Positions 1 through 64,000 of a stretch of DNA of 64,000 nt are shown here, in pieces (position 1 is the first letter of the stretch; every line of letters starts with the position of its first letter). A program made the translations under genes and the position numbers. Source of the stretch: Aurantiochytrium sp. KH105 (taxonomy: Eukaryota; Sar; Bigyra; Thraustochytrida; Thraustochytriidae); NCBI GenBank assembly GCA_003116975.1, contig BGKB01000032.1, positions 1 to 64,000 of the forward strand. The letters run 5' to 3'. Below the pieces are notes generated by a model that worked only from the letters and a program-made list of their open reading frames with translations, was not told where the DNA came from and searched no databases.

Positions 1-1451
1 GCAGCCTTGAGCCAACGCAGAGCGATAGAGTTCCTTTGCGCGCTCGATGTCTGTGGAATGATGCGACAAGCATTTTCCAGACTCGCACATGAGGCCAAGC
101 GCGTTGAGTGCGTCGGCGTGGCCGAGCTTGGCTGCGAGGCGATATCTTTCCATCGCCAAAGCATACTCGTGGCGACGGTAATGAATGTCAGCAATCCGGC
201 TCGCTGCCTGTGCGACAAGTGCTTGGTATTGACGAAAGTCTTGACGAGCAATCATTCCATCTGGCGATGAGCGACGTAAAGGCCACTTCGGTGCGGTCTG
301 CGCGATGCCGGTTTGCAGGTGAATCATGGCGCTAATTTCTTCTTTGGTTCCTTGGGAGTCGAGCAGAAAGCCAAGATAGAGATGGGCCTCGGGTGATCCC
401 TGGGCAGCGGCTGTTTCGAGCAAAGAGCGAGCGCGCTGTAAGTCTTTACGTTTTTGCTGGGTACCTTGTGTCATGTTCATAGCGCGCAAGGAGAGCAGAT
501 AACCAAGGTTAGTCACTGCAGGAGAATATGAAGCTGCGACGGCAGACTCGTACGCTTGTAGGGCCTCTTGACGGCGCCCGCAGCTCTCGAGAAAGAGACC
601 TAGATTGTTCTGGGCGATTGCCAGGCCTTTGGCAGCGCTCATTTCAAGAAGCCTTTCTGCCTCTACAGACTGGGGGTCAGATTCCATGAGCAAGACTGCA
701 AGGTTGTTCTGTGCCCGCGCGTTCTCCTTTGTAGCTGCCGAGGCGAAAAGAGCTCTCGCTTTGCGCCGATCCTTGGCAACAAAGGCCCCACTCTCATATA
801 GCTCCCCAAGACAACAGGCACCCTGGGCGCTGCCGGCGCGAACAGAATCCTGCAGCAAGGCAAGGGCTTCTTCTTGCGTCCCCGGACGCTGCCGGTCTGG
901 CGCGGCAAGGCAACGTCGGAGCGAGAAGAGTGCCAAAGCAGCTTTCCCGTCCGCGTCAGCCGTATCCGCCGCGCTTGTAAAAAAGTGCTCCGCAAGCTCA
1001 AGATCTGGTTGTTTTTCTCCAAAGCCCGTTTCGTAGATTTGGCCCAGAACGATCATGGCTGGCACATGTTCCTCCTGCGCAGCCTGGGCGAGTAGAACCA
1101 CGGCTTTGTGTAAATCCCCACCTTCTTGGCCACATTTGCACTTCAAAAGCTCCAGTTTGCCCTTTTCAAAGAGAGCGCTTCCTCTATTTGTGCTTTGAGA
1201 CTTTGGCGATGTACGCTGCTCTCGAAGGAGCAGCTTTGTGGGCGAATGGCGGCGTTTCAGGTACTCTGGTTGTGAGCTGCGAAGAGAACGAGGCTTTGGT
1301 GGTAGCGAAGGGCTCGCAGCGCGCGTAGGAGCGTGCTTGATGGACGATTCCTTGTGTCTATCGGATGAAGTACGCGCCAGTCGAGACGTTTCAGCTCGTG
1401 GCGACGCACTGCGAGCTGAGGCGTGCGATTCCGAGGAGCCCGCAGAATAAA

Positions 1452-1519
<68 letters not shown>

Positions 1520-2577
1520 ACCAGTTCCCTCGCAGACAATCGACGTACTTGCTGCCACATATTCCGCACAGATTCTTGACTTCCGAGTGAGTTTCGACGC
1601 TGCACTTCGATGGAGTCAACAATAACGAGACGAGAGAGCGACATGAATAGCTCGCTCACGTTGTTTGTGAGCTGCTGAAGAAGAAGCATCATGCGTTTGC
1701 CGTAAGCAGCATCCAAAAAGTAGCGGCGCTTCGAAATCGACATGTGCTTGCGTAAGAGGAGCGTAAGAGTGTCTTGCAATGCGAGGAGAAGCTGTTTGAT
1801 TTCTGCTACGTCAGCGTAGTTGCGCAGGGTTGCCTCCTGGGCTCGAATCTTTGCACGGAGCTGGTGCAGCACGCTTTCAATTTCGAGGAGACCACTGATG
1901 TGCTTCTTTTTAGCAAAAGGAAGCGATCGAAGTGCTTCTAGACACCGCTGTACGAGATGCTCAATGGCTTCAGCCGAGCAGGTTGTGGCATCCATTTCTT
2001 GTTCAGGGTGAATGTCCCATATCTCACTCTCCGCGCCAGGCACTGCCCTTGGGGCGGATGAGGTGCTGAATCTACGTCTGGCTGCGTGAACGAGTCCATT
2101 CCATTCTGCAAGGAGGCGGTGCGTACGTTCTTGGCGTTCTGTCTCCCAGTCGTTCTCTGGCAGGCCAGGATGGTGGTCCATGCTGCGCGACCGTGTAATG
2201 TTGCGCATGCTCTGGGATGTGGATGCGGCTTGTTGTTGCGATGCACTAAGGCCATTGCGTCCGTTTCTGCGGCTATTGCGGAAGCTCGACCCGAGCGAAG
2301 CAAAGCTATAACTAAACGCGCGAGTCCCGAGGCTAGGCGGCTTCCTTTTGGCGTCAAGTTCGAGCTGGTTCAAGTCCGCGCTCGTTAGCTCTTCTCTGGA
2401 CCGCCCACTTCTACCAGTAGAACTTGTCTCGCTAGTGCTTCTACTCGCGCTCCTGCTCCTGCTGCGCTCGCTTGCACCACGGCTCGGATGGTTTCTTTCA
2501 GGTGGTAGTGTCCCCAAGTTCTCGCGTTGCCTTCTGGACAGCAGAGAGCTCGCCGCTGGCGCGTCGAGCCGCATCAT
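1..2577 (-). CDS. Sel1-repeat (TPR-like) protein, 3' end outside window
   Basis: An open frame with no stop runs from 2685 to the window edge on the minus strand, so the C-terminus is missing. The first in-frame ATG pair is at 2575-2577 and 2572-2574. The N-terminal 100 residues are Ser/Arg-rich. A helical region follows (about 175-350) that could be an adaptor-type bundle. Next is a run of 22 glutamines (residues about 354-375) and a basic Ser-rich linker. From about residue 470 to the edge there are repeated Sel1-type helices: successive units carry alanine/glycine patterns such as AQNNLGLFLES, ALNALGLMCESG and AMIVLGQIYETG. Sel1 repeats are protein-binding solenoids found in ERAD adaptors and signalling scaffolds; the partner cannot be told here. 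The frame stays open 108 bases upstream of the chosen ATG with protein-like content, so an additional 5' exon is possible. Sel1 assignment is firm; function is not. Confidence 0.85.
1453..1518. repeat. (CTG)22 tract coding poly-Gln
   Basis: 22 perfect triplets in the Sel1-repeat gene read as CAG (Gln) on the coding strand. Confidence 0.95.
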
Positions 2578-3093
2578 GGTAGCGATCGCCTTGCGATCTC
2601 GGCGAAGCTTTTCCACATCTACTTCGCAATCTGTGTATCTGTTCTGCGCGTCATTGGCATTCTCAGATTCATGATCGCAGAATTTTCAATTCGGCCCATC
2701 GATATCATGTGATATGACCGTTGAACGTCTAAGGGTGTGCACCATGCGCGCACTCACTTTTTCACCGCGGAAACTTGGTCCTGTCGGAATTGACCTGTCA
2801 AATCATCGCGATAGAGAGGCTGGGACGAATCCTGGGCACGGAAGTGACGGTGGTGAAAAGGTTGCTTACGAATAGACGAGATCGAGAGAACATTTGCCAG
2901 AACAGCCCTCACACCAGGCGACTGCTGTCTGACTTGTTGCTCCTTTGGCCTCGACAGTTGCATAATAGCCAGCATGCATTGCATACATGAATGAAACCAT
3001 CAAAAAAAAAAAGCTAGCCAAAGATAGAGCAGAGTCTGCATAGATCTTAATCACACAAAAAGCCAACCAAAGATAGGGTCTTCGTTAGTTAGG
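2578..3093. other. intergenic between Sel1 gene and SMC1
   Basis: This holds the 5' side of the Sel1 gene (and its possible first exon) and the short 3' flank of SMC1. An A11 run lies near 3001-3011. No other gene is supported. Confidence 0.5.
2758..2984 (-). other. possible first coding exon of the Sel1-repeat gene
   Basis: An ATG at 2984 opens about 75 codons that end at a strong GTGAGT donor (2757 downwards). A CAG/AACAG acceptor near 2639 would join it in phase to the extended Sel1 frame and remove about 119 bases. Most genes here lack introns and the peptide matches no domain I know, so this is tentative. Confidence 0.2.
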
Positions 3094-6000
3094 TTACCGC
3101 TTTGTTTCATCGGAGTACAGAGACATGTCGAGCGTGAGGGTCTTTGAGCAATTCTCACGGACCTCGCGATAAACACCGACAAGTGCGTCGGCTTGGTCGT
3201 AAAAATTGTCCTTGAGCGAGATGACGAGACACTGAAAGTTGTTCGAGTTGCGCTGGATGTAGCTGGAAACCTTGGCGACATTGACATTGTCGAGAGCTGC
3301 ATCGACCTCGTCCATGACGAAAAAGGGCGCTGGGTGATAAGAGTGAATGGCAAAGAGGAGAGCGAGAGCAGCGACGGTCTTCTCACCGCCAGAGAGCTGA
3401 TCCATGTCGCGAAATCGTTTCGTGGGGGGCATGGCGTTGTACTTGATGCCGCCGAGGTAGGGCTCGTCCGTGTTATCAAGCGAGAGATAAGCATTGCCGC
3501 CAAGCGGATGGCGACTGGACTTGGTGAGCTCGCGATAGATTTTTTCAATCGTGCTTGACACATGCTCAAACATGTGCATGAATTTCTCGTATCGCTCCTG
3601 CTTGACGGTCTCAAAGTTCAGCTCCACCTCGCGAGACTGTTGACGCGCGCGCGAAAGTTTCTCGTCCGTGTCCTTGAGACGTGAAGAAACGTCTTCAAAG
3701 CGTTCGTTGGCCTTCATGTTTGGTTGCATCTTTTCGAGCTCTTCCTGGAGTGCACGCATGCTCGTCGCAAGGTTTTTCATTGCGTTTTGACGAGCCGTCC
3801 CAAGACGAGCTGCTGCCTTGGCTTTGCGCTTCCTCGCTCGGGCTCGAGCATCCTCCTCATCTTGATCCATGGCGTCGTCATCGCCATCATCATCATCATC
3901 ATCATCGTTTCTCTCACCATCATTGTTATCATCTTCGTCGTCGGAGCGCTTCCAGATTGGATCGTCTTGGAGAGAGGAAAAGTCGATTTTTGCGGTCTCG
4001 CGCTCGTCGCGCTTGACATACTTGGAGTCCGGCTGAGAGAACCCATAGCTACTGGGATCAGACGATCGCGCTGGATCAGAGGTCGACGCTGAGGCCACAG
4101 AGGATGAAGACGACGAGGAGGAGGATGACGACGACGACGACGACGTCTCTGACGCGTGCGTCTGGCGTTTGCCCGCGATTCCTTTGAGAGGAATGTCCAC
4201 CTCGTCAAGTTCGGCCCGGCGCAGCATTTCGTGTCGCTGCGCGCGAAGTTTTTCGGCTTCATTTTCCTGCATGGTAAGGTGCTTGACTGTTTGTGCCTTC
4301 TTCAAAAGAATGTCGTCGAGAGACTTGGCTGCTTCTCGTGATTCGAGTGCCTTATCGTCGGCATCGCGTTTCTGTGTCTTGTAGGCGATTTCGACCTCGT
4401 CAAGTTCACGATTACACTTGTCCAATTCCTCGGCAGCCTTTTTCGCTTGCAGCTCGTGCTTGGCAAGGGACGCCTCGGTTTGCGCAAGCTTTTTACGAGC
4501 ACGTTCGAGAGCAGCATCGAGCTTACGGGACTCCACGTAGCGAAGCTGACTCTGCAATTTGCTCCTTTGCTCGGTAACTTGGGCAATTTTGGTGGAGATT
4601 TCCTGCTGGCTGCTCTCAGCCTGGTGAACCGCTTCGCGAATGTTGGCGAGACCAATACTGCGGCCGAATTCATCGACGCGGTCATTTTCCACGTGTTGGA
4701 TGCTGTTGTCGAGGCGTTGCAGGTTACTCTCTTCCTGACTGATCTGCGCAGCCAATTCCTGGCGCTCGGGAGCCTCGCGCGCAAGGGCCTCGTCGACGCT
4801 GTGCAACGTCTGCTGGAGATTCCGGATCTTCTCGCGCGTATTCGCGAGATCCGCCTGCGCAAACTTGAGCTTGTTCTCAGCGTTAGCTACGGCGAGCTCG
4901 AGATCCTGAAGCGAGGGCTCCTGCGGCGCGCCCACGCGCATTCCAGGCGCAGGGTCGCCGGGACGGCTCGCGCGATTGCGACCGATGGCAATTCCCGGCT
5001 GCGGCCCACCAATGTGAACGATGCGGTCTTCGATTTGCTCGAGTTCCTGGCGCAGCACGTTGCGCCGTTCGCGCGCGGCATCAAGCTCCTTTTGCTCGAA
5101 CCGGTTCTGCTGGCCGCCCCGAGCCCCGTGCCCGGTCCCGCCGGTCATGTCGCCGTTGGTACTGATGATGTGGCCTTCCAGTGTGACTGCCTTGACACGC
5201 TCCTTGCGACGAAAGCACAACTCCCGCGCGTCGCGAAGCGAGTCGCAAATGACCACACCCGCAAGCGCGTATTGCATGGCCTTTTCGAGGTCGTCGTTGT
5301 ACTCGAGCACGTCGATGGCCAGCTTAAAGCCAGCGCCGAGCTGTCGATGGCGTTCCTGGGTACGTTTGGGCTCAATGGTGTCAAGGGGCAGAAAGGTGGC
5401 GACACCGGCACGCTTGTCGCGCATGTACTTCATGCAGTCAAGACCAGTCTGTTCACGATCGACGACAATAGCGTCCATGTGACGGCCGAGCGCGACCGAA
5501 ATGGCGACGTCGTAGCGACGATTCGAGGGTTTGCAAAGATCAACGAGCCTGCCACGGACACCGGGAAAGTGCGCCTTGAGGGTCCGAATGAAATCGTTCA
5601 TCCTCCGCTCCTTTTGCGATTCCTGGCGGTAGGCCTTGGCCTGGTTCAAAGTGGCGCTCGCAGCGTCAACCTCTTCGACGAGTGTCTGACGGCGTTCCAT
5701 GAGGGCCTTGAATTCTGCGCGCTTTTCTTCGAGACCCCGCTGCGATGTCTGCACCTGCGCGCGCAAGGCTTCGATAGCCTGCGACATGCGCTGTACGCGC
5801 ACCTCAAGCTGGCTGTTCTCGCCCGTGAGCTGGGTTTTTCGCTCCTCGAGAACTTGGAGATTGCGCTCGAGTGAGGCGAGCCGCTCGGCGCGAACATCAA
5901 AGCCACGGCGAAGAGAGTCACGCTCGGCGCGCAGAGCGACCGTCTCGGTGCGCGCCTGGGCCTTGATTTCTTGAAGCTGGCGTTGCTGCTCTGCCGAAAG

Positions 6001-7116
6001 CGGGGAAGATGCCGAGGCTTCTTCGAGTCTCTGACGAAGAACGCGTTCGGCCTCGCCAAGGCGCTGCAGGTCGTGCGCAAGGCTTTCCCGTTCCGTGACC
6101 TGATTATCGACGTCGGTCTCGGCGCGTTCAACGGCGCTCTGGTCGGCAATGAGGGTCTTGCGAAGGTGGCTGACCGTCTCGGAGGCCCGAATGGAGACGG
6201 GCTCGGTCTTTGCGAGGGCGGTTCGTGCGCGGCGAACGCTTCGTTCGGCATCAGCTGTCGCGCGCTGAGCTTGCGCAGCTTCGCGGCGCTTGGATTCAAT
6301 ATGGCCTTCGGCAACTTTTTCTTGGTGGATGAGTTCGGCAAGTTCGGATTCGAGGGTCTTGATTTCGTCCCTATGGCCCTCGATTCCGTTTTCGATCTGC
6401 CAAAGCTGCATGAGAAAAAAGTTGGTGCGAAGCTGATTGAGCTCGCGCACCTTGGCATTGTACCGCTCAGCCTCGTTCTTCTGCTCGCGAGCTTGCTTGC
6501 GCTCGAGCGTGATGCCCTTCTTTTGCCGATAAGTGAAGATTGTGTCAGTTTCAGCTTCCTCTTTTTTGGCGCGGAGCTCGTCGTACTCGGTGGCGAGCGC
6601 GCCAGAGCCCGAGATGTCTTCAAAGAATTGGGTCAGCTGGCGCGTCGATTTGCTGGCGATGGATTCAACGTCACCCTGGAAAACGAGGAAATTGCGTGCA
6701 CGCACCAAGACGCCAATGTCACGAAGACGCTTGTCATAAGCATCTCTCGACACAGTTCGACCCTGGAGCATATACTTGCAGGTGCCGTTTGCGTTGATGG
6801 TGCGAGTGAACTCAATTTCTTCGCCGGCCTTGACGCCTTCAAGCTCGCCGGCAGCAGGTTCGTAGATGAGTCGCACAAGGGCTTCGCGACGGGTTTTTTC
6901 CCGCATGCCGTCTGCGTTGTACACGAGGTCGCGGAGCTGCTCTCCGCGCAGATGTTTGGTTTGTACACCCACTACAAAGGAGATGGCGTCCATGAGATTG
7001 CTTTTACCTCCACCGTTGGGGCCCATGATGGCCGTGAAGGGTTTGAAGGGACCCACGGTTTGCGCGCCCCGGTACGTCTTGAAGTCCTTGAGCTCCACGC
7101 GAACGATGCGGCCCAT
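3094..7116 (-). CDS. SMC1: cohesin subunit SMC1
   Basis: Predicted 1340-residue SMC ATPase. The order is canonical: N-terminal head with Walker A GPNGGGKS (residues 32-39), a first coiled coil, a hinge around 515-680 (PGVRGRLVDL, DVAISVALGRHMDA), a second coiled coil, then signature LSGGEKT (about 1239) and Walker B FFVMDEVDAAL (about 1265). The start MGRIVRVELKDFKTYRG and the FQGDVESIA segment are typical of SMC1 rather than SMC2-4. With SMC3, SCC1 and SCC3 it forms the cohesin ring that holds sister chromatids together. The protein is about 100 residues longer than usual. The excess is an insert in the C-terminal arm (about 975-1085): a serine run, then an acidic Asp/Glu block, then a basic patch. 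Walker A has Gly where Ser or Ala is usual. It is transcribed divergently from the small membrane protein at 7929. Confidence 0.96.
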   Translation of the reverse strand: MGRIVRVELKDFKTYRGAQTVGPFKPFTAIMGPNGGGKSNLMDAISFVVGVQTKHLRGEQLRDLVYNADGMREKTRREALVRLIYEPAAGELEGVKAGEEIEFTRTINANGTCKYMLQGRTVSRDAYDKRLRDIGVLVRARNFLVFQGDVESIASKSTRQLTQFFEDISGSGALATEYDELRAKKEEAETDTIFTYRQKKGITLERKQAREQKNEAERYNAKVRELNQLRTNFFLMQLWQIENGIEGHRDEIKTLESELAELIHQEKVAEGHIESKRREAAQAQRATADAERSVRRARTALAKTEPVSIRASETVSHLRKTLIADQSAVERAETDVDNQVTERESLAHDLQRLGEAERVLRQRLEEASASSPLSAEQQRQLQEIKAQARTETVALRAERDSLRRGFDVRAERLASLERNLQVLEERKTQLTGENSQLEVRVQRMSQAIEALRAQVQTSQRGLEEKRAEFKALMERRQTLVEEVDAASATLNQAKAYRQESQKERRMNDFIRTLKAHFPGVRGRLVDLCKPSNRRYDVAISVALGRHMDAIVVDREQTGLDCMKYMRDKRAGVATFLPLDTIEPKRTQERHRQLGAGFKLAIDVLEYNDDLEKAMQYALAGVVICDSLRDARELCFRRKERVKAVTLEGHIISTNGDMTGGTGHGARGGQQNRFEQKELDAARERRNVLRQELEQIEDRIVHIGGPQPGIAIGRNRASRPGDPAPGMRVGAPQEPSLQDLELAVANAENKLKFAQADLANTREKIRNLQQTLHSVDEALAREAPERQELAAQISQEESNLQRLDNSIQHVENDRVDEFGRSIGLANIREAVHQAESSQQEISTKIAQVTEQRSKLQSQLRYVESRKLDAALERARKKLAQTEASLAKHELQAKKAAEELDKCNRELDEVEIAYKTQKRDADDKALESREAAKSLDDILLKKAQTVKHLTMQENEAEKLRAQRHEMLRRAELDEVDIPLKGIAGKRQTHASETSSSSSSSSSSSSSSSVASASTSDPARSSDPSSYGFSQPDSKYVKRDERETAKIDFSSLQDDPIWKRSDDEDDNNDGERNDDDDDDDGDDDAMDQDEEDARARARKRKAKAAARLGTARQNAMKNLATSMRALQEELEKMQPNMKANERFEDVSSRLKDTDEKLSRARQQSREVELNFETVKQERYEKFMHMFEHVSSTIEKIYRELTKSSRHPLGGNAYLSLDNTDEPYLGGIKYNAMPPTKRFRDMDQLSGGEKTVAALALLFAIHSYHPAPFFVMDEVDAALDNVNVAKVSSYIQRNSNNFQCLVISLKDNFYDQADALVGVYREVRENCSKTLTLDMSLYSDETKR

Positions 7117-7928
7117 CGTGCCAGAACGTAAAGGCGGCGATGCGCCGCGTCGGACCTTGCTCGCTCCCTCACTCCCTCACGCGCGCCTCACGCGCTGCGC
7201 TTGTGGCCTTCTTTCCGAAGCGCCGCGGGGAGCGGTGGTTAAGGAATTTTGGAGCGACGACGCTCGAGAGCGGGGCCGCGACTCACCCCGGGTCGCGCAG
7301 TGAACGCAGGTGTCCGCCACTCGCGTCGTACGCAAAGCCGCGTCTGCCGGTCCGCCCGCGCGAATCCGACTCGCAGGAGCGGAAGCTCGCGGCCGCGCTT
7401 GCCGCGACAAGATCGAGGTAGCAGAACTGCCGCCGCTCTCGTCGTCGTTCGATCCGCGATCGTGGCTAACTGTAAACTAGTCGCGACTAGTCTTAAAACT
7501 GAAAGATACGCGTGGCTCGTCACACCTTCTCTTCAATCATCATGCTGAGGATGCCAGCCGTAAAACGAGCAACTTCTTTAAGGGTGGGCCGGGCCTCCGG
7601 AGCACCAGCGAACGGAAAACCCCACGCACGCACGCACGCACGCACGTAGTATACGCACGCAAGCTTTACACACTCACACACGCATGAGGACCGCAGAGTT
7701 TGGCAAAAAAAAGAAGGTCGGGAGGGGGGGTCCCCGGCCTTTTTGGGTGCACGCGCTCCGCGGCAGAACGCAAAGAGACAGCAAGTAAGGAGAGGGCGCA
7801 GAGGTCGGCGACGGGGCGCGGCGCCGCTTCGCGTGGGCGAGTTTGCGGGCAGCGGCGTCGTCCGCGAAATCTACCCTTCGGCCCCCGGCCCCCTCCCCCC
7901 CCTCGCGCGAAGGGAGACGGCGACCGGG
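7117..7928. promoter_or_regulatory. shared upstream region, SMC1 / small membrane protein
   Basis: These 812 bases separate two divergent starts and so must hold both promoters. The half near SMC1 is CpG-rich. A tetranucleotide (ACGC)n tract lies at about 7623-7646, with a poly-A/poly-G patch near 7704-7730. I could not pick out a TATA box with confidence. Confidence 0.45.
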
Positions 7929-8648
7929 ATGAAGATGATGATGACGCTCCTGAGGTTCTCCCCGGCGCTTCTGGCGCTGCTGGCGGCGCTGGCGGCAAAG
8001 CCGTGCGCGGGCGAGGAGGCGGACTTGCTTGACGCCCGGTCGTCGAGCCTCACAGTACCGGTGACGAACGCTACAGGCGTTGATGCGAGCTTTCTGGATA
8101 GCCTACCAGACAGCGCGTGGACCGAGGATGGCGACGGGTACACGTGCACCGGGTGTGTGGGCAAGACAATTGTAGATGGCACGACATTGCTGTGCCATTT
8201 CTGCCCTGACCCTGCCGAGTCGGGAACCGGGTACTGCGAATGCACCATTCCGGAAGAACCTTTTGTGTGCCCCATCGTTTCGCAGCCGGCGCTCATTTAC
8301 GGGTGTGGCGTGGGGTATTCGATTTCACCAATTCTTGCTTTTATTATGGTACTCGTCTGCGCCATTATCATGGCGTGCTGTATGACGGACGACCTGACCA
8401 AGGAACTTTTACAAGAAAAATTGGAGATTCGTCGCCGGAGGCGCGAAAAGATAATCGAAGGCACCGAGTCCGCTTCTCAGTCTTCAGGTAACTTTCCCGG
8501 AGCAATCGAGATGGCCGAACTCGATGCGGGCGGACATAGCTTTTCGTTCAGCATGCACCTTCCGCTGCAAAATCTCCGTATTCGCCGTTTTACAAGGCAT
8601 CCGGATCCAGCCCCGGATACCGCGGCCGTCTCTACTCATGTCGAATAA
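7929..8648 (+). CDS. small cysteine-rich single-pass membrane protein
   Basis: 239 residues from the ATG at 7929. I chose this start because it opens directly on a signal-peptide-like sequence (residues 1-28, a Leu/Ala core ending near AKPCAGEEA); the frame extends upstream only with low-complexity Arg-rich sequence. The ectodomain (about 29-128) has eight clustered cysteines in patterns CTGC, CHFC and CEC, which suggests disulphide bonding. One hydrophobic helix (about 130-152, ISPILAFIMVLVCAIIMACC) is followed by a charged stretch rich in Arg/Glu (KLEIRRRRREKI) and a roughly 90-residue cytoplasmic tail. The predicted topology is type I. I recognise no family. A surface or endomembrane receptor-like or adhesion role is possible but unproven. 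Confidence 0.75.
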   Translation: MKMMMTLLRFSPALLALLAALAAKPCAGEEADLLDARSSSLTVPVTNATGVDASFLDSLPDSAWTEDGDGYTCTGCVGKTIVDGTTLLCHFCPDPAESGTGYCECTIPEEPFVCPIVSQPALIYGCGVGYSISPILAFIMVLVCAIIMACCMTDDLTKELLQEKLEIRRRRREKIIEGTESASQSSGNFPGAIEMAELDAGGHSFSFSMHLPLQNLRIRRFTRHPDPAPDTAAVSTHVE

Positions 8649-9009
8649 GGTGAGAGCCTCTTTTTGCCCGAGGTCACTTACGTTCAGCAGGGCATTCCTT
8701 GTGGGAAAAAAAAGGGATTGCCTCGGCGCTTACTCTTTTGTAATTGCCACGTCGAGATTCTTGGCCCCTTCTCTGTCTGTCCCCGTACGCACATGCACGC
8801 ACATGTAAAAGCTGAATCATTGTTCTGCATTTTGTTCACCAAGTGTACATTTTCCTCTTTCCTTTTTATTTTCTTTCATTAGTTTCTCCTGCACACCTAT
8901 GCATAACGTTTGACAATGATACGTGCATGATGGGATAATTCCATTATACATGAAGACGCACGATCATATGCGGATCAATTGTGCAGCTTTCTCTGCGTGA
9001 AGTATGAAC
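8649..9009. other. convergent intergenic 3' flanks
   Basis: These 361 bases lie between two converging genes. The sequence is T-rich and AT-richer than its surroundings, as expected of 3' untranslated and termination sequence. No gene is seen. Confidence 0.5.
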
Positions 9010-10185
9010 TCACGATCCAGAAGACAAAACCTCTGCTGCCCACTTTCGTTGCGATGAAGTGGGTTCGAGATGTGGTGAATTGGGACTGCGCTGGTTTTTG
9101 AAGCGACCGGCCTGCCATTCGGCACGTGCTTTTGCGACAACATTTGATAAAACTTCGTCTCCATGTGCCAAGAGGACGCGTTCTTCAGCGAGTTGCCTTC
9201 GTCGAGCAACATACTTGGCGCCCAAGCCCAGACCAAAACATGCACTTGTAATAACCAGCACCCCGACAAGATGAGGATGCTTGGCGCCAAATTCGGCCAG
9301 GTGGAGTCCAGACTCCTCATGGGAAGTAACAGGTCTCGCCGTGCTGCTGCGAAAGAAAAGCACGATGACGCAGATCATAATGACTGTCATGATTGCTGCG
9401 AAAATGCGGGTGGGGCTCACGCGCTGAGCTCGCGTACCGCCGCGACCCTGATGAATTGGCGAGAGGGCGCCAAGCGCGGAGGAACGACGCTGCGCCTGCG
9501 CATCGATACCGCCACCGATTGTGAACTTTCTTTCGCCGCCGTGAGTGGTACCAAGATTGCCCTTGGTATTGCTACTGCTGTTGGTGATACCGCCGTTGCT
9601 GGTTTTAGTGCTGCTGCTGTTTTCGCCATTGCCAACGAGGCCAGGGCTTTGGGAATGAAAATTATGTACATGAATGCTATTTCCTCGAGGAGATACGGAT
9701 CCCGATGTGCGCGGAGACTCCAAGTCCTGGAGCGAGAGCGATGAGGCAGAACGTGGGGTGAGGCCGCTTTCGAGCGCAAAACCTATTCTGTCGAGGGCCC
9801 CAAGGCTGCCAAAGCTCCCATGACTGCTTGTTGTTTCAATACTTCTGCCGCTGACGGGTCCACCGTCTGGATCTTCGCTCATGATGCTCAGGCGACGCTT
9901 GAGCTGCGAGGCGCGGCGTACTTCGCGCGTACCTCCCTCTAAGCCTTCCCCCGCGAGGTCCACGGCGCTCAGCGTCTTGAACACGAGCGCACGCGAGGTG
10001 GCGGAGTCTCTCTCGTGTCCTGGCGAGTTCATGACAAGAAGACCCTCCTCCACCTCCTCTTGCTCGCGCGCATGCGCACCGGGTACGGTCGCAGCCGGAG
10101 GGGACGGCAGCAGGTTTTGCGGCGGCGGCGCCGCCGGTGGAGGCGGCAGCGGCGGCGGAGGCCGCTCGCCGGGTGGCGTCGCCAT
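9010..10185 (-). CDS. proline-rich protein with two membrane helices, unknown function
   Basis: 391 residues from the ATG at 10185; a longer frame exists only with a non-ATG start. Residues about 5-35 are almost all Pro/Ala/Gly. Residues 60-250 are low-complexity Ser/Asn/Gly with likely phosphorylation sites (RRLSIMSEDPDGG, RRSSALGALSP). Two hydrophobic helices follow at about 263-285 (IFAAIMTVIMICVIVLFF) and 298-322 (HLVGVLVITSACFGLGLGA). A basic tail of about 70 residues closes the protein. The long disordered N-terminus plus a hairpin of two helices fits a tail-anchored or reticulon-like membrane protein, but I see no diagnostic motif. The coding strand is supported by the uninterrupted frame and the clean hydrophobic segments. 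Confidence 0.65.
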   Translation of the reverse strand: MATPPGERPPPPLPPPPAAPPPQNLLPSPPAATVPGAHAREQEEVEEGLLVMNSPGHERDSATSRALVFKTLSAVDLAGEGLEGGTREVRRASQLKRRLSIMSEDPDGGPVSGRSIETTSSHGSFGSLGALDRIGFALESGLTPRSASSLSLQDLESPRTSGSVSPRGNSIHVHNFHSQSPGLVGNGENSSSTKTSNGGITNSSSNTKGNLGTTHGGERKFTIGGGIDAQAQRRSSALGALSPIHQGRGGTRAQRVSPTRIFAAIMTVIMICVIVLFFRSSTARPVTSHEESGLHLAEFGAKHPHLVGVLVITSACFGLGLGAKYVARRRQLAEERVLLAHGDEVLSNVVAKARAEWQAGRFKNQRSPNSPHLEPTSSQRKWAAEVLSSGS

Positions 10186-10596
10186 GTGGATGGTCACTTT
10201 GTTTTTGCACAGACCAACCCACCCACCTCTCTTATCTTACTTATAGATTGCCTCAAGCATGTAGTACGAATCATCTCACGGAACACCCCAAAGTCGCTTG
10301 GCTGCGATCACTCGAAGGAAGACTTGCCGGTTTGTTGCCCATCAAAGAAGGGCTCGCACGATGCTAGATTTTGCGTCACCGAAAAATGTGACACATTCTT
10401 TGGGCAAAAGTTTGCCGAACGAGCCCAGAGCTTGGCCTGACATGTGAGGAAAGGGAAAAGAAAAGGGTATATTAACGAGGCAAACACGGACGGCAAAGCA
10501 CACGGCATAGTCAAAAAAGGACAAAATAAATCAACTTAACGTTTCGAGGAGGAGCCGGAGCCAGACCTACTACGTATCCGCCACATCATACCTTGC
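10186..10596. other. intergenic between membrane protein and amidohydrolase
   Basis: These 411 bases hold the 5' flank of the minus-strand gene that starts at 10185 and the 3' flank of the amidohydrolase. No gene or clear signal is seen. Confidence 0.4.
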
Positions 10597-11817
10597 TTAG
10601 AGCTTGTTCGGGGTCTCCGGGACATCGAGCTGGTAGGTCTCAACCGCGTTCGAGTAGAACATCTTGTCAATGTCCTCAGCAGAGCAGCCGTAGCGCTTGG
10701 CAATGAGCATGAAGGAAGCAAAGCAGTTCTCGTACGAGACCGAGACGCGGTCCATGGGAAAGTTGCTCTCGAAGATGCAGCGGTCGACACCGAACTTGTC
10801 AATGATGAAGGACATCCACGGGTACTGGGCGTCGGCCACCTCCTGGGCAGAGGGCGCGGTCTCCTTCTCGTCAAAGCCCAGGCCGCAGTACGACATGAGG
10901 ATGCCGCCAAGCTTAATGCGGACGTTGGGGATGCTGGCGAGCTCTTCAATGCTCTTCTCCCACTCCTCCCGCATCTGCTGTTGAACCTCGGGCTTGGCGT
11001 ACTCCTGGTCGCCAATGAGGCCGCCGCAATGATCAATAACCAAGCGCAGGTTCGGGACCTTGCGCGCAAGCTGGGCAGCCATGGGAAGCTGGTGGTAAAA
11101 GAGGTACAGGTCAAGCGTGAGACCGCGACGCTCGAGCACCTTGGCGCCACGGGCGTACTCGTCCGAGGCGAGGTGCTCGTACGGGATGTTGTGGTCCATG
11201 GCAGTGCGCACCTTGCCTTGCATGCGGGGATCAATCTTGGCGACCGGGTCGCGAACGCCCGTGAGCTTGACAATGGTGCTCGCCTTGGCATGAGCGTCGA
11301 GGACCTCTTCGAGCTTGCTCTCTTCCATGGCCATGCTGGGGACGCGGATCTGGTTGCCGATGATGGGGCACGACTTGGCGATCTCGTTCACCTTGACGGT
11401 CTCACCGACAGAACGCAAGTGTTCGGGCGCTTCCATGTCATAGTAAGATCCGCACTCGATGAAGACGGTGCCCCGGACGTTGAGCCGGTTGATGTCCTTG
11501 TTGAGGGCCTTGGCCTCGTACGGCACGCTCACCTGGAGGCGGCGACCAAAGGTCTCGTAAAAGAGAGCCGGGAGCGGGTTCTTTTTGGACTCGTCTTTCC
11601 CGCTCTCCTCGCTGCCCTTGCTTGCGTCAGGGGCGGTCGAGATGCCACCGTCGACAAAGTTGAACAGGTGATGGTGCGGGTCGATGATGCGCTGCGTGTC
11701 GAGGCCAAGCTCCTTGAGATCGCTGTCGCTCAGCTGCGCGCCCTTGTCCAGCCACGGCTGCAGCTGGTTCTCCTCCGCGAAGGGGTCCACCTCGACGGGC
11801 TCGGCGCGGGTCGTCAT
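10597..11817 (-). CDS. metal-dependent amidohydrolase (amidohydrolase-2 family)
   Basis: 406 residues from the ATG at 11817. The protein matches the TIM-barrel amidohydrolase-2 fold. The first-strand metal motif IDPHHHLF is at residues 45-52, a conserved histidine segment LVIDHCGG is at about 259-266, and the late acidic motif FESNFPMDR is at about 346, where this family has its Asp/Asn-rich substrate loop. Family members hydrolyse or decarboxylate cyclic amides, lactones or aromatic acids using one divalent metal; the substrate cannot be inferred from motifs. There is no obvious signal peptide, so it is probably cytosolic. The messenger leader carries a (GCAGA)n repeat directly upstream of the start codon. 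The family is firm, the reaction open. Confidence 0.88.
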   Translation of the reverse strand: MTTRAEPVEVDPFAEENQLQPWLDKGAQLSDSDLKELGLDTQRIIDPHHHLFNFVDGGISTAPDASKGSEESGKDESKKNPLPALFYETFGRRLQVSVPYEAKALNKDINRLNVRGTVFIECGSYYDMEAPEHLRSVGETVKVNEIAKSCPIIGNQIRVPSMAMEESKLEEVLDAHAKASTIVKLTGVRDPVAKIDPRMQGKVRTAMDHNIPYEHLASDEYARGAKVLERRGLTLDLYLFYHQLPMAAQLARKVPNLRLVIDHCGGLIGDQEYAKPEVQQQMREEWEKSIEELASIPNVRIKLGGILMSYCGLGFDEKETAPSAQEVADAQYPWMSFIIDKFGVDRCIFESNFPMDRVSVSYENCFASFMLIAKRYGCSAEDIDKMFYSNAVETYQLDVPETPNKL

Positions 11818-11835
11818 TTTTCTCCTGTCTTCTTG

Positions 11836-11880
11836 TCTGCTCTGCTCTGCTCTGCTCTGCTCTGCTCTGCTCTGCTCTGC
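11836..11880. repeat. (TCTGC)9 pentanucleotide microsatellite
   Basis: Nine perfect copies lie 18 bases upstream of the amidohydrolase start codon. In the transcript they would read (GCAGA)n within the 5' untranslated leader. Confidence 0.95.
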
Positions 11881-12960
11881 TCCGACTCCGGTGGGTGCTG
11901 CTTTTCGAGGCGTCGAGGTTGCGGGTTTGTTGCCTTCGTCTTTGCGTGCTGCTGTTGCATGTGGCTGCTTGCTGTTGCTGGCACCTTGCGTTCCAGATGA
12001 GAAAGATACGAACCGCTATCGCGGTCACGGACAGACGGCCTTCGTGGTTGTTGACTCGGTCGTGATGTGCCCTCGAGGACGGACAGCGCCCACCCGCGCC
12101 GAACCGAAGCGCGCTGCCAACAGTGCGGATCTCGCCGCCGCAAGGAATCGCAACGCAAGGCCACGCAAGGCCACGCAAGGAAACGCAAGGCAAGGCAAGG
12201 AAACGCAAGGCAAGGCAAGGAAACGCAAGGCAAGGCAAGGAAACGCAAGGCAAGGCAAGGAAACGCAAGGCAAGGCAAGAAAACGCGGACCGGGATTCCC
12301 CGGGGGGGATGGATCCTGGGAGAGACCTCTTGAGAGGTCGCAGTGTCTCGACTCGGCTCTCCTCGCTCGCGCCACAGCCTTACTACCAGCGCGCAGGCCG
12401 CGCCACCTCGCGATGCGACTGGGCTCCGGACTCGCGGCGGCGCGGCAAGGGGGGAGCGGCGTAGGAGGCGCGCCGGCGCCGCGCTGTCTGGGACCGTCTG
12501 CGTCGTCGGAGCGGCGCAGGGAGGGGAGCCGCGCTTCGGTCCGGCCGCGGCCCGCATCGGACTGACCCGCATGACGTCAGCGGCGGCCGTGACGTAAGCA
12601 GCGGCCTCGGCGAGCTACTAGGCTAGTTGCTGGAAGTGGGAGAGCAACTGGCAGTGGTGTGGATGCTTTTTCTTTTGACTGCGACTTGACACACACTGTA
12701 GGTCTCACGGAGTGAGGAAAGGTTCGGAGGTTGTGGTGAAGATATCGTGGAAAGCTTGACATTCCTGAGTGATGAGCGAGAGGCATGCGCGATGCGACTG
12801 CTCCACGTCGTCGGGGCCTCAGTCAACCACTGTCGGCTGCGGAGACGAAAACCGTATTAAGTTTTGGCACGGCCTTGATCAAGCGCCTCAGCCTGGGCCT
12901 GACGATGACTTCTATACATCACAACGCACGTGTTTGGAAAAAATATTATCACATCGGATT
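11881..12960. other. 1.1-kb intergenic region with minisatellite
   Basis: Apart from the repeats listed separately, this is GC-rich flanking sequence upstream of the amidohydrolase and downstream of the minus-strand acidic protein gene. Open frames exist only because of the repeats. No gene is supported. Confidence 0.5.
12151..12286. repeat. 20-bp minisatellite
   Basis: Five tandem copies of a 20-base unit (AAACGCAAGGCAAGGCAAGG) span 12181-12280. They are preceded by three 10-base units CMACGCAAGG (12151-12180). The larger unit looks built from the smaller one by AAGGC expansion. All frames across it are open, which produces spurious long reading frames on both strands. Confidence 0.95.
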
Positions 12961-15408
12961 TTAGGGGCCAACAGTCTTAGCAGCATTGGAGACAGGAGCG
13001 AAGGCCAGCTTTGATTGTACGGACTTCCCAGCACGGTTCGATGACAATTTGAAGGCACGATGGCGGTCGAGAATGCTGTCGTTAATGTACCTTTGGAAGA
13101 CGTTGAGTAAGGCGAGATATCGCGTGTCGTTCTGCGGAAGCTTGGCAAAAAGCTCCAAGACAGTGGCGTAGGTGGCATTTCGCTCCGCCGCAAGCGGGCC
13201 CTTGGTCTCCCCTTCGAAACTTTCCATGAGCTGGCTTAAACACATGGCTGAAACGGTGAGCGCACGGTAGATGGGACCATCCAGATCCACGTCTTTGTCG
13301 TTGCTTTCGACGCCTCGAATCACGAGGCGCAGGCTCAGATGCGCCAGGGCATGAGCTGCGAGGCTCACATCCTTTTCCTCGGCTCCACGGGCCCCGACAC
13401 GCACCGTGCCAAGACATTCTTGAACCTCCTCGGACTCGTCCATGTTTTGTGGCGAAAAGAGCGGCCATTGGGCGTGCACTCGCTCATTTCGAAGCCAACA
13501 AAGACATGTGAGAACCTTGAGTTCGAGGCTCCGTGGCTGCGAGGCGTGCAAGGTAGACATACAAAAGAAAACAGCAAAAGAGGCCACGCAAAAGGGCTCG
13601 AGAGCTTGCATCTCCGCGCTCTCATCCTTCATGAGGCCGCTGCGAGAGTTGCTCTTCGCTCCGTCCAACAGTCGCTCGATGAGCCCCGAAATAGCACGCG
13701 TCACCACCTCTTGCCACTGCGTTTCGGGAATGGCCAGTAGTACGTGCTCGAGCGCAAGGCTGGGATGAAAGACTTGGCTTTGTCGAGCGCTCACATCGAC
13801 GCGCATCAAACATAGACGAATGATGAGCTCGCTTGTCTCCTCGGTGTTGCTCGTGTCCAGCCACTTGTGTCTAGCGCAAAGCGAGACAAAATTCGAGAAT
13901 CGTTCGATGCGACCAATCGCGCGCAACTTTGACTGCGGTTGAAAGCCAGTATCCTCTGCGTCTGCGGAGTAAGCAAGCTCTTGCCAACCGGAGATCTCAA
14001 CTCTCCTTTGGCGGCTTTGTCCACCGGCGTTTCCCATGCCGATCCAGCCGAGAATCGCGTTGAGATCTGCGCTCGATGGAATCCAAGCGGGCAGAGCGGG
14101 CGCCGTTGAAGGAGAGAGTCCAACTTCCATAAAGTAATTGACTCCCATGCGTGCAGTTTGGTCTCCACTCAAAATCATACGAAGGCAGTCCCATGCAGCG
14201 AATGAGGCCTCTTCTCCCTCAGCCTTCAGCATCTCGGTAACGAGCCACTTCGAGATGTCGCTGGGCAGACTCTCGCGTGCCTCTGCTGCCACTGCAACGA
14301 GGGCACGAGTGCGGAGCAAAAGAGTCGACCCCTTTTGCTCGTTGCGAGCAACCGCTACGGCCCGCACTTTATTCCAAAGCCATGGTGCGCGTGCAACCCC
14401 ACGGCTCTCATCGCTTGTGGCACGGAGTTCAACGTCGAGTGGAAAGCTAGCCTTATCATCATCATCATCAACATCCCCAAAGACATCCACGAGGGCGCCG
14501 ATGGACCAGTGGCTTGTGTTGATACTCTTCGTCTCTCTGACGGCGAGCTTTTTCAGCTCAGCAAGCTCGCGCTGGTGGGCATTCTTCTGAGCCAGCGTCT
14601 TGGCCTTTTCTTCTTTCATCGTCTTCTCAAATTGAGCTCTTTCCTTTTCTTGGGCCTTGAGCATGGCCTCAAGCTCAGCAACCTCATCATCAGCATTTCG
14701 CAAATTCTCACGAGTGCGTTTCTCCTCCGCTTCTGCCTCTGCTCGCGCAGCGAGCAGCTCGGTGCGTCCCGAGCTTGTACGTCGGCCCTGGGTGATGTTG
14801 CCTTTTTGGTTCTTTTGCCTCTTGGCGATGGTCGACAAGACGATATCATCGTCTAGATCGGAGTCCGAATCCGAGTCGGAGTCCGCGTCTATATCTGCCT
14901 TCGCCTTCGTTTTCGCCCTCGCGCGCCCGTCCTTGGCGCCGTCGTCCGAAGCGGTCTGCGCGTTTTCCGAGCCAGGGCTGGAGTCCATCCCCGAGTCCGG
15001 GTCAGAGTCAGAGTCAGAGTCAGAGTCAGAGTTCTCGTCGGCGCGGGCCCGTCTGGAGCGCCGCGCTCCGCTCGAGCCCGCGCGCGGCCCCGCGGCCCCG
15101 CGCGAAAGGCGCCGCTTCCCCATCGCGCCGCGCGAGCGTGCCGCCGCGCCCCGGACTCGAAGCGTGTCTGCGTCTCGGTCTAACGACCACCCGCCGCCGC
15201 CTCGCCGCCTGGATACTGGCGACGAGGACCCGGGCGACATCAAGGAGGACGTCGTCGCTGACGCCGGAGATGCGGGCGCGCACAGAGACGGCGAGAGAAG
15301 GACCGCCGTCGGCGACCCGGGCGCGGCGTGCGTCTCGTTGTAGCTTGTGTGCTGCGCAGAGTCTTCTTCAAGGACCAGAATGACATCGTCGGCGTCGCTG
15401 GTTGTCAT
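12961..15408 (-). CDS. acidic nuclear protein, possibly SLF2/CANIN-like
   Basis: 815 residues from the ATG at 15408. The start DDVILVLEED is a good SUMO-interacting motif (hydrophobic core flanked by acid). Residues about 45-200 are disordered with basic patches, alternating Asp-Ser runs and a second candidate motif DDDIVLS. A coiled coil follows at about 215-300. The C-terminal 480 residues are helical. The segment ISKWLVTEML followed by PAWIPSSADLNAIL and GWIGMG recalls the CANIN domain of SLF2 (FAM178), which recruits SMC5-SMC6 to damaged DNA. I base that on remembered pattern, not a search. Alternatives are another HEAT-like or purely lineage-specific nuclear protein. It is divergent from the glutathione transferase. 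Confidence 0.7.
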   Translation of the reverse strand: MTTSDADDVILVLEEDSAQHTSYNETHAAPGSPTAVLLSPSLCAPASPASATTSSLMSPGSSSPVSRRRGGGGWSLDRDADTLRVRGAAARSRGAMGKRRLSRGAAGPRAGSSGARRSRRARADENSDSDSDSDSDPDSGMDSSPGSENAQTASDDGAKDGRARAKTKAKADIDADSDSDSDSDLDDDIVLSTIAKRQKNQKGNITQGRRTSSGRTELLAARAEAEAEEKRTRENLRNADDEVAELEAMLKAQEKERAQFEKTMKEEKAKTLAQKNAHQRELAELKKLAVRETKSINTSHWSIGALVDVFGDVDDDDDKASFPLDVELRATSDESRGVARAPWLWNKVRAVAVARNEQKGSTLLLRTRALVAVAAEARESLPSDISKWLVTEMLKAEGEEASFAAWDCLRMILSGDQTARMGVNYFMEVGLSPSTAPALPAWIPSSADLNAILGWIGMGNAGGQSRQRRVEISGWQELAYSADAEDTGFQPQSKLRAIGRIERFSNFVSLCARHKWLDTSNTEETSELIIRLCLMRVDVSARQSQVFHPSLALEHVLLAIPETQWQEVVTRAISGLIERLLDGAKSNSRSGLMKDESAEMQALEPFCVASFAVFFCMSTLHASQPRSLELKVLTCLCWLRNERVHAQWPLFSPQNMDESEEVQECLGTVRVGARGAEEKDVSLAAHALAHLSLRLVIRGVESNDKDVDLDGPIYRALTVSAMCLSQLMESFEGETKGPLAAERNATYATVLELFAKLPQNDTRYLALLNVFQRYINDSILDRHRAFKLSSNRAGKSVQSKLAFAPVSNAAKTVGP

Positions 15409-15443
15409 GATCGCGGGGCGTGCTTGCCTTCACGAGTGCCTTG

Positions 15444-15487
<44 letters not shown>

Positions 15488-16693
15488 ATAATACGGTTTT
15501 GCCAAGACTGGCCACCACGTTGCGAGCGAGGTCTCTGCTCATGTAGAATGCATGCCTTGGCGCGCTCTCTCAAATCATCGATTTGAGAACGAGAGAAAAT
15601 GCGAGCCAGCGAAACTTGAGAGCGAAATGAGAGCGCTTGTGTCTGGCATGTAGCGGAACTAATCTCGAGTGCCCGCGACGGCGGCTACCTTCATGGACAA
15701 GAGCGCTCACGAGCCAATGAGACCGCGTTCCGAGGACTTCGCTTTACGTTCTTGACTGAGACGGAATTGGTCTTTCACCATTTACCAATCCGCCAACAAG
15801 ACATCTACTTTCTCCCTCGGCATCCAAATACGGATCAAACCTGCTCTTACGTTCGTCTTGATTCGTTGCAGCTCTGCAGATCCAGCTCGTAGAGGTCGTC
15901 TCTCATGCGAGAACAAAATTTGCGAATTGTTTGCATGTCCTGGTAGTACTACGTGACAGCTTCATACGTATGTTGCTTTGGAGGAGATTGACAGTGAGTA
16001 AGAGTTCTTTACTTTCTGTCTACATACTTGTCCAGCACGTTCATGCAAGTGCAATTGGCAACAAAGACAACGATCTTACAAGGACATGGCCCAACAATCT
16101 TACGAAGAAATTGTCGCACGGATTGTTGATGACACCAGGTCAAGGCGACGCTGAAATGGTAAAGATTCCGTATCTCGAGCAAAGTACTCGCAGCCGATTC
16201 GATGGAACCGGAACCAAAGGTCATGGAGCCAACTCGATTCAGGTGGCTCTTGTGCACACAAACCAGCGCGGATTTTTCCATTGTCTCGAGCTCCATGCGT
16301 ATGATTCTCGGATTCTTTCGTCCTTTGACGTCTCTTTTTCGGCACAATCCTCTGTATTACAACTTCAAGAAGCGCGGAGAATGCGCAGGCGCAGCGGGTT
16401 CCGTCCGTGTTCCGAATCGGATCCGCAGTCCAAGTGACCAAGCAGACCAGACTCGGGCGAGGAATGAAAAAGAAAGGTGTTGAAAAGATTTGTAAGCATG
16501 GCTTGCGACAATCGGGCAGACGGCGATCGTGCAGACGCGCAAATAGGGGTCAGAGGAGAGCAGTCCACGGCAAAACCGCGCGAGCACGGGCACGTACACG
16601 AGCACGAGCACGAGCACGAGCCGAGGCGAAAGCAGCAGCTCGAGACAGCTGGCAGACCTCGGCCGAAAAGAAGCGACTCAAGGAATACAGAAG
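15409..16693. promoter_or_regulatory. divergent upstream region with clustered CCAAT boxes
   Basis: This 1.28-kb gap lies between two divergent genes. CCAAT occurs at 15714-15718 and 15785-15789, with an inverted copy ATTGG at 15766-15770: three within 76 bases and alternating strands, suggestive of NF-Y-type control. The stretch 15930-16440 is AT-richer than its surroundings and has frames of about 110-170 codons on both strands. They lack ATG starts or recognisable domains, so I do not call a gene. An (ACGAGC)n-like repeat lies at about 16590-16622, just upstream of the transferase gene. Confidence 0.45.
15442..15487. repeat. (TGCC)n tetranucleotide microsatellite
   Basis: About 11 copies lie 34 bases upstream of the start codon at 15408, so probably in the 5' leader of the acidic protein gene. 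Confidence 0.95.
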
Positions 16694-17374
16694 ATGGCAC
16701 CCATTACGGTACACCACTTGGACATGTCGCGGTCGCACCGCATCGTCTGGTTGCTCGAGCTGCTCCAGCTGCCGTACGAGATCAAGGACTACAAGCGCAA
16801 CCCTCAGACCGGGCTGGCGCCCCCGGAACTGAAAAAGGTACATCCGCTTGGCAAGGCGCCAGTGGTCCAGGATGGAGACCTTACTATTGCTGAGTCCGGC
16901 GCCATCATCATGCACCTTTGCGAGCGCGAGAACAAGCTCATGCCCTCCATTGGGACGCCGGAGCGACTCCAGTTTCACTATTGGATGCACTATGCCGAGG
17001 GCACGCTCATGCCGCCTTTGGTCATGACGCTCGTATTTTCGGCCGTACCGAACCAGGCGCCCTGGTTCTTGCGCCCTATCCTCAAGCCTGTCTGCGACAA
17101 GGTGGTCTCGTCCTACATTGGGCCTCAGCTTGACTCGAATCTCGAGATGATTGAGGCGCACCTTGGCGCGAACAAGTGGTTTGCGGGCAACGAGATCACC
17201 GGTGCCGATGTGAACATGTCCTTTCCTCTCGAGGCACTCTTCTTGCGACGGGGCCAGAACGACAGCTCGCGCTGGCCTAACATTGCCTCTTACATGGACC
17301 GTATCAAGAATCTCGACTCATACAAGGCCGCCGAGGCGCGTGGGGGTAAGCTCAATATTATGAGCGGCCTCTAA
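16694..17374 (+). CDS. glutathione S-transferase, GTT1-like
   Basis: 226 residues, the usual length for a cytosolic-fold glutathione transferase. The thioredoxin-like N-terminal half shows the GTT1-type active-site neighbourhood SRSHRIVWLLELL (residues 12-24), the cis-proline segment HPLGKAPVV and the glutathione-binding ESGAI. The all-helical C-terminal half includes the N-cap segment GADVNMSFPLEAL (in place of the commoner GADI). Such enzymes conjugate glutathione to electrophiles or act as peroxidases in stress defence. The C-terminus is hydrophobic in places (MPPLVMTLVFSAV), as in yeast GTT1, which is membrane-associated. The stop codon lies inside a short tandem repeat. Confidence 0.93.
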   Translation: MAPITVHHLDMSRSHRIVWLLELLQLPYEIKDYKRNPQTGLAPPELKKVHPLGKAPVVQDGDLTIAESGAIIMHLCERENKLMPSIGTPERLQFHYWMHYAEGTLMPPLVMTLVFSAVPNQAPWFLRPILKPVCDKVVSSYIGPQLDSNLEMIEAHLGANKWFAGNEITGADVNMSFPLEALFLRRGQNDSSRWPNIASYMDRIKNLDSYKAAEARGGKLNIMSGL

Positions 17375-17407
17375 GCTAAGCTAAGCTAAGCTCAGCTCAG
17401 CTCAAGC
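17371..17407. repeat. (CTAAG)4(CTCAG)2 repeat containing the stop codon
   Basis: The pentanucleotide array begins exactly at the glutathione transferase stop codon (TAA at 17372-17374) and runs into the 3' flank. Confidence 0.9.
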
Positions 17408-17603
17408 CGGCAACAACGTAGCCTAGCCTCTACACAAAGCGATCTCAAGCGAGATTCATTTCCCTCGTGAATACTTTAATGTTTGCAGCTTGCTCTTCCG
17501 CCAAACTTCTCCTTCTTCTCTTCTTGGTCCTTGATCTTCGCCCTGAAAGCCAGACGACACGAGGGCGGTGGTCCATGTTCTTCTTTCTAGCCTACTACAT
17601 AAG

Positions 17604-17704
17604 TGAGTGAGTGCGTGAGTGAGCGAGTGAGTGAGTGAGTGAGTGAGTGGGCGAGTGAGTGGGTGCCATTGACAAGTAAGTGAAGGATGATGAGTGAGTG
17701 AGAA
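17604..17704. repeat. (GAGT)n imperfect microsatellite
   Basis: About 20 copies of GAGT with a few GCGT, GCGA and GGCG variants, in the short gap before the gene starting at 17747. It probably lies in that gene's 5' leader. Confidence 0.85.
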
Positions 17705-17746
17705 CCACCAACCTCTGGCAGAACTCATTCGGGCGCGCGAGGCACG

Positions 17747-20461
17747 ATGGAGAGCGCAGCGGCAGCGCGCGCAGCCGGCGGGGACGCGGGCGGGGTCCTT
17801 CGCGCGGAGCCGCGTGGCGAAAGCGACCAGGAGCTCGAGCTGCGCGTGCGACTGCCGGAAGAGCAAATTCGGAGGCTCGCACAGCCAGTGCCTGCGGACC
17901 AGCGCTTTCCCGGTCTCGACGGCGTCGACGAGGGCTACGAGGCCGCCGAAGAGGACTTTGAGGATGGAGACGAGAGCGATGCGGAGGATTCGATCGCCAA
18001 AGCTGGCAAGGCTCGGGTCAAAGAAGAAAGCTCCGAGGGTGAGAAGAAGGACGCAAGTCCTCAAGATGAGGACCAGCGCTTGCTCTTCCTCCCGAACGGG
18101 TCGCTCTTCCCGGCAGGAAGGGTCCGCCCAGAGCTGTTGCGCATGACTCCTTTGGCAGGGTCGCGCCAAGCAAGCGCTTCGTCGTCTTCGAAGGTTGGTA
18201 AATTAGGCGCGCTTTCCAAGCTTGTGAGCGCTGCGAAGACGAGCGAAAAGACCACGCAGCCTCCACCGCCGCACCAGCAACAAAACAAAAAGCATCAGGA
18301 GGAACAAGACCAAAACAAAGAGCCTTTAAAAGAAGGCGAGACAAGTTCATTGTCTGTCAATCATTCGGAAAAGCTTTCTGCAGCTGCAGCAACAGCAAAA
18401 CCACTACCAGCAGCAGCAGCAGCAGCATCCTGGGAAGACTTTGACCTCGATGCTGCTGTACCCGATCGACCAAAGCTTGCGCTTAGCGAAGGTGAGGGCG
18501 CCGACACTGCGGACGAATCGCCTGGGGAGCCCACGTCTCGGGACGCGGATGATTGGCCTGTGATTCTTGTCGACGTAACGCCTTGGACACAAGACGGAAA
18601 GTCCGTCGAAACGGCGCGTCACGAAATCTTTGAAGAGCTGCTCAAAGCGGAGGACCAGATTGATCAACTGTGTGAGGCCATGTTTGAGGTAGGCGCCTTT
18701 CACCATTCGACCGAGCTCTGCGTTGAAGACGATGTAGCCCGTCTGGAGACGCTCAACGCCGGAAAGCGTTACGCCGCAGTAAACTATCCCGAAGTCGTGC
18801 ACGTTGCAGACCTTTTTGAAACGAGAACGACACAAGATCTCTGGCGTGAAATTGCTCGGCGTGCCTCTGCAGGAGATCGTGCCGACGCTGCGCGTCTACT
18901 CAAAGAGCGCGTGCGGGACTGCTCACGCTCGCTCGTCTGGAAAAGATCCATGCTCGAGGAAATTGATGTCATTGCCGAACGCGAGGAGCTTGCGCGCTTG
19001 GAGCGCGAGGAAGTGTCTGAGCGCATCGAAAGCCTGACTGCCATGGCGTCCGAGCTCGAGGAGCTCTGGGCCAGCACCGATGACATTGGCGACGTCACAG
19101 CCTCGTGTGCCATGCAATTGCAGGCTGTGCAAAAACATCTTGCTGATGCACGCGAGGAGCAGGCTGCTTTGGAATCGCTCGAAGCTCAGCAGCAAGACCA
19201 GCAACACAAAACGGGGCCCGAGAAAGAACGCGCGGAGAAAGAACTCAGCGTGGTGGACATGATCCTTGCAATGGTTCTTCAGCGCAGCGTACTCTGTCTC
19301 CCCGACATGAAGCATGTCGGGCGCGTGCACAAGGCGCTTTTGCGCAAGTGGGAGCTTCAGTTTGGTCGATTACCCTACATATCGCACACGAAAGATGCAG
19401 AGGCCCGACAACGCGAGCTTCACAAGCAAGCTCAACAAGATGCGCTCTGGGACCGCGCCGAAAATCTCAACGACGACCTCGAAGACGTCGTTGAAGCTCG
19501 CCTCCGCGGGCCTTCTCCGGAAGGTGACATTGACAAGCTGGTGGCTTGGATCGAGGGCAATGAAGAGCCGGAGAGCGAGCATGCACTACCGCGCCGGCGA
19601 GGGCGCCGAGGCAAGCCCTCTGATCGCCGCGATCCTCGCGATAATTCCCCGACACCCGTGTACAAGGTTGCTTCGCTTGACGAAACGTTGAGCGAGCATG
19701 ACCTTGACCAAGAAAGCAATGGTACCAAGGATGAGGCGCATTCAGCAATGGCTCAGGGTAAGACAAACAAGAAGAAGCGCGCGTCTGTGGAGATTGATCA
19801 ACAAGACGAGGAGCAGACGGCGGTTCCTGCAGTTGTTTTTGACGAGGCTCCCGCTGGGGAGGATCCGAATGAAGAGGACCCCGTGGCCGCCCTTGTGCGC
19901 CGTCTTCCCGAGACAAACGATGCTGGCAGTCCGCTCATCGTGCTCGATATTTCATCTTCCGTCTGGCACCTGCTCGCACTCGTTGGTCCATTTTACCATG
20001 TTCTTGTACACAATCCCAAACCCTTGTCACGTGGACCTTCGGAGCGGATTTTGGATGCAGCGTTTTCCTTTATTGCGCCTGATACAGAGGAATTGGCGGA
20101 TTCGTTGGCGTCTGTGCTGCTTGACGCCTCAGCTTTAGAAGCTCGCGCCGATGAGGACATTGAGGAGGCCACCAACGAGTTTCTTGCGCAGTTTGCAATC
20201 CGCGTACGGGCCGATGTCCAAGCGGAGGATCTCGATGGCGTCGATGTTGTACTTGCGCCCAACTGTCCTACGGCCGCCCTAGCTTGTGCTCTGGCGCACC
20301 GGGCCATTGAGGACAAAAAGCTCTTTGCGATATCTTTGGACACCTTCCATGCCGATTACAATGGCGAGGATACATGGGCGCTCAACATTTGGCCCGACAT
20401 TGTCGACTCGTACCCGATGGACACGCCCAGTGGACTCACGCACAACTTTCCACATTATTAG
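17747..20461 (+). CDS. large acidic protein of unknown function, possible eEF1B-like segment
   Basis: 904 residues from the ATG at 17747. The N-terminal 260 residues are disordered (acidic blocks, Gln/Pro stretch, alanine runs). Around 270 the sequence PVILVDVTPW, followed about 50 residues later by ELCVEDDVARLETL, resembles the ends of the eEF1B guanine-exchange domain (ILLDVKPWD and CVVEDD) at about the right spacing. The segment between them matches less well. A coiled coil follows (about 400-500). A second folded region at 720-904 (IVLDISSSVWHLLALVG, DVVLAPNCPTAALA) looks globular, perhaps an alpha/beta fold, but I do not recognise it. The gene is certain from the long clean frame and codon pattern; function is unknown. 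Confidence 0.75.
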   Translation: MESAAAARAAGGDAGGVLRAEPRGESDQELELRVRLPEEQIRRLAQPVPADQRFPGLDGVDEGYEAAEEDFEDGDESDAEDSIAKAGKARVKEESSEGEKKDASPQDEDQRLLFLPNGSLFPAGRVRPELLRMTPLAGSRQASASSSSKVGKLGALSKLVSAAKTSEKTTQPPPPHQQQNKKHQEEQDQNKEPLKEGETSSLSVNHSEKLSAAAATAKPLPAAAAAASWEDFDLDAAVPDRPKLALSEGEGADTADESPGEPTSRDADDWPVILVDVTPWTQDGKSVETARHEIFEELLKAEDQIDQLCEAMFEVGAFHHSTELCVEDDVARLETLNAGKRYAAVNYPEVVHVADLFETRTTQDLWREIARRASAGDRADAARLLKERVRDCSRSLVWKRSMLEEIDVIAEREELARLEREEVSERIESLTAMASELEELWASTDDIGDVTASCAMQLQAVQKHLADAREEQAALESLEAQQQDQQHKTGPEKERAEKELSVVDMILAMVLQRSVLCLPDMKHVGRVHKALLRKWELQFGRLPYISHTKDAEARQRELHKQAQQDALWDRAENLNDDLEDVVEARLRGPSPEGDIDKLVAWIEGNEEPESEHALPRRRGRRGKPSDRRDPRDNSPTPVYKVASLDETLSEHDLDQESNGTKDEAHSAMAQGKTNKKKRASVEIDQQDEEQTAVPAVVFDEAPAGEDPNEEDPVAALVRRLPETNDAGSPLIVLDISSSVWHLLALVGPFYHVLVHNPKPLSRGPSERILDAAFSFIAPDTEELADSLASVLLDASALEARADEDIEEATNEFLAQFAIRVRADVQAEDLDGVDVVLAPNCPTAALACALAHRAIEDKKLFAISLDTFHADYNGEDTWALNIWPDIVDSYPMDTPSGLTHNFPHY

Positions 20462-21025
20462 ACACACACTCACAATGTCGGCTCTGTCTGCTGGCTGATT
20501 TTAATCTTAAAATTAAAAGGTAGTTAATGAAGACACAAGATCTAATAATGAACGAACGGTAGCTTCGATGGCGAACGATCGCATCGTGTCTTGGAATCAT
20601 AATAGACCCTATGACATCATGAACAAGAGTTTTTTTTTTTTTCTAGATGGTGCGCTTGCCACGATCATCAGTTCGACATGCATGATCTTGAGAAAAATAA
20701 AGCCATCTCTGCAACAACAAAAGAAAATGTGGGCGTCCGTGGGGGAGATGCAAAGAAGAGAGACAGAGGCCCGATAATGTCATCGAAGGCCCTTTCCGCT
20801 CAATTCTGTTTCTCCGCTTGGTGCATCGATCGATGCGTAAGAAGTGGCCCAAAATCCGATAGCCCGGTATTCGTTCTGGCGTGCTTGCGCGCTCGTCGCG
20901 AGGATCGGGCAAAGTAGAAGAAGCTCGCTTAGTCGGGCAATTGCGCTCAGTCGCGCGAAAGGAACGGGGCGCGGACGCCCGCGAGCGGGCGGCGGAGACC
21001 TCGCCGCGCAGGCGGACCACCCACG
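20462..21025. other. intergenic upstream of PPP4R2
   Basis: This is AT-rich just after the preceding stop, with a T12 run at about 20630-20642, then GC-rich leader sequence before PPP4R2. No gene is supported. Confidence 0.45.
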
Positions 21026-21685
21026 ATGGAGAGCGAGCTGCGCAATGTGGCCTCGACCGGCCAAGTCACCGATAAGCTTCGGGGCGAGCTCGAAGACATG
21101 AGGACGACAGGAGTTCCGAAGTACGAGTGGGCGCTGCTCAAGCCGCTCGTGCACGTGGCCACAGAGCAGGCGCTGGACAATTTTCGCAAGCAACACCCTA
21201 ATACAGACCCCGTGGAGCAGGACCAGCCCGCCTATGATGCGCAAAAACAGCGGCTTCTTTCTGCCATCGATCTCTTTGAAGGTGCGCCCTTTACGCTTCA
21301 ACGCCTGTGCGAGCTTATCTTGCAGCCGCAAATGTTCTACAAGAACGTGTCCAAGCTCATGTTTGGCCTTGAAAAGCTACTTTCTGTAAGTAGCGTTCTC
21401 GAGGTCGCATCCACGGCCAACGCCGGCGCTGGATCGTTTTCGACCACACCCGAGCCCATGGAGGCAGAAGGTCAGGCATCGAGTGCGTCGATGGCCACCG
21501 AGGCTAACCACATGAGCGACGCTCCCGCGGACGATGGCGACGCAGAAATGTCTGATTCAACCGGGCCTCCCCCCACGACAACGGACGCGGTTGCACCGTC
21601 GCCCGAACCGGCCGTGGCGCCAGTGGCCATCACTGCCGAAACCGCCGCCGCTTCAGGTGATGCCCAGGCGCCGTCTTCATTGTGA
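21026..21685 (+). CDS. PPP4R2: protein phosphatase 4 regulatory subunit 2
   Basis: 219 residues. The conserved N-terminal PPP4R2 domain is present: VPKYEWALLKPLV (about 30-42) and the family hallmark FTLQRLCELILQP (about 88-100), followed by YKNVSKLMFGLEKLL. The C-terminal 90 residues are disordered, acidic and Ala/Pro-rich, as in other PPP4R2 proteins, although shorter than in animals. The subunit binds the PP4 catalytic subunit and R3 to form a Ser/Thr phosphatase acting in DNA-damage recovery and centrosome function. It lies on the same strand as the large acidic protein upstream. No other PP4 subunit is in the window. Confidence 0.92.
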   Translation: MESELRNVASTGQVTDKLRGELEDMRTTGVPKYEWALLKPLVHVATEQALDNFRKQHPNTDPVEQDQPAYDAQKQRLLSAIDLFEGAPFTLQRLCELILQPQMFYKNVSKLMFGLEKLLSVSSVLEVASTANAGAGSFSTTPEPMEAEGQASSASMATEANHMSDAPADDGDAEMSDSTGPPPTTTDAVAPSPEPAVAPVAITAETAAASGDAQAPSSL

Positions 21686-22174
21686 GATAAAGAATAATCT
21701 GGTGCAGATTCCCCTCCCTACTCTCTTTTTGCCCCTCTTTCTTTCAAGCCGATTTGTAGCTCCGCGTGATGTCTTCCGCAAGAGGCGCGCAAGCAAAGGA
21801 AAAACGAAAAAGCTTGCGTCTTCTGTACAAGATAAATGAACATCCCTTACGATCCTGCACTAGGCCCTACACCGCGCGCGTAGCCAAGAACTTGGGGTTT
21901 TCGCTCTAGTCTGTTCGTCTGTCAAGGTTGAAAAGGAAAAAGAAAAAACCATTGCTTTTGCTTTCTTTCTGCTAGAGTCCAAACGAGAACCTCCTTGATC
22001 ACCTGTCTCAAACTCAGCCAAAGCCAAAGCCAAGCCCTTTGCCTCTTAGACAACGCAAGGATGATCTGCGCCCTAGCTTGTCGACTACGGTCTGAATCTT
22101 TGGCCCATATCTTCCTTGTCACTGGTCACATTTCCTTTTTTTCTTCCCCTTTTTGTTTTGATTGATTTGATTCT
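21686..22174. other. convergent intergenic region
   Basis: These are the 3' flanks of PPP4R2 and the methyltransferase-like gene, with T-rich and A-rich patches. No gene is seen. Confidence 0.45.
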
Positions 22175-24295
22175 TTACATGTTCACGGCTTGCTCCTGTT
22201 CAACCTTGGCACCGACTTGCAGTTGATTCAAGCAAATGCGTGTTCGTTTCATGTCGGGGTCCAGAGCCAAGGAGGCCTCAAATGCAGCACGCGCTTCCTC
22301 TGGCTTCGCGCAATGTGCAAGGCAGACACCCAAGTTCAGCCAGGTCACAGGATGCCCGCCACAGTCGACTAAACTTCGTTGAAACAGCGCAGACGCTGAA
22401 GCATAGTCTCCCAAGTTCATGTACACGCGGCCGGTCTCAAAGGCTACATCCTTAAAGGTCTGCAAAGGATAGTATGCGCTCATGAGCGTGGCAAGGTCAA
22501 TGCTCAGATCGTACTCCAGCTCGGGGCCGCAAAGTACACTGTCAAAAACGTGCTTGACCTCAAGAAATGAGCCCTGATCATAGTCACTCGTGCGCAGAAG
22601 CGCAAGGCCCTCGTCGAGACTTTTCACTCGTTCACGCGTCGTGCTCCAAGCATGCAGCGTGGCAATTTGCCCCGGGTCAGATCCATGTAAAAGCTGATCA
22701 AGTGCCGCGTCGCACCTCCGTAGGGAGTGATCGTACTTGAACATGACCGCCATAGCTTTGAAGCCATCCATGTACGAGGTCCGTCTCACGTGTGCACCAC
22801 GATACACCCTCTCGCAAAAGCGGCTAAAAAAGTGAAAATTCATCATGAACGAGACGCCACCATGCATCACCATTTGTGGGTCTTCGATCTTCGCGAATTC
22901 CTCCACTTCGTGGAAGCCCTTGTCTGCCACGAGTATCATGACATCTGCTGGATCATAGCAAAGGCGCACGAGATTGCGCACAACGCGAATTGCGCCCAAC
23001 GGAATGAGCACTGAAAGCTCGTCCTCCTCAGCCTGATATCGGCGGAGCTGCTGAACGAGTACCTCGCGCTCGACCGCGGATCCCCGAGGAAGAAGCTCAC
23101 GAGCCAACAAAGCGTCTTCGGCCGCATCGCAGAGATCATATGTCCACGATAGCTGCGGTCGGAATTGAAGAGACCCACCGCTCCATTGACACGTTCCGCC
23201 GTCGTTGTCGCCGCCATGAGGAGGAGAACGGCCCGGCGAACCAGGTGCAGGGCTTCGCATTGTTGAAGTGTCCAAGCTCCGTCGCACGGGTAAAGGCTTC
23301 CCGAGGCCTCCAACAATCTCAACCTGAGCACGATACAGTACGCCCCGGCGAACTTGAAAGGCATCTTGCTCGAGGGAGTCGAACAAATAATTACAAACGC
23401 CGATGACAGGCGCCTCAGTTTGCCCCGCGGTGATCGTCGAGCCGGACATCTCAAGGACGATGGGATCGCACCCATCTACATGTGCTGCATCCACAACTGC
23501 GAGATCCAGAACGCCTTCGTCAAAGAGTGTTTGGAGTGCACTGTGAGACTTCCAAAACCTCACACTAACCTCGTGCACCTCGGTGAGCACGTAAACAATG
23601 CGCGTGGGCTTGTCTCCACCACGCAAGGACTCTTGTTCCAGCTGCAAAAGACGTGAGGCAACGTGAAAGCCAAATTTACCTGCGCCAGCGCCAAATTCGA
23701 GCACATACGCCCTGGTCAATGGATGGCTTCTCGCACGATTTCTTGCGCGAACAAACTCGAAAATGGACCGCGCGTACCCGTGCGCTAATCGCACATTTGT
23801 AGACGCAAAACTTGGCACAACGCCGCGCTGCCAGCTTTCAATCCCTTGCGAGGCGTAGAATTCACGCTGGAACGTCCAGATTGCGCTGTGCGGCAGAGGA
23901 CATCCTGAGCTCCCGCCTCGACTGATCTTCTCCGTTGCGGGCCGTCCGCTTTGTACCCTCGCAGATCCCAGCGAACGCGATCTCATTCGCGGTCTCGAAG
24001 AGAGCGGCACAGGGGATGAAGGCGTTGAAAATGAGGACGGTGGCACCAAATTTGAATCTGCGTCGACTTGCGGGGCTGATCCTGGGCGCGGTCCAAGCAG
24101 ACTCGAAAAGTTGCGCGCGGCTCGGACATTATCGTTGGCACCATCACGCTTATCGTCATGGTCAGTTACGAAATTGCTCGCGTCCTCTTCCTCGAAAATA
24201 TCGTCATTGACCTTGTCTTCGCCCGTCTCGCTTCCTTGGTCTTCGCTGCCGAAAAAAGGTTCTTCACTTCCGCATGCTGCAATCGCGTTTCCCAT
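22175..24295 (-). CDS. putative SAM-dependent methyltransferase with C-terminal TPR
   Basis: 706 residues. The start MGNAIAACGS fits N-myristoylation at Gly2 with a palmitoylatable Cys8, which would place it on a membrane. An acidic Ser-rich linker follows. At about 196-210 YVLEFGAGAGKFGFHV is a classic motif I of Rossmann-fold methyltransferases. VIGVCNYLFDSLEQDAF (about 320) recalls the catalytic-side segment of MidA-like enzymes, where Asn/Asp and Glu flank the substrate. The C-terminal segment (about 640-700) holds TPR-like helices ending ARAAFEASLALDPDM. The methyl acceptor cannot be named. An alternative is an inactive methyltransferase-fold scaffold. The 900-residue protein gene lies 183 bases upstream on the same strand. 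Confidence 0.8.
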   Translation of the reverse strand: MGNAIAACGSEEPFFGSEDQGSETGEDKVNDDIFEEEDASNFVTDHDDKRDGANDNVRAARNFSSLLGPRPGSAPQVDADSNLVPPSSFSTPSSPVPLSSRPRMRSRSLGSARVQSGRPATEKISRGGSSGCPLPHSAIWTFQREFYASQGIESWQRGVVPSFASTNVRLAHGYARSIFEFVRARNRARSHPLTRAYVLEFGAGAGKFGFHVASRLLQLEQESLRGGDKPTRIVYVLTEVHEVSVRFWKSHSALQTLFDEGVLDLAVVDAAHVDGCDPIVLEMSGSTITAGQTEAPVIGVCNYLFDSLEQDAFQVRRGVLYRAQVEIVGGLGKPLPVRRSLDTSTMRSPAPGSPGRSPPHGGDNDGGTCQWSGGSLQFRPQLSWTYDLCDAAEDALLARELLPRGSAVEREVLVQQLRRYQAEEDELSVLIPLGAIRVVRNLVRLCYDPADVMILVADKGFHEVEEFAKIEDPQMVMHGGVSFMMNFHFFSRFCERVYRGAHVRRTSYMDGFKAMAVMFKYDHSLRRCDAALDQLLHGSDPGQIATLHAWSTTRERVKSLDEGLALLRTSDYDQGSFLEVKHVFDSVLCGPELEYDLSIDLATLMSAYYPLQTFKDVAFETGRVYMNLGDYASASALFQRSLVDCGGHPVTWLNLGVCLAHCAKPEEARAAFEASLALDPDMKRTRICLNQLQVGAKVEQEQAVNM

Positions 24296-24478
24296 TCTTG
24301 AGACGACCGCGTTTTCTTCTTCGTGAGATGATATGACCGCAAGGGTGCGGACGCACAGCTGGCTGCGAGCAAAAGCAGCAAGCTGTTTTCAAAGTGGGCG
24401 TGCCGAGCCGGGTTGAAGATTTCCGTTCTGCTGTCTGTTCTGGCACGGGTTCCGCTGCGTCGCAGGCTTTGCTCGTGA

Positions 24479-25570
24479 CTATGTCGAGACTCTTTTTTTG
24501 CGTAAAGTTCGCGTGCGGAGCACGACAATAAACTCGGTCTCGGGACTTGCCTCGAGCAGGCGGAGCACGTGGACGCTCTCGTGCTCAACGCCGGCCTCGG
24601 CGTCGCGCAAGAGGCCCTCGAGCGGTATGGAGTCAGCGCCGAGGGTCTTGAAGCCGCCTCCTCGCCAGCGCGGTCTGCGCTCGATGAGGAGCACGCGCGC
24701 GCTCGGAAGGGCGGCCAGCGCCTCTCCCCGTAGCACCTCGCGCGCCTCGAGCGCCCGTGCGGCGCCCACGCGCAGCGCCGTGCCGCGCGTCCTCGCGGCG
24801 GCGCGCAGCCCGGGGACCCAGGCGCCCTCGGCGTCGCCGCGGCCCTCCGCGCGCGCCCAGGGCCCCGCGCGGACCACCACCTCGCGCCGCGCGCAGAGCC
24901 GCGCCTGCCGCGCCGCCGACCGCGCGCGGGGCCACGCCGGCGCCACGAAGACGGCCTCCGCGCGCACGCACGCGCCCGGGCTCTGCGCCTCCCCCTCGGG
25001 CGCCTCGTCCTCGGAGTCCGCGGAGTCGTTCTTGTTCTGCAGGCCCGGGTTCTTCTTCCGCGGCGCCCGGGTCAGCTTCCTGCCCTTCTCTTCGAGCGGC
25101 AGGGCCGGGGCCCGCGGCTGCGGCTGCGACCGCGGCTGCGACCGCGGCTGCGGTTGCGAGCCCAGGTCGGGATCCGATGCGGACTCCGACGCGGAGGCCG
25201 GGGACGCTGAGCCCTTTCTTCGTCTTGCTTCAGTTGTTTTGCGTTGGGAATGGAGGGATGCGCTTCGGGCGATAGATGAAGACGAGGAGACTTGGCTGCT
25301 GCTGCGAATGCTGCTGCTGCTGCTGGAGAACCTGTCATCATCATTGTCGTCGTCGTCGTCGTGGCTGTAATTGTCGCCAAGAGCAGCCGCAGACAGCTTT
25401 GCACGGCGGTGAGTGACTGAATGTGGGTTCAGTCTCACATTGTCACGATCTTTTGCTGGGAACATCACCTTTTGCCGCCTTTCCGTATTCACTCTTGTAA
25501 AGGACTTGTGACCAAACGAAGATAGCCCATCTTCGTCCACATAACCCTTCACTTCCTCTTCCTCTTTATT

Positions 25571-25610
<40 letters not shown>

Positions 25611-27181
25611 TCGTCGTCGGCACCTTCGCTATCTTCAAAGCAATCGGCTTGTAGAACTGGCGAGGGAGGAATTAAAGTCCACAGCTCATCATCTGTGTCA
25701 GAATCTGGGTCCTCATCGCTGTCTTCGACAATACGACGCTGGACAAGCTTACCGAGTAACTGCTGATGCCTCAGATCATAGGCAAAATTGTGGGCGTCGA
25801 CCAATACAGGCTCCCCATTAACAATTCTTCTCTCGAGGACTTCGACCTCATTGCGCTTGCTATTTCCTGGTTGAGAAGTCGTGACAGATGACTCATTGTC
25901 CACGTCTGTGACAGTCTCAAAGTGCCACTTCGCCGCAAGTCTTGGTTCTGCTTTGGGGTTGTTCAATCCCTCCTCCAATACGATCTTTGGTGAATCGGGC
26001 AAAGATGCAGACGTCGGACGCGAGGCTAATGCGCAAATATCGGAAGCATCCGAGAAATACGAAGAACCTGAGGACCATCTGGAACAAGAAGAAGAGGTGG
26101 AGATTTCGGAGGCTTCATCGTCATCCCATTCACCTTGGCGTTCGTCCAGGGTCCACCTTAAAGCTCTCTGTCTATTGTTGCAGCCTCCGTGTAGATTTTC
26201 AACTCTGTCAAGAATGAGTTGTAACCATGACCTTGAAGAAATATAGCCCTCTCCAGCAGCATCAAATATAGAGATGAAAATTCCGAACACCTCTTCAGAG
26301 AGTTGCGCACCTCGCCGCTCAAGCTTGCGTTGCACATGGTCAATTGGTACTGCCGCAGGCATGCTTTCGAGAAGCAAAGAATACGGTCGTCTTCGTACCC
26401 TGCGTCTTTCGCGTCGAAACGCTTGGCGAACAATAAAGAGCGTTACGCCTTGAATCGCAGCGCGGCGGTCAGCATTTGCGCGGCGCAGCCACGTTCGCTC
26501 CCGTCTGATTTCCTGATCAGAAACTTCTACGTTATAATTTTCTCTTTGTCGGTCTTCGTCTCTGTTGTCCTGTTGACCCACCATTCCACGCTTTCTTTCA
26601 AGTGGTGAAACAAATTGTACAGCCCACCTCGCAAAGTCTTCATAGGTGATGACACCTCGACGTTGACAATCAATCTCGCGGCAGAGCCGGGACGCTACCG
26701 TTTCAGGATACTTTTCGCCAGACGAAAACGCAAGGCTGGCAAAATCTTCAACCTCAACCGCGACCGCGTTGACTCCAAATAGGGATTCGAAAATCTCCGT
26801 AGTATGTTTTCCTGATTGCACGAGGGAGACAATACGTTCGCGAAGGCCGCAGCGGTCCGAATTTGCGACATGCTTTGTCGAAGACTCGAGCTCTTTCTCA
26901 AGACGATCCAAGGCAATCATGCGTTCCTTTTTGCCTGGGACAGGTTCGGCGAGACATTCCCAAAGCTCTCGTCGCTCCCTCCGATTGAGCGCAATTCCAA
27001 GGTTCTTAAAAATGCGTCCAACTTCGCGAGGAGCAAGGTACACGCGTGAGTCGTCGCGTCCAGCCCAGTCGAGCAGGGATGTCCACCCGTGGCGTTTTTT
27101 GTTCTCTGAAGCGCGACGGCGAGCTTTTTTTACACCGGGTGGCGTTGATGCTTCACATTCATACCGCACATCTGTGGGCAT
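24479..27181 (-). CDS. large acidic protein with weak EF-hand-like segments
   Basis: 900 residues from the ATG at 27181. The first 330 residues are folded and helical. Two segments resemble degenerate EF-hand loops (EIDCQRRGVITYEDF near 185 and FDAAGEGYISSRSWL near 305), but both lack several calcium ligands, so calcium binding is doubtful. Then comes a long disordered part: a run of about 15 Asp (residues about 520-537, from a GTC-type repeat), Ser and Asp tracts, and Gln-Pro-Arg-Ser repeats (about 675-690). The C-terminal 160 residues are Arg/Ala-rich and encoded by very GC-rich DNA, unlike the N-terminal half. The last 40 residues look folded again (VLRLLEASPETEFIVVLRTR). No family recognised. 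Confidence 0.7.
25567..25620. repeat. (GTC)n trinucleotide tract coding poly-Asp
   Basis: This lies within the 900-residue protein gene and reads as GAC/GAT codons on the coding strand, giving an Asp run of about 15. Confidence 0.9.
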
Positions 27182-28005
27182 GATTGCCCCTCGCGCCTCT
27201 AGCGACGCACGCGCGCGTCAGGTGCGAGTCTCCCGTTCTCGTACGGGAAGGAATTGATCTGCTCCGCAATCTTTTTGGTTGTTGGCGTGGCGCAGGCTCA
27301 CTGGCAAGGAAACAAATCTATCCGTTAGGACCCTGAGTGCTAAGTTGCCAGTGCAGTGCAAGTGCAGTGCCACAATGACATTTTTTTTTTTTATAGCTGT
27401 GTAGGTAGTACCAATGAGTGATAGAATCTCATGCCGCAGTCTTAAACGTGAACTGCTTGCTGTTGGTATGCTATGATGGTGCGTGCGGTCCCGTCGGCAA
27501 CGGATGCCGTCTGTCAAGTCAGCTAGCTGGCTGGCAAAATGGGTCCGGTCCCATTACCATACCACGACGATATTGACCCGGGCATGCATAGAAGAGTTGG
27601 CATTCTGTGTGCGCCTTGTGAAGTAAGATAAAATTGAGCCGCGAGCTGTAAATTTCGGCGCAGATGCGGACGCGAGCGGAATCGGAATCTGTGTTGGACA
27701 ATCAAGTCTTTCCAAGCTAACAAGCTGTGCCGGCGGCGCCGTGGAATCAAACTTACAAATTGGGCAAACGGACAAACTCTGCATTCTCTGCCCCACCAAG
27801 AACTGACTGAGAGACGAACCGGCCAGCCAGCCACCAGGACGCTTCTTCGAACCGGCGCGTCATAGAAGAATTCGGCCTCCACAAAAGATTTGCCGCTATG
27901 TCGAGAGAGAAGGTGGATGCAGTCTATTTGGCGCGAACAAACCCTTTTCAGGTGCGCGCAGGACGACAGGTTGCGGCTGCTAAGCAGCCCACTTGCTGTA
28001 AATAA
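27182..28005. promoter_or_regulatory. divergent upstream region
   Basis: This 824-base gap lies between the minus-strand 900-residue protein and the first of the three paralogous membrane proteins. It has a T13 run at about 27380-27393. Frames up to about 119 codons have no recognisable content. It must contain both promoters, but I could not name elements. Confidence 0.4.
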
Positions 28006-29769
28006 ATGCCTACTAGTTTGGCGTCAGTTGCGCCAACGCCAGAAGCAAGTGTGTCTGATCCAATCGCGGAAAGTGCGAGCAATCCCTTGGTTGCCCCTCT
28101 GAATAGCGTGGATAATGAGGATACTCTCAACAATCGTAATGGGAGTTCGGTGCTAGGGAATCACCAGGACCGCCTTCTAGTGCCCGTATTCATGCCTCGC
28201 GTGCTTGATCCTGACGACACTCTGGCAAGACGTATGTGCATGGCACCTTGGATTGATGCATTTTGCTCTGCACACGGTGTCGAATTTGTTATTATGGCTT
28301 CTGTCTTTTGCGCTATCACCGGTCTCTACATATTTAGCGAAGACTACAAGATAGGTTTCTTGGTCGGCCAGGGAATCTGGCTCATCGTCGTCCCACTCTT
28401 GGGGTGCAGGACGAAAATTATTCGGCTCCTCTTCACTTCATTCTTACCATGCTATATGCTTATGACTCAAACCCTCGTGGTCGTTCTGGTCTTTTTACTC
28501 TACACAGGCGTCTACGTTGGATTGTCTACCGCCATGATCTCGGTTGAGACAACTTCATGCGTGCTATGGGATGCGTTACCTACAAAACTTCGCCGAAAAG
28601 TATTTCCAGCGCTCCTCGCAGTTTCCTTTGTATGTACAGGAGGATCCATTAAAATTCTGCTCGACTTTAACCGCACATTATCAGACGAAAGCTCGAGCTC
28701 GATGGCTATCCGCGCATCCGGCGCCGCGTTGACCTTTAGCGTGTACACTTTTCATCTATTCTGGGCAACATATAGACGACCCTTGGAAGTGGCGGCCGTG
28801 ACATCTCGCATGCAGACCCTCAAAGTGAGTCGGCACGACTTTCAGGAGCTAAGATCTCAAGTCACCAGACTTAAGATACGCGCAAGTACGGTCGATCTGC
28901 CAAACAAAGTGGAAATTTCGCCGGGCATCGACGAGCTTGTGGACGTTCTCTATTCACCTGTTCCACCTCGCGTCATCAATACGCGTCAAACGATTGGCGC
29001 CATGGTGCTTGGAAAGACTCTCAGCAACGGTGTCTTCCTTCTCCACAAGCGGATCCCCGGATACAACATAATTGGAACCGTTCTCACGTTGGCAATGTAT
29101 GCTTGTTTAAGTCACACATTTTGGGCCTTTGAAGAGCCGAGGCAAGAGATCATAGTGGCTTTGGGCTGTCTCGGGGGCTGGTTCCTGGTCACAACGTTGC
29201 CCCTCACAAACCACTGTCTCCTGAAGCTTATCCTAACGACCTTTGAGGGACGTCTCGTCTTGACGGTGCAATGCCTGAGCTGTAGCATCATGCTCTACAT
29301 GTTTCCGAGTAAGGCCACGGTGGTTATCTTTATTATTTCCGTGCAGCTCTTTCAAGGCCTTATTTCGGACGCGTGGCCATCCTTTATCACGGGATATCGT
29401 CTACGTGCTATCGGACATGGAACAAATAGCGCGATGCTCGGGGCGATACTCTACTGTATTCAAAACGAAGCCTTCCTCGGGGGAATGCATTCGTCACGAA
29501 ACCTTGAAATCTACCTTCCTCTCGGGATCGTCGTCAAGCTCAAAGCTGTGCTTCTGAGTGCAATCACTATTAACCTTGCTTTCACGCTCAAGTGGTTCTG
29601 TCTGGCTCTGATAGGTACCAGGTTCTGCCTAATTTTGCGTGCCCCGATTGTCCTCACGCAAATGCCGCGCTCGGAATTCCAAAAGTATGAGCGCTTGTGC
29701 TATTTGAATCTAGGCCTCGGCCCCAAAGGTTCAGAGTCGCTGTCAAAGCATCCCCTACCCCTTGCCTAG
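28006..29769 (+). CDS. polytopic membrane protein, tandem paralogue A
   Basis: 587 residues with about 10-11 hydrophobic helices in two groups (about 93-254 and 352-536), separated by a roughly 95-residue soluble linker. It is clearly homologous to the next two genes. Shared landmarks are PPRVINTRQTIG (320-331), LLHKRIPGY (345-353), SDAWPSFI (454-461) and APIVLTQMPRSEF (546-558). The two halves look like copies of each other: PVFMPRVLDPDDTL (60-73) matches the 318-331 motif, WDALP (188-192) matches SDAWP, and RRPLEVAA plus the following SRMQTLKVSRHDF (267-279) match the C-terminal motif. There is no signal peptide, so the N-terminus is probably cytosolic. I know no family with these motifs; a transporter or channel is a guess from topology alone. 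Confidence 0.8.
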   Translation: MPTSLASVAPTPEASVSDPIAESASNPLVAPLNSVDNEDTLNNRNGSSVLGNHQDRLLVPVFMPRVLDPDDTLARRMCMAPWIDAFCSAHGVEFVIMASVFCAITGLYIFSEDYKIGFLVGQGIWLIVVPLLGCRTKIIRLLFTSFLPCYMLMTQTLVVVLVFLLYTGVYVGLSTAMISVETTSCVLWDALPTKLRRKVFPALLAVSFVCTGGSIKILLDFNRTLSDESSSSMAIRASGAALTFSVYTFHLFWATYRRPLEVAAVTSRMQTLKVSRHDFQELRSQVTRLKIRASTVDLPNKVEISPGIDELVDVLYSPVPPRVINTRQTIGAMVLGKTLSNGVFLLHKRIPGYNIIGTVLTLAMYACLSHTFWAFEEPRQEIIVALGCLGGWFLVTTLPLTNHCLLKLILTTFEGRLVLTVQCLSCSIMLYMFPSKATVVIFIISVQLFQGLISDAWPSFITGYRLRAIGHGTNSAMLGAILYCIQNEAFLGGMHSSRNLEIYLPLGIVVKLKAVLLSAITINLAFTLKWFCLALIGTRFCLILRAPIVLTQMPRSEFQKYERLCYLNLGLGPKGSESLSKHPLPLA

Positions 29770-30128
29770 CAGGCCACGAGAGGCTGGTAGAGCCTTGGCT
29801 GCTCATTGACGTTGGCACGACTAGCCTGCCTACACGGCCTCTCCTTCGGGCCTCATAAGGATAGGCTGAGGTTTTTCTTTTCTTTTTTCTTTCTTTTTTC
29901 CGTTTTCTCGTTGATGTTGCGTTATCAGGGATCAGGCCTCTTGCATTGATTGGGGTGGCAAAGGTGAAGCGAAATTCTTGTGTCGAGTGTAGGTGCAACT
30001 GACGTTTACGCGAGCAAAGTGAGCACTGCGTCTACTCTCACTTGCTGGTACTGTTGGATGGATGTCGAAATCCAGGTTCGAGGCAGCGCGAAACGGCCAA
30101 ATTCACCGGATACGTCCATCCCCCTGCT
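29770..30128. other. spacer between paralogues A and B
   Basis: This holds a pyrimidine-rich patch of T runs broken by single Cs (about 29870-29900). It is probably the A terminator region and the B promoter. No gene is seen. Confidence 0.4.
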
Positions 30129-32189
30129 ATGGATGCGCTGGATCAAAATATTGAGCATGCGCGCCGCTGCCGCGGTCAAGCAAAGCCATATGGCGGGATT
30201 ATGCCGTCCGCGATAGTGTCGCCGGCGCCGGCATCGATACATTCTGCTGAGCTTTTGCTCGCTCGTGCACCCGGCGCGCAAGGGTTTCGCGCTCCTGACA
30301 ACCACCAATCAAAGCGCGCCCGCCAACCAGATTTTGCAGAGCAGAAAAGTTCGAGGAAACGTAGAAGATTCACCCTATTTGCCACGCACAAAAAATTGCA
30401 CCAAGAAAGTACTCTCTACTGGATCGACGAAGACGCCTTGGAAGTGAACGTTCGCCGTGAGCGATTCCTTTTCCCGCACTTTAAGCCCATCGTGATCAAC
30501 CCAAATGCTACGTGGGCAGGAAGTGTTCGACTACCTCGCACCATCGAGAGAATTGGCTTAAAGTACAGCTCCCACATTTATGTGGTGACCAGTTGCTTCT
30601 TGATGTTGACAGGGCTATTTATTATTCTCTATGAGTACGACATTGCATTTGCAATGAGTATGGGGGTCTTACCCATATTCTTTCTGCAGGTTCTCGCTCA
30701 ACCAACAATTGTCACGCTATGCTTCACTTCGTTTATGCCGTGCTATATCATTTTTTGCCAGACAGCCCTGATCATCATCGTGTCCATTCTTTATGACAAT
30801 ACGTACGCAAACATTGCCACAGCATCAATTGGGTATCATTCCAGCGTTGCTATTTTTTTTGATGCGATGCCTATGACCGTCAGAAGCAAAGTGTACGCTA
30901 TGCTTCCCGTCTATATCCTGATTTGCGTTAGCGGGTCAATCAAAATGCTCTTGGACCAGACCGCTCCGGATTCTTCTCAGGACGCTAACATTCAGATCCA
31001 AGGTTTGAGAGAATCATTGGCGAGCCGGGCTGCAAGTTTTTCGGTCAATGTGGCAATTTTTGGTGTTCATATATTTGTTTCAGTATGGAGACGGCCAGCA
31101 GCTCTCGCCTCGGTCCCAGCTCAAATGCGCGTCATCAAGGCCGTGCCCCGAAGCCTAAGCCGCATTGTTGCTCAAATTCACGCCATGCAGGCTTGGGAGC
31201 GTCGAGCTCGGCAGTCAGACATCAGCTACAAGAACTCTTTTCGAGATCCTGGTGCATGCGGCCAAAGCGAGTTGGTCCGGGTGCTTCTTTCAACGGTGGT
31301 GCCGGTCTTAATAAATTCGCGAGAATCAATCGGTGCTTCTTTATTCGGCAAGAGAATTGGAAATCTCCCGTTTCTTCTGCACAAGCATGTACCAGGGTAT
31401 CCAGTGCTGGGCCCTCTGATAATGTTTGCAGCATTTGCAGTCCTCGCGTGGGCGCTTTTCCCTCAAGAAAGAGTGTCAAAAAAACACTGGATCCCCGTCG
31501 TGGTGCTGGTTGGGTGGTCTTCCTTGGCGACGGTCCCACTCGCGAATCTTCGTCTGTGCCGACTTCTGTTGGCTGACTTTGAGACACAAATGTTTTTCGC
31601 CATTAAAACAATCTGCATTGCACTCATGGCAAGTATGCACTCGTGGGAAGCCAATCTCATTCTTTTTTCGGCTTTGGCTTTCTTGTACAACAGTATTATC
31701 TCCGATGCATGGCCAACATTCATCGTACAAGGTCGCAAGCGTGCGTATGGTCACGGGCTTAATCTCATGCTCGTCAGCGCCTTATACGCAGGTTCCCGAC
31801 TTGATATACTATTGGATGGCATCAACGAAGAACGAAACCATCGCATATCCTTTGCGGGAAAAATACACATCGAAGTGAAGGGCATCACGGAAAGTTTGCT
31901 CCTGATGATTGCTGTATTCACTCTTCGGTGCTTAATACTTTCCCTAGTAAGGCCTGACTGTTGTGTCATCCTCAAAGCGCCAGTTGTGTCCATCATCATG
32001 CCTCGTGAAGAGCTCACTCGCTACGAGCTATTATATAAAGAGGCAGTAAGAAAGGCACGTCATTCTGACCAAGTGGCTAACAAGGATGATATTGCTCCAA
32101 TTCAGAGCGATTCCAAGTCCTTGACAGAGACCACAAAAGCCAAGGAGCAGATGGAGCAAAGATTCGCGTCGCTTCAGGAGCAAGACTGA
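30129..32189 (+). CDS. polytopic membrane protein, tandem paralogue B
   Basis: 686 residues from the ATG at 30129; the frame extends upstream only with a non-ATG start, and a second ATG at 30201 is possible. It has the same layout as A, with a longer basic, probably disordered N-terminus (including SSRKRRR near 74) and a charged 45-residue C-terminal tail. First-half landmarks are PIVINPNATWA (120-130), FDAMP (244-248), SGSIKMLLD (268-276) and RRPAALAS (321-328). Second-half landmarks are PVLINSRESIG (392-402), LLHKHVPGY (416-424), SDAWPTFI (525-532), RPDCCVILKAPVVSI (608-622) and MPREELTRYELL (624-635). It lies 359 bases after A and 414 before C on the same strand, which points to local gene duplication. 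Confidence 0.82.
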   Translation: MDALDQNIEHARRCRGQAKPYGGIMPSAIVSPAPASIHSAELLLARAPGAQGFRAPDNHQSKRARQPDFAEQKSSRKRRRFTLFATHKKLHQESTLYWIDEDALEVNVRRERFLFPHFKPIVINPNATWAGSVRLPRTIERIGLKYSSHIYVVTSCFLMLTGLFIILYEYDIAFAMSMGVLPIFFLQVLAQPTIVTLCFTSFMPCYIIFCQTALIIIVSILYDNTYANIATASIGYHSSVAIFFDAMPMTVRSKVYAMLPVYILICVSGSIKMLLDQTAPDSSQDANIQIQGLRESLASRAASFSVNVAIFGVHIFVSVWRRPAALASVPAQMRVIKAVPRSLSRIVAQIHAMQAWERRARQSDISYKNSFRDPGACGQSELVRVLLSTVVPVLINSRESIGASLFGKRIGNLPFLLHKHVPGYPVLGPLIMFAAFAVLAWALFPQERVSKKHWIPVVVLVGWSSLATVPLANLRLCRLLLADFETQMFFAIKTICIALMASMHSWEANLILFSALAFLYNSIISDAWPTFIVQGRKRAYGHGLNLMLVSALYAGSRLDILLDGINEERNHRISFAGKIHIEVKGITESLLLMIAVFTLRCLILSLVRPDCCVILKAPVVSIIMPREELTRYELLYKEAVRKARHSDQVANKDDIAPIQSDSKSLTETTKAKEQMEQRFASLQEQD

Positions 32190-32603
32190 CTTTGTAAGTC
32201 AAGTCTTACTACAGTCAAACGCGATACCTTCCGCGATCTGTTGTTCCAGCTCCTCTTTTGACTACTCCCTCTTTATTTTATTTTTATAATTGATTTTGAA
32301 CGCCGGAGCTCAATGAGGCATATCTTTAGGCAACAGCAGCGCGTCCCGCACCAAAACGTTTTCAAAAAGATCCGTTGTGCAAAACGAAATGCCAGTGTTT
32401 TTTATGACGAGCGACCTTCTCTGCCAGAGGAAACGCGCGCGCGCGTACACACATGCACACCCCATATTTTGCTGCTTTCTATTTCTTTGGCTTTTGCGTA
32501 CGACCGTATCATTCTACTACAGTGTTCATGGACTCTTTCGGAAAGAGAGGAAAAACGAGGTCGTTTGTGCTTGTAAAGCCTTCATGGTCGGCAGCACGCG
32601 ACG
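32190..32603. other. spacer between paralogues B and C
   Basis: It begins with a T-rich patch (about 32270-32295) and then mixed sequence with a CG-dinucleotide run near 32436. No gene is seen, and there is no obvious sequence identity with the A-B spacer. Confidence 0.4.
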
Positions 32604-34472
32604 ATGGCGGCGCTGTCATCGTCGTCGGTTGCTGTTGCGCCACTTCCTGAAGCAGATGCTGCTGGAGCGCTGACGACCCTCGTGGATACTGCCGATACGG
32701 GAGAAGTTCCCATGGATGCACATAGACTCTCCAGGCAAGATACGACAGGAATGCTACGTGGAAACGTCCGGCGCAGCTTTTTACGAGGAAAGGTATCAAG
32801 CGACAGCCATTGCGAACGATTCATTTTTCCTGTCTTTGCGCCGCGAATCATCGACTCTCGCGATACGCTCGCGAACCTTGTCGGACTTGGACAGTTTGCA
32901 GCGACCTTTCTCAAGGACAATCAAATGAAGCTCCTTCTCATCACGAGCACGAGCTTTACAGTATTCGCTGTCTTTCTGTTCCAAGGGCAGTACACCATGA
33001 CCTTTATTGCGAGTTTTGGGACCTTGTTCAATCTTTTCCCGCTCGCCCTGTCTCAGACGAATATTATGCGTCTTTCCGCAACTTCATTCATGTCTTTTTT
33101 TGTGGGTTTAAATCTCATCGCCACACTCGTCTTCGTGGGGATTCTGTATGACAACCATTATCTTTCCGCGGGCGTCTGCATCGTGTTGATGCAGGTGCTT
33201 CCGTGCGTGCTTTGGGACACGATGCCACAAAGAGTTCGCGACACAACGTACTGGGTGCTGATTCTATGCGCATTGATCGCATGGGGTGGCGTGATGAAGG
33301 TTTTAATAGATCACGCTTCAAGTAGTGCCAACGTCGATAATCAAAATTTGTCGCCAAGCATAGAATATGCCTTGGCTCTTCGAACAGCCAGCTGCATTGC
33401 GAATATAGGATTGTTCAATGTCTATCTATTCTGGGGAATGCTCCGGCGTCCGGCAAAGCTCGCATTGAGTTCGTCGCGAATAAAGATCTGCAAAGCCCCA
33501 AAACGAGATCTTCATATCATTCGCGAGCAAGTCGAAGCCATGCGCACGTGGGAATACGACAGCCAGCGAATGCTGAAAGAGCTTCGCGCGAAAGGAGGCG
33601 CACAGAACGACATTGTGCGATTCATTTCCTCGCCCATCCCACCACTCATTGTCAACACACGGAATACGATCGGGAGGCGGCTTCTCGGCCCCAAACTGGG
33701 AAACCTTTCTTTTTATGTACACAAATTCGTTCCAGGCTATGCTTTTATTGGTTTAGCTCTCCTTTTGGGGACGTACGTCGCCAATGTACATGCCTTTTTG
33801 GCGAAGCGCAAAGATGGCATCGATGACACTGTGACTCTAACTGTCTTCCTCGCCATTTGGTCGGTGTTTTCTTCGCTTCCTCTCGCCAATGTGCGTCTTC
33901 TCCAGCTCATTGCAAGTGGACTCGAAGTTCGCTTTTTCATCACGATCAAAGTCCTGTGCTGCGGACTCATGATGTTTGTATTCCCGCAGTGGACGATGCC
34001 AGTCACCGTTTCAGCTTTTGCTCTCTCGCTCGTGTCATTAACATCTGACGCTTGGCCGACGTTTATCGTGGAGGGTCGAGGTCGTGCCTTAGGCTTTGGA
34101 CTTTGTTTCTCGACAATGCTAGGAGTTTATGTGGGGATCAGGAATAACACTCTCTTTGGAGGGAGCCTCGAAGGAATGCGCAATCCAAGAATCCACATCG
34201 CGAGCGTCGTCTCTATCGACCTGGTGATGGTCATTCAGAGCCTGCTCTTGTCATTGATCTTCTTTACTGGGAAAAATTTCCTGCTGGCGTTAGCAAGGCC
34301 CGATTGTTTCGTACTTGTGAAAGCTCCTCTTGTGAGCATTCGTGTTCCTCGTTCGCAAGCCGAAGAGTATCAGCGACTTTTTCGAGAGACGGTCCAGCAA
34401 ATATCCTCTGGAGCCGCTATCGAACGGGAAGGTCAAAATAATCCTGCTCTTCAAGGAGTTGCAACGCCCTGA
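32604..34472 (+). CDS. polytopic membrane protein, tandem paralogue C
   Basis: 622 residues from the ATG at 32604. It is closest in layout to A and B. First-half landmarks are PVFAPRIIDSRDTLA (76-90), WDTMP (204-208), LRRPAKLAL (280-288) and ICKAPKRDL (295-303). Second-half landmarks are PPLIVNTRNTIG (346-357), YVHKFVPGY (371-379), SDAWPTFI (481-488), ARPDCFVLVKAPLVSI (564-579) and VPRSQAEEYQRLF (581-593). It has about ten hydrophobic helices, with no signal peptide. Pairwise similarity is strongest in the second-half loop and the last helix plus tail, so those are probably the functionally constrained parts. The gene converges on the hydroxylase gene. Confidence 0.82.
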   Translation: MAALSSSSVAVAPLPEADAAGALTTLVDTADTGEVPMDAHRLSRQDTTGMLRGNVRRSFLRGKVSSDSHCERFIFPVFAPRIIDSRDTLANLVGLGQFAATFLKDNQMKLLLITSTSFTVFAVFLFQGQYTMTFIASFGTLFNLFPLALSQTNIMRLSATSFMSFFVGLNLIATLVFVGILYDNHYLSAGVCIVLMQVLPCVLWDTMPQRVRDTTYWVLILCALIAWGGVMKVLIDHASSSANVDNQNLSPSIEYALALRTASCIANIGLFNVYLFWGMLRRPAKLALSSSRIKICKAPKRDLHIIREQVEAMRTWEYDSQRMLKELRAKGGAQNDIVRFISSPIPPLIVNTRNTIGRRLLGPKLGNLSFYVHKFVPGYAFIGLALLLGTYVANVHAFLAKRKDGIDDTVTLTVFLAIWSVFSSLPLANVRLLQLIASGLEVRFFITIKVLCCGLMMFVFPQWTMPVTVSAFALSLVSLTSDAWPTFIVEGRGRALGFGLCFSTMLGVYVGIRNNTLFGGSLEGMRNPRIHIASVVSIDLVMVIQSLLLSLIFFTGKNFLLALARPDCFVLVKAPLVSIRVPRSQAEEYQRLFRETVQQISSGAAIEREGQNNPALQGVATP

Positions 34473-34499
34473 TGAATATTGTCGGAGGAGATGGAAGCT

Positions 34500-34600
34500 C
34501 TTTGGAAAAAAAAAGTCGATCGAAAGCGCTTTTGTCGATTGAAAACGCTCTTGATAAAAGTCGATTGGAAGCACTTTGGAAGAAAGTCTTTCGGGTGCTC
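34500..34600. repeat. degenerate GTCGAT-containing repeats in a convergent 3' flank
   Basis: Three imperfect units of about 22-26 bases share the core GTCGATYGRAARCRCT. They start near 34512, 34533 and 34558, within the 309-base gap between paralogue C and the hydroxylase. An outer pair CTYTTTGGAA/CTTTGGAAGA flanks them. Function unknown. Confidence 0.55.
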
Positions 34601-34781
34601 CGGCTCTTTAACACATGGGGTCCTCCGTACAATACATTCCGGTTCGACCAAAAGCTTTTTCATGGAATCATGAGAGCAAAGAGATCAAGCTAACTTTCCT
34701 CGGAGCCTATTTTTTTCTCTGAACAATAAGAAAACCAAATTCTTTTGTGTAAAGGTAGGCTGCGCTCACAGTTGATAATCT

Positions 34782-35778
34782 TTAAACCTCTTTTGGGGAT
34801 GGGGACAAGAGATGCTCCGCGACATAGCCCTCGGTGTCCCCTGCAGCTATCCAAGCATCCATGGTACCAAAAAGATAGTCCATGTGCCATGAGCCAAAAT
34901 TTCCGCGATTCTGCAGGTGGTGTGAAAAGTGAAAGGCACTGTGCTCTGCATTAGTAAGACCAATTTTCCCAAGCCAGGTATTCGCGAAATAGTAGCCCGA
35001 GTGTGCTTCGTAGGTTTCTTCGAGTCTGTAGACAAGCCACACGAAGAAGATGAGTGGATTGCGCCCAAAGAGAAGAACACCTCCAAGCGTGGGCATGTAA
35101 TTCGCAGCCACCTGCTCTGCGGGCGAGGCGTATTCTGCCGCAATGCCAATTGTTTCAATGTAGTTGTGATGCTGTTTGTGAATCTTGCTGTAAAGTGCTT
35201 TGCTGTGCACAAGACGATGCGCCCAGTAAAAGAAGAAGTTGTTGAAGAAGTGCGCGATGGCAAAGGCCTTGAGGAGGGCCGCAAATCCGGGCAAAGGTGC
35301 AATCAGGTCAGGCATACCCAATTTTCGCGCCGCCTTGAAGAGCGCCATCGATGTGAAGGGACTCAGCACAAACTGCCCGAAAAAGGCTTCGAGCAGCGTT
35401 TTGTAGACGAGCTTCGAGGTCGGCGCCTGCGCTTTGCCCGCTTGCATTTTGTAGCGCTGCAAGAGTCCACGGTTGTCGCAAACTGCAAAGAAGCCATTGC
35501 ATACTGCGTATGTGACGGAGTGTACGCCGCACGTGAGGACTGCAAAGATGGCGGCATCGCTAAGTTGACGCCTTCGTAGCGCCTTCACGAGCCGCACATA
35601 CGTAGGAAAGCTAGCCTTCGCCGCCAGCGTCAGCAATAGAGGCAGTCTCGTATACGCAGTCAGCGTTCTGCGTACCCAGGTGGCCCAGCCGGGGTACTGC
35701 GGTCTCGGCTCCAGCTGCGGCCAAAAGGTCGCACCGCCAGAAGGCGTCTTCTTCTTGCCATGCGTCTGCACCTGTCCT

Positions 35779-35817
<39 letters not shown>

Positions 35818-35858
35818 GCTTGCGCGCGCGCCTGCTGCTCTAGCTGCTGCTGCGCCAT
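34782..35858 (-). CDS. fatty acid hydroxylase / sterol desaturase superfamily protein
   Basis: 358 residues from the ATG at 35858 (the longer frame has no ATG). The N-terminus is Gln-rich, including an 11-Gln run coded by (CTG)n on the plus strand. The di-iron histidine boxes of the ERG25-like superfamily are visible: HRLVH, then HKQHH, then RLEETYEAHSGYYF and EHSAFHFSHHLQNRGNFG. The last is where C4-methylsterol oxidases have DHHDFHH, so the third box is altered but keeps its histidines. Hydrophobic segments surround the boxes and place the site at the ER membrane's cytosolic face. The phrase IGIAAEYASPAEQ is typical of methylsterol oxidases. The likely role is oxygen-dependent oxidation of a sterol or long-chain lipid; the exact substrate is open. 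Confidence 0.9.
35782..35816. repeat. (CTG)n tract coding poly-Gln
   Basis: This lies near the N-terminus of the hydroxylase gene and gives 11 consecutive glutamines on the minus strand. Confidence 0.9.
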
Positions 35859-36387
35859 CGTGCTCTCAGCCCCCCTCCGAGTCACTCGAGCTCCGGCGCG
35901 GAGCGATTGCGGTTTACTTCCCGGCGCCTTGGGCACGTGCCTGTCGCATGGTCGTTTGCGCAAAGCGACCCAAGTACTACTGCTTCTAGGCGAGACCTAG
36001 GTCTGGAGAAGTCCCGGTCGAAGTCCCAACGGAGGGGCTCATCGAGACCCCCGTCGCTGCGACCCTCCCTCCTCGCTGCAGGCCTCGCTGCAGGCCTCGC
36101 CGCGGGCAGGAGGAGAAGCGGCATCGGACGGCGAGCGGTCGAAAGAATGTCATGGAGATGGAGAGCAATTGTCATGATTCTTCTGAAATCAGATCATCAT
36201 CATCATCGACAACAACGACGACAACAACGTCGTCTCTATCGTTATGAACACGAACATCAAGGGTTTAGTATACAAGTATGATATTTCATGTCATTGTTTG
36301 TGCAATGTGCAACTACGTCGCGAAGACCACGGTCGAAGAAGCTCTGCAGAAAATGGGGGGGGGGGGGGGGTAAGAAGTGCTCTCTCG
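35859..36387. other. intergenic between hydroxylase and LtrA-like gene
   Basis: This holds the hydroxylase 5' flank and the LtrA-like 3' flank, including the G16 run and short CAT/ACA repeats near 36190-36230. No gene is supported. Confidence 0.45.
36355..36370. repeat. G16 homopolymer
   Basis: Sixteen consecutive guanines lie 18 bases beyond the stop of the LtrA-like gene, in its 3' flank (C-run in the transcript). Length is likely unreliable in any assembly. Confidence 0.85.
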
Positions 36388-39300
36388 TCAGCCGAGCGCA
36401 AAGTCACGGCCGCTACGCTCATGAATGACGACGTCGCACGTGTCCTCTGCAAAGTCTTCGAGGAGACGAGACTCCATATCAGGATTGCCCCGCAGACTGC
36501 TGGTCACGGAACGGTGGCTGTAAATGTCGTCGAGGATTGAGACCCGCGCGCGCAACTTGACGTGCTCCGCGTGCACGGTAAAGAGCAAAACGAGGCATGT
36601 GAAAAACAGGCCAAGAGTGGCGGTCGAGTTCACGTCGGCAGCAATGGCCACCCAAGGAAATGCGATGAGAACGAACTTGGCCAGGTACACTGCAGATGCA
36701 GACTTGGGGAAGGCACGAAATGTCTCGAGCTCAGCACTGCCCCCTCGTGCAAGAAGTCAAAGGCACAGAGAAGGGCCATAGCCATGCTGGTGGGAAGTGC
36801 CCGGAACCCAAACTCGTCGACGACCGACGCTGCCAAACTAGCGTCCTCAACGTATGTAAAAACAGTGATGCCCCCAACGGCGCTCAAAGCAACCATAAAG
36901 ATTGGCAAAAACCAGGTGACCACGGCTCCTCGAAGGTGCGACTTGCGCGCGGCCATTTCTGGGGGGTTAAAGCGTTGAATGAAAAAGTAATCGAGCTTGG
37001 TGGAAGCCACTACGCCAAAGCCAAGCACAAAGTTGACGTAGTGTTTGAGAGACTGCGTCAAGCTGGCGTTGATACTGCTGAGAATACCCTCACCAATCAT
37101 GATGAGCCCGAGCTCACTCTCTCGATGTGCGAGAAATCCCAGATCCGATGGAAGAGACGATTCCAGGTCTGTTTTTCCGATGAGCGCGCGAAGGATTTCT
37201 AAACCAAAGCTCAGGTAGTGTCCTAGGCCCCAGAGCGTAACAGGAAGGAGCACATTTGCTCCAAGCGCGATGGCCACATAGCTTGCCAGCAAAAGCACAA
37301 TGTTGATGATCGACATGAGGGCAAAGTGCTTGACGGAGCCACGCGCTCTTACGTTGTTTCGAAAGGTGAACCATATCTCAACGAGCTGGGCGACCACAAT
37401 GAGCTCGAAAAGGAGTTTCGCAGTCGTAAAAAGGTACATGTATGTCACAAAACGTGGGTGAGTCATGGCAAGATGCTCACGCACAGGGACGGCGCTTGCC
37501 AGAAAGGCGACAAGGCCAAATTGAAAGATATTCACAAGGCGATGCAGGACATCGCCCGAGATGAAGGTTGCTTGCAGGAGATTGTGCTTGTTCCAGCAAT
37601 CGAGCACCGCGGAAGCCTCAAGCACAAAGAGGCCCAGGGTGTACACCTCAAAGTTCAGGAGATACTCAAAGTTCATGTGGTTGAGACGATATGCGAGCGC
37701 CACGACGATCAAGTCGTAAAAGAGGTTTTGCCACTTCATTTCGTGAGCTGTATGGAGATGCGTCCAGTCCAGTCGAGGTAAGAATGGCCGATAGAAAGCC
37801 TTGTCGCGCATGAACATGCGTATCTGCTGCAGGAAGGTCTCGCGTTTGATTTGCGGAGCCTGGTTTTCCAGCCCTTTTTGGCTGCCGTCCGAATCGAGGC
37901 CGAGACCGCCTCGTTCCTCACAAGGTGAGGTCTCGCCGACGCCCGCGTCACTTGCGACGCGAGTTCCGGCAACGTTTTCGTCGTTGTCTCCGAGACTCAT
38001 GTGCGAGTCACTTTGGCGAAGGGCCTCAACTTGACGCAATAGGGCCTGGCGAGCGCGCTGTTCGCGTCGCTTCTTCACGCGGTACTTGAGCTTGCCAACA
38101 GCAATGACGACCGTCATAGTGCGGTTGAGTTTGCGCCTGCGCCTGAAACGACCCCGTACAATGTCGAGCACGAGCAAGGCCAAGAGAAGGCCATCTGCAC
38201 AGAGGACGACAAAGACGGGGTCAGCTTGTGCCGCCCCAAGCGCGAGGAAAGACATTGGTACTGCGAAGAGACGAACAAGCCAGACACGTTTCTTTTCCTG
38301 ACCATATCCGAAGCGAAGGCGACGGCGCGGAGTCATAATTTTGCTCAGGGAGCTCGATCGCGTGCGGGCCCCAATCGTTCGTGAAAAAGACGTCCTCGGC
38401 CCTTTGACTCGCTTGGGCGCAACGCGTGGCGTTCCCACAGCGATACCTTCTCCTCCCGTTTCGAGATCTTGCGCACGGGCAGGGCGCAAGCGCGGAGGCC
38501 GCACTCGCATGCCGGGTGCCTTGAGCGAGACAATGCGAATGCCGAGCTCTTGAAGCGCGTCAACCTGGAGCAGTTGCTGCACGGCGAGCAAAAAGGTGGC
38601 CGCGCCGAGAGAGGCGGCCAAGAACCAAAAGTAAGCTCGGCGTTTTTGCGAATACTTTGCGGTCTCGTACTGCAGCGCTTCGTGATCTGTGACATTGAAG
38701 AGGTCCGGGAAAAGTTTCGCCTGCAGGTAGAGAATCTTCTTGAGCGCCACACCGCACGAGATGAGGGCGCATGAATAGAAAGCGAAGAGCTCGATCCAGA
38801 TCACAGCAAGAATTCTCGGGCCCCGCAGCAATACGTGGTCTTGCTCGGCAAAGGGCATTGAGGTGTAGTGTAAGAGCTGCAGAACGCCCATCATCAGGTA
38901 CGAAAGAAAGAAGAGGGCGAACCATGAGACCGATAGCTCAGGAACGAGCGCGTTGCGATCGAGGCCAGTAAAGATGATGATTTGCAGCACGCCTTCGCCC
39001 ATCATGAGCATCGTGAAGCGCCCAAAGCGCACGATGCAAAATCCCGCGTCCCAGGGAATGCTATTGCTCTCAGAAAGACCGTCGCAGAGACTGAGAAGCT
39101 GCCAGGCGGCGCGACCCACGAGGTAGGCGGCCAGCCACAGCATCGCAACGGCGATCAGCGGACATTGCTTGAGGATGAGGATGAGCGCCAGGAGCAAAAA
39201 GCTGATGGGCACACATTCCATGAGTGCGCAGATGCGCGCGTAGGCTCTGACGTTGGCCTCTTTTTGCTTTGCGGCCCAGATCTCGACCCAGATGCCAAGC

Positions 39301-39884
39301 TGCAGCAGGTGGTAGGCGAGGAGGCAGGCCGTGAATCCGAGCGCTTGACCCTGTTCGTAATTGCGGAGATGTGCCTCCTCGGTAAGCTGGTGCGCCGCGA
39401 GGGCAATGAGCAGGGTTTGCGCGACAAGCACGAACCTGTGAAAATTGTCGTCGAAGCGCAACGTGGCGTCCAAGGCCAGCCGCGAGAACCACGCTCCGTA
39501 CAGGAGCAGAATGGTGGCGAGGAAGATGAGCAGGTTCTCCCAGCCAATATCTTCGCCGAGTAGCGATCCCGTGCGAAAGCTCACGCCTACAAAGGGCAAG
39601 TCGAAGAAGAGTTGCGATGCGCTCACGTGGCGGTTCTCCCTCGGCACGCCCCACTTGTACCGCGCGGTTGGATGCGCAAACACGGGTAGTTCATGGCGCG
39701 GCGTCTCGTGGTGCTGGTGGTTCTGCTGCTGGGCTGGCCCGTGTGCTGGCCCATGTGCTGTGGTCTCCTTGCTCGCAATTTCACCCGCCTCGGGGCCGTG
39801 GTTCTGGTGCTGGTGCTGGTCTTCTTGCTGCTTTTGCTCGCGGTGCCCATTCTGGGGTCCCGCGCTACCGCCGACGGTGAGCAT
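36388..39884 (-). CDS. protein with two LtrA-like membrane modules, apparent frameshift near its 3' end
   Basis: The frame from the ATG at 39884 runs 1084 codons to 36630, but its last 35 or so residues look unlike protein. The other frame, open from about 36763 to 36388, continues with a clean membrane helix (YLAKFVLIAFPWVAIAADV) and a charged tail ending DFALG. The switch falls at a five-C run on the plus strand (36740-36744); one extra base there would join the frames into about 1165 residues, so an assembly slip is likely. The N-terminus is His/Gln-rich. Two modules of LtrA type (low temperature requirement A family) are seen, each opening with the hallmark aromatic-Asp motif: LFFDLPFVGVSF (about 92-103) and LFYDLIVVALAY (about 719-730), each followed by six or more helices. 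A soluble basic linker (about 465-650) separates them. The molecular function of LtrA proteins is poorly known. Confidence 0.82.
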
Positions 39885-40815
39885 CGGCCGTGCACAACCT
39901 CACTCCCTCACTCCCTCCTCCCCTCGTCGCCTTCCTCGCCGCGGCCTCGAGCGAGATCGGGGACTGCTCGCGAGCCGTTGTCGACGCGCCGATGACGCGC
40001 GTCCTGGTCCTTGCCTCGTCCTGCTGGCTCTCGCCGTGTCTGTCAGCTAGGCCTAGTACTGCTATCGATGAGCACTCGTCCCGGGCTGCTTTCTTACTTA
40101 TACTTTCTTTCTTTCACACGGGGTGTGCGCCGTTAGTCAATGCTAACTAACTAACCAAGGCCAAGCGGCACGTGCCGCCTCGCGACCCAGCGCAGCCCAA
40201 ACCAACCCGAGCTGCCTGGCTGGCGGCGACGCAAAGACGAAGGGAGCAAGCCAAGCAAAGCCTGCCCGCGCACGGAGAAGTCGCGCAGCCCCGGCGCCGC
40301 ACAGACCTGGCCGGGCGCAGCGCCGACGGTGGACGGAGAAGGGCGAGTACCCGAGTCCCGAAAGATGTGCTAAGAGAAAGGAGGGAGATGGAGAGATTGA
40401 TGCCAACCAACGCGCAAAGCGAGCGAGGCGCTGGACGAGCGCCGCGAGAGTGAACAAGCGGCCGCGCAGGCAGGTCGCCGGGCGGAGAAAAAGGCCGCGG
40501 GCGGGCGAGCGGAGAGCTCGACGCGGGTCTGGATGGAGCTGCAGCAGATGGGGCACTGGATGGATTGGGGAATGGAATGGATGAAGATGAACTTGGCCAG
40601 GTCCAGCCCGCGCGGGCACGCAAACCCGAGAGGAGAGCTGCTGCGAGCGCAGGTGCGAGGACGCGCAGGTGAGCGGCGCGGACGGTAACGGCTAGACTGG
40701 GCCTGCGCGACTCCGCTGCGCTGCAGGTTCTGGGTCGGTCGGGACGACAATCTGTTTGTTCTGGCATTTACATGGGACGCGGCACTTACGCACGAAGAAG
40801 ACTCGAACCAAGAGC

Positions 40816-40840
40816 CAAGCAAGCAAGCAAGCAAGCAAGC
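40816..40840. repeat. (AAGC)n microsatellite
   Basis: About six perfect tetranucleotide copies in the gene-poor region. Confidence 0.9.
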
Positions 40841-41086
40841 ACCAGCAAAAGCTGCGACTGAGCAGGTGCAGATCGGCCGAAAGGCGCAGCTGCAAGTCGA
40901 AGCGCGGCCCCAACGCAAGCAACTCCGCTGCGCCTCGCACAGTCACGTTCGCAGATGCTGCTAAGGCGCGGATGCTGCTAAAAGGCGCGGATGCGGCCAA
41001 AGCGGATGCAAGTGCGGATGCGGATGCGAAGCGGCCAAGATCCCAGCGAGCCACGCAAATAAGATCCAGGCGCTCAACGCTGGTCG

Positions 41087-41109
41087 CTGTTAAATTTAAA
41101 ATTTAACAG
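41087..41109. repeat. 23-bp AT-rich perfect palindrome
   Basis: Two 11-base arms, CTGTTAAATTT and its exact reverse complement, flank a single central A. It stands out as an AT island in very GC-rich DNA. It could be a protein-binding site or cruciform. Confidence 0.85.
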
Positions 41110-41375
41110 TAAGAGCAGTCCGCAGTGAAAAGCAGGCCGCAGGCCGCGTTCCCGATGGCGTCGTGCGTTAGTTTGTTCGCTCTCGCAGTCCACGTGGCCA
41201 GGGCCCCAAGAGAGGTCCCGGTCGCAGGAAGCGGCACGAGGAGGACTCGCAGGTGGTCGGTCAATTTGTCCATCGCGTCGACCAGCCCCTCGCGCTGCTC
41301 TCTATGCCGCCGCAACTGCTGCACAGAGGCCCTCGAGCGACGCAGTTTTCTGCGGCCCCAAAATTGCCCCAAACG

Positions 41376-41399
41376 CACGCACGCACGCACGCACGCAAA
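41376..41399. repeat. (ACGC)n microsatellite
   Basis: About six copies in the gene-poor region, of the same unit type as the tract at about 7623-7646. Confidence 0.9.
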
Positions 41400-42207
41400 A
41401 AGCCCCGAGTCCGCAGGCGCTCCTGCTACTTTGCGCATTCCGAGCGAGGACGCTTTCCGCGCCACGTCGCTGCCATTCCGCAGCGCAGCTGCATACGCCA
41501 CGCCCTCGCAGCCGCGCTCGCTGAGCTGCTGCGGCCTCAGCTGCATCCTGTGCCAGCTGCTGCCGCAGTTGCCGTAACAAAGCGCGCTTTGCTCCGCTTG
41601 CCTCTGCGCAATTGCCTGCCCCTCGGGCAGCAAGCTCGCGAGCGCCAGGCCGCGCGCCCTCGGCTCCAGGATCCGGCTGGCCTGGCCTGGGGTCGCGCCG
41701 CGTCTGTCAGGGTCATCGGCGCGCTCGAAGTCGCGGCGGCCGCGTCGGGATCGGCGACGGGGCCCATCCAGGTCGCGGCAGGCGCGTCCCAACCCACCGC
41801 GGGCGTCCCATCCCATCATCGAGCACATCTGCGCTCGCGGCAACTCGACCCGTCTCGAGTCATTGTCCCTGGCCGACTCGTCGCGTCGAGTCTGAGCCCA
41901 CCCGCCCCGTCCGTCGCGCCGCCGCCGCTGCCGCGCGAGGGCGCTCTCCGCGCGCACGCGGGTGCAGCTGCGCAGTCACACGAAGGTGCGGCGCAGGTGT
42001 GCGGGCCTCGCATCGATCGATCGATCACCTACCTCATCATAGCTCGCCAGGCCATCATCATTCTAATCAGCATCATCAACAGCCAGCATCGGCGGCAGCG
42101 TCGGCACCATCAGCGTCACCTCACAACAGATGGCGTCGCGATGTCTGCTGACGCTGGCGGCATGGTGCAGCTCGCTGTGGATGGAGGTCGGCGGGCGACG
42201 AGGAGAA

Positions 42208-42256
42208 CTTGGCTTGGCTTGGCTTGGCTTGGCTTGGCTTGGCTTGGCTTGGCTTG
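42208..42256. repeat. (CTTGG)10 pentanucleotide microsatellite
   Basis: Ten near-perfect copies in the gene-poor region. Confidence 0.95.
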
Positions 42257-42812
42257 GGTCTCTCTCGCGGTGCAGTCCATGATGGCCGGGGCGAGGAAAT
42301 GGAAAGAGGGCAGGAAGGAGGAAGGAGAAAAGGAAGGAGGCCGTCATCGCGGCCACCGCTTTGCGGTCGTAGTTTCCGCAACGCAGGGCCTGATTGTGAA
42401 TGGAATGGGCGAGATGAAAGAAAACCGAGAAAGAGAGTAAAGAAAGACCCCGTCGAAGCCTTTGCTTTGGGTCCACCGATCGATCGCTCGATCCACCGAT
42501 CGACCGACCAACCAATCTGCTTGCTTTCTTGCTCGCCAATGTTATGTTTGCTTGCCATGGGTTGTCGATGATCAACCGGCGAGGTCTTGTCCAATGGCAC
42601 CCACCCAACAAGAGAGACTTGACTTGACCCGTCGCATGCACGAATGACCCTGCCCACCCGTGAATGCAACATGAACGAACAAACAAATGAATGGTCGCAG
42701 ACGTGACCGTCGCACACGAGCCTCCCACCCTCGCCCCGCTCGCTCCGTTGCCGCGCTGGTCTCGCTCGCACCTCTCGCGCCTCGCCTCGCGGGCCTCGCC
42801 TCGCGGCATCCC

Positions 42813-43012
42813 ATTCATTCATTCATTCATTCATTCATTCATTCATTCATTCATTCATTCATTCATTCATTCATTCATTCATTCATTCATTCATTCATTC
42901 ATTCATTCATTCATTCATTCATTCATTCATCCATTCATTCCCTAATCATTCATTCATTCATTCATTCATCCATTCATCCATTCATCCATTCATTCTTTCA
43001 TTCTTTCATTCA
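42813..43012. repeat. (ATTC)n tetranucleotide array, about 200 bp
   Basis: About 29 perfect copies up to roughly 42930, then a degenerate continuation with CCATTC, CTTTC and CTAATC variants to about 43012. It is the longest simple repeat in the window, about 440 bases upstream of the mitochondrial carrier start. Confidence 0.95.
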
Positions 43013-43447
43013 TCGCGGTCCGGCGGCTTCCAGGCGCCTCACTACTAACATGTAAAGCAGTTGCGGCACGCGCGCAGCGAGGGCACAAACAGCTGCAACC
43101 AGCAGCGCGAGCGACCTTGCAAACGACACCTTTCCGCAGCGCAAAGCCGCGCGCGCGTGCCAGCTCCTAGTTCCCAGCAGCCTGCGCGTTGTCGCTTGCT
43201 GCTTGCGTGCTTGGCACCAGTCAGATCAGCCAGCCAGCAGATCAGCCTGATTGCTCCGGCTGGCCGCGGCGTGCTCGACTGTCTAGTCGAATCGAGGGCG
43301 CAAACCGCAAAGCCGCAGCCAGTGCCCGGCGCCGTCAGGACCCTTGGCGCGGGCAGGAGCGGCGTGGGGAGGCAGCGAGGGAGGGGCCAGGGCAGCGCCG
43401 GCAGCGGAGAGAGGCGGCGGGGCGGCGGCGGCGGCGGCAGCAGCAGC

Positions 43448-44476
43448 ATGCAGGGCCGCGAGGACGTGCGCGCGGCGTACATGCCGCCCGGCTTGCAGGC
43501 GGAGGCGATGACGCTGCAGAAGCGGCGGCAGCAGGTGGTGGCCATGTCGGCGGCGGCGCCCGCGGCGCCCGCGGCGCCCGTGGCCGAGACGAAGAAGACG
43601 ATCCCCACGGGCGTGCGGTTCCTCTTTGGCACGGTGAGCGCGGTGACCGCGACCTTCTTCACCCACCCCGTCGACGTTGTCAAGTATCACCTGCAGCTTG
43701 CCGGAAAGGGCGGCAACGCAGCGGCGCCGACGACCACGATCGGCGCCGGACAGGACATTCTCAAGCGCCAGGGCCCCAGCGGCCTGTATAAGGGCCTCAC
43801 CGCGTCCATGATGCGCCAGGTCAGCTACGGCACGACCCGTCTCGGCATCTACACCACGCTCATGGAGAAGTTTGCCGCACCTGATGGCTCCCCCCCGCCC
43901 CTCGCCGAAAAGCTCGCCTTTAGCATGGTGGCTGGTGGCGTCGGCGCCTTCGTGGGCAACCCCTTTGACCTCTCGCTCGTGCGCATGGCCGCTGACTCCT
44001 CGCTGCCAGAAGCGCAGCGCCGCAATTACGCAGGCGTCATGGACGCTGTCTCGCAGATCGTGCGAAAGGAGGGCTTTACCTCGTTGTGGATCGGTGCCGG
44101 TCCTACCATTTCTCGCTGCATTATCCTCAACATGGCGCAGCTCACGACGTACTCGCAGGCCAAGGAGGAGCTGCTCAAGACGTCCTTCTTCAACGATAAC
44201 ATCTGGTGCCACCTTGCATCCTCCATGATTAGTGGTTTCGTCGCGACGGCGGCTTCCTTGCCCTTCGATGTAGCCAAGACCCGCGTACAAAACGCCGCCA
44301 AGGGCGAGTACGCTGGTATGGCCGACTGTATCATGCAGACCGCTCGCCACGAGGGCTTCCTCAGTCTCTGGAAGGGCTTCACGCCCGCATACCTGCGTCT
44401 TGCGCCGCAGACTGTCCTTGTCTTTGTCATTTTGGAACAGCTCAGCAACTCGTACAAGCGTCTGTTCCTGAGTTGA
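43448..44476 (+). CDS. mitochondrial carrier, 2-oxoglutarate/malate type
   Basis: 342 residues from the ATG at 43448; an ATG at 43544 would give 310. The long upstream frame has no ATG start and is leader. Three tandem carrier repeats each show the Px[DE]xx[KR] signature: PVDVVKYHLQ, PFDLSLVRMAAD and PFDVAKTRVQN. The second has Arg displaced (PFDLSLVR), exactly as in oxoglutarate/malate carriers (SLC25A11), as does RRNYAGVMDA, the matrix segment after the second repeat signature. The protein spans the inner membrane six times and exchanges dicarboxylates, feeding the malate-aspartate shuttle. The extended N-terminus is rich in Gln/Ala and might be a targeting or regulatory extension. A related dicarboxylate carrier is the alternative. 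Confidence 0.93.
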   Translation: MQGREDVRAAYMPPGLQAEAMTLQKRRQQVVAMSAAAPAAPAAPVAETKKTIPTGVRFLFGTVSAVTATFFTHPVDVVKYHLQLAGKGGNAAAPTTTIGAGQDILKRQGPSGLYKGLTASMMRQVSYGTTRLGIYTTLMEKFAAPDGSPPPLAEKLAFSMVAGGVGAFVGNPFDLSLVRMAADSSLPEAQRRNYAGVMDAVSQIVRKEGFTSLWIGAGPTISRCIILNMAQLTTYSQAKEELLKTSFFNDNIWCHLASSMISGFVATAASLPFDVAKTRVQNAAKGEYAGMADCIMQTARHEGFLSLWKGFTPAYLRLAPQTVLVFVILEQLSNSYKRLFLS

Positions 44477-44876
44477 GCTAGCTCACCTAATTAGGTCGTC
44501 TTCGAGAAATATATCTATATCTGCCTATTCTATTTTCTCGCTCTCGCTCTCGCTCTGGCCTTCCTTGCGGCTCGAGTGTGCCTTTTCTTGCTCTTCGTAT
44601 TCCTCGCTCAACCTCGATGCGAATCACTGCGATCGTATTCGTCCGATCTCTCGTCGAAAGAGGCCCCATTTTACAGGTAGTACAAGGAACAGGCGCCGTG
44701 CCTGTTCCTGAGCGCTACCTGTTCCTAAGCGGAGACAAGGTTGTCTCTGGAGAGCTTCACCGTGTCGCCAACGAGCTATATGATGCAATGACTGTCCTTT
44801 TGCTTCACTCGTCGCAGCCAACATCTGCAGGCTCGTACGATCTATTCGCGTCATTTTCTTTGTTTTACCTAAATTA
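44477..44876. other. convergent intergenic region
   Basis: The 3' flanks of the carrier and UTP10, with a (CTCGCT)n-like patch near 44536-44556 and the stem-loop listed separately. No gene is seen. Confidence 0.5.
44685..44709. terminator. perfect stem-loop in convergent 3' flank
   Basis: Ten-base arms AGGAACAGGC and GCCTGTTCCT enclose a 5-base loop. A further copy of the right arm (CCTGTTCCT) lies at 44718-44726. It sits between the converging mitochondrial carrier and UTP10 genes, so it may act in 3'-end formation or RNA stability. The role is inferred only from position. Confidence 0.4.
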
Positions 44877-47800
44877 TTATTGCAGAAAGGAACTGAGATC
44901 TTCGCCACTCAGCTGCTGCAGCTTTTTCGCAGTGCGGTGGGCCTCGCGCTTCACGCGCGGGTCCCGGTCCTCCAAGAGCTCCGCCACAGTTGGCAAAGTA
45001 TCCGCAAGGAGAACAATAAAAGAGTCTCCGACGCCCTCGAACAGCGCAACAATCGTGTGCAGTGCCGCCACGCGCACCTCGCCGGCCGCGTGGCGCGCAT
45101 ACTCCAACACACTGCGCTGTACAGCTTGCCACAAGGTATCGTCTGTCACCGACTTGGCCAGCTTCACAACGCACGGGATGACGCAGTCGCGCACGAAGCC
45201 TTCATAGTATGCCACATCGCCTGTCGGGTCAACGGCACTCGCCGACGTTGACTTGCGCTCATCACGCATCTCCACGTCCTCGTCCTCGTCGTCCTCGTCG
45301 GAATCTGCGCCAGCGCTCTCTGCAGATGTCTCGTCGGCCTTGACTCCATGCAGGGCGCAGAGGTCCACATCCAAGGGGGCGAGAACAGCGTCCAAAAGTT
45401 CGACAAACTCGCGATTTGTGGTCTCCGAGTCTTCGGCCGCCGCAGAACTGGCAACGCGGTGCTCACAATAGGTGCCGACGACCTCCAAGGCGCGCTCGCG
45501 AACAACACGCTGCTGATATCGCCATACCTGGGCCCAGTCCTCCTGCTTCGCATTCCGCTTCGTGCGTTTGCCAGAAGGCGCGCTGGCCACGTCTTCGCAA
45601 CCGACCTCAAGGTCTCCCTTGAGCTCTTCAACAAGCTGCTCCAAAAAGGGAACCGAAAGACCAAGCAACTTTTTCCCGAGCGCCGAGGCAAAGACATACA
45701 GCGTAGCGGCCGCGCACTGCCGCTGCCAGTCCTCTGCAGGATTAACAAGAACAGCTTCGTCCTCGTCCTCTTCCTCGCTTTCGTCCTCGTCCTCGCCGCT
45801 CTCCTCGCTCTCCTCGTCATCATCGTCAGAAGCATCACTTGCTGCGTCGCGGCTCACCTTGCTAGCCGATGGTGCCTTGCGCTTGGAACCGACGCGCGCG
45901 CCCTCTTCCTCAGCGTCGTCCACATCTTCCTCCTCCTCGTCGTCGTCATCGCTACTGGCTTCAGCTGCTTTTTCCTCTTCATCATCACCAAGGTTTTCAA
46001 ACAGCGAACCCGCGCGAGACGCCAGCGTTGCAGCTTTGCTGTCGACTTGCTCGCGCAGAGCATTAAAGAGCTGCTTCATCTGTGCGGCACTGAGAACGAG
46101 CACGTAGTCCATAAAAGCGTCGGCAACCGTCTCTTCGAGCGTCTGCACCTCCGAGGCGACTTCTTCGAGTTGCGACACCGTCAGCGCAGAGCATCCAGCA
46201 CCCACAAAACGACGCGTGTCGAGCGCCTGAACAAAAAAGGCGGTCAAGCGCGCATTTTCCTGCACAAGCGCATCGCGGCCCAAACCCTCCATCGAGGCAC
46301 GAACAATTGACACAAGGTTGCGAGCCGCGGCAAGACGATGCTCTTCCACAAACGAGGCGTAAAGTGCGGTCAAAGGGCCGAGCACGATGCGCGCCTCCAT
46401 TTTGCGCGCGACCTTGTCGGCAATGCGCGCCGATGTCAGACGAACGAGCTGCGGGGCACCATTGTGGTTACCGCGGCTTGCCACCGTCAAAACATCTGTC
46501 ACGTACGGCGAGAGAAACTGAGGAAGAGTGCTCACAAGGGCGTGGATGCTCGTTGCGGCGCTCTGTCCGAGGAGCGCTCTGGCCTCGCGGACGACACGAT
46601 CCTGATCTGGCGATTCGTCCAGGTCCAGAGCCTGCGAGAAACAGACAAACATGCTCTTGCCGAAGCTTGGCAGGAGCTTGAGCACGCGCTCACCAAGGAC
46701 GCCGATCAACGTTCCCACGCAAAGACATGCGCTGCTCGTTAGCTGAATGTGCGCAGTCGTCACGTTCGGACGATTAATTGCTGCGCTCGTCCGGCGGAAC
46801 TCCTTCACCACAGAGTCCAGAACCTCGACAAAGGGCTTGGGATGCTGCGCGCCGAGATGCTTGGCAAGCACGTCGACGGCCAACAGTGCCACTTGCTTGT
46901 TCACGTCCGACTCCGAGCGCTCGCGAAGAATTTCGTGCAGATCCGACACCATTTCCAGGAACATAAGAATCTCTTCCGTCTGCCAGCGAGCGTGCTGCTG
47001 TTCGACCTTGGCAGCAAGCTGGCGAATCGCCAACTGCCGCACATGCGGATCGCCATCACGCAGGAGCTCTTGGACAACTGCAACGAACATGGGCACAGAA
47101 AGAAGAGCACTCAGCTTGTCCAGAATCAGGCAAAGCTGATCCCGCACAGCAGACCACACCGCAGACTCCTCGTCGCCCGTAGACACGATGCGGCCTGCGC
47201 GGTGGATTTGACCGTGCAGAGCATTCAAAAGGCCCAGAAAACCAGCACTGCCGTGCAGCCCCGAGGCGTTGACCTGTGCCTGTGAGAGGGTGCGCAGCAT
47301 ACGCATAAAGGCCTTGCTGCCGAGATGATCAGAGATCAGACCGCAAATAGCATTCACAAGGTCGACGCCTCGCGCGGCGTTGACTGTTCCATCAAAGTCT
47401 AGCGCCGCAGCGAGAGCGGCGTGACCTGCTTTGCGGGCGTTGCCATCCGCCGCTGCTCCGTTGGTCTTGGACTCCTCTTTTTGCTCTTCCTCTTCCTCGT
47501 CAGCGTCGTCGTCCTCTTCGTCGTCGTCGCCCCCGACATCTCCGGTGGGCAAGAAACGATGCATCACCTGGATCATTTCGACCACGGCGGCAATCTGGTC
47601 CTCGACAGAGAAGCGCGCCAAAAGCTGACCCGCGAGATCCTTTTGCTGCTCCATGTTGTTTCGGTCCTCTGCATCTGCGCCGTTCGCGCTTCCGAGCATG
47701 AGTAACAGAACAGCCCACAAAACGCGATTTTTATTGCCGCAACTCTGTACGAGAAGCTCTTGCAACTGCAAAAGACGCGCAGGGTCGCTCGAGTGCGCCG

Positions 47801-50800
47801 AAGCATTAACAAATTCCTTGAGCACGTCCATAATGGCCGCATTGGAAAAGTCAGCCCGCGACGAGGCAATGCAGCGCGTCACCTGCTCAAGGATGACCAT
47901 GTGATACACGCCCGAAGTCCCTGTCTCCTCCTCCGATTGCTCGGCCTGCTGACTGGCCTGACGCACAATGGGAAGAATCACGGGAATGGTCTGTTGCGGA
48001 AACACCTTGGTACAGGTCGCCAAAAGTTCCAGCGCTGCGTTCCGCATTGCAGTTGTTTTCGCCCCAAGAATGCACGAGACGACCAGCTCGAGGTCGACAG
48101 CCATGAGAGCTTCGTTTGCGCGTTTGCCGGGCGCCGCCTCGAGAATCTGCATTGCGCAGTTCAAACAGGAGATGACAAGCAAGTCGTCGTACTTGCGAAG
48201 GACCGCAAAGAGTGCAGGAAGCGTATCCGCCGCGAGATCGACACGATCGGATGCGCTCACCGAGCCCCCGCGCGCGCCAAAGAGACGAGCACGAGTCGCC
48301 TCCAGAACGATTCGGTTCGGGTCCTCTTTCAAACGCTTCTCGAGCATCTTGCCTTCAAAAGGAACCCGTCCGAGTGCCGTGACGGCTTCGTTGCTCAGGG
48401 TGCTGCCGGCGCCTTCCTCGGCGACGAGCGAACACAAGGCGTCAAAGGCAGCGTCCTTGTCGGCTGCGGTGAGAAGCGCAAACACTTGCTGCGCACTGAG
48501 CGTGTGCAGCACAATCTGGCGTGCCGACTTGACACTGAGACCCTTGAGGATAACATCAATGTGGAGCCGGCCAAGCTTGCACTTTTTGGTGGTCCAGCGA
48601 TGCGTGACGAGCGACAGCACCTGCGTCATGCCGTGTTCCAGTGCCTGGGCAGCCAACGCGGCCGCCTCAGTGGATCCAAAGACTTCGCCGAGATCCGGAA
48701 TCTTACCGAGCGGTCGAAGCATGTTCTCTACGCAGCGCGCCACGCTCACACCCGATGCATCGTCAGCATTGGTCGCCGCACTTGCAATGCACGCCGCGCG
48801 CTCCAAGATGGCCAAAAAGGTCTCTTCACTGTGTAAGGTGCGAAAGCAGCGTTCGAGACTGTCCGCGTCGACGTGGAACTCCTTCGAAGCGTCGACGACC
48901 TTGGCCAGAAGCGGGCTGAACGCCTCTGCCGCAGATCGTTTCCGCGAGCACCCGGAACCGACCTTGGGGAGCGCCTCGGGGGCCTTGGAGCCGGAATCAA
49001 GGTATGCCCGAGTAAAGTCGGCCGATTCCATGACGGCTTGAGCACAATCAACGGCAACACCGCGGAGTTTGGCATCGGTGCGATGGCAAAGCGGATGAAT
49101 GAGGTAAGGTGTGACCTCGCAGAACGAAAAGCCCTCCTTGCCCTGCGGATCCCGCATTGCACGGATAAACGCGGTGGCAAGGACAATTGCACGTCGTTGC
49201 GCCACAGAGGTGGCCACAGAGTCAGGCAGAGCACCGGCACAAATCAAGAGCAGCGATTGCAATAGCACGCCTTGAAAGCACGTCGTGAGCAGAGTCTGCA
49301 CAGACTTGGCGCAGGCATCCTGGTAAAGCTCCTCTGATGCACCCAAGAGCGTGCACAGCAACACCATCGAAGAAGGCACTTGTTTCGCGCCACCGTGCAG
49401 GGCCTCGCGTACGAGACTGGTCTCCTTTTCGTTTTGAAGAGCATCACACTGAACGAGACGCTCCAAGACCTTTGCAGCGAGTTCTGCGTCGACATGAGCG
49501 ACAGTAGCGAGTTTGGCAGCCAGTTCAGCAGTGTCGGCATCTGACGTCTCTGCGATGGCATCCGCCAGCGCGACGCAGCTTGCCGCGGCCGCGTGCGGAG
49601 CGCTGACGCGGAAGGAATCGTTCAAAAGCCAGTTTCCGAGCTTGTTCGCAAAGGCTGGCACTTCCTGAAGGGACTTCTCCGCGAGCGGCGCCACGAGTGC
49701 AATGTGCTTGTTTGTGGCCGCGCAAGCCGCAAGAACGCTAGTGACGATGGAAGGGTCCGATTTGCTGGCCTTTCTCTTCTTCTTGCCGTCGGGAGCCGAC
49801 TTTGAGACTGCAGGAGCGAGGGTGAACAGAGCAGCTGCGAGGCCCATGAAGTCGTCGAGACTGGCAAGAGGTCCAACAACGGGAGCCCATTGGAGAAAGG
49901 CCTTGGCAAAAGCGGGCTCCGTGCTATGCCGCGCGCACGCGGTGAGCGCAGCCTCGACGATAAAGGCTTCTAAAGGAGCTTCTTCTCCCTTCTTGGACGA
50001 TGTCGGCGTCGTTGAAGGAAGGGCATGGAGCTTGGCGGCAAGTGCGAGTGCCGCGACCGAGACCTCGCAGTTGTCGTCCATGATGCGATCCATGAGAACG
50101 CGAAGGGAAACCGTGTCGCGAACGAGGTCGCCCTGGGCGAGCTGCTCGAGCGCGTGGCGGCGAACACTGGCCTTGTGGTGATGGAGAGCAGCACGAAGCG
50201 GCACACCGTTCACGACACGATGGGCAGCAAGCGCCGCATTTCCCGAAAAGCAGTCGGCAGCAAAGGAGAGCAGCGTCTCGTCGCTGGAGGCTTCGAGGAG
50301 CTCATCAATCGCGTCGCCGCGCTGCGCAGCAATCAGACGACCTGCGACGAGACAGTTCTCATCGCGGCCAGTTTCGCTATCGTACTCGCTGACGGCCAGC
50401 GCATGAAAGACGGGCTGAACGTTTGCAGGCATGCAGACACGCATGCAGGCAATGAGCGGCTTCATGCCCTCTGGGTCCGCCGCTAGCTGCGCATAGAGCT
50501 TGGACACGAAGGACTCGTCCGCCGAGCCAGCAGCAGGGGACTCGCCAAAGGCAGATGCGAGCGCGGCGCTTAGGGTGTCAGCTCCATAATGCGTTGCAAG
50601 GCGCGAGACAGAAGAGTCCGGGATGGGGAGGTCGTCCTGGTTGTCAAGGACAATAGCTGAGCAGCGCAACGCATCTGCAAGCAAAGGCTTGCGGGCTTTG
50701 CGGATCGTGGCGAGAATTACGAGTTTGGCGGCCTTGGCCGAAAGCGCCGAGTAGCGCGCGAGGTTGGCGCCAAGGATGTAGCCGGCGCGCTGAAGGAAGT

Positions 50801-51545
50801 CCGGTCCGTGGTTCGAACGCAGCGCTTCTACGGTCGGAGCCATGAGGACCTGGACGAGCTTCTCCTCATCGCCTCGCTGACGTGCGCGCCGCAGGCATTG
50901 GCAGGCGAGGACCGTGAAGAAGCTAGCGACGCGCTCGTGCTCGGGCTGCCGAAGTGTCATTGTGGCGCAAGCAGCAAGAATAGGGGGCTCCGCGACGGCG
51001 GCCTTGACAAGATGGTTGCGGGCCAGCGGTTCTCGCGTGCGCGTGAGCTGTTTAAGAAAGGCCCATCGCGTGTTCTGCACAGCAGTTGGCAGGCAAATGA
51101 CCTTGGCGAAGATCTCCGTGTCGTGGAAAGGAAGGACGCAGCAGACGAGGGCATCTGCATTCAGCTGATGCACGTGAAATTGGCGCACCAGGTACTCGAG
51201 GACCTTGAGCGATGCCTTGTGCAGGACGTAGCGGCTCAGGGTCTGCAAGAACTTGTTGATGGTTTCGTCGAGCTCCTTTTCGATCTCGGGCGCGAGGAGC
51301 TCGCGCTCGGTCGCGGATACGGCCTTGCCAAAGAGGGAGTCTCTGAAGACGGCCAGGTCGTCGGCGCCCTTGGCGGACACGAGGGCGTCGAGGCCACTCA
51401 GCCCGAGCGCGTGGATCGTCTGGCGGTCATAGTCTGCGGCCTCGTGGCGCTCGAACAGCAGCGAGGCCCGCGTTCCGCGCGAGGGGCGGTCTACCGTCCC
51501 CGCCGCCGCGCGCGTCTGCGCGAGCTGTCTCTCGAGGCTCGTCAT
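44877..51545 (-). CDS. UTP10: U3 snoRNP / small-subunit processome protein UTP10 (HEATR1)
   Basis: 2222 residues, close to human HEATR1 and longer than yeast Utp10. The N-terminus MTSLERQLAQ and the segment SLLFERHEAADYDRQTIHALGLSGLDAL are typical of the family. The rest is a HEAT-repeat solenoid ending in repeats such as LPTVAELLEDRDPRVKREA. The C-terminal third contains the BP28CT-type region. Two acidic disordered inserts interrupt the solenoid (about 1335-1358 and about 1850-1930), with Glu/Asp/Ser runs and a basic KRKAPSASK patch. UTP10 is part of the t-UTP/UTP-A module that couples rDNA transcription to 18S pre-rRNA processing in the nucleolus. The gene is divergent from the CLK kinase. 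Confidence 0.94.
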   Translation of the reverse strand: MTSLERQLAQTRAAAGTVDRPSRGTRASLLFERHEAADYDRQTIHALGLSGLDALVSAKGADDLAVFRDSLFGKAVSATERELLAPEIEKELDETINKFLQTLSRYVLHKASLKVLEYLVRQFHVHQLNADALVCCVLPFHDTEIFAKVICLPTAVQNTRWAFLKQLTRTREPLARNHLVKAAVAEPPILAACATMTLRQPEHERVASFFTVLACQCLRRARQRGDEEKLVQVLMAPTVEALRSNHGPDFLQRAGYILGANLARYSALSAKAAKLVILATIRKARKPLLADALRCSAIVLDNQDDLPIPDSSVSRLATHYGADTLSAALASAFGESPAAGSADESFVSKLYAQLAADPEGMKPLIACMRVCMPANVQPVFHALAVSEYDSETGRDENCLVAGRLIAAQRGDAIDELLEASSDETLLSFAADCFSGNAALAAHRVVNGVPLRAALHHHKASVRRHALEQLAQGDLVRDTVSLRVLMDRIMDDNCEVSVAALALAAKLHALPSTTPTSSKKGEEAPLEAFIVEAALTACARHSTEPAFAKAFLQWAPVVGPLASLDDFMGLAAALFTLAPAVSKSAPDGKKKRKASKSDPSIVTSVLAACAATNKHIALVAPLAEKSLQEVPAFANKLGNWLLNDSFRVSAPHAAAASCVALADAIAETSDADTAELAAKLATVAHVDAELAAKVLERLVQCDALQNEKETSLVREALHGGAKQVPSSMVLLCTLLGASEELYQDACAKSVQTLLTTCFQGVLLQSLLLICAGALPDSVATSVAQRRAIVLATAFIRAMRDPQGKEGFSFCEVTPYLIHPLCHRTDAKLRGVAVDCAQAVMESADFTRAYLDSGSKAPEALPKVGSGCSRKRSAAEAFSPLLAKVVDASKEFHVDADSLERCFRTLHSEETFLAILERAACIASAATNADDASGVSVARCVENMLRPLGKIPDLGEVFGSTEAAALAAQALEHGMTQVLSLVTHRWTTKKCKLGRLHIDVILKGLSVKSARQIVLHTLSAQQVFALLTAADKDAAFDALCSLVAEEGAGSTLSNEAVTALGRVPFEGKMLEKRLKEDPNRIVLEATRARLFGARGGSVSASDRVDLAADTLPALFAVLRKYDDLLVISCLNCAMQILEAAPGKRANEALMAVDLELVVSCILGAKTTAMRNAALELLATCTKVFPQQTIPVILPIVRQASQQAEQSEEETGTSGVYHMVILEQVTRCIASSRADFSNAAIMDVLKEFVNASAHSSDPARLLQLQELLVQSCGNKNRVLWAVLLLMLGSANGADAEDRNNMEQQKDLAGQLLARFSVEDQIAAVVEMIQVMHRFLPTGDVGGDDDEEDDDADEEEEEQKEESKTNGAAADGNARKAGHAALAAALDFDGTVNAARGVDLVNAICGLISDHLGSKAFMRMLRTLSQAQVNASGLHGSAGFLGLLNALHGQIHRAGRIVSTGDEESAVWSAVRDQLCLILDKLSALLSVPMFVAVVQELLRDGDPHVRQLAIRQLAAKVEQQHARWQTEEILMFLEMVSDLHEILRERSESDVNKQVALLAVDVLAKHLGAQHPKPFVEVLDSVVKEFRRTSAAINRPNVTTAHIQLTSSACLCVGTLIGVLGERVLKLLPSFGKSMFVCFSQALDLDESPDQDRVVREARALLGQSAATSIHALVSTLPQFLSPYVTDVLTVASRGNHNGAPQLVRLTSARIADKVARKMEARIVLGPLTALYASFVEEHRLAAARNLVSIVRASMEGLGRDALVQENARLTAFFVQALDTRRFVGAGCSALTVSQLEEVASEVQTLEETVADAFMDYVLVLSAAQMKQLFNALREQVDSKAATLASRAGSLFENLGDDEEEKAAEASSDDDDEEEEDVDDAEEEGARVGSKRKAPSASKVSRDAASDASDDDDEESEESGEDEDESEEEDEDEAVLVNPAEDWQRQCAAATLYVFASALGKKLLGLSVPFLEQLVEELKGDLEVGCEDVASAPSGKRTKRNAKQEDWAQVWRYQQRVVRERALEVVGTYCEHRVASSAAAEDSETTNREFVELLDAVLAPLDVDLCALHGVKADETSAESAGADSDEDDEDEDVEMRDERKSTSASAVDPTGDVAYYEGFVRDCVIPCVVKLAKSVTDDTLWQAVQRSVLEYARHAAGEVRVAALHTIVALFEGVGDSFIVLLADTLPTVAELLEDRDPRVKREAHRTAKKLQQLSGEDLSSFLQ

Positions 51546-52902
51546 GCTGGCTCCCTCAGCCTTTCGCGCTCGGCTGTGTTTGGTTGGTTGGTCTCGGGTT
51601 CCTCGCCTCGATTTTCAAAACCTGGCCCAGAACCCGCCGCGCCCGCGCGCCGTGCGGAGACGCGGGCCGGGGAACGGGCGGCGGGACGCTCCCGCCGCTC
51701 GCGCGCCGCGCGCTCGCTCGCTCGCTCGCTCGCTCGCTGCGCGCGCGCTCTCCGCTGCCTGCCGGGCTGGCTGGTGGCGCCGCAGGAGGGTGGGTGGTCT
51801 GCTCGCCTCCCTGCTTGCAAGCCTGCGCTCTGCTCTGCTCTGCTCAGCCACCCGCGCCCGCGGCCTATCAAGGGGCCTATCGGGGCACCCGATTCCGGAT
51901 CGAGTGCCCGCGGGTCGCGGCGAGCGAGCTGCTGAGGCCTCGGGGTCTTGGCGGAGGAGGGCGGGATGGGGACGGAGCGGAGAGGGGTGCGGGTGAAGCA
52001 AGAAGGCTTGTGCGGTGGTGGAGAATGATTTGGAGAGGGGGAGGGAGCTGGGAGGGAAGGAGAATGGAGAAGCGAAGTTTTGGTGGGTTTGGAGCTTGGA
52101 GGGGCGAAGAAGCGAAGTTGGGACTTTTGAGGTTTTGCTCAGTGTCATGAGGGATCTATCGATCTATCTCTGAAGGGCAATGATTGATAGGGGCGGAGAA
52201 ATAGCGTAGCATGGCTGGTAGAACGATGCTCGAATAAGGAGACGATTTCGTTGTGTAGATATCATCGACGCGAGTCAAACAATCTTCAGTCATTTATTTG
52301 TTGGTTGTGCCCTCCACACATCAAACGCATGGATGAAAGCTTGTCCTTTGCGAGCCAAACGCAACGTTTTTCTTTTACAAGGAAAGATTCCTATTCATCC
52401 TTCTTGGACCCCTGCGCAAGCACTCAAATCAAAGCACGTAGTATCGCCCACCCAGCCACCCACCACCAAGCCCAAAGCCCACAAAGCCCACAAACACGAT
52501 CCCACAACTCATTCTCCACGAGTATACGTCCTCACAGGATGACAAAGCACGCGGTATAGATTGCAAAAACCGCGCGAAATCCCAAGCTGGCAGGAAAGTC
52601 CTCTCCTGATTCCCCCAAACCACGCGCGCCTGGAGAGAACTGAGGCAGGTCAGCACGGCGGCCAGCCATAGCGGGTGGCCGGGCCCCGAATCCCCCTCGC
52701 GGGGCCCCAGATTCGGCCGAGGAGCAAAACCCCAACCATCATCTCGCGCGGCCGCGCGAGGCAACGGCGCGGGAGACCTCCCCGCGCTCGCGGCCCGCCG
52801 CGCTCGCGGCAGCCGCGCTCGCCCGAGAGGCGGCGCGCGCTCGTGCTGGCTCTGGGCTCCGAAGGTCTCGCGCCCGCAGCGACGTGCTCGGGGCGCGGCA
52901 TC
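51546..52902. promoter_or_regulatory. divergent upstream region, UTP10 / CLK kinase
   Basis: This 1.36-kb gap between divergent starts has a (CGCT)n tract at about 51716-51740, a (CTCTG)n tract at about 51831-51847, a GA-rich block (51950-52100) and CpG-rich sequence near each start. Open frames here have low-complexity content and are not called. The frame of the kinase extends upstream to 52675 but without an ATG. Confidence 0.45.
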
Positions 52903-55227
52903 ATGGCGGACGCGGCGGCCCCGTCGGCGAGCGCGACGGCCCGCGCGACGAAAGAGCCCTCGAGCGCGACGCCGCGCGCAGAGGCCGGCGCCGTGGGCGG
53001 CAGAGAAGCGTCCTCGGCCCGGGCCCCGGGCTCGGGCGGTGAAGTGGTCGAAGCCAAGTCCCAAGCCGACCGGAACACCGTGAAAGGCAACAGCTTTGAC
53101 GTCAAGAACACGACCACGCCGCCAACATCACCAACAACAACGACGATGACCTCGCGTGCGGATACAACCCGGCGGAGAGGGCGGCGGAGAGCAAGGTCCA
53201 CGTCTGCTGCTGTGGCCAAGAATCCTGCTGGCGAGAGACGCAGAAACGGAGCCGACGCCGAAGACCGACGTTCCGAGACGGACAATCGCGACACGAGCTC
53301 ACGCCGGCGCTACAACAGCGGACACAGGAGCACGAGCCGGCACCGGAGGTCCTCGCGTGAGAACAACAGCCAGCGCGGCACGCGAATGCAAAGTCGCAGC
53401 GGCTCGATTCCGCGTTATCGCGGTGAAGGCAGGGAACGCAATGGCCAGGGCCCTCGAGAGCGCAGCTCTCGTGATCGCCGCGATCGAGATCGGGATCTCG
53501 ATCGCGATCGAAGGGGTCGGGACTATAAACGTGGAGATAACAGGGATCGAGGACGGGAGTATGACCGCGATCGGGATCGAGATCGAGAGCGCAGTCGCAG
53601 CCGCGGCCGCGCACGCATATCCAGTCGGGATCGAGACCGAGACCGGGACCGAGACCGAGACCGAGACCGGGACCGGAACTCCCAGAGGAGTCGTAAGGAT
53701 GGCTCGAATGATGCGAGAGCGCGCGAACGAGACCGAGATCGCGGTCAGGGAGGAAAGAATCGCAGCTACGGAGGAGGTCGCGGTCATGGGGACCGCGACC
53801 GTGACCGTGACCGTGACCGTGACCGAAACCGTGATCGTTCTGGTCATGACAGAGAACGCGACGTCGAGCGCGGACGAGCCTCCCAAAAGGGCAGGGAGGA
53901 GGAAGAAAAAGACGGCAAGTATGCCATCTCTAGCACACGCCGAAGCCGGAAGCGCAGCGCCTCTCACGGTTCCAAACGCAAGCGTCAGCGATCGAGGGAT
54001 AACGCACCCGCCCGCCGTGAGGGCCGTGGAAGGGAAGGTAGCGGGCATGGAAGTGCGCATCGAAAACGACGTCGCAGGCATCACCGACGGCGTGATCACA
54101 GACGACGTCGATCACCACGGAGGCGATCGACCAGCCAGACATCTGGCTCCCATGGCGATGAGTCTTCATATGATGATGAAGTCGGCGCCTACTATGGCAA
54201 GTACAAAGACGTGATTCGAGATCGCTACGTAATCCGCAAGGAGCTCGGTCGCGGAACATTTGGGAGCGTGTATTCTTGCATTGACAAAACCCATCCTAAT
54301 GCTCCACCGGTGGCTGTCAAAGTGGTGCGCTGCATTCGGCGGTATGTCCTGGAAGCAATGGAAGAGGCTGCGATTCTGCGCAAGATCACGGGCGTCTCGG
54401 AGAACCTTCGAATTGCAAAATGGCTCAATAACTTTGAGTGGAAGGAACATTATTGCATTGTCTCCGAGGAGTTGAGCATGTCTTTACATGACTTTCAAAA
54501 GGCAATTGACTTCAAGCCTATGCGACTCGAGCACGTGACAATTATCATGAAGGATCTCTTTGAGGCTCTCATGTACCTGCACGAGGCAAGCATTGTGCAC
54601 ACGGACCTCAAGGTCGAGAACATCATGCTTGAGCGTAGGCCTCCAGACATTCATGATTATGGGAAATCTTCCAGCCCTTTGGCAGACCAGACCAACTTTA
54701 GAGTGAAACTCATTGACTTTGGAGGCGCTACACGAATCAGATCGAGCCGACCGTATAGCATGGGCATTATCAGTACGCGACAGTACCGTGCTCCCGAGGT
54801 ATTGCTGGATCTTCCGTGGTCCACTCCTGCAGATATTTGGTCAGCTGGCTGCATCCTGATGGAGCTTCTTTGCGGCAAGCTTCTCTTTGAGACGCACGAG
54901 GAGCACGAGCATCTGGCACTCATTGAACGTGTTGTAGGAGGTTTTCCTTCGCGTATGGCCGCGGCTACTCCCGAGCTTTTTACGTCGCGTGGCTATGCGC
55001 GATTTCCTATCTCGAGCACGCCTTCTGATCGCGTTGAATTTGTGCGTCGGGCGCGGCCGTTGAAAGATCTCGTCCGTCAGTATGCCCCTCGTGTCTCCCA
55101 AGAGTCCGACGAGCAGTCTCTTACATGGTTTACAAGTGTTGTGTCTGACTGTCTGAAGATTAACCCTATGTCCCGCGCGACCGCCACGGAGCTTTCGCGC
55201 CGTCGTGTGGTCGATGAATCGTCTTAG
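52903..55227 (+). CDS. CLK/LAMMER-family dual-specificity protein kinase
   Basis: 774 residues from the first ATG at 52903. The N-terminal 435 residues are highly charged: Arg-Ser and very long Arg-Asp/Arg-Glu alternations (about 170-330), encoded by GAYCGN-type repeats. The kinase domain (about 441-770) has the glycine loop GRGTFGSVY, catalytic Lys in VAVKVV, catalytic loop HTDLKVEN (CLK kinases have HTDLKPEN), DFGGAT, a STRQYRAPEV P+1 region and the diagnostic LAMMER-type motif EHLALIERVVG. CLK kinases phosphorylate SR splicing factors in the nucleus and autophosphorylate on Tyr as well as Ser/Thr; the RS/RD tail fits speckle targeting. The Pro-to-Val change in the catalytic loop is unusual. 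Confidence 0.95.
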   Translation: MADAAAPSASATARATKEPSSATPRAEAGAVGGREASSARAPGSGGEVVEAKSQADRNTVKGNSFDVKNTTTPPTSPTTTTMTSRADTTRRRGRRRARSTSAAVAKNPAGERRRNGADAEDRRSETDNRDTSSRRRYNSGHRSTSRHRRSSRENNSQRGTRMQSRSGSIPRYRGEGRERNGQGPRERSSRDRRDRDRDLDRDRRGRDYKRGDNRDRGREYDRDRDRDRERSRSRGRARISSRDRDRDRDRDRDRDRDRNSQRSRKDGSNDARARERDRDRGQGGKNRSYGGGRGHGDRDRDRDRDRDRNRDRSGHDRERDVERGRASQKGREEEEKDGKYAISSTRRSRKRSASHGSKRKRQRSRDNAPARREGRGREGSGHGSAHRKRRRRHHRRRDHRRRRSPRRRSTSQTSGSHGDESSYDDEVGAYYGKYKDVIRDRYVIRKELGRGTFGSVYSCIDKTHPNAPPVAVKVVRCIRRYVLEAMEEAAILRKITGVSENLRIAKWLNNFEWKEHYCIVSEELSMSLHDFQKAIDFKPMRLEHVTIIMKDLFEALMYLHEASIVHTDLKVENIMLERRPPDIHDYGKSSSPLADQTNFRVKLIDFGGATRIRSSRPYSMGIISTRQYRAPEVLLDLPWSTPADIWSAGCILMELLCGKLLFETHEEHEHLALIERVVGGFPSRMAAATPELFTSRGYARFPISSTPSDRVEFVRRARPLKDLVRQYAPRVSQESDEQSLTWFTSVVSDCLKINPMSRATATELSRRRVVDESS
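53470..53840. repeat. GAYCGN hexanucleotide-like coding repeat
   Basis: Runs of GATCGN/GACCGN codon pairs code the Arg-Asp blocks of the kinase tail. The same DNA is open in other frames, giving spurious Thr-Glu and Val-Thr repeat frames that should not be annotated. Confidence 0.8.
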
Positions 55228-55892
55228 TCGCCACTATTGTCATCATCTCTCGCAGCCGTCAACTTCGTATGGAGGTCATCATGCGAAGTGTTGGGAAGAC
55301 ATGTTGTGTGTGACAACACATCGTTGTTCGTCAGGAAGAACCACATGTGACGTCTTTTGTGTTATTCATGCACAATATACACTATTTCGACACGGACTTG
55401 CCCTTTTTTTTAATAAAAAAAATGATGAGGCTTGCAAGAGGTGGGTGGTTCCATGGAGCGAATTCGCAAGTTATCCTTTTTCGAAAATAACGCTGTGGCC
55501 AACTGTACTTTTGATCGATAAAACGCAGTCTTCGGACGGATGTAAAGAAAGATTGATTGAAGATGATGTGTAAGGTTGAGGTCTGATTGTAGGGCCGAAG
55601 CGAAATATGAAACGATCGAACATTACTGATGAAAGAAATAAAGTCCACTGAAAACTGGGAGAGAGCCCAGCTCTGGCAAGGCACAGGAAGTTACCCGAAT
55701 GGATACTCGAAACTATGCTTGCGCGATCGGGCCAAGCACCATCACCGGCATGCTAATCAAGCTCAAATTAAGTCAGGGCAAAGTTCCCATCGCCTATTAT
55801 TGTCTTGTAAGAAAAAACACACAGCTTCTTTACTCTTCCCAATTTGGCCGAATATACCAAGCAAAAACTCTCGATTTTTTTTTTGAATTAGG
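55228..55892. other. convergent intergenic region, kinase / kinesin
   Basis: AT-richer 3' flanks with T/A homopolymers near 55408-55430 and 55870-55885. No gene is supported. Confidence 0.5.
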
Positions 55893-58800
55893 CTAGTCGA
55901 GATCAAACTTTTTCAGAACTTCTGGGTCTGGTGGCGCACCGGTTTTGGTCATTTCGCGGACCACCTTTTTCAATGCTGCGAGCTGCTCATCCTCTTGAGA
56001 CTTGTCTGCATTGTTCTTGATCAACTTGACACGAGAGGCATATGTGAGCGAAGAGACCGTTTCCTCGGAGTTGTAATCTGCAGGAGAAATATTGACGAAC
56101 ATAAGCGTCTTGGCATTACCTCCCAGCGAGTCGCTCATCAGCTGCGTCAACACATTGTTGCGGTAGGGAATAAAGCTCTCGCCACTGGAAAGCGCAGAGA
56201 TGACGTCGCCAAGCGCAGAAAGCGACTTGTTAATGCTCATGGCCTCCTTCAGGCGCTCGTCTGTAGCACCCGTCTTGTCTTGACGCTCGGACCCAGCAAG
56301 ATCGACAAGAGAAAGCTTGCCAATGCTTGTCTTTTTGCTCGTGAGGTTGGTGTTCTCGAGCACCAGAGAAAAGACAAGATGCGACCGCGAACTTCCAGCA
56401 TTCATCTTGGTAGAAGCCACCTTGCGAGCTCCGTTGGCACGATCGAAAAAGTCGAGCAGCTCCTCGGCCGAATCCACCGTGACCATTTGCGCACCCTTGA
56501 TAAAGACCGTTCCCTTTTTGTCCTTTTTGATATCGAGACGCGGCGGCTGCGCGGGGACGAGCGAAGCGTCGGCCTTTTTAAGCACCGAGTAGAGCAGATC
56601 GACAAGATTGTCGAGATAGATCTCAAGCACGTAGAGCTTGACAACGAGGCTGTGGGTTTTCTTCGTCTTTTCCCGGATTGCAAAGATCTCCGTGACACTG
56701 CGACGCACAATACCCGGATGTTCCTGGGACCCTACCATGGTAAACGTCTTACCGCTGCCTGTCTGGCCATAGGCAAAGACACAAACGTTGTAGCCATCAA
56801 GCGATGACTGAATCAGATTCTGCGTGTCCTCAAAAATGGAGTCTTGCGTCGAGTCCGGACCAAAGCACCGGTCATAAACAAACTGTTTTGGACCCTTGTT
56901 GGAGACCACATCGAGCGTGAACTCGTCCGGAAAGCTGACGACCTGGTGACAATTACGATCCAGTTCGTACTGGGCCATGGGGCGGCAACGCGCAAAGACA
57001 CGAATTTTACCCTTCATGTCCTCCATCATGTTCCAGTATTCCTTGCGTAGCTTTTGTTCCTTGCTGTACAAGGTCTCAAGCTCGGTGCGTTCCTGATTGA
57101 GGGATTCTACAGACTTGCGCAGCTCCTCTGCCTCCTCTGCCACCTTGCGAAGCGACTCGTTCTCCTTTTCGAGCTTCTCCGCCGCACTTGCCTTTTCCTG
57201 AAGGGCTTTGACAGTTGCTGTAGCAGCTTCAAGTTCTTGCTCTTTGCGCGCAGCATCTTCGGTGCTGGCCTTGAGCTGGGCCTCGAGGGTTCGCACAGCC
57301 TTGGCGTGTGTCTTTTCTGCTTCCTCGCTCTGTTTCTTTTGTTTTTTTTTGAGGTCCTCGAGTTCCTTTTTCAGTTTGGCGCTGTTTGCGTCGCCCGCAC
57401 CCGCGCGACCGCCGCCCGCACCACCGCCCTGCTTTTGAAGTTTGTCGAGTTCTTGCTCGAGCCGGTTTGCCTTGTTTTTGGCTTCCTTTGCTTGTTTTTC
57501 AGTCTCCTTGAGCTTTTTCTCTGCAGTCTTGAGTTTCTCCATGTATCGCTTGGCGGCCCCGCCTTGATTGCCAGCATTCCCAGCGCCCGTTTCTACATCT
57601 TCTTCCTTTTCCTTGATGACGCGTTTTCCGAGCTCATTCGTCAACTTGGCGATGACGGCCTCCTGCTCCTTGATTTGCTTGAGAAGTTTAGCATCATTCA
57701 CATGTTCGCTCGCACTTGCTGTCGTGGTGTCTCCGCTTTCGAATTCTTCCAAAGGCACGGTCTGATCGCCCATGTCAACGTCTTCAAATGCCTCCTTTTG
57801 AGCCTCATTTTCGTTCGTGCTTGGCTTTTTCCTCGTTTTCTGCTCCTCTTTTGAAGAAGATGCCGACGCTTCCGATCCAATCGACGCAGCCGAAGCGCCA
57901 TGACTGCTGCTCTCCTCTGCATTACCTTCCTTTGCTTTCGCGGACTTGGACTTCTTTCCTTTGCGTTCCTTTTTCGTGGGTGTCGAGCTTTCGGAAACGA
58001 GGGAAGCAGCGGACGCCGTAGCACTTTCGGCACCCACCTCGTCCGTTTCCTGGGCTCCTGTAGAAAGTTTGTCGTCGCTTTTGTCTTTACTCAAAGCAGC
58101 TTGCAGCTCTTCCACGTAGTCAGTTTCCTCGTTTGCCTTTGCAGTAGTGTTGTCTGCAAGATCTGCAGGGGTTTCTTCGTCGTCCTTGTCCATCTTGCCT
58201 TCAGATTCGGTTTGGCGCTCTTCCTTACTCTCTGCTTCCTTTTCGTCGTTTGTCTTGGCCGCTTCGTGTTTCGACTCTTCAGCAGCGGGAATTGATTCTG
58301 TATGATCATTCAATTTGGTCTCGTCGGCGAGAGATTTGTCTTGGGCCTCTTCAAGAGGTTCTTTTGGGGTTTCGTGCGTTCCCGCGTGATCCCTCTTTTC
58401 AATACCCGCGCTTTCCATCTGAGCGGCCTCAGTATGGCCAGAACCAATATCGGCGACGGTTGGACCGTCGAATGCTTCATCATGGTCGTCATCCACGGGA
58501 GAGTGCATGTTGCGAAAGACGCCAAGCTGCTCTTGCAGTGTCGATACGTACTCTTGGCGTTTGCGCAACTTTGGTTCAAGCTTGGCGATGGCTTCTGCAT
58601 TCTCTGATTCACCCTTGGCGCGCAACTTTGCGAGTTTGCTCTCGAGCTGGTTTATTTTCCGCTGCTGCTCCTCGATTTTAGACACAAGTCTGTTCTCGAG
58701 TTCTACTTGCCGGCCGTCTTCGAGAACAGATCCGTCGGACTTGCGCTTCGATTCCGAAGCTCGAATTTCGAGCTGTTCGGTTGCGCCGGAATCTTGATTG

Positions 58801-59918
58801 GGAGGCGGGACCGCACGAACGCGCTCAGAGGGCTCAACCTGGGGTTTGCTTGACTCCGACTCTGCTTTGGCGTTTTCAATTTCGACTGTTTGTGGGGGAA
58901 GCTCGTGCCGTTCGGGATGCTGCGGCCCGGGATTTTCCGAAGCGGTACGTAATAGGTCTTTGATCTCGCGATCAATCTCGATGACGCGAGAGTCTTTGGC
59001 GGCGTCGTTCTGGTTCTTCTCGCTTGTGCCTTCATCGACAGCAGGGCCATGCTCTTGCGTGTCTGTTTGGGTCTCGGCCTTGCGCGCCGCCTCGAAGTCC
59101 TCGAGGGCTTTCGCACGCGTGCGTTCAAGAGCAAGGTATTCGGCAAGGAGATCTGCACGCTGTGCGGTCAGAATCTCCTCGACATTGGAAACGACGATTG
59201 GAAGACGTGGATCGACCTGGATAACAGGAATGTGAATTTTCTCTGGCGTCGGAGGTTCGGCAGGGCGACTGTCAAGCTCAAGCTGGAGATCGTGGAGTCT
59301 ACCTTCGAGGGCCTGCTTTGCGGCATCAAACTGGGCTTCCTTGTCCGTAATTGTCCTTTGTGAATGATCGAGCGCCCGCTTGTAGTTTTCAATGCACGCA
59401 AGGGACTTTGCCTTGAGAGAGTCAACGTAGTCTTCGTATTGCTGCCTCATCTCGCGCTGCATGAGCTCGTGACAGTCTTCTGCCTCGGCAAAAGCGAGCA
59501 GATTGGCTTCTTTGACGCGGCGCATCTCCAAAAGAACTTGCTCGATTCGCTCGCGCGCAAATGTGAGCGGAACGTAGGTTTCCTCGTGAGCGTCAACCTC
59601 TTGGTTTTCGATTGCGCTCTCGTCGATGAGGTCTTCGACGCGGAGAGAGGCATGACTTCCAACGAGCCCTCTCGAGCCAAGGGATGGAAGAGGTTTTCGA
59701 GGCGGTGCTGCCTTCGCCACGGCTTCGTCGTGAATGGCGGCGGCTTCGCGCTCTAGTTCGTCAGGATCAACTCGAACACCGAGCATTTCTGCGGCTTCTA
59801 CGGCCGTAGCGTCATTGTGGTCTCCTTGTACGGGAATGTCGAGCTGATTCTTTTCTGGGGGCGCCACGTCCCCGGGTTCCACGGCGCGCGAGCTTCGCTT
59901 TGCCGGGCTATTGCCCAT
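55893..59918 (-). CDS. kinesin-14 family C-terminal motor protein
   Basis: 1341 residues with the motor at the C-terminus. The neck motif KGKIRVFARCRP (about 968) is followed by P-loop GQTGSGKT (about 1050), switch I NAGSSRSH, switch II DLAGSE, and YRNNVLTQLMSDSLGG. The motor ends about 30 residues before the C-terminus. Residues 770-960 are a strong heptad coiled coil; further coiled coil lies at about 130-230 and 400-460. Between them is a long Glu/Lys/Ser-rich disordered region. C-terminal position plus the neck sequence identifies kinesin-14, the minus-end-directed class (Kar3/Ncd) acting in spindle focusing and organelle transport. The start MGNSPAKRSS has Gly2 and could be myristoylated, although position 6 is Ala, so this is weak. 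It is longer than most family members because of the disordered middle. Confidence 0.95.
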   Translation of the reverse strand: MGNSPAKRSSRAVEPGDVAPPEKNQLDIPVQGDHNDATAVEAAEMLGVRVDPDELEREAAAIHDEAVAKAAPPRKPLPSLGSRGLVGSHASLRVEDLIDESAIENQEVDAHEETYVPLTFARERIEQVLLEMRRVKEANLLAFAEAEDCHELMQREMRQQYEDYVDSLKAKSLACIENYKRALDHSQRTITDKEAQFDAAKQALEGRLHDLQLELDSRPAEPPTPEKIHIPVIQVDPRLPIVVSNVEEILTAQRADLLAEYLALERTRAKALEDFEAARKAETQTDTQEHGPAVDEGTSEKNQNDAAKDSRVIEIDREIKDLLRTASENPGPQHPERHELPPQTVEIENAKAESESSKPQVEPSERVRAVPPPNQDSGATEQLEIRASESKRKSDGSVLEDGRQVELENRLVSKIEEQQRKINQLESKLAKLRAKGESENAEAIAKLEPKLRKRQEYVSTLQEQLGVFRNMHSPVDDDHDEAFDGPTVADIGSGHTEAAQMESAGIEKRDHAGTHETPKEPLEEAQDKSLADETKLNDHTESIPAAEESKHEAAKTNDEKEAESKEERQTESEGKMDKDDEETPADLADNTTAKANEETDYVEELQAALSKDKSDDKLSTGAQETDEVGAESATASAASLVSESSTPTKKERKGKKSKSAKAKEGNAEESSSHGASAASIGSEASASSSKEEQKTRKKPSTNENEAQKEAFEDVDMGDQTVPLEEFESGDTTTASASEHVNDAKLLKQIKEQEAVIAKLTNELGKRVIKEKEEDVETGAGNAGNQGGAAKRYMEKLKTAEKKLKETEKQAKEAKNKANRLEQELDKLQKQGGGAGGGRAGAGDANSAKLKKELEDLKKKQKKQSEEAEKTHAKAVRTLEAQLKASTEDAARKEQELEAATATVKALQEKASAAEKLEKENESLRKVAEEAEELRKSVESLNQERTELETLYSKEQKLRKEYWNMMEDMKGKIRVFARCRPMAQYELDRNCHQVVSFPDEFTLDVVSNKGPKQFVYDRCFGPDSTQDSIFEDTQNLIQSSLDGYNVCVFAYGQTGSGKTFTMVGSQEHPGIVRRSVTEIFAIREKTKKTHSLVVKLYVLEIYLDNLVDLLYSVLKKADASLVPAQPPRLDIKKDKKGTVFIKGAQMVTVDSAEELLDFFDRANGARKVASTKMNAGSSRSHLVFSLVLENTNLTSKKTSIGKLSLVDLAGSERQDKTGATDERLKEAMSINKSLSALGDVISALSSGESFIPYRNNVLTQLMSDSLGGNAKTLMFVNISPADYNSEETVSSLTYASRVKLIKNNADKSQEDEQLAALKKVVREMTKTGAPPDPEVLKKFDLD

Positions 59919-61087
59919 CTTTTTGCTCGTCGCCCAGTCGATCCAAGAGGATAGGTATCTTGTACGATCAATCAGCTCGCAGGAAGGATTTTGATGGCGT
60001 GCTCAGAGGCCCCGGCCAAGAAAGGAGCGCCTTGCTTTTGTCGCACAAGTGTCAGCACCGTCTCTCTCTGCAGTTGGCTTTGAATGGCCAAAAGAGGTCG
60101 GAGTACCACGATTTCTCGGACAGAATTTGCAAGAAAGCCTCTGCTCGTTGATTTGGGAAGGCCGAGCTCACGAGACTGATTGATGAACTGGATTGCACAC
60201 GCCCCGTCGTCACTCCTACGCGAAGTGCTGACGAAATTTCGGACAACAGCTTGATGCCCTTGTCCGCGCGAGTTTTCCCTCGTTGCTTGCCCCTCCTTCG
60301 TTTTGCGCGAACAAGACAAGGGAGGGAGGGCTTAAGACTGACAGAGCGGTCGCGAGGTGGGTCGTGGCGTCAGCAAATGCCGGGCCGGGCCGGACCGGCG
60401 TCTGCGTCAGCGCCTCAGACTCTATACCTTTGGCGAGCCGAGGCAAGCTCAAAGCTCCACTCAGACAGCGATCGCACGGTATTTGCTTGCTCTGCGGCCT
60501 GTCCCGAGCGCCCAGGGTCAAAAACGAAGACCGAAAATACGATGACAAGCAAAGTAGCCGTTAGGGACGCATTGAAAATGTCCTCCCGACATTTTTACTT
60601 TCTGGGCAAGGAGAGCAAGACCCATCATGGGTGCTTTTAGAGCGAGCGAGCGAGAAGTTATGCGATGTAAGAGATACTGAAAAGGAAGACGAAATTGGAA
60701 AGGTGGATAATTGGGACGAAGGTGGGAAGTAATAACGATCGCTGTTGCTCATCCCTCGAAAAATCAGTTATAAAATTTAGGCCTAGCTTGCAGTGCTGGG
60801 CCTAGAGGCCTAATGTAAGTTTGAAAGCAGCTAACGCGCGCAGTGCGCATTGTAATTGTGAGTTGCGAGACATCAACCATGGTTAAATCCATGCTGATGA
60901 AGATGCGTACAAGGTGGAGAACAAGGAGGACGGGACAGATTCAGACAGGTCGTTTCTTTTCTTTACGTTATAAAATCGGCTGTTTGCTCAACTTGATAGG
61001 AGTGAATACAAGCGCAAACCTGCTGCTTCGCCCATGTTTGAAAAGTTCAGCAATGCATTACTTTCTCTTTGTCCGGTACCTTTCTTT
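59919..61087. other. 1.17-kb intergenic region upstream of kinesin-14
   Basis: This holds the kinesin promoter and the sulfotransferase 3' flank. Imperfect inverted copies of TTAGGCCTAG lie at 60777-60786 and 60806-60813. Short frames exist but have no recognisable content. Confidence 0.45.
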
Positions 61088-62392
61088 TTAAACGGTGGGG
61101 TCTGGGCTCTCGCCCGCCTCGCAAACATTTTCTGGAATGTCGTGCATACGAGGGTGCTTGACGATATCTGTGCGGTCCTTTTGGTAATGGCCATTGCAAG
61201 GTCCCCACTTGTCCTCGTTCCAGAGGTCTTCGACGGCCTTGCAGAGCGCCTGGGAGATCTCGTTTGGCTCGCCCGAGGAGGTGCGGAAAATCTCCCCGGG
61301 AGGAGGTTCCTTGGCATGGCGGTGAATCTTTTCCTGCTGCTGACCTTCGGAAAGGGCGCAAATGAGTCCTTCATAGGCGTCCGGCCATTCAGGCTCGTCC
61401 TCCATAAACACTTGGAGGAACGAAAGCAGATAGGCCGTGGCGCGGGTAAAGTCCCGCTCCATGTCCTCGTAAAAGAGAGTGGCAATGGGCATGGCGTGGT
61501 CCTCTTGCAGGTGAACGCGAACAGTGGGTCCCTGGCGCGTCTTGAGCTCGCCCTTGGACTCCTTCTCCCAGACATCGTACATATTCTTGATACGGCCAAT
61601 CTTGTGGGAGGCAAAGTTGGTGCACTTTTTGATGAGGACGTCGCGGTCGAGCGAGCCCGTGTGGCCGCCGCCGTGACGGTTGCACTCGGCAAGAAACGCA
61701 TCAAAGGGGGAGCGAATAACGTGAATGTTTGCGTCGCAGAACTTCCAAATGGGGTGCTTGTAGTGAAAGCCATGGTGCGACTTGATGACGGCGGTGGCGG
61801 GGTCTTTGACGTCGAGCTTTTCACCAACAAAACCATTTTTGATGAGGTTTCCGTCGCGGTACACGGAACCGGTGTAGAGGCGCGTGCCAGCGCGAACGAC
61901 ACTTCGCATCCAAGTGTTTCCGGAGCCGGGAATGGACGTTAGGCCTACCTTGAGTCCGGTGGTCTTGGTGGTATCTCTAAACTTGTACTTTTCCGCGCAG
62001 ATCTTTGGCATGCACTTTGGAGGTCCGGCCTCGATACGCTTGATGACGCTTTGGGCCAATTCTTCAATTTTACGGTTCATCTCGTCGACCTGCTCGCGCG
62101 TGTAGACGGACTTGCCCTTGACAAACTTGCCCTTTTCGCTCGTAGGGGTGTCCGGGTAGATTGGGAGGCCATTCTCCTGAAAGTCGATGGGGTCGGTGGG
62201 GTTGACGTCGACTTCGAGCGCCGAATCATCGGGTACCTCGTTGGCGTGGCTCGCTCCAAGTAGTTTGCTCACGGTGGCGTCGTTACTTGTGGCTTGGTTG
62301 AGCATGAGGATGAGGAGCAAGAGTCCGCATACGCTGAGTGCAATCTTGACAGGAAGGGGCAGACCCTCCGCGCGCTTGCTGAACGCGGCCAT
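61088..62392 (-). CDS. type II membrane sulfotransferase, WSCD-like
   Basis: 434 residues. A short cytosolic start is followed by a signal-anchor helix (about 16-34, IALSVCGLLLLILML), then a lumenal stem and catalytic domain, the layout of Golgi sulfotransferases. The 5'-phosphosulfate loop is SIPGSGNTWMRS (about 152-163) and the 3'-phosphate motif is IRSPFDAFLAE (about 223-233). PGSGNTWMR plus IRSPFDA resembles the WSC-domain-containing sulfotransferase (WSCD) group rather than cytosolic sulfotransferases. It presumably transfers sulfate from PAPS to a glycan, lipid or protein in the secretory pathway; the acceptor is unknown. The C-terminal region (CNGHYQKDRTDIV) is unlike typical members. 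It lies tandem with the kinesin gene. Confidence 0.88.
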   Translation of the reverse strand: MAAFSKRAEGLPLPVKIALSVCGLLLLILMLNQATSNDATVSKLLGASHANEVPDDSALEVDVNPTDPIDFQENGLPIYPDTPTSEKGKFVKGKSVYTREQVDEMNRKIEELAQSVIKRIEAGPPKCMPKICAEKYKFRDTTKTTGLKVGLTSIPGSGNTWMRSVVRAGTRLYTGSVYRDGNLIKNGFVGEKLDVKDPATAVIKSHHGFHYKHPIWKFCDANIHVIRSPFDAFLAECNRHGGGHTGSLDRDVLIKKCTNFASHKIGRIKNMYDVWEKESKGELKTRQGPTVRVHLQEDHAMPIATLFYEDMERDFTRATAYLLSFLQVFMEDEPEWPDAYEGLICALSEGQQQEKIHRHAKEPPPGEIFRTSSGEPNEISQALCKAVEDLWNEDKWGPCNGHYQKDRTDIVKHPRMHDIPENVCEAGESPDPTV

Positions 62393-63404
62393 TGTCCTTT
62401 AAGTCTTTCTCTGCGTGTATGCGAGAGAGGTAGGGAGCTCTTTCGCAGGTCTAGGACCAACTTTGGGCGGCGTCGGCACGATCAGCTAACTGCCTTTTGC
62501 CGCCTGCGACGACGGCCGAGTGGCTATCGAGGCAAGCGGGAAAACCTCACGGGTAAGGGGAACACCCCTGCGACGGCACGCGCGATCTATGGCGCAGCTG
62601 CGCCTACGGCGACCGTGATCGACGCCGCGCCGCTAGGTTTTTACCGATCAATCTGCGCGGGGTCTCGAGACAACATCATCGACTACTTTCGGGGTAAATG
62701 TCCGTGCAAGAAGGGGCAAAACCCAAGACTAAATACCCCAATTATTCAATTTTTATTTTTGGTTCGAAGAGGAGTTTGGTGAACTGACCGTGGCGATAAA
62801 CGAGGCAACAAGCGACGAGCAACGAGCGACAAGGACGTGACGTTAGCAGTAGATGAATTTTAAACAAAAAAAAAGCCCCTTAGGCCTATAGATTTTATTC
62901 GATACACAACAAGAGCATGCGCGAACGAAGGAATAGCGAACCAGGGAGAAACTAGAGGTTAGACTCGATCCTTATCTTCTTGCTCATCTCGAGCCACGAG
63001 TAGCAAGCAAGAAAACATTGACATCAAGAGTAGAATGGGAAATCATCAACCGGGAACCGATATCGCATCCGTATGATTCGCAAAGGCAAGTCGCTGTCGC
63101 AACCAACAATTTTTTCCATTGATCCGTCGTCGCAGCCGACGTTCCGGTCCATACAAGACAAAAGAAACGGGAAGCATCACTGTCACACAGAACACGCGAC
63201 AAAAGTGCAAGGATACATACAGGTCAAAAAGAGAAAAAAGGAGAATGGACGAGCTCGATAAGAGATCGTTTATTTTTTTTTGGTGGTAGTGGAAGAAATG
63301 CTCGCTCTCGCGTGCGCTCAGATCCGCATCAGTAGATGAACGAAAAGAGGACATGCAAGCTAGCACACAAACTCAATCATGGATATGAAAGAGGATGGAG
63401 CCGC
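62393..63404. other. 1.0-kb intergenic region between sulfotransferase and eEF1A
   Basis: This holds the sulfotransferase 5' flank and the eEF1A 3' flank. A TAGGCCTA palindrome is at 62881-62888 next to an A9 run. Short frames show no protein-like content. Confidence 0.45.
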
Positions 63405-64000
63405 TTACTTGTCACCCTTCTCGACCTCCTTGATGACACCGACGGCGACGGTCACGCGCATGTCGCGGACGGCGAAGCGGCCAAGGGGCGGGTACTCGGT
63501 AAAGGACTCGACGCACATCTTCTTGGAGGGGATCATCTTGACCATGGCAGAGTCACCGGACTTGATGAACTTGGGGGACTCCTCCAGGATCTTACCGGAG
63601 CGACGGTCCATCTTGTTCTGGATCTCGGCGAACTTGCAGGCAATGTGCGCGGTGTGGCAATCGAGCACAGGTGCGTAGCCGGCGCGGATCTCACCGGGGT
63701 GGCCCATGACAATAACCTGGGCGAGGAACGAGTTGGCGCCACGGGGAGGGTCCTCCTTGACGTTACCGCACACGTTACCGCGCTTGATGTCCTTGACGGA
63801 GACGTTCTTGACGTTGAAGCCAACGTTGTCACCGGGGGTGGCCTCAGGGATGGACTCGTGGTGCATCTCGACGGACTTGACCTCAGTCTGCACGCCGGTG
63901 GGGGCGAAGTAGGCGGTGATACCGGGCTTGATCACACCGGTCTCAACGCGGCCGACGGGGACCGTGCCGATGCCACCGATCTTGTAGACATCCTGGAGGG
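63405..64000 (-). CDS. EEF1A: translation elongation factor eEF1A, 5' part outside window
   Basis: About 198 C-terminal residues of a protein normally about 440-460 long; the N-terminal GTPase domain lies beyond the right edge. The visible part is domain 2 from [17 protein letters not shown] and VKSVEMHHE, through domain 3: [39 protein letters not shown] and [13 protein letters not shown]. It delivers aminoacyl-tRNA to the ribosome in the cytosol. The position after RDMR is Val where nearly all eEF1A have Gln (RDMRQTVAVG). The sequence is strongly biased to C- or G-ending codons (few A-ending), as expected of a highly expressed gene in a GC-rich genome. Identity is certain. Confidence 0.98.

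Follow-up and report, generated by a model that had tools for sequence, protein, structure and literature searches.

A dispersed family of predicted two-repeat, 12-helix membrane proteins in Aurantiochytrium sp. KH105

Transport is the usual function of membrane proteins in which two six-helix halves share one orientation. The major facilitator superfamily (MFS) has 12 helices arranged as 6+6 halves of the same orientation, and carries motif A, G...D[RK].G[RK][RK], in loop 2-3, some members being without it. Eukaryotic members of the TMEM175/DUF1211 lysosomal K+ channels consist of two six-helix repeats, each of which has an FSD motif in its first helix. Two six-helix repeats with both ends inside are also found in two-pore channels and other Ion_trans proteins, and the otopetrin proton channels, of about 600 amino acids, have two pseudo-symmetric domains of six helices each, 12 in all. 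Protist genomes commonly contain orphan membrane families, and polytopic families unseen by profiles are a hiding place of undescribed transporters and channels.

The window analysed here, a stretch of 64,000 nucleotides, contains three adjacent genes for such an orphan family, named T1, T2 and T3:

28006..29769, + strand: T1, 587 amino acids, predicted 12-helix two-repeat membrane protein, open ORF
30129..32189, + strand: T2, 686 amino acids, predicted 12-helix two-repeat membrane protein, open ORF
32604..34472, + strand: T3, 622 amino acids, predicted 12-helix two-repeat membrane protein, open ORF

The ORF check agreed with the preliminary description of this DNA in the coordinates, lengths and shared orientation of the trio. 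For T2, the ORF finder started at a TTG at 30042 (715 amino acids), while the first ATG, at 30129, gives 686. A fatty-acid hydroxylase gene (34782-35963) and a gene for an LtrA-domain protein (36630-39884) lie nearby on the opposite strand; these neighbours give no reliable clue to the function of the trio.

The three proteins are homologous, with matches far above chance. Identity within the trio is 29-33 % (T2 31 % and T3 29 % against T1 in the three-way alignment), and the genome search gave E = 7e-82 for T1 and T2, 9e-76 for T1 and T3 and 3e-86 for T2 and T3. Four shared motifs had been proposed for the trio, and two of them, [VI]N[TS]R..IG and SDAWP[ST]FI, occur in all three proteins. LLHK..PGY holds for two but not for T3, which has YVHKFVPGY, and AP[LIV]V..[MV]PR matches none as quoted and all three when the gap is widened to three residues. 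The quoted motifs are matched only by the trio among the 11 proteins of the family described below; SDAWP without its tail also occurs in the first half of paralogue B.

The preliminary description had treated the trio as a stand-alone undescribed system. This was not supported: the genome has at least 11 paralogues spread over six loci, three of which, that of the trio included, are tandem clusters. The count is a lower bound, the genome search having scored the best candidates only. The tandem duplication of a polytopic family that it had proposed was supported, as were conserved cores with divergent tails, which were borne out by the family alignment. The internal duplication described below and the eight further paralogues were absent from it. 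The assembly (76 Mb, 367 contigs) is diploid-like, and each paralogue outside the window was found on a pair of contigs:

C311/C98: paralogue A
C48/C242: paralogue B
C180/C53: paralogues C1-C3, tandem
C5/C21: paralogues D1-D2, tandem
C257/C250: paralogue E

The reading frames of these eight paralogues were taken from stop to stop, and some codons upstream of the likely start are thus included. Their identity to T1 is only 15-17 %. Paralogue E was joined to the family weakly in single-sequence search (E 0.008-0.04 with this protein as query); it aligns over both repeats and retains in both halves the aspartate discussed below.

Each protein consists of two homologous repeats of about 250 residues, which in the trio lie as follows:

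28168..28869, + strand: T1 repeat 1, six predicted helices, WDALP at T1 residues 188-192
28936..29706, + strand: T1 repeat 2, six predicted helices, SDAWP at T1 residues 454-458
30459..31184, + strand: T2 repeat 1, on a profile and alignment basis
31272..32039, + strand: T2 repeat 2, contains SDAWPTFI
32814..33539, + strand: T3 repeat 1, on a profile and alignment basis
33612..34385, + strand: T3 repeat 2, contains SDAWPTFI

When the profile of the 11 first halves was compared with that of the 11 second halves, the two matched over 237 columns with a probability of 99.4 % and P 2.1e-21 (P 1.4e-21 from a separate alignment). The reversed profile, used as a control, gave 0.1 %, and all 30 profiles shuffled in 12-column blocks, in which the hydrophobic pattern is roughly preserved, gave 1.9 % or less. 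The repeat was also visible in single-sequence searches, in which T2 residues 382-547 (repeat 2) matched the first half of paralogue B at E 1.4e-6, and this half of B in turn matched T2 repeat 2 (E 3.1e-6). Comparison of the paralogues showed that a single motif appears twice in T1, as WDALP in its first half and as SDAWP in its second. A tree built from all 22 repeats split the repeat-1 and repeat-2 sets by one change, and none of 500 shuffles was as low. Such a split is expected if the duplication preceded the divergence of the paralogues; the branch itself was weakly supported (36/0; 42 % of bootstrap trees).

The preliminary description had counted about ten helices. Simple hydropathy peaks of the single proteins agree with this (T1 9, T2 10, T3 12), whereas the mean of the 11 members has 12 peaks, six per repeat with similar spacing. 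In T1 numbering these mean peaks fall at residues 102, 126, 158, 179, 210 and 245 in the first half and at 364, 392, 424, 446, 477 and 527 in the second. The count of 12 depends on the averaging, because individual members give 7-12 peaks. The density of lysine and arginine was 0.12-0.20 in the predicted inside loops and 0.05-0.11 in the outside loops, and was higher inside in all 11 proteins. This difference is modest, and was counted without the linker between helices 6 and 7 and the tails, with loop limits from the same alignment and on related rows. The prediction is thus of two halves oriented alike, each a six-helix unit whose ends are both cytosolic. An AlphaFold2 model of T1 repeat 1, for which the input was the six repeats of the window only, had six long helices with a short strand at each end (pLDDT 62.1, pTM 0.53); a full-length model reached a pLDDT of only 38.8. 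Taken together, we regard the two-repeat 12-helix architecture as very probably correct.

The family-wide feature is a repeated pattern, chiefly a phenylalanine where helix 3 begins and the DA.P aspartate, which lies at the inner end of helix 4. The aspartate is present in all 11 first and all 11 second halves in the full-length alignment, and in 21 of the 22 halves in the repeat alignment (10/11 first, 11/11 second). The phenylalanine occurs in all first halves and in 9 of the 11 second halves. Ahead of the first helix there is a proline (8/11 first, 11/11 second halves), followed eight residues later by threonine or serine (10/11 and 8/11). An asparagine in the loop between helices 2 and 3 (5/11 first, 11/11 second halves) and an acidic residue after the phenylalanine (5/11 and 10/11) are both missing from the first halves of T1, T2 and T3. 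DA.P is followed by a basic residue, an arginine in all 11 first halves; in 9 of the 11 second halves it lies five columns further on. The signature positions lie at or near the predicted cytosolic face and not in mid-membrane.

The preliminary description had matched the motif set to no known transporter, channel or receptor family. In agreement with this, no recognised relative was found in Pfam, in NCBIfam or among PDB sequences, and the PDB and viral structures gave no confident match of the fold. The profile search against Pfam that it had proposed gave nothing significant: with all 11 members, Pfam and NCBIfam returned only isolated matches below the threshold, the best having E 0.12 and E 0.027, respectively, each in one protein, and DUF2109 appeared below the threshold in two proteins (best E 0.87). 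No PDB sequence matched below E 0.43, and signal peptidase complex subunit 2, Psa28, V-ATPase subunit e, ribosomal protein S17 and a cytochrome oxidase subunit (all E ≥ 0.43) were rejected. The NaK channel and inward rectifier 13 overlapped helices 3-4, but at E 0.68-7.4 were treated as chance. The structure prediction and fold comparison, also proposed earlier, were carried out on the single repeat, and the model (pLDDT 62.1) had no significant match. With Foldseek, none of its 171 PDB matches had E ≤ 0.001, the list including ZnT8 (E 2.2) and the MFS pump QacA (E 2.8), both at chance level, and the viral predicted structures gave no significant fold match. In a second look with the VIA structural alignment of this model, most rows covered helices 3-6 only, as generic four-helix bundles.

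Pattern searches of viral contigs gave no confirmed match, either with the trio alignment (0/12) or with four single proteins (0/3, 0/9, 0/2 and 0/3). The same was true of bacterial and archaeal contigs (0/22 and 0/22), a result which is silent on the eukaryotic distribution. The SDAWP octamers were not found in the open-access literature, and among the listed open-access titles on uncharacterised membrane families and two-repeat 12-helix families none describes this one. Open-access papers on thraustochytrid genomes and lineage-specific families (including PMC12258536) do not describe the family as far as their titles tell. The novelty of the family is provisional, and refers to Pfam, NCBIfam, PDB and the viral and bacterial/archaeal collections.

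Transport is the most likely function, because two like-oriented six-helix halves are usual in transport proteins. On balance we favour the view that the family consists of pseudo-symmetric 12-helix membrane transport proteins. As there is no relative of known function, transport of any kind, which we consider somewhat probable, is suggested only by the architecture and the conserved polar residues. A carrier rather than a channel is proposed tentatively, as the less certain part of this view. A six-helix unit would have been duplicated long ago inside a single gene, with genomic spread and tandem duplication following. Since the halves are predicted to be oriented alike, they could pack around a pseudo-two-fold axis, with a pathway for a small solute or ion between them. 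The inner gate may be lined by the paired DA.P aspartates, the basic residues that follow them and the asparagine and phenylalanine-acid pair at loop 2-3, mainly of the second half. Retention of the latter mainly in the second half would make the halves differ in detail. The scarcity of the asparagine and the acid in first halves, and the shifted column of the basic residue, speak against this view. On the cytosolic side, each half may be tied together by the strand-like segments that precede its first helix and follow its last.

It is highly improbable that the genes are decaying or non-functional tandem copies left by plain gene duplication. Each of the 11 genes has a second copy on another contig, which looks like a second haplotype; the copies of T1 and T2 (both on C306) are 94 and 95 % identical, respectively, and that of T3 (on C195) 95 %. 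Some damage is seen among them. The C180 copy of C2 carries an in-frame stop, because of which this pair was excluded from the dN/dS analysis. For D2, the C5 copy carries a stop within the N-terminal tail, and the comparison was limited to the 636 codons downstream of it. In the C306 copy of T2 the frame ends at codon 675, about ten codons short and within the variable tail, and a partial copy of C1 is present in the C1-C3 cluster. T1, T2 and T3 are, however, open over their full length, and their dN/dS values against the second copies were 0.23, 0.28 and 0.26. All ten allele pairs compared had dN/dS of 0.12-0.36, with dS of 0.05-0.12. The family is real and under selection, and it is internally duplicated.

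A function other than transport, such as that of a polytopic scaffold, a lipid-handling enzyme or an internal-membrane sensor in which the cytosolic segments are docking or catalytic sites, would agree with conservation being strongest at the cytosolic face of the membrane and in the stretches on either side of the six-helix blocks, not in mid-membrane. We consider it unlikely, as Pfam recognised a soluble domain in none of the 11 members and two-repeat pseudo-symmetry is most familiar from transport proteins. Somewhat less unlikely, but still doubtful, is that the family is a very divergent branch of a known 6+6 superfamily (e.g. MFS, two-pore/voltage-gated-like channels, TMEM175 or otopetrin) beyond profile detection. 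Like-oriented six-helix halves with ends inside and a length of about 600 amino acids are the gross layout of several such families, and ancestry could be hidden because the paralogues outside the trio have diverged so far from T1. The presence of ZnT8 and QacA in the Foldseek list also points this way, but at chance level. Against it, no Pfam model of such families was found in any of the 11 proteins at E up to 10 within the HMMER filters, the PDB held no significant sequence relative, the six-helix model had no significant Foldseek match, and MFS motif A, the TMEM175 FSD motif and the K+ filter and Na+/Ca2+ pore-loop patterns were absent from all 11 proteins, as was a basic ladder in helix 4. 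The boldest reading is a superfamily of membrane proteins whose six-helix repeat fold is its own and has no kinship with that of any solved transporter or channel, and which this protist lineage would have duplicated internally and expanded to at least 11 genes for a transport or signalling role peculiar to it; this we regard as speculative and rather unlikely. If the fold is new, it adds one more 6+6 design, and if the family is a lost branch of a known superfamily, it measures how far such a branch drifts. The internal repeat, a signature present in two copies and 11 diverse paralogues from a single genome are sufficient for a profile with which to scan eukaryotes.

Compared with the known systems, the family resembles the otopetrins in its length, 12 helices and two six-helix halves (predicted). 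No Otopetrin profile was found at E ≤ 10 in any of the 11 proteins, and otopetrin was neither among the best 50 of the 171 Foldseek matches nor in the VIA rows, a result of a moderate-confidence single-repeat model that does not exclude this fold. Like TMEM175 the family is predicted to have two repeats of six helices, but the FSD motif was absent and a Pfam match was lacking in all 11 proteins. The predicted six-helix repeats with ends inside are also shared with the two-pore and Ion_trans channels. In the family, however, helix 4 has no basic ladder, there is no pore-loop signature and the loop between helices 5 and 6 is only about 22-26 columns. The pattern [RK]..[RK]..[RK] occurs 12 times in 9 of the 11 proteins and never in helix 4; all its sites lie in the N-terminal tail, in the central linker or in the stretch that precedes helix 1 of a half. 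Patterns for the K+ filter and the Na+/Ca2+ pore loop matched none of the 11 proteins, and no Ion_trans profile was found in them at E ≤ 10.

With the MFS the family shares two homologous six-helix halves with both ends inside (predicted), a long cytosolic linker between helices 6 and 7 and conserved motifs at loops 2-3 and 4-5. It differs in that each half is flanked by an extra conserved segment, ahead of its first helix and behind its last. Pfam gave no MFS model at E ≤ 10 for any of the 11 proteins, and motif A, in the form given above, was found in none; for the fold, the single-repeat model gave no significant Foldseek match and one MFS row, QacA, at E 2.8. The family itself is unrecognised in the resources searched, and as a 6+6 membrane protein it is of a known kind.

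Paralogue C2, a member of the C1-C3 tandem cluster, is represented in the genome (G000) by two copies:

C180:104266-106164, C2 copy (L018, L063)
C53:273218-275053, C2 copy (L031, L062)

C2 is open across 660 aa on one haplotype and interrupted by an in-frame stop on the other; the stop may mark a broken allele that is segregating, or it may be a mistake in the assembly. In the second copy of T2, the middle gene of the window trio, a stop occurs about ten codons early (C306, L008), and the copy of D2, a paralogue from the D1-D2 tandem cluster, that is located on C5 (L070) has a stop within the N-terminal tail.

The stretch at and upstream of the C2 start has matches at many sites across the genome, and it is therefore probably an interspersed repeat:

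C180 about 104266-104520, 5' part of the L018 ORF, matching contigs C44, C24, C85, C362, C340, C34 and C351

The tandem cluster of C1 also contains a partial C1 copy (C53:272126-272386), which comprises the C-terminal 87 residues at 94% identity and is probably the remnant of another duplication.

Ordinary neighbours and two further open frames were found in the window:

3094-7113 (-), SMC protein
10597-11814 (-), amidohydrolase
24479-27181 (-), open frame, 900 aa
36630-39884 (-), LtrA-domain open frame, 1084 aa
44877-51542 (-), BP28CT/HEAT protein
52675-55224 (+), protein kinase
55893-59915 (-), kinesin

The 900-aa frame contains long Asp and Ser runs and Gln-Pro repeats, and is without a Pfam domain at E <= 0.01. 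The 1084-aa frame matches LtrA (Pfam PF06772, E 1.2e-27), a bacterially named family that is here encoded by a eukaryotic genome.
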